The notes below the pieces were generated by a model, which was not told the DNA's origin, did no database searches, and was given only the letters and a program-made list of their open reading frames with translations. From positions 1-25,328 of the IMG/VR virus record IMGVR_UViG_3300028815_000025: DNA of 25,328 nucleotides, one strand, 5' to 3'. Shown here piece by piece: positions 1 to 25,328 of this stretch (positions are counted from its first letter, which is position 1; each line of letters begins with the position of its first letter). Both the position numbers and the translations under genes were made by a program. Source of the stretch: a virus.

Positions 1-909
1 TGTGTCAAGTACTGTAATAGTACCATCTACGGATGGAACTTGTCTTTGGTAGCCCACAATATTTGGGTTACCCATTTCCTGTACCGGTTGTACGTTTAGA
101 TTACCATTAAGAGTTACAGACTGTACTCTTGGAACATCTTCAGCAACAATAACAATTTTAGCGTGTTGTCCGCGAATAGCCGCTGGAATTGTAGCATCTG
201 TGATATCTGACCAGTTTGTTCCAGCAGGTGCGGCATGATAAACAGCTAATACCTGAGCGGTTCTTGTATCTCCCGTTGTTAGGGTTGTACCAGACACAGA
301 ATATTCTCCTGTTTCTGGGGCAGATGCAACTTCCTCTAGGTATTCTCCATCCAAAATTACAGATAAACAGTCGTTACCATTTAATAATTGAATTGGAGTT
401 TCTGTTAGGCTGAATGATGTAGTTCCTGTAGTAAACTTATCTACAATAACATCATTCTTAAACCATCGTTTTGCACTTCCGGTAGCAGTATAGCTTTCAG
501 TAGATTCGCCTGTTACGTTGAAGGAATATGAAAAGTCACTAACCTGTAATCTTTGTGCGTGAGCACTCTTTACATAGTCAGCTACCTCAGCATCCTTCAC
601 AAAAAGGATAACGTCAATCTCAGATAGTTGGTCGATATTTACACCTTCTGCCGGATAAGCTGTAGCGTCTGTTCCAGTTAGAACTGAGAACAATTTAACG
701 CTTACATCAAATACGTCAAATGTAACTGTAACATTAGTGATATCCGCAACTGTACCAGCATGGTTTGGATTTCCAAGCTCGTCAATCTCTGTGGTAGGAG
801 CTTCACTTGATAGGTCTACTCTTTGCACTCTTGCGGCATCATAATAATCAGTCGGGCCAACAATCCTTAATGCCATTTCCTTAGAAGGGATTGCTAGTCT
901 TTTTGCCAT
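1..909 (-). CDS. Probable major tail (tube) protein, 3' end cut off by the window
   Basis: The frame is open from an ATG at 909 to the left edge (303 codons, no stop), so the C-terminus is missing. The start is preceded by AGAGGT at a good distance. The protein begins MAKRLAIPSKEMALRIVG and is rich in Thr, Val and Asp, with alternating hydrophobic stretches typical of beta-rich phage structural proteins. I see no signal peptide or membrane segment. It follows the neck and tail-completion candidates directly, which is where tailed phages normally encode the tail tube subunit. The assignment rests on gene order and composition rather than a recognised motif. A sheath or another virion protein is possible. 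Confidence 0.5.
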   Translation of the reverse strand, partial: MAKRLAIPSKEMALRIVGPTDYYDAARVQRVDLSSEAPTTEIDELGNPNHAGTVADITNVTVTFDVFDVSVKLFSVLTGTDATAYPAEGVNIDQLSEIDVILFVKDAEVADYVKSAHAQRLQVSDFSYSFNVTGESTESYTATGSAKRWFKNDVIVDKFTTGTTSFSLTETPIQLLNGNDCLSVILDGEYLEEVASAPETGEYSVSGTTLTTGDTRTAQVLAVYHAAPAGTNWSDITDATIPAAIRGQHAKIVIVAEDVPRVQSVTLNGNLNVQPVQEMGNPNIVGYQRQVPSVDGTITVLDT

Positions 910-923
910 CTATTACCTCTTTT

Positions 924-1373
924 TTATAAATATGAATATTCTGCTACAAACATAACCGTAGCTCTGTAGTACATTTTCTCTACCAATTCTGGCATCACCC
1001 GTACTGGAGTAACTTCTATATGTAGTGGGTGTAGGTATCCCAATCTAGTAGGAGTAATATCAGGTGGAAAACCTTCATCGTAGTCGTACACAGGTATCCC
1101 CGAATATAGTGCTCTCGTTATTTGATAGGAGAGTTCATCCCTTTGCGTTTTATTCTTAGCAAAGATGTCTATATTCCAGGTTCTATCCTCTTTTTGTTTT
1201 TTATTTCCAATTTCCCAAGGTCTAGGTCTAATTTTAGCATTTTCTACAGAGACTGTAGGTATCGTAAGACCTCTTACGGGAAATTCATCAGTTATTGTTA
1301 AATAAGACACACTTGAAAAAGTATCCTCTATATAATAATAAACTGATAAATCCTGTTTCGTTAAAATATGCAT
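924..1373 (-). CDS. Probable tail-completion / tail terminator-type protein
   Basis: A 149-residue soluble protein beginning MHILTKQDLSVYYY. I chose the ATG at 1373 because it overlaps the stop of the preceding gene as TAATG, a coupling arrangement. The longer frame would begin with TTG at 1409 and overlap by 37 nt. The mid-part carries a short basic stretch (IRPRPWEIGNKKQKE) followed by alternating beta-type sequence. Between a gp10-like gene and the probable tube gene, phages usually encode a tail-completion or terminator protein that joins the tail to the neck. The size fits. No diagnostic motif is recognised, so the role is inferred from position. Confidence 0.45.
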   Translation of the reverse strand: MHILTKQDLSVYYYIEDTFSSVSYLTITDEFPVRGLTIPTVSVENAKIRPRPWEIGNKKQKEDRTWNIDIFAKNKTQRDELSYQITRALYSGIPVYDYDEGFPPDITPTRLGYLHPLHIEVTPVRVMPELVEKMYYRATVMFVAEYSYL

Positions 1374-2527
1374 TATTCTAAGTCCACTTTTGTACCACGT
1401 AAGTACCAATATGAAGTAACTTCCCGATGGTGTTCCCAGTAAAAAACCACATACACGTATTCATTATCTATTTCTTTCATTTCGTTACGCCATCTCTCTA
1501 AATCTACTTTGAACTTTTCGTGTTCTTCTGTATTTTGAAGATTGTTTGCATAGATTTCTTCTAGGCGTTCATGAAATTGCAGTAAGGCTCTTTCACCTAT
1601 AGCCACACCGGAAGGTTTTCTGGATGTGAATGGGCGTCTAGGCTGAAGTCCTGTACCTCTTTTTACAATATCAGAAAGTACTTCATTTAATTTTTCTACC
1701 GCTTCGGCTCTAAAACGGCTATACGCCTCTCTAATAAGATTAGCAACGAGTATCTCCGTTTCTTGTATAAACCATTGTGGGCCAAATTCTGGGTAAGGCC
1801 ATCCAGCAGAATGTCCTTCGCTATGGAATTGTACGCTTCCTCCCTCCGCTCCCTCAACTGATGCATTTCCATATTCAATTAAGTACCAAAATGGAGCTTC
1901 TGTTGGGGCTAGATAAGAGAGTCTAGCTTTTACAATTGCGTCATACCTCCAAGACCAATCTGCCGTAATATCCTTAAAATCTTCTTCTCCTGTTTCTTTA
2001 TCTCGCCTTACTCTCCAAGCTTTTCTTCCCTCTCTTGCTGTGCCGTAAATGAGTCTCATCCATTGTCTGGAACGCATATCTCCGTCCTCCCAACGCTTTC
2101 CAGGCAAATCATCTCTCGCCTTTTTCACAGCGGCGGCCCATAGTTCCACACCGCCTAATGGTGTTAAGTCAATATATACGTGTGCGGTTCTAGCATTTTC
2201 ATCTGGTAATATTGTTATAAGCGGTATACCAGAATTAATGTTACTTCTAACAGCATTTTCTAAATGTGATAAGTAAGGTGCGTAATTATATTCTTCTGTA
2301 GCAATTGCGGCTTCTTTAATTTTCAACAACAAAAGTTGAGCCGCTCTATCCCTTGTATATTGGTAAGCTCTGGTAAAGGCTAGTTGAAATGCCGCTTTTC
2401 TAAAATCTTCCGCAGATAGTTCTCTGTCTATTCTATTAACTTCTTCTTTGTAAAAACGAGCCTCATCAGATATATTATCAAATATAGCTTGTTGTTCTCT
2501 CAGGATATCATTAAAATTTAGTGCCAC
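1373..2527 (-). CDS. Probable neck protein, HK97 gp10-like C-terminal part
   Basis: A 384-residue protein with a GTG start at 2527, a GGAGA ribosome site about 12 nt upstream, and a 10-nt overlap with the preceding gene. Residues 1-95 are helical and charged. The stretch APFWYLIEYGNAS at about 211-223, then GWPYPEFGPQWFIQETE at about 242-258, resembles the HK97 gp10 pattern of an aromatic 'EYG' strand followed by a proline-rich segment before the last helix. gp10-type proteins sit at the head-tail junction. The protein is much longer than the usual 120-150 residues for that family, so the N-terminal half would be an extra domain. The match is by eye only. Confidence 0.4.
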   Translation of the reverse strand: MALNFNDILREQQAIFDNISDEARFYKEEVNRIDRELSAEDFRKAAFQLAFTRAYQYTRDRAAQLLLLKIKEAAIATEEYNYAPYLSHLENAVRSNINSGIPLITILPDENARTAHVYIDLTPLGGVELWAAAVKKARDDLPGKRWEDGDMRSRQWMRLIYGTAREGRKAWRVRRDKETGEEDFKDITADWSWRYDAIVKARLSYLAPTEAPFWYLIEYGNASVEGAEGGSVQFHSEGHSAGWPYPEFGPQWFIQETEILVANLIREAYSRFRAEAVEKLNEVLSDIVKRGTGLQPRRPFTSRKPSGVAIGERALLQFHERLEEIYANNLQNTEEHEKFKVDLERWRNEMKEIDNEYVYVVFYWEHHREVTSYWYLRGTKVDLE

Positions 2528-2754
2528 GAAAAATCAATTTCTCCGAAGACTACGCCTAAAACTGCCCTAGTGTAGTTGTTAAAGTTATCTAATACTATCT
2601 TTCTAATCTGCTGATACTCTTCTGTGTCTTTATCAATAATTTCTTCTATTCCGGCAAGTGTAATAGCCTGATGTTTCTTCCCTAAGCTTCCAGTTAATTT
2701 TATAACATCCAGTACATCCACTCCCGTAATATATACTCCTGAACCTTCTGCCAT
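2518..2754 (-). CDS. Small neck-module protein of unknown function
   Basis: A 78-residue protein beginning MAEGSGVYITGVDVLDVIKL. It is separated from the upstream zinc-knuckle gene by 2 nt and overlaps the next gene by 10 nt. The middle (residues 35-60) is a charged helix (IDKDTEEYQQIRKIVLD) and the end is aromatic (FGEIDFSWH). No membrane segment or signal peptide is present. It lies between two connector candidates, so a small structural or assembly role is plausible, but I do not recognise the family. Confidence 0.6.
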   Translation of the reverse strand: MAEGSGVYITGVDVLDVIKLTGSLGKKHQAITLAGIEEIIDKDTEEYQQIRKIVLDNFNNYTRAVLGVVFGEIDFSWH

Positions 2755-2756
2755 AT

Positions 2757-3173
2757 CTATTCCTCCTCGTTTAGTGTCAAAACTAATCTGTTTAAGTCCG
2801 GTACTCCCCTTCTACCAATATCATTTACTGTCATTCTAATATTATCTACTACTACATATTTTGCATTTTTTGCGGCATATAAACTAGTATCATTATACTC
2901 AATTTGTGCTCTACAATCACCCTCAAAAAACTGTCCACCAGTTACCCAATTCATCCTGTCAGCCTTACCCCAAGTAATGTGAGCAGGAACTGTCAGTCCA
3001 GAATAAATAGGTATGAAATATACACCAGAACAAGTTGGACAAAAGGGGTCTGTAGCTTCCTGCGTAACTGGATTTAAGTCACACGTTGGACAAGGAATTG
3101 ATGACGCTACCGTATAAAAAGTAATGTCTCGTCCTATTAAATTTCTTATATCATTAATTATATGAGTTAGCAT
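2757..3173 (-). CDS. Probable head-closure (stopper-like) connector protein with a double CPTC knuckle
   Basis: A 138-residue protein with an ATG at 3173, 2 nt after the stop of the fibre gene. Cys28-Pro-Thr-Cys31 and Cys45-Pro-Thr-Cys48 form two identical CxxC pairs spaced for one zinc ion. The rest is beta-rich (TVPAHITWG, YVVVDNIRMTVNDIG). Small proteins of this length with an N-terminal CxxC knuckle and a beta-barrel-like body occur among phage head-closure components, and the position upstream of the gp10-like and tail-completion candidates agrees. The zinc site is read directly from the sequence. The stopper function is inferred. Confidence 0.45.
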   Translation of the reverse strand: MLTHIINDIRNLIGRDITFYTVASSIPCPTCDLNPVTQEATDPFCPTCSGVYFIPIYSGLTVPAHITWGKADRMNWVTGGQFFEGDCRAQIEYNDTSLYAAKNAKYVVVDNIRMTVNDIGRRGVPDLNRLVLTLNEEE

Positions 3174-3175
3174 TT

Positions 3176-6100
3176 TTATTCATCCGGATGTGGGTCATAT
3201 TCCTCACCCTCTGTTGAACGTAGGTAGGCGTGCCAGCCAGTTGCGAAATTTAGAACTGCTCTAAATTTTCTGGCTATTGCCCCAATAGTAACTCTAGTCC
3301 TGATACTATCTACTATAGATACTGCATCTTGTATTAGTGCATAAATTATTTTTGTAATTGTTACAGTATCTATTGCACTAACCGTGTCTGAAATAGATTT
3401 AAATATGTTTCTAGCAGTGTTTACAGTATCCGTTATATCTACCGTTTCTGTAAAAGTTCTTATTAAATTTCTGGCTGTGCCTAAAACGTCCGTAGTACTA
3501 ACTGTTTCTGCAATAGAAATTGCAATAGCTCTAACATTTGTTACTACGTCAGTAATCCCCACTGCATCAGAAATTGCAACAAAAACTGAACGTAACCTAG
3601 AAAGTGTATCCGTGATATTTACAGAATCTGCAATAGAAATTGCTAGATTTCTAGCTGTAGATACTAAGTCTGTGATTCCAACCGAATCTGCAATACTTCT
3701 TACTAAGGTACGAATGTTGGAAAACGTATCTGCCACATTCACGGAATCTTGAATTAGGGCATACTTAGCCGCCGCACCTTTAATAGCACCTATTAAGTCT
3801 GTGATTCCTACGGTATCAGCTAATTCTACAAAACGTCCAGCACTTCTAGAAAGAATATCTGTTATGTCTACAGTGTCTGTAAGAGTTTTATAAAGCTGTC
3901 TCGCAGTTGCTACTAAATCTGTGATTCCAACAGTATCTACTAAAGTTACAAATCTACCTATAGCTGTATTAACAGTATCAGTTATCCCAACGGTATCTGA
4001 AATTGAAGCTACAACTTTTATTACTCTAGAAACTACATCTGTTATCCCAACGGAATCCGCTATTGTTTTAAATAAATTTCTAGTTGTGGTTACAGTGTCG
4101 GTTACTCCAAGGGATTCCGAAAGAGTTTTAAATAGCTCCCTAGCATTACTTAGAGTATCTGTTATCCCAACAGATTCAGAAATACTCTTGAAAATATTTC
4201 TAGCTGTGGTTATTGTGTCGGTTATTCCCACTGTATCAGATATAGATGCTACAACCTTTATTATTCTAGATAGAATATCTGTTATTCCGACATTATCTAA
4301 AATAGATACAAATCTACCAGCACTTCTAGCTATAATATCCGTAATTCCAACGCTATCCGATAAAGTCTTGTAAATCTCTCTAGCAGTTGAAATAATGTCT
4401 GTAACTCCAACATTGTCGGCTATGGTTCTAGCTCTACCAATAGTCTTTGAAATTACATCGGTTACGCCAACAGAGTCTGCAAGAGTTACAATTTTTATAG
4501 CAACTGTTGATAAAATATCAGTAATTCCTACACTATCTGATAATGTTTTATAAAGCTCTCTAGCGTTAGTAATTGTATCCGTAATTCCTACATTTTCAGC
4601 AATTGTTTTAAATAAATTTCTAGCGTTGGTTAAAATATCAGTAATTCCAACATTATCTAAAATACTGATAAATAGATTTCTAGCATTAGTAACTGTGTCT
4701 GTGACACCCACATTTTCTGTCAGGGTTTTAAATCTTCCAATAGCTGTTGATAAAGTATCCGTGATTCCTACTGAATCAGCTAATGTAATAATTCTACCAA
4801 CTGATGCGGCTAAAATATCTGTTATACCTACACTATCAGCTATGGTTTTAAATAAGTTTCTAGCTGTAGATAGTACATCAGTGCTTCCTACAGTATCTGT
4901 TAAGGTTCTGACTAACTCTCTTACGTTAGTAACTGTATCCGTTACTCCTACAGTATCAAGAATAGTAGCAAATTTTGCGGCTAATCCTTGGGCTTCCTCA
5001 ATCGCCAACCACAACGCATATCGTGCTGTTCCATCAGCAGTTGAATAATCTAATGTCCATCCATTTGCATCCCAACTATCTATGGTCGCCACTAACTCAT
5101 CTGAACCTGTGTCATCTAACATGTGGACAACAACATCATCCGTTAGACTTCCAGTATTCATCGTTTCTGCGCCCCAATCATTATGCGTACCAGTACAATA
5201 ATCTTCCCCATCTTGGTTGGCAAACGCAAGTGCTAGAACACCTGCCTCACTATCACCATTCCAATCATCAATTGCTGAATGGTCAGAAAGTATTCCGAAT
5301 AAGCATTGTGGTGTAAATCCAGGCGATGTATTGCTTTTGGTTGTTGCTGTTGTTGGCGAAGTGTCCGCTCCACACCATGCACTTATATAGGATGGCAAAT
5401 CAAGCGAGACCACAATCCAATCATCTGTGTTGTCTCCACTCCCGCTGACATACTGTATATCAAATGACGTGGATGTAAAATTGCCAATGTCATAATAAAT
5501 ACCTGGGCTAAATCCCGCTTGCATGTGGAAATAATCGTCAGCAATACCACCTCTAACAACGCTCGAAGAACTCGCATCAGCATCGTAACTGGAGAACGTT
5601 CCAAAACCACTCCCCCTTACTGCCATGCTTATTCCTAAGACACTATTAACATAGGCAGTATCATCTGCTGGACAATCATTTGAAATCATAAAGACAATAT
5701 CGGTCTGGAAACCTGTCGTTACAGTAGCGCCAGGACTCCCCACCTTGTCTACCTTTTGTATATCAACATTATCAAAACCAGCAAAGAAAATAACCGTCAT
5801 CAAAAAGCCAGCAGAAAATTGTTCGTTGATTGTTAATTCAACACCTCCGCTATTCCATTGGCTAAATGTAAATTCACCATCCACAGCACCTGCATCTGTC
5901 ACCAATCCGATGCAAGCGTTGTGTACAGTCCTACGATTTGCATCAGCCCATACATCTCCATCCATTTCGTTCCTGGCACAATAATATTCATCTGTACCAT
6001 CAGTAAATCCAATTGCCAACTCTGCATCTGTCGCTAAAGAATTATCGGCAGTTGCTTTACTGATAATAAACATTGCCAATTGCGGAGTGGCACTCCACCC

Positions 6101-6952
6101 CGAAACATTAAAATCCTGTGTTCCCGATGCGGCGGTTGATACCGCCTGACGCACTGCTCTAATTTGAGGGTTTCCCGATGGTAATAATGCTTCTAAAACA
6201 TCGGTTATTCCAACTGAGTCAGAAATTGATTTTATTAAAGTTCTAGCCGTTGTTACTATATCCGTGATTCCAACAGAATCAGAAATTGTTTTGTAAAGTT
6301 CTCTTAAATTGGTTACTGTATCTGTAACCCCAACTGTGTCTAAAATACTTACGACTTTCCCAACTACATTGGATATTGTATCTGTTATTCCCACTGTGTC
6401 GGAAACACTTCTTTGATATGCTACTCCCCCAACCTTGTTTACATCAATATCTCCTGTGACGGTATAGGTGGTAGTATAACCATTGTTTGCTTCGTATGCC
6501 CTGATGAGTATCTCATCACCATCTGATACCACTCCTGAGGGTATTTGAAATGCCAGAAGAACCTCAATGTATTCACCTGGCCCATGTGAGTAACTGGTTG
6601 TTGTACCATCTTCAGTTACACCGTTATTATCTCCTTCGAAGCTAACACCTTGATTTGTTAACCTATTAGTACAGTCCTGACCCTCTGTTAGATTATCACT
6701 ACCTACTGCTTGAATGGCGGCGGCAGAAGTTGAGACATCTGTCCATCCACCTCCCTGATGATTGAATTCAAATGTCCAAACAACAGAACCAGCATTTTTA
6801 CCATTATCATTATGTAATTGAAAACGGCATAGATAAGTAGTATCTGTATCTAATGTTTGCTGATTATTAGATGAGCCTATAATGGTAGAACCAGCCTCAG
6901 TTCCATCATTATAAAAGGCATACTCAATCAGGTCGTAGGTAGGGTTAGCCAT
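3176..6952 (-). CDS. 1258-residue fibre-like structural protein with about 32 copies of a 20-residue repeat
   Basis: Layout: residues 1-181, a beta-rich domain beginning MANPTYDLIEYAFYNDG; 182-261, four tandem 20-residue repeats; 262-662, three loosely similar beta-rich units of roughly 120-130 residues, each with a 'TPQ/TGFQ..F.IS' opening; 663-1225, 28 more repeats; 1226-1258, a basic then acidic tail. The repeat consensus is roughly [ST][IL]x[DE][STN]VG[IV]TD[TIV][VLI][ST]xARxLFK. There are no Cys residues in the repeats, no membrane segment and no enzyme motif. Such regularity suggests an elongated, probably oligomeric fibre or whisker. Similar 'SDSVG(V/I)TD' repeats occur, from memory, in other large repetitive surface or viral proteins. 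The gene sits between an adaptor-like and a stopper-like gene, which favours a neck or head fibre over a tail-tip fibre. The start overlaps the upstream stop by 8 nt. Confidence 0.65.
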   Translation of the reverse strand: MANPTYDLIEYAFYNDGTEAGSTIIGSSNNQQTLDTDTTYLCRFQLHNDNGKNAGSVVWTFEFNHQGGGWTDVSTSAAAIQAVGSDNLTEGQDCTNRLTNQGVSFEGDNNGVTEDGTTTSYSHGPGEYIEVLLAFQIPSGVVSDGDEILIRAYEANNGYTTTYTVTGDIDVNKVGGVAYQRSVSDTVGITDTISNVVGKVVSILDTVGVTDTVTNLRELYKTISDSVGITDIVTTARTLIKSISDSVGITDVLEALLPSGNPQIRAVRQAVSTAASGTQDFNVSGWSATPQLAMFIISKATADNSLATDAELAIGFTDGTDEYYCARNEMDGDVWADANRRTVHNACIGLVTDAGAVDGEFTFSQWNSGGVELTINEQFSAGFLMTVIFFAGFDNVDIQKVDKVGSPGATVTTGFQTDIVFMISNDCPADDTAYVNSVLGISMAVRGSGFGTFSSYDADASSSSVVRGGIADDYFHMQAGFSPGIYYDIGNFTSTSFDIQYVSGSGDNTDDWIVVSLDLPSYISAWCGADTSPTTATTKSNTSPGFTPQCLFGILSDHSAIDDWNGDSEAGVLALAFANQDGEDYCTGTHNDWGAETMNTGSLTDDVVVHMLDDTGSDELVATIDSWDANGWTLDYSTADGTARYALWLAIEEAQGLAAKFATILDTVGVTDTVTNVRELVRTLTDTVGSTDVLSTARNLFKTIADSVGITDILAASVGRIITLADSVGITDTLSTAIGRFKTLTENVGVTDTVTNARNLFISILDNVGITDILTNARNLFKTIAENVGITDTITNARELYKTLSDSVGITDILSTVAIKIVTLADSVGVTDVISKTIGRARTIADNVGVTDIISTAREIYKTLSDSVGITDIIARSAGRFVSILDNVGITDILSRIIKVVASISDTVGITDTITTARNIFKSISESVGITDTLSNARELFKTLSESLGVTDTVTTTRNLFKTIADSVGITDVVSRVIKVVASISDTVGITDTVNTAIGRFVTLVDTVGITDLVATARQLYKTLTDTVDITDILSRSAGRFVELADTVGITDLIGAIKGAAAKYALIQDSVNVADTFSNIRTLVRSIADSVGITDLVSTARNLAISIADSVNITDTLSRLRSVFVAISDAVGITDVVTNVRAIAISIAETVSTTDVLGTARNLIRTFTETVDITDTVNTARNIFKSISDTVSAIDTVTITKIIYALIQDAVSIVDSIRTRVTIGAIARKFRAVLNFATGWHAYLRSTEGEEYDPHPDE
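3278..4966 (-). repeat. Coding tandem repeat array, 28 units with a 60-nt period
   Basis: Twenty-eight in-frame units, each 20 codons except one of 23 codons (the unit containing IGAIKGAAAKYA, around 3750-3820). The protein motif VG[IV]TD recurs at each step, while the nucleotide sequence of the units differs mostly at synonymous sites. Total length is 1689 nt, which equals 28 x 60 + 9. The last few units (toward 3278) are the most degenerate, with the motif decaying to VSTTD, VDITD, VSAID and VSIVD. Confidence 0.9.
6170..6409 (-). repeat. Coding tandem repeat array, 4 units with a 60-nt period
   Basis: Four consecutive 20-codon units of the same type as the larger array, covering residues 182-261 of the fibre protein (units begin SVSDTVGITD, SILDTVGVTD, TISDSVGITD, SISDSVGITD). 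They lie on the other side of the globular middle region, so the beta-rich domain is flanked by repeat stalks on both sides. Confidence 0.9.
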
Positions 6953-7271
6953 ACCACGAATCCCTTACCTTTTTTGCCTCGCGATGAAGTTTATCAAAAA
7001 ACCAGTTTTCTACTGTCTGTCCAGCAAGAAATGCTTTTTCAAAGGTAAACTTCTCCACAAACAAGTATTGCCATAAACCAAATAAATCACATCCTAGCCA
7101 CCTGTTACCTCTCCAGATATAATAATCTGTTCTGTGTTGCAGGTATGGACGTTCACCAGGGGTTTCGTTCTCTTGTACGATTACGACAACCCCTAGTCCA
7201 GGTGCATCCTTTGGCTCTCCTTTTTCAGAACCAAAGGTTGTTCCATCAGCGTAAAAAATACGCCATTTCAT
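6945..7271 (-). CDS. Small protein of unknown function next to the fibre gene
   Basis: A 108-residue protein beginning MKWRIFYADGTTFGSE, rich in aromatic residues (WRGNRWLGCDLFGLWQYLF at about 54-72), with a basic C-terminal helix ending REAKKVRDSWYG. No transmembrane pattern or signal peptide is evident. Its stop overlaps the start of the fibre gene by 8 nt and it follows the structural gene at 7275-7814 with a 3-nt gap, so the three are probably translated together. From memory, short proteins opening with 'MKWR.[FY]Y.DG.TF' occur near structural genes of other phages, but no function is known to me. A chaperone or accessory role for the fibre is only a guess from position. Confidence 0.6.
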   Translation of the reverse strand: MKWRIFYADGTTFGSEKGEPKDAPGLGVVVIVQENETPGERPYLQHRTDYYIWRGNRWLGCDLFGLWQYLFVEKFTFEKAFLAGQTVENWFFDKLHREAKKVRDSWYG

Positions 7272-7274
7272 TGT

Positions 7275-7814
7275 TTACGAACCAGTAAACGTAATTTCCC
7301 AAGTAACTTCTAGGGTATCTGAAGAACTTACATCAACAGCGGGTGAAATCTGTGCGTAAGCCATTGTATCAGTACCGTTTCCAAGCAAAGCCTCATCAAT
7401 ACCTGTAGCATTAAGGTCTCCAGCTTCAAACGTAGCTACATAAACAATTACGTTATCATCAGCCGCTCCCCAAGCGCCTTTGGTTTGTGGATAACCAGTA
7501 TCCATAGCTTCATCAGAACCTGTCTGAGTTTGCAGGGCATCAACGGTTTTAGCTTCGGATGTAAATCCAGTACCAACACCAATAACAGCATTTGCGTTAT
7601 CTAGTTTTGTTCTTTCAGTAGTATTTTGATGAAGGTCTGCAATTAGTGCATCACCCTCATTAGTAACAATGTTATGACCTTCACCAATCATATCTTTGGG
7701 GTCTAGATTAAAGAACTTTTGAAACCAATTTCTTTCACGTTTCTTTAGTTCTCCGTCCGGCCCAAAAACTTTAGCGGTAACATATCCGCGTACTCCAACT
7801 TTGTTTCTAAACAT
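7275..7814 (-). CDS. Probable phage structural protein, function unknown
   Basis: A 179-residue protein with an AAGGAG site 9-10 nt before its ATG; that site lies inside the last codons of the upstream glycosyltransferase gene. It opens with a basic beta-like segment (MFRNKVGVRGYVTAKVFG), then has a 'VTNEGDALIADL' helix and a Gly-rich 'AVIGVGTGFT' turn at about residues 75-84, and ends in an alternating beta-strand (SSDTLEVTWEITFTGS). This layout resembles virion surface or fibre-base proteins that share an 'NxGxxxIAxLL...IxxGTG' pattern in many phages. A virion role is inferred from this and the neighbours. The exact location on the particle is unknown. Confidence 0.45.
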   Translation of the reverse strand: MFRNKVGVRGYVTAKVFGPDGELKKRERNWFQKFFNLDPKDMIGEGHNIVTNEGDALIADLHQNTTERTKLDNANAVIGVGTGFTSEAKTVDALQTQTGSDEAMDTGYPQTKGAWGAADDNVIVYVATFEAGDLNATGIDEALLGNGTDTMAYAQISPAVDVSSSDTLEVTWEITFTGS

Positions 7815-7819
7815 CTGTG

Positions 7820-9001
7820 TTATTCTCCTTTTAAAACACTTTTGAATAGTTCAGCCCATTGTTCCGAAATTAGCTTCCAAGAAAATTCATCTGAGCTAAA
7901 CTTATCTATATTCTTTTGCGATAATTCTGCTAGCAAATCTCTATCACTATATAAGATTTCTAACTTTTCTGCCACATCATGTGGAGAAACAATTTTTCCT
8001 GTGGTAGTTATTTTATCAATTGTCCATTCTGTAATAGGGTCTACTACGAGTCCTACATCTTCATGTAACTTCCCCATAGATGAGTAGTTTCCCACAATTT
8101 GTGGAGCACCTGTTACTGCATGTTCCACATTCACTAGCCCAAAACCTTCTCCTAGGCTAGTATTTAATCCAACATCACAGATATTATAAATTTCGTTTAG
8201 CTGTTCAGTAGTAACTCTTTGGATTCCAGGATTCAAAGAAGTTAAAATTAATTTCTCGTCAATCCCTAACCTAGTTGCCATTCTTATAATATCTATGTGG
8301 TCATCAGTTACTCCACAGTGAGCATAGTATCTTGCATCATCCTTCCCTTGGGAAAATTCTGCAAAAGCTTTCATAGAAATATCTAGCCTTTTCCTAGGCT
8401 GATTTCTATTAGCGTTTAGAACAATAAAGTAATCTTTTGAATCATTATTTCCAAAAACTTTTCTTCTAATGTAGCTTTTGTCAGCACCAAGTTTATAGAA
8501 ATCAGATGTATCTACGCCATGATTAATAATTTTTACATCATATTTACCTTCGGTAGCTACTTCAATAACCCCTCTACCAAACTCCGTATAAGCAACAATA
8601 GCAGATACTTTGTCAAAGTCCTTGTACCAAGCGGGATTATGGTCTTCTGCATCTGCTGGAGTGTAAGTTACTATTTTAGGAAAATCTATTTGCTTTTTAT
8701 TGGAATAATCAATAAAATCTTGCAGATAATCCTTTTGTACCCAGGCATCATTCAAAATAAAAATAAGATTTGGCTGGTATACTTCCATCAGACCTTCTAT
8801 TCTCATATGACCATAGATATCTGCTGGATGCATTCTTGCCGGAAAAATTGGAAAAGTATAATCATGGGGGTCTCCCATATGGTTTATACCAAGTCCAATT
8901 ACTTCAAATTTATCTCTAGGTAAATATTTAATTATTGAATGAGATACCCTCGAAAATCCAGTAGGTGCTACCAAATCCGAAATCCATAAAATCCTTATCA
9001 T
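7820..9001 (-). CDS. Glycosyltransferase, GT-B fold (GT4-like)
   Basis: 393 residues, the usual length for this fold. The N-terminal Rossmann half opens MIRILWISDLVAPTGFSRV, with the Gly-rich acceptor loop at 14-19. The C-terminal half begins near residue 190 with FIVLNANRNQPRKRLD (a phosphate-contacting R-x4-K at 199-204) and carries the retaining-enzyme motif E285-GFGLVNV-E293 (EX7E), followed by a 'TGAPQIV' donor-site strand. These are standard GT4 features for transfer from a nucleotide sugar. The enzyme should be cytosolic, as no signal or membrane segment is seen. AAAGGAG lies 6 nt before the ATG. It stands inside the neck gene group, away from the main sugar cluster, next to structural genes, which suggests that a virion protein is the acceptor. 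Donor and acceptor are unknown. Confidence 0.85.
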   Translation of the reverse strand: MIRILWISDLVAPTGFSRVSHSIIKYLPRDKFEVIGLGINHMGDPHDYTFPIFPARMHPADIYGHMRIEGLMEVYQPNLIFILNDAWVQKDYLQDFIDYSNKKQIDFPKIVTYTPADAEDHNPAWYKDFDKVSAIVAYTEFGRGVIEVATEGKYDVKIINHGVDTSDFYKLGADKSYIRRKVFGNNDSKDYFIVLNANRNQPRKRLDISMKAFAEFSQGKDDARYYAHCGVTDDHIDIIRMATRLGIDEKLILTSLNPGIQRVTTEQLNEIYNICDVGLNTSLGEGFGLVNVEHAVTGAPQIVGNYSSMGKLHEDVGLVVDPITEWTIDKITTTGKIVSPHDVAEKLEILYSDRDLLAELSQKNIDKFSSDEFSWKLISEQWAELFKSVLKGE

Positions 9002-9015
9002 CCCTTACTCCTTTA

Positions 9016-9516
9016 TTAAATTCTAGTTTTTGTTTCAAATTTATTATCCTTAAATCCAGGTAAACTTTGTTTTCTAGGAGTTACTAAACGTTTAGTTGGG
9101 GGAGTGATTAAGGCTTCTAATTCTCCCCACAAACGATTTAAATTAGCGTCTACGTGCTTTCCTGCCGCAATATTGCTATAAGAAATTTCAAAATCTTTCC
9201 AAGAACCAATATTCCAAGCATTAGCCTCTAGGTCTCCTTGAACAAGAACTATTGCTGTCATTGTAATATATAAGGATTCATCCTGAGGTTCTATGACTCC
9301 AACTTCTGCTTCTGTATAATACCAAGGTGAATATTCCGTATTTCTAACAATATCAGGAGTAGCATCTAATAAGTATTTATTATAAATATACCTCTGTAGT
9401 TGTAAATGGGCAACCTGAATTGCAGATTCTATCCACTCGTCTGCGCAACGATATGGAGAAGAGCGGTCACCTACTTTTGTTCTTACAGGGGTAATTAAAT
9501 CACTGATTACTGTCAT
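9016..9516 (-). CDS. Probable head-tail adaptor (connector) protein
   Basis: A 166-residue protein. The N-terminal 60 residues look helical (ISDLITPVRTKVGD, then CADEWIESAIQVAHLQLQRYI), like the helical bundle of portal-binding adaptors, which often open with a short 'I..vR..lgD' helix and an 'ADeWIesAI' helix. A second helical part (KHVDANLNRLWGELEALI) and a basic C-terminal tail follow. It starts one base after the stop of the preceding gene (TAAAATG). It is the second gene after the capsid gene, the usual place for this connector. The identification rests on pattern and position, with no catalytic residues to check. Confidence 0.5.
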   Translation of the reverse strand: MTVISDLITPVRTKVGDRSSPYRCADEWIESAIQVAHLQLQRYIYNKYLLDATPDIVRNTEYSPWYYTEAEVGVIEPQDESLYITMTAIVLVQGDLEANAWNIGSWKDFEISYSNIAAGKHVDANLNRLWGELEALITPPTKRLVTPRKQSLPGFKDNKFETKTRI

Positions 9517-9517
9517 T

Positions 9518-10009
9518 TTATTTGTCTAGTGATTGAACTTCAGCAATTCTAGCCTCTATGAATTGTGTATATTTTTCTGATTTTTCTTGCTTTCTTGCCA
9601 TCTCTAGAAGTCTGGTTAATGGGGCTTCTGATTCCATTTTATTAATAGCCGCCTGAAACCCAAACCAAGGAGTATTTAGAATTTCTTCTAACTCTTCGTC
9701 AGATGCTTGATGTAATTTCTCAACGTCTGTGACTTCAGGTTTGACTTTCTTTTTAACTTCAATAAGATATCCTTTGTTAAAATGACCTTTGTTCATATTT
9801 TTAACAAATTGATATCCCTGAACATCCCATACTTCTAAAAAACACCCCTCGTCATTTGTGGCAGGATTTCCGTACATAACTTCATGTGCAACCTCGCCTG
9901 TAAAGGGGTTAATTACGTTTACAACTACTTTACTAAGTACTGTTTTCTTAAAAACTCTGTATGGCTTCCCTTCCTGCATAGCCGAATAAATCTCTAGATT
10001 CTTTTCCAC
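9518..10009 (-). CDS. Unknown protein following the capsid gene
   Basis: A 163-residue protein with a GTG start and a strong AAGGAGAGG site about 7 nt upstream. Residues 1-85 look beta-rich (VVVNVINPFTGEVAHEVMYG, CFLEVWDVQGYQFV); residues 95-163 are charged and helical (EKLHQASDEELEEILNTP and a Lys/Glu-rich tail). The second part has the look of a protein interaction segment. The gene lies between the capsid and adaptor candidates and after the GC-rich hairpin, where several phages encode a small head-completion or capsid-associated protein. I do not recognise the family. Confidence 0.6.
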   Translation of the reverse strand: MEKNLEIYSAMQEGKPYRVFKKTVLSKVVVNVINPFTGEVAHEVMYGNPATNDEGCFLEVWDVQGYQFVKNMNKGHFNKGYLIEVKKKVKPEVTDVEKLHQASDEELEEILNTPWFGFQAAINKMESEAPLTRLLEMARKQEKSEKYTQFIEARIAEVQSLDK

Positions 10010-10039
10010 GTTATTCCTCTCCTTATTAAATTTTTAGTG

Positions 10040-10071
10040 GGGAGGGAGATATGATTAGCACTCTCCCCCCC
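10040..10071 (-). other. GC-rich hairpin downstream of the capsid gene
   Basis: In the minus-strand transcript a run of seven G followed by AGA pairs with TCTCCC-T-CCC, a 10-bp stem with one G-U pair and a 12-nt loop. It lies in the 78-nt gap between the capsid stop (10088) and the next start (10009). No U-tract follows on the minus strand (the next bases are CACTAAAAATTT), so it does not meet the rule for an intrinsic terminator. A stem protecting the 3' end of the capsid mRNA, or a partial terminator, is more likely. Confidence 0.45.
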
Positions 10072-10087
10072 AAAAAGTTTAGTCCGT

Positions 10088-10987
10088 TTAGGTAATCTCA
10101 ATTACGTGAATGCCTTGAGCACGGTCAATAATCATTCCGAATCTTTGATACAATTCTAAGTTCCAATAAGGCGGGGTTGGTTCATAATTAATCCACTGTT
10201 TACTCTTTACGTCACCGTAAGTAATAAACTCGCCAACTCCCTCACCAATAACAAGAACTTTATTTGTAGGCAGTAATGCATTATAGTCTTCGGGATTATC
10301 GTACTCCTGAGCTAATGCTACAATTGGAGCGCCGTAGTATTTACCTAACCAGCCAGTATTCATAACCTCTTCAAGCTGTGAATCTACTCTATGTAGAGTT
10401 GAGCCTGTGTCTGCCCAGAAACCACCAAAAGTAGTAATCGGGGTTAGAAGCTCTCTAGTTCCTACAACGGCTCTTACACTACCAACTGTTTGATTTACTT
10501 TGTCAATGGCATTTTTTAGCGTAGCCGCATTAAGTGCTGTAGCAACTGAAGAGTAATTGTCTGGGGTGTTGCTTGTAGACCAGACAGTGCTCAGAGCAGT
10601 AAAGATTTTGTTCTGATAATAGTCTCGAAGTTTTGCCATCATTTCGCCACGAATCTCTTGGATTGTGCCTAGCTCCCCTGATTCAAGTTCCCATTCATTG
10701 AACTGAACACCTACGTCAGCGCCGTCTAACACATAGTTAGCTCGCTCTGTCACAGTAATCTCATCTTTCAGATGGATTGAGCCAGGAACTAAGGTACGTA
10801 CTTTTATACCTTTGCGTACTTTCTTAACTAGGATATCTCCCTCTTTAAGTGCTCTGCTGTTTAGGAGCATACCAACGAAGTCCACAGTAATGTGTCCAGG
10901 TTGTAGATACTCCACAAAAATTTGTGCTAAAGCATCGCGGTCATCCTTAACGGATGCTAAAGCTTCCTTTAGTTGTTTTTCATCCAT
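10088..10987 (-). CDS. Major capsid protein, probably HK97 fold
   Basis: 299 residues with a GGAGGA site 11 nt before the ATG. The opening is a helix (MDEKQLKEALASVKDDRDAL). A beta-hairpin-like stretch follows (HITVDFVGMLL, then GDILVKKVRKGIKVRTLVPGS, about residues 32-70, a candidate E-loop region), then a long 'spine'-type helix (IQEIRGEMMAKLRDYYQNKIFTAL, about 109-132), an alpha/beta P-domain (AIDKVNQTVGSVRAVVGTRELL) and a C-terminal beta part (PPYWNLELYQRFGMIIDRAQGIHVIEIT). This order, the length, and the position after portal, protease and decoration genes support the major capsid protein. No long N-terminal delta domain is present, which agrees with a separately encoded scaffold on the protease gene. 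Confidence 0.8.
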   Translation of the reverse strand: MDEKQLKEALASVKDDRDALAQIFVEYLQPGHITVDFVGMLLNSRALKEGDILVKKVRKGIKVRTLVPGSIHLKDEITVTERANYVLDGADVGVQFNEWELESGELGTIQEIRGEMMAKLRDYYQNKIFTALSTVWSTSNTPDNYSSVATALNAATLKNAIDKVNQTVGSVRAVVGTRELLTPITTFGGFWADTGSTLHRVDSQLEEVMNTGWLGKYYGAPIVALAQEYDNPEDYNALLPTNKVLVIGEGVGEFITYGDVKSKQWINYEPTPPYWNLELYQRFGMIIDRAQGIHVIEIT

Positions 10988-11011
10988 GTTCTAAAGTTTC
11001 CTCCGATAATT

Positions 11012-11572
11012 TTATAGTAAGCTCTTAACCGTTAGAGCACCAGTTGAGCTTTCGTAGCCCACTACTTGGAACTGAGTTGCTGACGCAGAGTGCTTTAACT
11101 TGCCTCTGTCTGCCCCTGCTGTATGTTCAGGAATTAAGTACTCGCCTAGCGTTACACCAGATGCAGAGTATACATAATGTCCACTTGGAATTTCATAAAC
11201 TCCCCTGCTGTGCATAAGCATCAGGTAACCAGAAGGAATTGTCTGTCCAATTTGAACAGAGGGTGCTGTCATTCTCACTAGAGCATTAAATGGAACATTT
11301 GCTGTTTGGTCAAATGCACCATATCTCAGTGACCAAGAAATAGCAGGATACGGTTGATAGATTGGGGGTTCAGTATTATCTGGCGGCCATGCAGAAATAT
11401 AAAAAGCTACAGCGGCTTCACCGGCAGATGTAGGCAATTTAGCTCCTGGCAGGTCTTCTCTACTACCAAAGTTATATGACCATGAGTTAGAAGTTAGCAA
11501 TACACATCTACCTTCTACAACATCAGTTTGGGCCACAGCCCCCATTACCTCACGTAAAATATTAACTTTCAT
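11012..11572 (-). CDS. Probable capsid decoration protein
   Basis: A 186-residue, beta-rich, Pro- and Gly-rich protein with no long helix, no Cys pair and no membrane segment. It begins MKVNILREVMGAVAQTDVVEGRCVLL, where a short helix leads into a 'VVEGRCVLL' strand. The second half contains RGVYEIPSGHYVYSASGVTLGEYLIPE. AGAGGT stands 9 nt before the ATG. It is placed immediately before the major capsid gene and after the protease gene, the classical site for head decoration (cement) proteins. The function is inferred from position and composition. Confidence 0.5.
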   Translation of the reverse strand: MKVNILREVMGAVAQTDVVEGRCVLLTSNSWSYNFGSREDLPGAKLPTSAGEAAVAFYISAWPPDNTEPPIYQPYPAISWSLRYGAFDQTANVPFNALVRMTAPSVQIGQTIPSGYLMLMHSRGVYEIPSGHYVYSASGVTLGEYLIPEHTAGADRGKLKHSASATQFQVVGYESSTGALTVKSLL

Positions 11573-11588
11573 TTTATGTTAACCTCTC

Positions 11589-11786
11589 TTATTCTTTCTT
11601 CACGTGAAGACCTCGTAAGCCTTCTCCAATTTCTTTAGCAGTATATTCCTGCCCCGAGTCAGCTTTAAGATTTGGAATATCTACTCCAGAATCTTTCTTT
11701 TTGTCTTCATCTTTTTCCCTAGTTGCAAAAGCTACCATTTCCTGTAAAATAAATTCAAGTGCATTGTCATCTAGGGATAGAAGCAT
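11589..11786 (-). CDS. Small acidic head-module protein of unknown function
   Basis: A 65-residue protein from the ATG at 11786 (MLLSLDDNALEFILQEM). This start is preferred because GAGG lies 6 nt upstream and the ATG follows the preceding TGA by one base. The alternative TTG at 11798 would add four residues. An N-terminal helix is followed by a highly charged linker (TREKDEDKKKDSG) and a C-terminal 'EYTAKEIGEGLRGLHVKKE' segment. It lies between the protease-scaffold and decoration genes, so an assembly accessory or scaffold-like role is possible, with no motif to confirm it. Confidence 0.6.
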   Translation of the reverse strand: MLLSLDDNALEFILQEMVAFATREKDEDKKKDSGVDIPNLKADSGQEYTAKEIGEGLRGLHVKKE

Positions 11787-11787
11787 T

Positions 11788-12546
11788 TCAGCCCTCAAAT
11801 TTAGTTTTAATAGCCGCTAGTTTTTCTGCTTTTTCTTTTGCAGAATCAATTTCAGCCTTAAACTCACGAAGTTCCTCAAGTTCCTGAAGCTCTTCATTGT
11901 ACTTATCTTCTTTTTCTTTAGCTTCGCTCTTCAGTTCTTCGATTTTTGAGTTAGCTTCGGCTAACTGACCATTAGCCTCATCTAATTTGGACTTAAGTTT
12001 TTCTAGCTCGTCCAATTTTTCTTTCTCCTTTTCCGCAATTGCGGTAATTTGAGTTCTTTCCTCATACGCAGGCTCACCTACGATAGCTAGTCCATTTAAA
12101 GACACTCCAGTTAAATCTTTAAATTTTCCATTTTCAATCTCATCTTTATAGGAAATTTCCCAAGAAACTTTGGGATTATTACCTTTGGCACTCATCTCTT
12201 CAAGAAGTTTAATATCTTCAGGACGCTCGTCAGGCCAAAGTGCTCCAAGAGCAATAACCTTGTCGTCTTCGCCCTTAAGTTTTGCGAGTACCCCAATAGG
12301 ATTTCCCCACGCCTCGGCGTGGCCATCGGAGATTACTCCCCTAGCCATTTTAATGGGTGCGTTCACGCCAGACTTGATAAGATTAGAAAACTCCGTATTT
12401 GGAATTCTGTGATTATTGGCATTAGGCTTATCATCAGTAACAATAACTCTACACCATTTAAAATTAGGGTTTAGAGAAATAGAAGCCTCAGCCTCGTAGT
12501 CACTTCCGATAAACTCTAAATCGCCGTTTACCGTAAAAGTTTTCAT
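11788..12546 (-). CDS. Prohead protease fused to a coiled-coil scaffold
   Basis: 252 residues in two parts. Residues 1-170 are an alpha/beta domain with candidate catalytic residues His76 (ISDGHAEAWGNPIGVL) and Ser128 (PKVSWEISYKDE), the His/Ser layout of phage maturation proteases, followed by LTGVSLNGLAIVGEPAY. Residues 172-250 are an almost unbroken Lys/Glu/Leu coiled coil typical of scaffolding. In many phages the scaffold is an in-frame extension of the protease and is destroyed after shell assembly. The gene follows the portal and precedes the capsid gene. AGGAGA lies 5 nt before the ATG, and the palindrome and promoter at 12559-12622 lie directly upstream, so it is probably the first gene of a capsid transcript. 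The catalytic pair is my reading and is not verified by alignment. Confidence 0.7.
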   Translation of the reverse strand: MKTFTVNGDLEFIGSDYEAEASISLNPNFKWCRVIVTDDKPNANNHRIPNTEFSNLIKSGVNAPIKMARGVISDGHAEAWGNPIGVLAKLKGEDDKVIALGALWPDERPEDIKLLEEMSAKGNNPKVSWEISYKDEIENGKFKDLTGVSLNGLAIVGEPAYEERTQITAIAEKEKEKLDELEKLKSKLDEANGQLAEANSKIEELKSEAKEKEDKYNEELQELEELREFKAEIDSAKEKAEKLAAIKTKFEG

Positions 12547-12558
12547 AGAAGTCTCCTA

Positions 12559-12580
12559 AATATACCTAATTAGGTATATT
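12559..12580. promoter_or_regulatory. Perfect 22-bp palindrome between promoter and ribosome site
   Basis: Each half is AATATACCTAA, and the two halves are exact reverse complements with no spacer. It starts about 5 nt after the predicted transcription start of the promoter at 12592-12622 and ends one base before the AGGAGA ribosome site of the protease gene. It could be an operator for a dimeric repressor or activator, or a 9-bp hairpin with an AATT loop at the 5' end of the mRNA. It lacks the U-tract expected of a terminator. Confidence 0.7.
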
Positions 12581-12591
12581 ACTACATTAAT

Positions 12592-12622
12592 ATTATACCA
12601 CAAAATACCTTAAAACTGTCAA
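12592..12622 (-). promoter_or_regulatory. Consensus-like promoter for the protease/capsid genes
   Basis: On the minus strand TTGACA (12617-12622) and TATAAT (12592-12597) are both exact consensus hexamers, separated by 19 nt, with a TGn extension before the -10 (TGGTATAAT). The predicted start is near 12585, giving a leader of about 39 nt. It lies in the 90-nt gap after the portal gene, so capsid genes can be transcribed independently of the terminase transcript. The 19-nt spacer is longer than the usual 17, which the extended -10 could compensate for. Confidence 0.75.
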
Positions 12623-12636
12623 AATAAGAAAATTTT

Positions 12637-14121
12637 CTATTTTTCTTGCTGGTTTTTGTTGTCTTGTGGTGGTTTTTCTTGCTGATTTTGTCCAGGAATA
12701 GGACTATAAGGCTTAGGTGCAAATTCTTCAATACCCCTTTCTTTCATTTCTTTTTGCTCCTCTTCCCTTAAATCTAGCTCATCTTCCCAATTATACCCTA
12801 ATTCTTTAGCATAACTTGTTCTACTTACATTGCCTGTATCATATAACTCTCTTAACGCGGCTGTCCATTCTGCAAATTCAGTTAAGTTAATTGGGTCAAA
12901 TGCTAATTTGGTTTTTCCCCTTAGACTATTTAATCTAAACGTTTCAGCTAAGACATTATTAAGAATCTTTAGGATTTTTTCTCTCATGTGTATCATTGTT
13001 TTTTCTGGAGAAATGGATGAAATTTTAATATTACCAGCATTACTTCTTTCACTTTCTCCTACAATGAGTGAGCGAGGAAACCCAAGTCCTAACATAATGT
13101 CATCGTTTACATTTGCATATTTCTCTTCGTTTAGCAGTGCCTCTACAGGTGGAAATACCCACTCTATTTCTAGAGTATGGTTAGCAAATAATTGAAATAC
13201 CCTTTCAATATCATTATTTTGACTATTCCTATAGTAAATTTGGTCTTTTAGGTCGTTTAGTTTATCCTCTTGGTCATCTGTTAGTGGGTATTCGTCATTA
13301 CCAAGTCTAAACACCTGAATAGCCGTTATTACTCTACTGGCAATTGTATAATCCATCCTTCTTAAATTACGCTTGTGTTTAAGAGGTTCTAATACAGCGG
13401 TTAAATAAGGTGTAGGATAAGGGCTGTCCGTTACAACTTTACGTCTAATAATATTCTCTGTATTTTCAATTTTTATTGTAAGCTCTCCGTTTTCTACAGC
13501 TTTTACAAACTCTGGGTAATATTTTAACAGTTTTTTATAAAGCTCTATATCTTTAACTCCGCTTGCATACATTCCTTTGTTCTGAATAAAGGTAACAACC
13601 TCATCAGGAATCTTTGCATAGTACGAGGGAGAATCATCTATAATTGGAGATTCTATAATAATAGTAGCAGGGTCACGTACCCACATAGACACTGGAACAT
13701 TCAAAGTTGTATATCTTTTAATTCCAAACTCCTGTAAGGTATCCTTTTCTACATCTCCGTATTTAACTTCAGGAATTACCAATCCTGAAATAAGATACTC
13801 CAATGCCATATTTTCAGCAAATTCTTGCAGAGGATTAATCATCCCATCTACAAGTTTTTCCTCGTTGGTATTTAAATCAGTTTTTGGATAATTTAAAGTA
13901 TTAATCCCAATGTCTATCATTTTATTAAAAACTGACGATACTATTGCATCATGTCTGTAAAAAAATCTACAAGAACCTACAATTTTAGAAAAATTTCTGT
14001 CGTTGATTACCTCATCCATCTTGTCCACTTTCCGTGGAGTTACCCAAGGATTATATGAAGTAGTCATATAAACATTAGACGCAGTAGCCAGTGAAACAGT
14101 CGTTGTTTCTTGTTCTTCCAT
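12637..14121 (-). CDS. Portal protein
   Basis: 494 residues, within the usual range. The opening is low-complexity (MEEQETTTVSLATASNVY). A mixed alpha/beta wing with a candidate clip region around residues 130-230 follows (ENMALEYLISGLVIPEVKYG, SMWVRDPATIIIESPII). The stem/crown segment near 330-380 contains VFPPVEALLNEEKYANVNDDIMLGLGFP, a pattern seen in portals where a loop of 'lgiP..ll' type is followed by a long helix (SPEKTMIHMREKILKILNNVL). The C-terminus is a Gln/Lys/Pro-rich tail. It directly follows the large terminase gene and has TAGGAG 6 nt before the ATG, inside the end of that gene. Portal oligomers form the DNA entry vertex. Alternatives are unlikely given size and order. Confidence 0.8.
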   Translation of the reverse strand: MEEQETTTVSLATASNVYMTTSYNPWVTPRKVDKMDEVINDRNFSKIVGSCRFFYRHDAIVSSVFNKMIDIGINTLNYPKTDLNTNEEKLVDGMINPLQEFAENMALEYLISGLVIPEVKYGDVEKDTLQEFGIKRYTTLNVPVSMWVRDPATIIIESPIIDDSPSYYAKIPDEVVTFIQNKGMYASGVKDIELYKKLLKYYPEFVKAVENGELTIKIENTENIIRRKVVTDSPYPTPYLTAVLEPLKHKRNLRRMDYTIASRVITAIQVFRLGNDEYPLTDDQEDKLNDLKDQIYYRNSQNNDIERVFQLFANHTLEIEWVFPPVEALLNEEKYANVNDDIMLGLGFPRSLIVGESERSNAGNIKISSISPEKTMIHMREKILKILNNVLAETFRLNSLRGKTKLAFDPINLTEFAEWTAALRELYDTGNVSRTSYAKELGYNWEDELDLREEEQKEMKERGIEEFAPKPYSPIPGQNQQEKPPQDNKNQQEK

Positions 14122-14130
14122 AGTTTACTC

Positions 14131-15687
14131 CTATAACCAAGACACTCTCATAAGGTTAGACACTCTTGGTCTTAGTTCTATTAATTCATTTTCTAAATAA
14201 TACGCCAAACTACCACAAAGTAAAGCGGCAGTATAATGGTCTTCTCCCCTCTTACCGCCTCTGTAAGTAAGGGTTTTGTATGAAATATCTCCATTTGGAT
14301 TTTTCATATATGTCATTCTTTCTAGTTCGGCTACGGTTTCTAGGTCTGTACTAGAATACACAATTTTATGTCCGTTTGAATATTCTTGTAAAACTGACAC
14401 GGACAATGGCTTAGTTTTGGATTTAATCTCTTTTCCATCAGAATCGTATCCAATTATAATTGAACTAGAAAAGTTTATAGGTCTAAGCCTGGTTCTGAAG
14501 TTCTTATGTAAATATTCATCCCCCTCCATAAGTCTTTGGGTTAAGGCTTTTCCAGCAGACCCCTCATCAACTCCTATTAAAGAAGGTTTAAATCTTAAAT
14601 CTAAGAAATCTATCAATTTCTCTTGTATACTATAAGACACTTTATTTAATTGTACTTTAGCGTGAAATTTTATAGTTCCTTTAGTTGTCAAGTATAGTAT
14701 AAAAATAGCAGTTGGGTCTGTATACCCTAAGTCAATACCCATTAACACCCCGCTGTTATTTTTAGGTGGAAGTGGTAAAAGGGAAAGTTTATTATAATAC
14801 TCATTTAGATTCTTTTCCAATTTTATACCATCAATTACTAGCTTGTAAACAGGATATTGCTCTATACTCATTAATCTTCTATCAAACACTGAGAATATAG
14901 GTGAGCCGTGCTCTCCGAGGAAGAAATGGATAAAATCTGGACTATCTTTTCCACCATATTGTTCAATAGCTCTGAGTTCGTCATCTTCCGTCATCCTTGG
15001 ATTATCGTAAGATGATACTCTGTGCTTAGTATACATATCAAGCTCTTGGTCAGCTAGATAAAGAATGTTGTTTTCTCTTAGTCCTGTGGGTACTCCGCAA
15101 ACTAACCACTGACATCCAGCCATCCATGTATTCATAATAGGTTGCATTTCTTGAAATGCTGGATGTGGAAAATATCCACCCTCATCTATAACTGCTATAG
15201 GAAGGTGAAGTCCTATAAAATTTCTACCATCTCCTGTTTGTCCAGCAATACGACTTTCGAAAATAGCCCCATTTAAAAGCTTAATTGTATTAGTCGAACT
15301 GTTAATTCCTTGGTTTTTTCGTAAAAAGTGTTTTAAGAAACTATGTTGTCTAAAATTTCTTACTAGTCCATCCCACACAGGTTGCATATGTACTTTTGAA
15401 GGTACTGCATATAACATAGTAAATGATGGAAATACATTAAAAATCATCCACCAGATAAACTTAGCTACTAAAGCAAAAGTTTTCCCAGTAGCTCTCGCTG
15501 TACATATGCTAACATGAGAATTAAAATCCCCTAAAATTTCTTGTTGATACCAATCCATTTTTAGAGGCTCATCATACTCTGTTATATCTAAATTATATAT
15601 GAACTCTGCACAGAAAACTGGATTTTTTAAAACTTCGTAAAGAATTAAATCTTCTTGAGTGACTACTTCTTTCTTTTTTAACGCCAT
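14131..15687 (-). CDS. terL: Terminase large subunit (packaging ATPase-nuclease)
   Basis: 518 residues from the ATG at 15687; a TTG at 15714 would add nine residues, and neither has a clear ribosome site. ATPase domain: WYQQEIL adenine-binding segment (46-52), Walker A ARATGKT (64-70, Lys69), Walker B IAVIDE (164-169, Asp168/Glu169), coupling motif CGVPTG (197-202). Nuclease domain: VLMGIDLGYTD with the first acidic residue, then IGVDEGSAG, and EDHYTAALLCGSLAY near the end with a third acidic residue, the RNase H-like arrangement. It packages DNA into proheads through the portal, encoded next. The start overlaps the upstream sulfotransferase gene by 10 nt, which links packaging to the sugar genes at the translational level. 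Confidence 0.93.
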   Translation of the reverse strand: MALKKKEVVTQEDLILYEVLKNPVFCAEFIYNLDITEYDEPLKMDWYQQEILGDFNSHVSICTARATGKTFALVAKFIWWMIFNVFPSFTMLYAVPSKVHMQPVWDGLVRNFRQHSFLKHFLRKNQGINSSTNTIKLLNGAIFESRIAGQTGDGRNFIGLHLPIAVIDEGGYFPHPAFQEMQPIMNTWMAGCQWLVCGVPTGLRENNILYLADQELDMYTKHRVSSYDNPRMTEDDELRAIEQYGGKDSPDFIHFFLGEHGSPIFSVFDRRLMSIEQYPVYKLVIDGIKLEKNLNEYYNKLSLLPLPPKNNSGVLMGIDLGYTDPTAIFILYLTTKGTIKFHAKVQLNKVSYSIQEKLIDFLDLRFKPSLIGVDEGSAGKALTQRLMEGDEYLHKNFRTRLRPINFSSSIIIGYDSDGKEIKSKTKPLSVSVLQEYSNGHKIVYSSTDLETVAELERMTYMKNPNGDISYKTLTYRGGKRGEDHYTAALLCGSLAYYLENELIELRPRVSNLMRVSWL

Positions 15688-16388
15688 CTGTTTTTGAATT
15701 TTTCTATTTCCCAAGGCTCATAAAAATATTGGGCATAGGGAGTATTATATGTCTCCTCCAGATATTCTTCTGGAAGTTTTACGTATTCTAGGAAATCTAA
15801 ATAAAATTTTCCTATTCTTTTTTTACGCATAAAGTTAGACTTGGGCATTTTTCCAACTTTATCCTCAATACCCAAGAAATCGGCTACGGGTCTAAAATTC
15901 AAATTTTCGAAATTTTCTACCCGCATAATTAAAATTTCTCGTTTCCTGTCCTTATATATTTGATAACCCTTTGATTTATTAAATCTTTTACTATCTAAAA
16001 TAGGGCCATAAAAATACCCAAATTCATGTATCCACCAATTCATAATACTATAATGTTTATAATTATCTAAAAAAGCCTGTACAGTATCATCTCCAACTTC
16101 CATTCTCTTATAGGCTGGATAGTATTTGTGAAGTCCTTGAAAAAAAGCAGAGATATTTCTAGCTACAGGGTCTCTCGTTAAAGAGATAATTTTATATGGT
16201 GGCCCACCAGTTCGTAGACTTTTTTCTAAAGGTGGTTTAGTAGTAGCATACTCTGCTTCTGGTAATCCCCTTATATAATGTGCATGTAGACTTTTATACC
16301 CCGCCTGTTTAATACCCACTTGCACAGAAATAGACCCTACTTTGCCCATGTTATGGATTAAACATTGATTATCCCCGAATTTCTGCAT
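15678..16388 (-). CDS. Sulfotransferase-fold protein (capsular-polysaccharide-synthesis-like)
   Basis: 236 residues. HNMGKVGSISVQ (12-23) resembles the 5'-phosphosulfate loop of PAPS-dependent sulfotransferases, with Lys16 and Ser19 in place. SLTRDPVARNISAFFQ (69-84) is the 3'-phosphate motif R-D-P-x5-S, and the 'RNISAFFQ' ending is characteristic, from memory, of the group annotated as putative capsular polysaccharide synthesis proteins. Expected role: moving sulfate from PAPS to a sugar hydroxyl in the cytosol. No PAPS-making gene is visible, so the host would supply the donor. It overlaps the preceding sulfotransferase gene by 20 nt and the large terminase start by 10 nt. The acceptor is unknown. 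Confidence 0.65.
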   Translation of the reverse strand: MQKFGDNQCLIHNMGKVGSISVQVGIKQAGYKSLHAHYIRGLPEAEYATTKPPLEKSLRTGGPPYKIISLTRDPVARNISAFFQGLHKYYPAYKRMEVGDDTVQAFLDNYKHYSIMNWWIHEFGYFYGPILDSKRFNKSKGYQIYKDRKREILIMRVENFENLNFRPVADFLGIEDKVGKMPKSNFMRKKRIGKFYLDFLEYVKLPEEYLEETYNTPYAQYFYEPWEIEKFKNRWR

Positions 16389-17115
16389 TTACTTTTTCCC
16401 AATAAATGTCATTCCACTCTTTAGTACCGTCCATCATCTCTTCATCAAACCAATCCATATAGTCTCCAATTATTCCCTTTCTTCTCCAAAGGTCGTTTCT
16501 TTTCTCTGTTCCAACTTCTCTTCCAGATTTAGTCTTGAAGGAATGTTGATGAATAATATATCTAATTTTTCTATCAGCAATTCCAGCATTTAGGAAATTA
16601 GAGATTGCCTTTATCTCCCTTTCTGTATCTTCAACTAACCATTCATAGGTAGTCCAAATATAGGGAAGTTCTGATTTAATTTTATTTCTAGTAGAATATC
16701 CAAAAAGCATATTATCTTGATGCTGAAGTTCTTCGTTCTTAAAATTTACATCTTCAAGAATTGTATATTTTATAGCATCAAAGTCAGTCTCTTCTTTGCG
16801 TTGTTGATATCCCTTATTCTTATCGTGATATCTATGATGAAATGCGTAAGATACCGCCCTATCCCTAGGATTTCTTACTATAGCTAAAACTTTATAATCT
16901 ACTGGAAGTACTTTTTCTAGAACATTGTCTACAGTACACCTGTGAAATTTTGGAATTTTATTTTCATCTAAGTATCCCCTGATTTTATTTCTCCAGTAGT
17001 AAAGTTTGTTTCTGTCAATTTCTGGGCTTACTTCTTTATTGTAAAGGTCTGCAAGTAAATAGTGAATCCATCTACTACCAACCCTATGCCCACTAATTAT
17101 AATTAAATTATCCAT
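16369..17115 (-). CDS. PAPS-dependent sulfotransferase
   Basis: 248 residues with all three family marks: 5'-phosphosulfate loop SGHRVGSRWIHYLL (8-21), 3'-phosphate motif VRNPRDRAVSY (80-90, Arg81 and Ser89), and a C-terminal WRRKGIIGDYMDWF (about 211-224), which corresponds to the RKGxxGDW nucleotide loop. It is soluble, with no membrane anchor, and would act in the cytosol on a sugar or glycolipid. It begins directly after the FkbM gene stop (TAAATG), with GGAG 6 nt upstream. It is clearly diverged from the next sulfotransferase, so the two probably act on different positions or acceptors. Confidence 0.85.
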   Translation of the reverse strand: MDNLIIISGHRVGSRWIHYLLADLYNKEVSPEIDRNKLYYWRNKIRGYLDENKIPKFHRCTVDNVLEKVLPVDYKVLAIVRNPRDRAVSYAFHHRYHDKNKGYQQRKEETDFDAIKYTILEDVNFKNEELQHQDNMLFGYSTRNKIKSELPYIWTTYEWLVEDTEREIKAISNFLNAGIADRKIRYIIHQHSFKTKSGREVGTEKRNDLWRRKGIIGDYMDWFDEEMMDGTKEWNDIYWEKVNAEIRG

Positions 17116-17766
17116 TTAATTCTCCATTTTGAATATATAATGTGAAGTCCATTTCCGTGTTCCAACCAGTTTGCCTTTAAGAGGTTGCATGGACTTAAAT
17201 AGTTCCTCTTCACTGTATCCTAAATCTTTCTTCTGATGTCTTTCTATCATCCATATGATATTGTCTAAGTGTTTAATATCTTTACCGCTTTCAATAACAT
17301 CTAATTCATTTCCCTCAGTGTCTATTTTTATAATTGCCTTGTCGAAAAACGGATTCCAGCTAAAAATAGTATCAAGAGAAACCCATCCTACATCTGCTTT
17401 ATGAATCCTAATTCCAGTTTTAGGGCCTATCATTCCTCTGCTAGACATTGAATTTAGATAAACTTCTTCATCTCCTGTTCCTACAGCTAGGGAAAATATA
17501 GATACGTTACCAAATTTCCCTACATTATCCTGTAGAATTTTATTTCGTTTGGGGTGAGGTTCGAATGCATATACGTGGGCAGTATTGTGTGCCGCAACAA
17601 GTGCGTGGTATCCCCATCCTGCTCCTACATCTACAAACATATCATATTCCTGTGTTTCCAAAATTTTAATAAACTCTTTTTCAAACATAAACTCAGCATG
17701 AGCTTGTTCATTTTTCTTTGCTACGGGAAGATAAATAGTTCCGTATTTTGTCTTTAATTCTCCCAT
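17116..17766 (-). CDS. FkbM-family SAM-dependent methyltransferase
   Basis: 216 residues. Motif I FVDVGAGWGYHAL (44-56), the ribose-binding acidic residue in AFEPHP (67-72), and the FkbM signature KIDTEGNELDVIESG around 147-161, preceded by VSLDTIF. These are the standard positions for this family, whose known members O-methylate sugars, including methylation of bacterial surface glycans. The N-terminus has a short lead-in (GTIYLPV) instead of a fused transferase domain, so it is the stand-alone type. It overlaps the preceding GT42-like gene by 13 nt. In this setting it most likely methylates a sugar of the glycan made by the neighbouring enzymes. Confidence 0.85.
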   Translation of the reverse strand: MGELKTKYGTIYLPVAKKNEQAHAEFMFEKEFIKILETQEYDMFVDVGAGWGYHALVAAHNTAHVYAFEPHPKRNKILQDNVGKFGNVSIFSLAVGTGDEEVYLNSMSSRGMIGPKTGIRIHKADVGWVSLDTIFSWNPFFDKAIIKIDTEGNELDVIESGKDIKHLDNIIWMIERHQKKDLGYSEEELFKSMQPLKGKLVGTRKWTSHYIFKMEN

Positions 17767-18473
17767 GTTACCTCATTAAAGTCTATTCTTGGTAAATATT
17801 TTTCGTCTAAAACAGTTCTAGTACTAGCATTGTAAATTTTACGACCAGCCTCTTCATAAACTTCTCTAGCCATTTGGTAAGACTTAGCCATTCTTTCTAC
17901 TTGCGGTATAAACCATTTAGTTCCTTCTGGATAGTAATCTTTTGTAAAATGATTTATATCCTCTCCTTTAGTTTCCACTAAAGGAAATCCTGCTTGAGCT
18001 ATACCTGTTTCATTTACCTGTTTAAGCTGTTCATCTAATTTTTCATAATGGTCTAAACCTACACAATATAACTCTTGTATACCCATAAAGTACGCAAACT
18101 GCATAGCTAGAAAAGTACTAGTACCTCCACCGTGTACTCCATTATAGGGATTCTTACAAAACTCTACTTTAGGGTGTCCTCTAAAAGCATATATTGGACT
18201 TTTAGGATTAGTGAATAATTTCCTAATACCATTGGATACAAATAGACCTGCTATTCTGAGTTCTTCAATTTCATCTAAATGCTGAATAGCTATATTTTTA
18301 TCTCCAATAAAATGATAATATGGGGTAAAATGTTCTAACTTATAGACTAAACTAACCGAAAAAGTTAATTCTCTATTTAAAATATCTACTGGAATATCAT
18401 TTAAACTGGGCCCGCCAGCTACAAGAATTGCTTTTTCGCCCTTCCATAAATTTGAAAATCTCCCGAAACTCAT
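17754..18473 (-). CDS. GT42/MptE-like (DUF115) protein, candidate nonulosonate transferase, copy 1
   Basis: 239 residues from the ATG at 18473, chosen because it overlaps the upstream TGA as ATGA and has GGAG 8 nt upstream; a GTG at 18482 would place that GGAG against the start. Motifs: AGGPSLND (19-26), GGGTSTFLAMQFAYFMG (115-131), VGLDHYE (138-144), INHFTKDYYP (173-182, His175), YNAS near the end. GT42 sialyltransferases such as Campylobacter Cst-II carry comparable landmarks: an N-terminal 'GNGPSL' CMP loop, a 'GIDFY' segment and a catalytic His in 'SHY'. Flagellar Maf proteins, which transfer nonulosonic acids, share this fold. The neighbouring NeuA- and NeuB-like genes make transfer of a CMP-nonulosonate the best guess. 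A generic MptE-like protein remains possible. Confidence 0.6.
   Translation of the reverse strand: MSFGRFSNLWKGEKAILVAGGPSLNDIPVDILNRELTFSVSLVYKLEHFTPYYHFIGDKNIAIQHLDEIEELRIAGLFVSNGIRKLFTNPKSPIYAFRGHPKVEFCKNPYNGVHGGGTSTFLAMQFAYFMGIQELYCVGLDHYEKLDEQLKQVNETGIAQAGFPLVETKGEDINHFTKDYYPEGTKWFIPQVERMAKSYQMAREVYEEAGRKIYNASTRTVLDEKYLPRIDFNEVTWEN
17929..17957 (-). repeat. 29-nt direct repeat, copy 1 (conserved His motif)
   Basis: Twenty-nine bases here are identical to 20116-20144. In both places they encode the motif INHFTKDYYP, with every synonymous position the same, although the two genes are otherwise well diverged. Confidence 0.85.
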
Positions 18474-19174
18474 TTTTTCCACTCCAAGTTGTGTTTTCTT
18501 ACTAGATACGTCATGTTATCTAGTCTGTGCTTCCTGTAATTATCAAATGTTTTTCTGATTCTCTCTTCCAAATGAACAAAGGGTAACTTACTTTGTTGTA
18601 TATCATAACCCTTCCAAGCTCCTCTGAAACAATAATCAGCATCCTCAAAACCAGCTATTTTAAAATTCTCATCAAAAAACCCTATTTTCTCAACAGCCTC
18701 TACCGGTATTGCATATATCCACCCATCTATAAAAGGAACAGGATGTTTAAATTTAGGAAAGTTACTGTGTATTTTATTTCCGTATAGCGTGTTTTTGTCA
18801 AGAGTTTTCAAATAATTTATAAAGCTTCCAGTACAAAGTACATCATTATTAGTTATAATTACCCACTCAACATTTGAGGGAATTCCTGTTTCAGCAGGTC
18901 TTTCCTTAAAGTTCCATAGAACTTCTAATCCTTTGTTTATAGCTTTTGCGTAAGAGCACGGAAGTATATTCTCTGAGTTTTCGTCTAAAGAACATTTATT
19001 CCATAGCACATATCCCTTTCCTAACCACTCTGTTTTCTGAACTCCGGTATATTTATGACCATTATCTACACAAATTACTATCAAATCTCGTTCGTATTTT
19101 AAAATAGAATCAATAAGAGGTTCTGTATATTTTTCCCACTGACCTATCCCTACAATAATCACTGCCGCATTCAT
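18470..19174 (-). CDS. Glycosyltransferase, GT-A fold (GT2-like)
   Basis: 234 residues. The opening MNAAVIIVGIGQWEKYTEPLIDSI is the first strand and helix of a GT2 domain; VICVDNG (33-39) holds the nucleotide-binding Asp; WVIITNNDVLC (104-114) takes the place of the DxD metal site; FDENFKIAGFEDADYCFRGAWKGY (about 173-196) is the acceptor-side 'FDE..F...ED.D...R....G' signature of rhamnosyl-type GT2 enzymes. It is soluble, with no transmembrane helix. It overlaps the upstream glycosyltransferase gene by 4 nt (ATGA) and the downstream GT42-like gene likewise. It should add one sugar from a nucleotide donor to the growing glycan. Donor and acceptor are not readable from sequence. Confidence 0.85.
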   Translation of the reverse strand: MNAAVIIVGIGQWEKYTEPLIDSILKYERDLIVICVDNGHKYTGVQKTEWLGKGYVLWNKCSLDENSENILPCSYAKAINKGLEVLWNFKERPAETGIPSNVEWVIITNNDVLCTGSFINYLKTLDKNTLYGNKIHSNFPKFKHPVPFIDGWIYAIPVEAVEKIGFFDENFKIAGFEDADYCFRGAWKGYDIQQSKLPFVHLEERIRKTFDNYRKHRLDNMTYLVRKHNLEWKK

Positions 19175-19956
19175 TTTTTTCTTTTTTTACCTCTCCCAAG
19201 TAGCTTAAAGTTTTCAAGTTTATCGTCTTGTTCATACTCTATATTATAAGTTTGCTTATCAAGTTTTCTACTTTTCCATGCACTGGGGTTAGTAGTTAAT
19301 AATCCGTTCATTCCAATATTATATGCTCTAGCAACTAAAGGTTGGTATTTTCCTTCAGTATGTTTTCGGATAAGTTGAGTTACAATAGTATCATAATAAG
19401 GTGTTCTTCTATCAGGGTCATATCTAGTTTTCCACCCAGATTTCATAGAATTCCAGCTATCTCTGGTTAGGTAAAAGCCCCACAGTCTAGGTCTAGATGC
19501 TTTTTCCAATTTGTGTAAATCCTGTGGAATCCTTGGTTCTTTTATTCTAACCGTGTGAAAGCTAGCAGTAACATTTGGGTATTGTTCTGAGCATCTATCC
19601 AAAAGTCTCAAATAATTTCTACAGACAACTAGGTCATCTTCAAATATAAATAATCTCTCATATTCATTAAATAGATTAAAAACCTTGTTTATTTGATTAT
19701 TTACGCCTTCATTTTTACTATTTATTGTTAAATTTGTTACGGGTAAGGTAGTACTCTTTATTCTAGCTATGTTTTTTTCTATGTCTTCTGACGTAGATAA
19801 AAAATAGGGTGTTTTACTTTCAGGATACCCCTCTAAATTATCTTGAAAAAAATGCCAATCAAATTTTTCAGCGCCTATACAATTTTCTAAACTTGATAAA
19901 CACTTGTCCAAATATTTCCATCTACACATAGTTATTATAGCTACTGCTGTTTTCAT
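19171..19956 (-). CDS. Glycosyltransferase, GT-A fold
   Basis: 261 residues. MKTAVAIITMCRWKYLDKCLSSL starts the Rossmann-like domain; ERLFIFEDDLVVCRNYLRLL (100-119) contains the metal-binding acidic triplet Glu106-Asp107-Asp108 after a 'LFIFED' strand, like GNT-I or GT2-type enzymes; RLWGFYLTRDSWNSM (about 147-161) is the usual aromatic acceptor-site segment. The C-terminal 20 residues are strongly basic (LLGRGKKRKK), which might contact membrane phospholipid or nucleic acid. There is no transmembrane segment. It is linked by 4-nt overlaps to the genes on both sides. Family placement between GT2 and GT13-like enzymes is uncertain. Confidence 0.75.
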   Translation of the reverse strand: MKTAVAIITMCRWKYLDKCLSSLENCIGAEKFDWHFFQDNLEGYPESKTPYFLSTSEDIEKNIARIKSTTLPVTNLTINSKNEGVNNQINKVFNLFNEYERLFIFEDDLVVCRNYLRLLDRCSEQYPNVTASFHTVRIKEPRIPQDLHKLEKASRPRLWGFYLTRDSWNSMKSGWKTRYDPDRRTPYYDTIVTQLIRKHTEGKYQPLVARAYNIGMNGLLTTNPSAWKSRKLDKQTYNIEYEQDDKLENFKLLGRGKKRKK

Positions 19957-20612
19957 ATCTTGTTAAAATTAATTCTTGGTATTATTTCTTCGGAAAGTTT
20001 AGTCACACTACTTGCATTATAAAGTTCTCTCTGATTACTTTTATAAACTTTATATGCTTCTCTATATGAATTTTCTAATGCTTCTAAATTTTGAAATCTA
20101 AAAAAATAATTTGGAGGATAGTAATCTTTTGTAAAATGATTTATGTCTTTATCTTTATTTCTAAACTCCATTTTATGTTTAATAGATTTACTGTAATCCA
20201 CAAAATGATTCATTCCTACAATATATACAGGATTTAACCCCATGTAAAATGCAATTTGTAAAGCTACTATTGTAACTGAATGTCCTAACTTCATACCCTT
20301 AGTGATATCAGTGGAAAATTTACCAGACCCAAGCCTATATCTAAAAACTCCAGCTACCTCTGGTACAAAGTCATGACAAAATTTTATACCCTGCTGTTTA
20401 ATTAATTCTTGTGCAAATTCTTTTTCAACTCTTTTATCTGCTGTAATTAGGTATGAGTAATTCATATCTTGTTTTAAATATCCTCTATTTAAAGCTATAA
20501 TTATTTTATCATTAATTTTAGAAAAATCAACGTCATTTAAACTGGGGCCGTTACAACAAATAATTCCAATTTCGTTTGAGTGAATATCTTTAAATCTTTC
20601 TAAATAGTTCAT
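19953..20612 (-). CDS. GT42/MptE-like (DUF115) protein, candidate nonulosonate transferase, copy 2
   Basis: 219 residues, GGAG a few bases before the ATG. Motifs in the same order as the gene at 17754-18473: CCNGPSLNDVD (19-29; here the full 'NGPSL' form seen in GT42 enzymes), LGHSVTIVALQIAFYMGLNPVYIVGMNH, and INHFTKDYYP with His159, then ELYNAS and a matching ending (IIPRINFN against LPRIDFN). The copy 1 segment VGLDHYE is VGMNHF here, so the Asp is replaced by Asn. The two are paralogues that may transfer different nonulosonates or act on different acceptors. Activity is inferred from family and context only. Confidence 0.6.
   Translation of the reverse strand: MNYLERFKDIHSNEIGIICCNGPSLNDVDFSKINDKIIIALNRGYLKQDMNYSYLITADKRVEKEFAQELIKQQGIKFCHDFVPEVAGVFRYRLGSGKFSTDITKGMKLGHSVTIVALQIAFYMGLNPVYIVGMNHFVDYSKSIKHKMEFRNKDKDINHFTKDYYPPNYFFRFQNLEALENSYREAYKVYKSNQRELYNASSVTKLSEEIIPRINFNKI
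20116..20144 (-). repeat. 29-nt direct repeat, copy 2 (conserved His motif)
   Basis: Identical over 29 bases to 17929-17957 and on the same strand. The copies are about 2.2 kb apart inside the two GT42-like genes, and the match stops abruptly on both sides. Confidence 0.85.
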
Positions 20613-20983
20613 TTATCTCCAAAAACTCTAAACAAAGTATATGGACATTCTTTAGTAAAGTAGTCTATATACTGCTCATTTCCATCTAAGTCATCAAACA
20701 GATAATCAATAGAATATTCCCTTACCATTCTAGCTTTCCAAGTACCATTGTTCCCAGGTGTTTCTTTTAATTCCTTTTTTTCATCGTCCGTTTTACAGAT
20801 ATAAAAATCTGGCTCTGGAAAACCTCCTTGTTTCCATAGCTCCAAATCTTTTGTTTTTAAATTGCAATTATGTGAAGTTAGTATACCTATTTCGTGTCCA
20901 AAAAATTGCATTGCGTTTACAAAATCTTTAAAAAACTCTCTATGAAACCACGCTGTTCCGTCTAGGTCAATAGCTATTTTCAC
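20609..20983 (-). CDS. HAD-superfamily phosphatase-like protein
   Basis: 124 residues, GTG start that shares its last bases with the upstream TGA (GTGA). Motif I is IDLDGT (5-10, Asp6 nucleophile and Asp8), and the GTG is fixed by this motif lying at the N-terminus. Motif II is the Ser/Thr strand in GILTSHN. A Lys in TWKARMVREY fits motif III, and YLFDDLDGN provides motif IV acidic residues. No cap domain is inserted, so it is a short C0-type member likely to accept a bulky or polymeric substrate. Among sialate genes, a sugar-phosphate phosphatase (for example acting on a nonulosonate 9-phosphate) is an attractive guess. A nucleotidase is the alternative. Confidence 0.7.
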   Translation of the reverse strand: MKIAIDLDGTAWFHREFFKDFVNAMQFFGHEIGILTSHNCNLKTKDLELWKQGGFPEPDFYICKTDDEKKELKETPGNNGTWKARMVREYSIDYLFDDLDGNEQYIDYFTKECPYTLFRVFGDK

Positions 20984-21792
20984 TGATATCTTCTTTCTTT
21001 TAGGAAGGAGTACTCGTCAGATTCAACTTCTGAGTATTCCTTAGAATGAACTAATTCTGTTTCTCTTATATCTCTAACCATCTGTTCAAACTCTGCTACT
21101 GTTAAAGATGCATCAATATGGTGGATTTTTAAATCCCTAGAGAGAGTTATATGTCTCTCTACAAAACTAACTCCTAATCTGATAGCCTCTAGTGTTGGCA
21201 TCCAGCCTTCTTCGTGACCGGAATATCCAATGGTAACATCAGGCTCAAAGGTATCTCGTAGTTTTTTAATAAAACCTATATTGCATTGTTCCAGTGGAGT
21301 CGGATAAATTGAAACACAGTGATTCAAAATTAATTTTAGATTAGTAGACAATACTGTATCAACTACCTCTTGAATCTGTGTAAAATTTAAACCCCCAGTA
21401 CTTACTATCAGTGGTTTGCCTATACCAGAAAATAGCCTCAGGAACTCTAACTCTGTAGCATCCATAGACGCTACCTTGTAAAATGGAGGATTAAATTTTG
21501 AAATAAACTCTAATCCTTTTTCATCATGAATAGTGGAAAACCAAGGAATTTGAATTTCTCTACAGTATTCATCCAAGACCTCAAAATCTTTTTTTGAAAG
21601 TTCCATAGATGCTCTATACATATTGAAGTCATAACCCCTGTATTTCTTTCCAGATACGTAATAATTATTTACATCTTTTATTTTAAACTTTACAAAGTTT
21701 GCCCCAACTTCTTTGCTTCTCAGGGCTAAAATCTTAGCAAACTTTATCATCCCTAAGTGGTTAATAGATATCTCAGATATTATATTTACCAT
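20980..21792 (-). CDS. neuB: Sialate (nonulosonate) synthase-like TIM barrel lacking the SAF domain
   Basis: 270 residues; typical NeuB proteins have about 340-350 because a C-terminal antifreeze-like (SAF) domain follows the barrel. Barrel landmarks: IISEISINHLG (4-14), NFVKFKIKD (32-40), FSTIHDEKGLEFI (85-97), YKVASMDATE (105-114), LIVSTGG (128-134), LNHCVSIYPTP (156-166), TIGYSGHEEG (187-196), VERHITLSRD (211-220), HHIDASLT (224-231). The enzyme condenses phosphoenolpyruvate with an N-acyl-hexosamine. Known NeuB proteins have 'GPDH' before the 'AS' pair; here it reads 'KIHHIDAS', so one metal-ligand His may be shifted by a residue. It overlaps the RraA-like gene by 7 nt and the HAD gene by 4 nt. 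Confidence 0.8.
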   Translation of the reverse strand: MVNIISEISINHLGMIKFAKILALRSKEVGANFVKFKIKDVNNYYVSGKKYRGYDFNMYRASMELSKKDFEVLDEYCREIQIPWFSTIHDEKGLEFISKFNPPFYKVASMDATELEFLRLFSGIGKPLIVSTGGLNFTQIQEVVDTVLSTNLKLILNHCVSIYPTPLEQCNIGFIKKLRDTFEPDVTIGYSGHEEGWMPTLEAIRLGVSFVERHITLSRDLKIHHIDASLTVAEFEQMVRDIRETELVHSKEYSEVESDEYSFLKERRYQ

Positions 21793-22442
21793 CTTCCATA
21801 TTTCCTATAAATCTCATCCAAGTTTTTTCCAGAGTTTATCTCTTTCCTTATAGAATTTTCTCTCCTGGTCTCATCATATACTCGTGCAAAAAAATCAGGG
21901 GCCCACTCATTTTTTATTAGTAAAATTCCATCATTATCCGCAAAAATATAATCTCCAGTGTTTATTTTTAAACTTTGATTGGGAAAATCTGCTGGTAACT
22001 CTATTTGTTCTCCATAGGAAGTTAACACCCACCTGTTTAAAGCATCAACGGGGGAAACATATTTGCAAAAACAGGGAAATTTCATATTGATTATTAAATT
22101 ACTATCTCTAACACCCCCATCTGTGATAAAACCAGAGGCTCTAGCCTTTCTATAAATTTGTAAGGTTATATCTCCAGCGTGTGCTATTTGGTCAGTTGTG
22201 TCATTTGATTGTAAAAGAACAATATCTCCAAGATTTATTTCATTAACTATTTCCAACCTAATTTTGTCTAACTCTTCGTAGCTGTAAGACCCAGGCTTAT
22301 ACATCTGTCCTGTAGTTGTAAACACTTTACTAAAAATCACAGAGTCATTTCGTAATGGTCTTATTTCTCTGCTTATCAAACACTCATTATCTTTTATTCC
22401 CATTTTAGCTAGAGTATCATAAACAATTCCTGAATAAATCAT
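21786..22442 (-). CDS. RraA / HMG-aldolase family protein
   Basis: 218 residues with the fold's signature: NLGDIVLLQSND (70-81), AHAGDITLQIYRKARASGFITDGGVRDS (87-114, containing DGGVRD at 108-113), VSPVDALNRW, and a closing TGDYIFADNDGILLI (about 162-176). Family members are 4-hydroxy-4-methyl-2-oxoglutarate aldolases (pyruvate release) or the E. coli RNase E inhibitor RraA; the fold cannot tell which. The Gly/Arg-Asp metal-pyruvate site looks intact, so an enzyme is more likely than a pure regulator. GGAGG lies 7 nt before the ATG. Lying between NeuA- and NeuB-like genes, it could act on a 2-oxo acid sugar. Why a phage would carry it is unclear. Confidence 0.75.
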   Translation of the reverse strand: MIYSGIVYDTLAKMGIKDNECLISREIRPLRNDSVIFSKVFTTTGQMYKPGSYSYEELDKIRLEIVNEINLGDIVLLQSNDTTDQIAHAGDITLQIYRKARASGFITDGGVRDSNLIINMKFPCFCKYVSPVDALNRWVLTSYGEQIELPADFPNQSLKINTGDYIFADNDGILLIKNEWAPDFFARVYDETRRENSIRKEINSGKNLDEIYRKYGRW

Positions 22443-23092
22443 AATAATGCCTCCGCTATAGCCAAATCCTCATAATCATTTATATCCAATCCCTCTCTCT
22501 TTGAGATAGGAATCACAAAAGGAATATTCCCAACTCTGCGCTTTAGTCTAAATAAAGTTTTTGTGTAAATCCCATATAATCCGTGTGTTTCCATATACTT
22601 AGGAGGTAGCTCAAAACTATTCGGAATATTATTTAAATCATACTCCGGAAGAAAATTCTTATCCCAAAAATATTCGTGAAGTTTATTTACAGTAAAGAAA
22701 CTATCGTACTTTGAAGAACCTGTTAAAAATTTTTCTATACATGTGTCTATAGTTTGGGAAGTTAAAAATGGTGAGGTAGCAAAAGTCTGAATAAGTAAAT
22801 CACAATAATCTACCGAATGTAATGCCCACATCATTAGTTCATTTGCTCCAATAAAATTAGTAGCTAACTCTTTGGGTCTCCGTATAATCTTTAGACCAGC
22901 ATTCACTAAAGGCTCACATTCAGCTATGATTGAATCATCTTCCGTATCTAAATATACCTCATGAATCATTTTAGATTTTAAAGTTCTTTCACATGCCCTG
23001 TAAACTAAAGACATTCCTCCTAAAAGGTATTTGTTTTTATTTTTTAGTCTTACGCTTTTACCCTTAGCTGGAATTACTGCTGTTATTCTCAT
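22439..23092 (-). CDS. neuA: CMP-nonulosonate (acylneuraminate) cytidylyltransferase
   Basis: 217 residues, the normal length of the catalytic domain. AVIPAKGKSVRLKNKN (5-20) is the nucleotide-binding P-loop-like start of NeuA/KdsB enzymes; YLDTEDD (about 47-53) and RRPKEL (71-76) follow; TFATSPFLTSQTID corresponds to the 'TSPLR' active-site strand; GLDINDYEDLAIAEAL at the C-terminus supplies the metal-binding Asp pair. The reaction is CTP plus a nonulosonic acid giving CMP-sugar and pyrophosphate, the activated donor for sialyltransferase-type enzymes such as the two GT42-like proteins nearby. It overlaps the upstream nucleotidyltransferase by 29 nt and the RraA-like gene by 4 nt (ATGA). KDO is a possible alternative substrate. 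Confidence 0.83.
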   Translation of the reverse strand: MRITAVIPAKGKSVRLKNKNKYLLGGMSLVYRACERTLKSKMIHEVYLDTEDDSIIAECEPLVNAGLKIIRRPKELATNFIGANELMMWALHSVDYCDLLIQTFATSPFLTSQTIDTCIEKFLTGSSKYDSFFTVNKLHEYFWDKNFLPEYDLNNIPNSFELPPKYMETHGLYGIYTKTLFRLKRRVGNIPFVIPISKREGLDINDYEDLAIAEALL

Positions 23093-23738
23093 TCTGTAAC
23101 CTTTTTATTAAATTTGTGTAATCATTCCATGAAGCTAAATCAAAGTAATAATCCATTTGAAAAGTATTTAGCCCAAAAGTACTTATGGCTAGATTTATTG
23201 CAGTGGTATAAGTATCTATATCTAAGTTTTTCCAAAACTCTGCTACTTCCTTAGACCACACGATAGTACCCCATGCATCATAAACTCCCTTTAAACTTTC
23301 ATCTTTGTTTACAACACGCCCAGAATCTGCTATAACTCCAAATCTTTCTGGTTTATCTGTTTTAAAAATTCCTAAATAAAAATCTTTTGTAAACTCTCTC
23401 ACAAAAGTATTATCTGGAATAAATGTATCTGGCATGGCAAATAAATTATATTCGCCAGCTAGGGGTAAACTTTCATATATAGCTCCATAAATATCTTTGT
23501 CTTCTCGTTGAATTGTATACCAAAGTCTATGAAACCCATATTTCTCTAAATGTTGAACATGGGTATGGATTTTTTCTTTGTTACTAACAACTAGAATATC
23601 TTCTGCCCCACCTAAAAACATGGTGGTAATTGTTTTATCAATCATCCATTTTTTATTACCCACAGGTAAAAGTTCTTTGTAATATCCACCCCATCTAGTA
23701 CCTTTACCAGCGGCTGGAATAACTCCAAGTATACTCAT
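23064..23738 (-). CDS. Sugar nucleotidyltransferase (RmlA/GlmU-like domain)
   Basis: 224 residues. GVIPAAGKGTRWGGYYKELLPVG (5-27, in two parts) is the GxGTR...KEL/P motif that binds the NTP; FAMPDTFIPDN near 99-109 provides the 'PD' metal site; GVYDAWGTIVW (about 149-159) matches the sugar-contacting strand; the C-terminus (MDYYFDLASWNDYTNLIKRL) resembles the ending 'w.D.gt...l..A'. The product is an NDP-sugar from a sugar 1-phosphate. The choice of base and sugar cannot be read. In the legionaminic acid route of Campylobacter a related enzyme (PtmE) makes a GDP-sugar precursor, so an upstream step to the nonulosonate is conceivable. It is the first gene of the sugar block; AAGGGG lies rather far (14 nt) before the ATG. 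Confidence 0.78.
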   Translation of the reverse strand: MSILGVIPAAGKGTRWGGYYKELLPVGNKKWMIDKTITTMFLGGAEDILVVSNKEKIHTHVQHLEKYGFHRLWYTIQREDKDIYGAIYESLPLAGEYNLFAMPDTFIPDNTFVREFTKDFYLGIFKTDKPERFGVIADSGRVVNKDESLKGVYDAWGTIVWSKEVAEFWKNLDIDTYTTAINLAISTFGLNTFQMDYYFDLASWNDYTNLIKRLQNENNSSNSS

Positions 23739-23757
23739 TTTATAATTTAAATACCCC

Positions 23758-24435
23758 TTATTTTAAAGTATCCGGTAAAATTTCCGGTTTGTTTGTACCA
23801 TCTTTAACAAGCTCTGAAAGTTGAACTGTAAACGTATATTCGCAGGGTTCGTCATTAGCTTGTTTTTTATTGCACCTTAAAGTTAATTCATTTTTTTCCT
23901 CATCGGCGTACATAGTCCAAACAGTAGAAAGTAATAAGTTACAGTTTGGGCAAAAAATATAAATCATTTTTTGCTTATAATATTCTTTAGCTTTTTCTTT
24001 TAGGGTTTCTATAGCCTCAATGAGAGATTCTGCTTTATCACTTTTTCTAGACTTGCGTACAATTTTTAAATCATCCTGTAATTTTGAAATATCACTACGA
24101 AGGTCTGACATCTGTCTATGTAATTCTCTAAGGACTGTCAAATTTTCATGTGTAATTCCATTCTCAGATGTACGCAGTTCATAGTAAGTATTCTCTAGGT
24201 CGTTAAGCGTAATGACCGCTTGGGCTAATGCCCTAAGCGTCATCATGTCATTTACCTTCAAGTCGTCTAAATCATAGTCTTCTGAAAAACTTCTAAGAGT
24301 AGCCTCGATTCTAGTTTCAAAATTTTGGTTATGGGAGGACTGAGTAAGCCTCATGTCCATAACTCTACTAAATTCTTCGTCAGATAAATCTCTATATTGA
24401 GGAAGGTTTCTTAAACTTTTAGGATTAACTGGCAT
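23758..24435 (-). CDS. Candidate terminase small subunit with C-terminal zinc ribbon
   Basis: 225 residues, AGGAGA 5 nt before the ATG. Beginning MPVNPKSLRNLPQYRDLSDEEF, it has helices to about residue 85 (EDYDLDDLKVNDMMTLRALAQAVITLNDLE), a coiled-coil-like stretch at 95-156, and four Cys at 162, 165, 188 and 198 (CPNC ... C ... C) fitting a zinc ribbon. 'NPxSLxNL' openings followed by a helical DNA-binding part and an oligomerising coil are common in small terminase subunits, which recognise the packaging site. In most phages that gene directly precedes the large subunit; here the sugar block lies between. A zinc-binding transcription regulator is the main alternative. Its own promoter stands immediately upstream. 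Confidence 0.4.
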   Translation of the reverse strand: MPVNPKSLRNLPQYRDLSDEEFSRVMDMRLTQSSHNQNFETRIEATLRSFSEDYDLDDLKVNDMMTLRALAQAVITLNDLENTYYELRTSENGITHENLTVLRELHRQMSDLRSDISKLQDDLKIVRKSRKSDKAESLIEAIETLKEKAKEYYKQKMIYIFCPNCNLLLSTVWTMYADEEKNELTLRCNKKQANDEPCEYTFTVQLSELVKDGTNKPEILPDTLK

Positions 24436-24452
24436 TCACTTCTCCTATTATA

Positions 24453-24483
24453 ATTATACCATATTTTGATATTTAACCGTCAA
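24453..24483 (-). promoter_or_regulatory. Consensus-like promoter for the terminase/sugar transcript
   Basis: On the minus strand TTGACG (24478-24483, one base from consensus) and TATAAT (24453-24458) are 19 nt apart, with TGG before the -10 giving the extended form TGGTATAAT. The -35 overlaps the last codons of the small zinc-protein gene. The predicted start near 24445 leaves a leader of only about 10 nt, so the AGGAGA ribosome site is almost at the 5' end. A second TATAAT directly follows (24447-24452) without a suitable -35. This is the only promoter I see upstream of the sugar block. Confidence 0.75.
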
Positions 24484-24667
24484 AATAAAGTATTTTATCT
24501 TTATTTTCAAGCAAAAATTCATATAGATTATCTCCTAACTCTAATAAACATCTTTTACAGAACCAGAGATTTTTATATGGTTTATCTACCGCTATCATCC
24601 TTTTTTTAATCTTGTCTAAATTCCTTTTGCATTTAAAACATTTTTTATCCTTCACGCTTCTGTGCAT
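24473..24667 (-). CDS. Small zinc-ribbon protein
   Basis: A 64-residue, strongly basic protein beginning MHRSVKDKKCFKCKRNL. Cys10-x2-Cys13 and Cys37-x2-Cys40 form a four-Cys set suited to one zinc ion, followed by an acidic helix (LGDNLYEFLLENKD). It overlaps the upstream zinc-finger gene by 23 nt. Small proteins like this are usually nucleic-acid or polymerase binding. No specific function can be given. Confidence 0.65.
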   Translation of the reverse strand: MHRSVKDKKCFKCKRNLDKIKKRMIAVDKPYKNLWFCKRCLLELGDNLYEFLLENKDKILYFDG

Positions 24668-24884
24668 TCCTTAATGCTTTTTTAAGTCTTGTAACTGTAC
24701 TTGGTATTAAATTCTCTTCGTTCTTTGTGTATATAAACGCGATTAAAGAATTCAGCTCTCCAACAGAAAGTTGAACATAAACTAAATTATGGTTCTCTCT
24801 GCAACTATCCGCTTTAACTTGGTCTTTGTAAACCTTATTGCAGTAAGAACATTTATACCTACCGTCTATTAGTTTAATAGCCAT
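24645..24884 (-). CDS. Small C2H2/C3H-like zinc-finger protein
   Basis: A 79-residue protein starting MAIKLIDGRYKCSYCNKVY. Cys12, Cys15, Cys28 and His32 (C-x2-C-x12-C-x3-H) have classical zinc-finger spacing with aromatic residues between, followed by a helical part (VGELNSLIAFIYTKNEEN) and a basic C-terminal helix (TRLKKALRNAQKREG). It overlaps the genes on both sides by 11 and 23 nt. A DNA- or RNA-binding regulator of the phage is plausible; the target is unknown. Confidence 0.65.
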   Translation of the reverse strand: MAIKLIDGRYKCSYCNKVYKDQVKADSCRENHNLVYVQLSVGELNSLIAFIYTKNEENLIPSTVTRLKKALRNAQKREG

Positions 24885-25062
24885 AGGTATCTTCTAGCAT
24901 GTTTATTTCTTCGTCTACTCTATATAAATCTTCCATAACTTTTTGAGCTTCCTCGTAAGTAATATCTCTATAAGATATTACATTTCCGTTATAGTCTATA
25001 ACCTCTAAGCGTCCTAGCTCATGATTATATTCTAGAGTATGTTCAAACATTTCGCACATCAT
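24874..25062 (-). CDS. Small acidic protein of unknown function
   Basis: A 62-residue protein, MMCEMFEHTLEYNHELG; ATGs at 25062 and 25059 are both compatible with the GGAG just upstream, and the second has the better spacing. It is acidic, with a beta-like start (RLEVIDYNGNVISY) and a C-terminal helix (YEEAQKVMEDLYRVDEEINML). It overlaps the methyltransferase end by 20 nt and the zinc-finger gene by 11 nt. No motif is recognised. Confidence 0.6.
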   Translation of the reverse strand: MMCEMFEHTLEYNHELGRLEVIDYNGNVISYRDITYEEAQKVMEDLYRVDEEINMLEDTYGY

Positions 25063-25328
25063 CCTTCTCCATTTCCTCTACAGTGTACGGAGTGAGTCTT
25101 TCCCAAGCAATTTTACAGTATTTTTCTGAAATTTCCGTACCTGCAAAGTGCCTATTCATTTCCAAACAAGCTTGGGCAGTTGCTCCACAACCCATAAATG
25201 GGTCAAATACCAATTCACCAGCTTCGGTGAAGTGATGTATTACCTTTTTAATTAATTCAACTGAAGTCATGCCTGGATTTGGATACCTTTCCTCTCTAAA
25301 GAAGTATCCCTCCCCTGGTAACCTGATG
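25043..25328 (-). CDS. DNA methyltransferase (N4/N6 type), C-terminal part only
   Basis: The reading frame is open to the right edge (about 94 codons visible), so the N-terminus is outside; the Met at 25270 is internal. Upstream of it the frame continues LPGEGYFFREERYPNPG. The visible part carries the SAM-binding motif VFDPFMGCGATAQACLE, the DPF.G.G(T/A)T form placed C-terminally as in beta-class enzymes, then MNRHFAGTEISEKYCKIAWERL, the acidic strand-2 motif. The catalytic (D/N/S)PP(Y/W) motif would lie outside the window. Phage orphan methyltransferases of this class commonly protect DNA from restriction. The target sequence is unknown. Confidence 0.85.
   Translation of the reverse strand, partial: IRLPGEGYFFREERYPNPGMTSVELIKKVIHHFTEAGELVFDPFMGCGATAQACLEMNRHFAGTEISEKYCKIAWERLTPYTVEEMEKDDVRNV

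Follow-up and report, generated by a model that had tools for sequence, protein, structure and literature searches.

A block of twelve carbohydrate-related open reading frames (ORFs) occupies positions 15678-23738 of the window, by which we mean the whole 25,328-nt stretch of viral DNA analyzed here. The best explanation of the whole, to which we assign a probability of about one half, is a phage-borne cassette for an ulosonate-type glycan that is attached to a virion protein. Its core, consisting of a NeuA-like CMP-sugar synthetase, a NeuB-type synthase, and GT42-like transferases, recurs in viruses, including dozens of uncultured ones.

Organization of the block and its packaging neighbors

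The twelve ORFs are intact and free of internal stops, and all lie on the minus strand, as do all features listed below; the limits and the gene count of the preliminary description were thus reproduced. From the upstream ORF at 23758 down to the large terminase gene (terL), the successive junctions measure +19, -29, -4, -7, -4, -4, -4, -4, -13, -13, 0, -20, and -37 nt. All junctions internal to the block, eleven in number, show overlaps of 4-29 nt except for one at which the genes directly abut; this retains the coupling described earlier but widens its proposed range of 4-20 nt. The last gene indeed overlaps the start of terL, by 37 nt if terL begins at a TTG codon, and still by about 10 nt if an alternative in-frame ATG nine codons further is used. 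Shine-Dalgarno-like sites are common in the window. We rejected a chance arrangement on account of twelve intact and coupled frames, most of them with family matches.

The large terminase gene (14131-15714; phrog_2, 2e-19) borders the block downstream. On the upstream flank, a profile built from the gene preceding terL in relatives matched a single ORF of the window, 23758-24435 (E 1.8e-5), a conserved packaging-region gene. Searches of Pfam and PHROG returned neither a TerS family nor a helix-turn-helix (HTH) match for this ORF, so that its earlier designation as a small terminase is reduced to positional homology. The location between packaging genes nevertheless holds, because distant relatives have just one small HTH gene between the homolog of this ORF and terL. 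The portal protein of the window (phrog_2739) is nearest to those of Bacillus and Microcystis phages, with 26-28% identity. Among the structural genes, a GT4 glycosyltransferase (7820-9001; PF00534, 6e-9; phrog_2170, 3.9e-36) is a possible partner of the cassette.

The block runs in the same direction as the packaging and structural genes, and no recognizable terminators were found inside it on the coding strand. Both observations lend indirect support to the late expression proposed earlier, and the block is probably transcribed together with these genes. No clear membrane segment was found in any cassette protein; the enzymes appear soluble and are encoded with the structural genes, as expected for virion glycosylation. 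This apparent solubility and the direction shared with the structural genes make virion proteins the better guess for the acceptors.

The same enzymes could instead remodel a surface glycan of the host (LPS, capsule, or flagellin), for example to block superinfection, in which case the sugar would still be ulosonate-type and the acceptor would be the host's. We consider this possible, albeit doubtful. GT42 family sialyltransferases modify lipooligosaccharide in Campylobacter, in keeping with such a role. Likewise, glycosyltransferase clusters of pelagimyophages have been interpreted as host-glycan remodeling (PMC7029224). However, the block contains no membrane protein, flippase, polymerase, or lipid-carrier transferase, and its position amid the packaging genes points to expression at a late stage, at which remodeling would be less useful. 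The record is a fragment with a truncated DNA methylase at the window edge, and membrane or precursor genes may therefore lie outside it. As noted earlier, no epimerase or aminotransferase family match was found in the block, and it is plausible that the cassette uses a host sugar precursor.

Enzyme families of the cassette

Profile searches placed the NeuB, NeuA, RraA-like, RmlA-like, and FkbM proteins and both sulfotransferases above cut-off in the families first proposed for them, whereas the two MptE-like proteins and the second GT-A transferase scored below, and the first GT-A transferase and the HAD protein were recognized by motifs only.

The NeuB-type synthase (270 aa, 20980-21792) matches PF03102 over residues 27-249 (1.6e-53) and SpsE (6e-31), and it scores below the equivalog cut-offs for NnaB (162 bits vs 400) and PseI (150 vs 340). 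Ending 56 residues past H214, it lacks the C-terminal SAF domain, as do most viral NeuBs; the preliminary description had overlooked this absence. In Caulobacter, the equivalent of the substrate-binding Arg of the SAF domain is essential (PMC7591256). The NeuA-like protein (22439-23092) matches PF02348 (CTP_transf_3, 1.1e-13), PseF under its equivalog cut-off (1.1e-13), and PpNeuA in the PDB (6e-11); the Arg found in the N-terminal nucleotide loop of 96% of viral NeuAs is replaced by Lys, and the loop Lys is kept. Between the two genes lies that of an RraA-like class II pyruvate aldolase (21786-22442; PF03737, 2.6e-17), which keeps the DGGVRD motif. Scanning viral contigs with an RraA alignment revealed no relatives, and no NeuA or NeuB was found near RraA relatives from bacterial genomes in the 3.6-kb stretches examined.

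These features raise the question of whether the NeuB has been repurposed and no longer makes a nonulosonate, such that the methylated and sulfated glycan would still be built, with its acid sugar absent or made otherwise, for instance by the RraA-like aldolase. The NeuB is exceptionally deviant: it differs at 18 of 53 near-invariant positions, the QKR and GSDQ motifs among them, and its branch is about ten times the median length; the aldolase in the NeuA-NeuB slot was encountered at no other sampled NeuB locus, albeit in an insensitive single-seed search. Yet the neuB frame is intact and overlaps both neighbors by 4-7 nt, the PEP/metal-site residues E7, K35, K106, H193, and H214 are all kept, and NeuA and two GT42-like genes are retained, which together make a repurposed NeuB unlikely. 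On account of the deviant, SAF-less NeuB and the additional aldolase, we name the predicted sugar no closer than ulosonate-like. Hence, the nonulosonate operon of the preliminary description survives in the broader form of an ulosonate-type glycan cassette.

The two GT42-like transferases (19953-20612 and 17754-18482) each match PF01973 below threshold (about 1e-7), and as single queries they reached no PDB relative. Profiles combining the pair with viral homologs matched Campylobacter CstI/CstII at 8e-14 (23 rows) and 2e-6 (the seven nearest rows), and in such profiles the Campylobacter sialyltransferases score above MptE and Maf. The profiles favor the GT42 half of the initial GT42/MptE-like label, and a pterin-kinase (MptE) function was rejected, as GT42 scores far better. 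The structural model, folded from an alignment that leaves out one row from the phage collection, had a pLDDT of 74.5 and no significant Foldseek match in the PDB, with top TM scores mostly below 0.35.

The remaining genes encode candidate accessory enzymes. The small HAD-like phosphatase (20609-20983) carries the motifs DLDGT, ILTS, K, and FDDLD; it had no Pfam or NCBIfam match and just weak PHROG matches of unknown function. The RmlA/GlmU-like sugar nucleotidyltransferase (23064-23738) matches PF00483 (NTP_transferase, 2.6e-10), and RmlA structures at E of about 0.01. The putative GT-A glycosyltransferase 1 (19171-19956), with an N-terminal RWKYLDKCLSSL and an EDD motif, had no family match in Pfam, PHROG, or NCBIfam, and its single-sequence fold prediction, with a pLDDT of 33, was disregarded. 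GT-A glycosyltransferase 2 (18470-19174) matches a galactosyl transferase family (phrog_29879, 1.7e-5), with sub-threshold Pfam matches to GT2/GT7. The block further encodes an FkbM-family methyltransferase (17116-17766; PF05050, 3e-11; TIGR01444, 1.3e-18, above cut-off), a sulfotransferase (16369-17115; PF00685, Sulfotransfer_1, 3.1e-17) with the PAPS-binding-like motifs GHRVGSRW, RNPRDRAVSY, and RRKGIIGD, and a sulfotransferase-like NKWYS-family protein (15678-16388; PF10364, 4.2e-9) with the motifs HNMGKVGS and TRDPVARNISAF, whose gene is the one overlapping terL.

Recurrence at viral NeuB loci

Among 64 dereplicated viral NeuB loci, 28 also carry GT42-like genes, as compared with 1 of 66 bacterial loci, and NeuA is present at 52/64 viral vs 38/66 bacterial loci. 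Two of the viral loci (L026 and L057) have NeuB and two tandem GT42-like genes, co-directional and upstream of terL. Alignment queries were needed for the viral contigs, where scans with single TerL and NeuB sequences gave no matches. The comparison of gene order suggested earlier thus recovered the NeuA-NeuB-GT42 core and not RraA: single-seed searches found zero relatives of the sulfotransferase, HAD, GT-A, NTP, and RraA proteins within the sampled NeuB loci, zeros that count as weak evidence because such searches are insensitive. A general rule that NeuB adjoins TerL was rejected, as the TerL family of the window occurs at just five viral NeuB loci, in both orders.

Proposed pathway and comparison with known systems

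From these families, we infer the following pathway. The NeuB-type synthase would condense phosphoenolpyruvate with an aldose to a sialic-acid-like ulosonic acid, from which the small HAD protein might remove a phosphate. The NeuA-like enzyme would activate the acid with CMP, and the two GT42-like transferases would pass it to the acceptor. Further sugars, supplied via the RmlA-like enzyme, could be added by the GT-A transferases and perhaps the GT4 protein, and the FkbM protein and sulfotransferases would cap the glycan. Glycosylation of the presumed acceptor, a virion protein, would rely on soluble enzymes and take place in the cytoplasm, in the manner of bacterial flagellin. The deviant and SAF-less NeuB, the role of RraA, and the single GT42-like proteins and fold without a PDB match weigh against this explanation. 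Attachment of the sugar to phage DNA instead of protein is highly improbable: DNA-hypermodifying phage glycosyltransferases are known (Pyle 2024, as cited in PMC12619734), but no modified-base synthesis gene was recognized in the window, just the truncated methylase, and NeuA/NeuB/GT42, FkbM, and sulfotransferases are no known DNA-modification signatures.

If virion glycosylation by such cassettes is true, phages would go beyond borrowing host sugars, with many carrying a compact kit for making and attaching sialic-acid-like sugars, and such coats could alter how receptors, defenses, and antibodies recognize virions. We found no paper on phage NeuB cassettes in the open-access literature; the viral toolkit, here placed in a packaging operon, is apparently undescribed. 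The short NeuB clade and the NeuA-NeuB aldolase perhaps represent acid-sugar chemistry not yet known. A bolder and rather unlikely extension is that a recurrent viral system of SAF-less NeuB, NeuA, and GT42-like proteins decorates virions with ulosonic acids, and that the aldolase and strongly altered NeuB here yield an acid sugar not described before, methylated and sulfated, which the packaging operon deploys.

The cassette resembles bacterial flagellin glycosylation with nonulosonates (NeuB/PseI, PseF, and Maf or FlmG; PMC7591256, PMC13317340) in its NeuB-type synthase, CMP-sugar synthetase, and soluble transferases, and methylated derivatives, as proposed here, occur there as well. It differs in being phage-borne, in its SAF-less NeuB, in having GT42-like proteins instead of Maf, in lacking PseB/C/H/G-type precursor enzymes, and in adding RraA and sulfotransferases. 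Campylobacter CstI/CstII (GT42), the top PDB match of the family profile, share the GPSL and G[LM]D motifs with the putative transferase pair but are remote from it, and their known members act on lipooligosaccharide. Mycobacteriophage glycosyltransferases decorate capsid and tail proteins (Freeman 2023, as cited in PMC12619734) and are likewise phage-encoded, whereas a nonulosonate pathway is absent from the description given in PMC12619734. Caudovirales GX15bay (MK557849), with distant relatives of the TerL, portal, and major capsid proteins, also has a glycosyltransferase/methyltransferase cassette directly upstream of the same packaging genes, but without NeuA or NeuB, and located before the conserved upstream gene rather than between that gene and terL. 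Also comparable are the NeuB-bearing viral cassettes from IMG/VR and phages (such as L026, L057, LR756508, and MH319754), which share the SAF-less NeuB, usually NeuA, and often GT42-like genes or, in LR756508, a GT29 sialyltransferase gene; no RraA was found in them, and a SIS-domain or aminotransferase gene can occupy the NeuA-NeuB gap that the aldolase gene fills here.

The carbohydrate block and its slot upstream of terL

The twelve carbohydrate ORFs that the preliminary description placed at 15678-23738 were recovered at those limits, all on the minus strand and free of internal stops. From the upstream neighbor (ORF 23758-24435, minus strand) to terL (14131-15714), the successive junctions are +19, -29, -4, -7, -4, -4, -4, -4, -13, -13, 0, -20, and -37 nt. 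The claimed families held to differing degrees: seven (NeuB, RraA-like, CTP_transf_3, NTP_transferase, FkbM, Sulfotransfer_1, and NKWYS) scored above the Pfam cut-off, both MptE-like proteins and one GT-A fell below it, and the second GT-A and the HAD protein were assigned from motifs alone. The GC3 of the block (0.17-0.28) is close to that of terL and portal (0.25), and its composition therefore bears no sign of very recent import. Promoter-like and terminator-like sites were no more frequent than in shuffled sequences, and no terminator-like site was found on the coding strand within the block. Matches to TerL and portal proteins confirm a tailed phage. The window is the entire 25,328-base IMG/VR record in linear form, which is why the record is probably a fragment; its end truncates an N6/N4 DNA methylase, of which the C-terminal portion is present (25043-25327).

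We compared gene order in related phages, a check proposed in the preliminary description. The distant terminase relatives (~20-26% identity) comprised phage GX15bay (MK557849) and six IMG/VR contigs, some of them closely alike. Wherever the upstream genes were readable, a gene for a ~205-aa protein came first, followed by one for a ~175-aa helix-turn-helix protein and then by terL, portal, and MCP, with two further small ORFs between the ~175-aa gene and terL in contig L086. The profile of the ~205-aa gene had ORF 23758-24435 as its sole match in the window (E 1.8e-5), and the ~175-aa gene had no window match; thus, the 8-kb block fills a slot between the conserved gene and terL. The position upstream of terL was thereby upheld, and the flanking gene, still a candidate small terminase, is a conserved gene matched by position and profile. 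GX15bay carries a glycosyltransferase and methyltransferase cassette, unrelated to the window block, directly upstream of the same genes, indicating that the region has taken up glycan genes more than once. Two contigs among the relatives bear an intein-like extra in-frame segment, as judged by eye from the translation: L086 in the gene before terL (7223-8773) and L087 within TerL (2665-5043).

A recurrent viral NeuB-NeuA-GT42 core

For the NeuB relatives, searched with an alignment as query, the best 80 of 452 viral-contig stretches and 80 of at least 522 bacterial stretches were retained, and neighbors were counted after dereplication by iterated profile searches inside the fetched loci. GT42/MptE-like genes accompanied NeuB at 28 of 64 viral loci versus 1 of 66 bacterial loci (Fisher p about 1e-9, a value that holds for these samples only, both sets having been chosen non-randomly by similarity to the window NeuB). 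NeuA was present at 52/64 viral and 38/66 bacterial loci. Some of the proteins encoded at seven of the viral loci have phage functions, among them terminase, PhoH, and replicative helicase. The NeuB-GT42 core also stands upstream of terL in L026 and L057: NeuB is followed by two tandem GT42-like genes, and these run in the same direction as the phrog_2 terL downstream, matching the window. The gene between NeuA and NeuB encodes a SIS-domain protein in L057, a DegT aminotransferase in locus L004, and the RraA-like protein in the window, from which we infer that this interval accommodates a precursor enzyme that differs between loci.

The profile of the window pair (19953-20612 and 17754-18482) with viral homologs matched the Campylobacter sialyltransferases CstI/CstII (8e-14), the MptE pterin kinase (2e-4), and 5mu5 (0.058), which we take to be a Maf-type structure. 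With a profile limited to the window pair and its five nearest viral homologs, CstII (2e-6) and 5mu5 (0.018) were retained and MptE was unlisted. An hhalign comparison joined the family's near and far halves at a probability of 97. Single window sequences reached no PDB relatives; the predicted structure (pLDDT 74.5) matched viral MptE-like/DUF115 proteins and had no significant match among PDB folds. We take the pair as GT42-like by homology, with a correspondingly putative activity. The two genes share a 45-nt stretch (17929-17973 and 20116-20160; 87% identity, INHFTKDYYP) in proteins only about 30% identical, reflecting either local gene conversion or strong constraint.

Each enzyme family separately and phage glycan cassettes are already known. 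So far as searched, the viral NeuB-NeuA-GT42 association, its variant with RraA, and the placement in a packaging operon are new; the open-access texts covered yielded no description of phage NeuB cassettes.

Other sugar genes were seen beside viral NeuB. In L003 (LR756508.1, a 484-kb uncultured phage), three NeuB-adjoining proteins match the GT29 sialyltransferase family (1e-26 to 8e-32) and a fourth (ORF 11325-12074) resembles them, making 7253-12421 a candidate for a different type of phage cassette for sialylation. Next to NeuB in the best 80 of 452 viral stretches, domains of the radical SAM (10 of 141 neighbors), B12-binding, and TPP-enzyme types were seen repeatedly, which may point to additional unusual sugar chemistry.

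The deviant NeuB and the RraA-like protein

The window NeuB (20980-21792) is changed at 18 of 53 positions near-invariant in the short clade (122 rows). The median there is 0 departures and the next row has 6, apart from one extreme row with 23, the second NeuB-like ORF of locus L069. The protein has lost the GSDQ loop as well as the QKR that follows the K35 motif, and E7, N11, H12, K35, K106, S131-G133, Y163, H193, E212, and H214 are retained. Judging from Neisseria NeuB, the lost positions presumably lie close to the aldose site. In the tree, its branch length is roughly tenfold the median and its placement is unsure. We favor altered specificity over decay, given an uninterrupted reading frame that is coupled to the neighboring genes. 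The window protein lacks the C-terminal SAF domain, and no tail of that size was present in 88/97 viral-set and 74/84 bacterial-set rows. Caulobacter NeuB requires one Glu and the Arg of its SAF domain, the mutants E30A and R322A both being inactive (PMC7591256). SAF-less NeuB must therefore bind the aldose in another way.

The RraA-like protein (21786-22442) retains DGGVRD, the motif of class II pyruvate aldolases. No relatives turned up at the NeuB loci (82 viral, 80 bacterial), in 50,697 phage records, or in a pattern-limited viral scan. By making or cleaving a keto acid derived from pyruvate, an aldolase could supply NeuB or take its place.

Proposed pathway and acceptor

In the proposed pathway, NeuB, perhaps with RraA and HAD, would make a keto-acid sugar, which NeuA (22439-23092) would activate with CMP and the GT42-like pair would transfer. 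The GT-A pair would add further sugars, with donor synthesis by the RmlA-like enzyme, and block enzymes would then methylate and sulfate the product.

We favor virion proteins as the acceptors, at about even odds overall, because the block proteins lack clear membrane segments, the block lies in the packaging operon, and precedents exist: soluble transfer onto protein in the cytoplasm is established for flagellin (PMC7591256), and mycobacteriophage virions are reported to be glycosylated (Freeman 2023, as cited in PMC12619734). Remodeling of the host surface by the block enzymes remains the other reading, as published for the glycosyltransferase clusters of pelagimyophages (PMC7029224). The window also encodes a 1258-aa protein (3176-6952) in which a ~20-aa VGITD-type repeat occurs many times, with a period of 60 bp in the DNA. 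This protein may be a tail or surface component and is a candidate glycan acceptor. Surface polysaccharide loci normally require a flippase, a polymerase, and an initiating transferase, whereas no clear membrane segment was found in the proteins of the window block (maximum 19-residue hydropathy 1.58).
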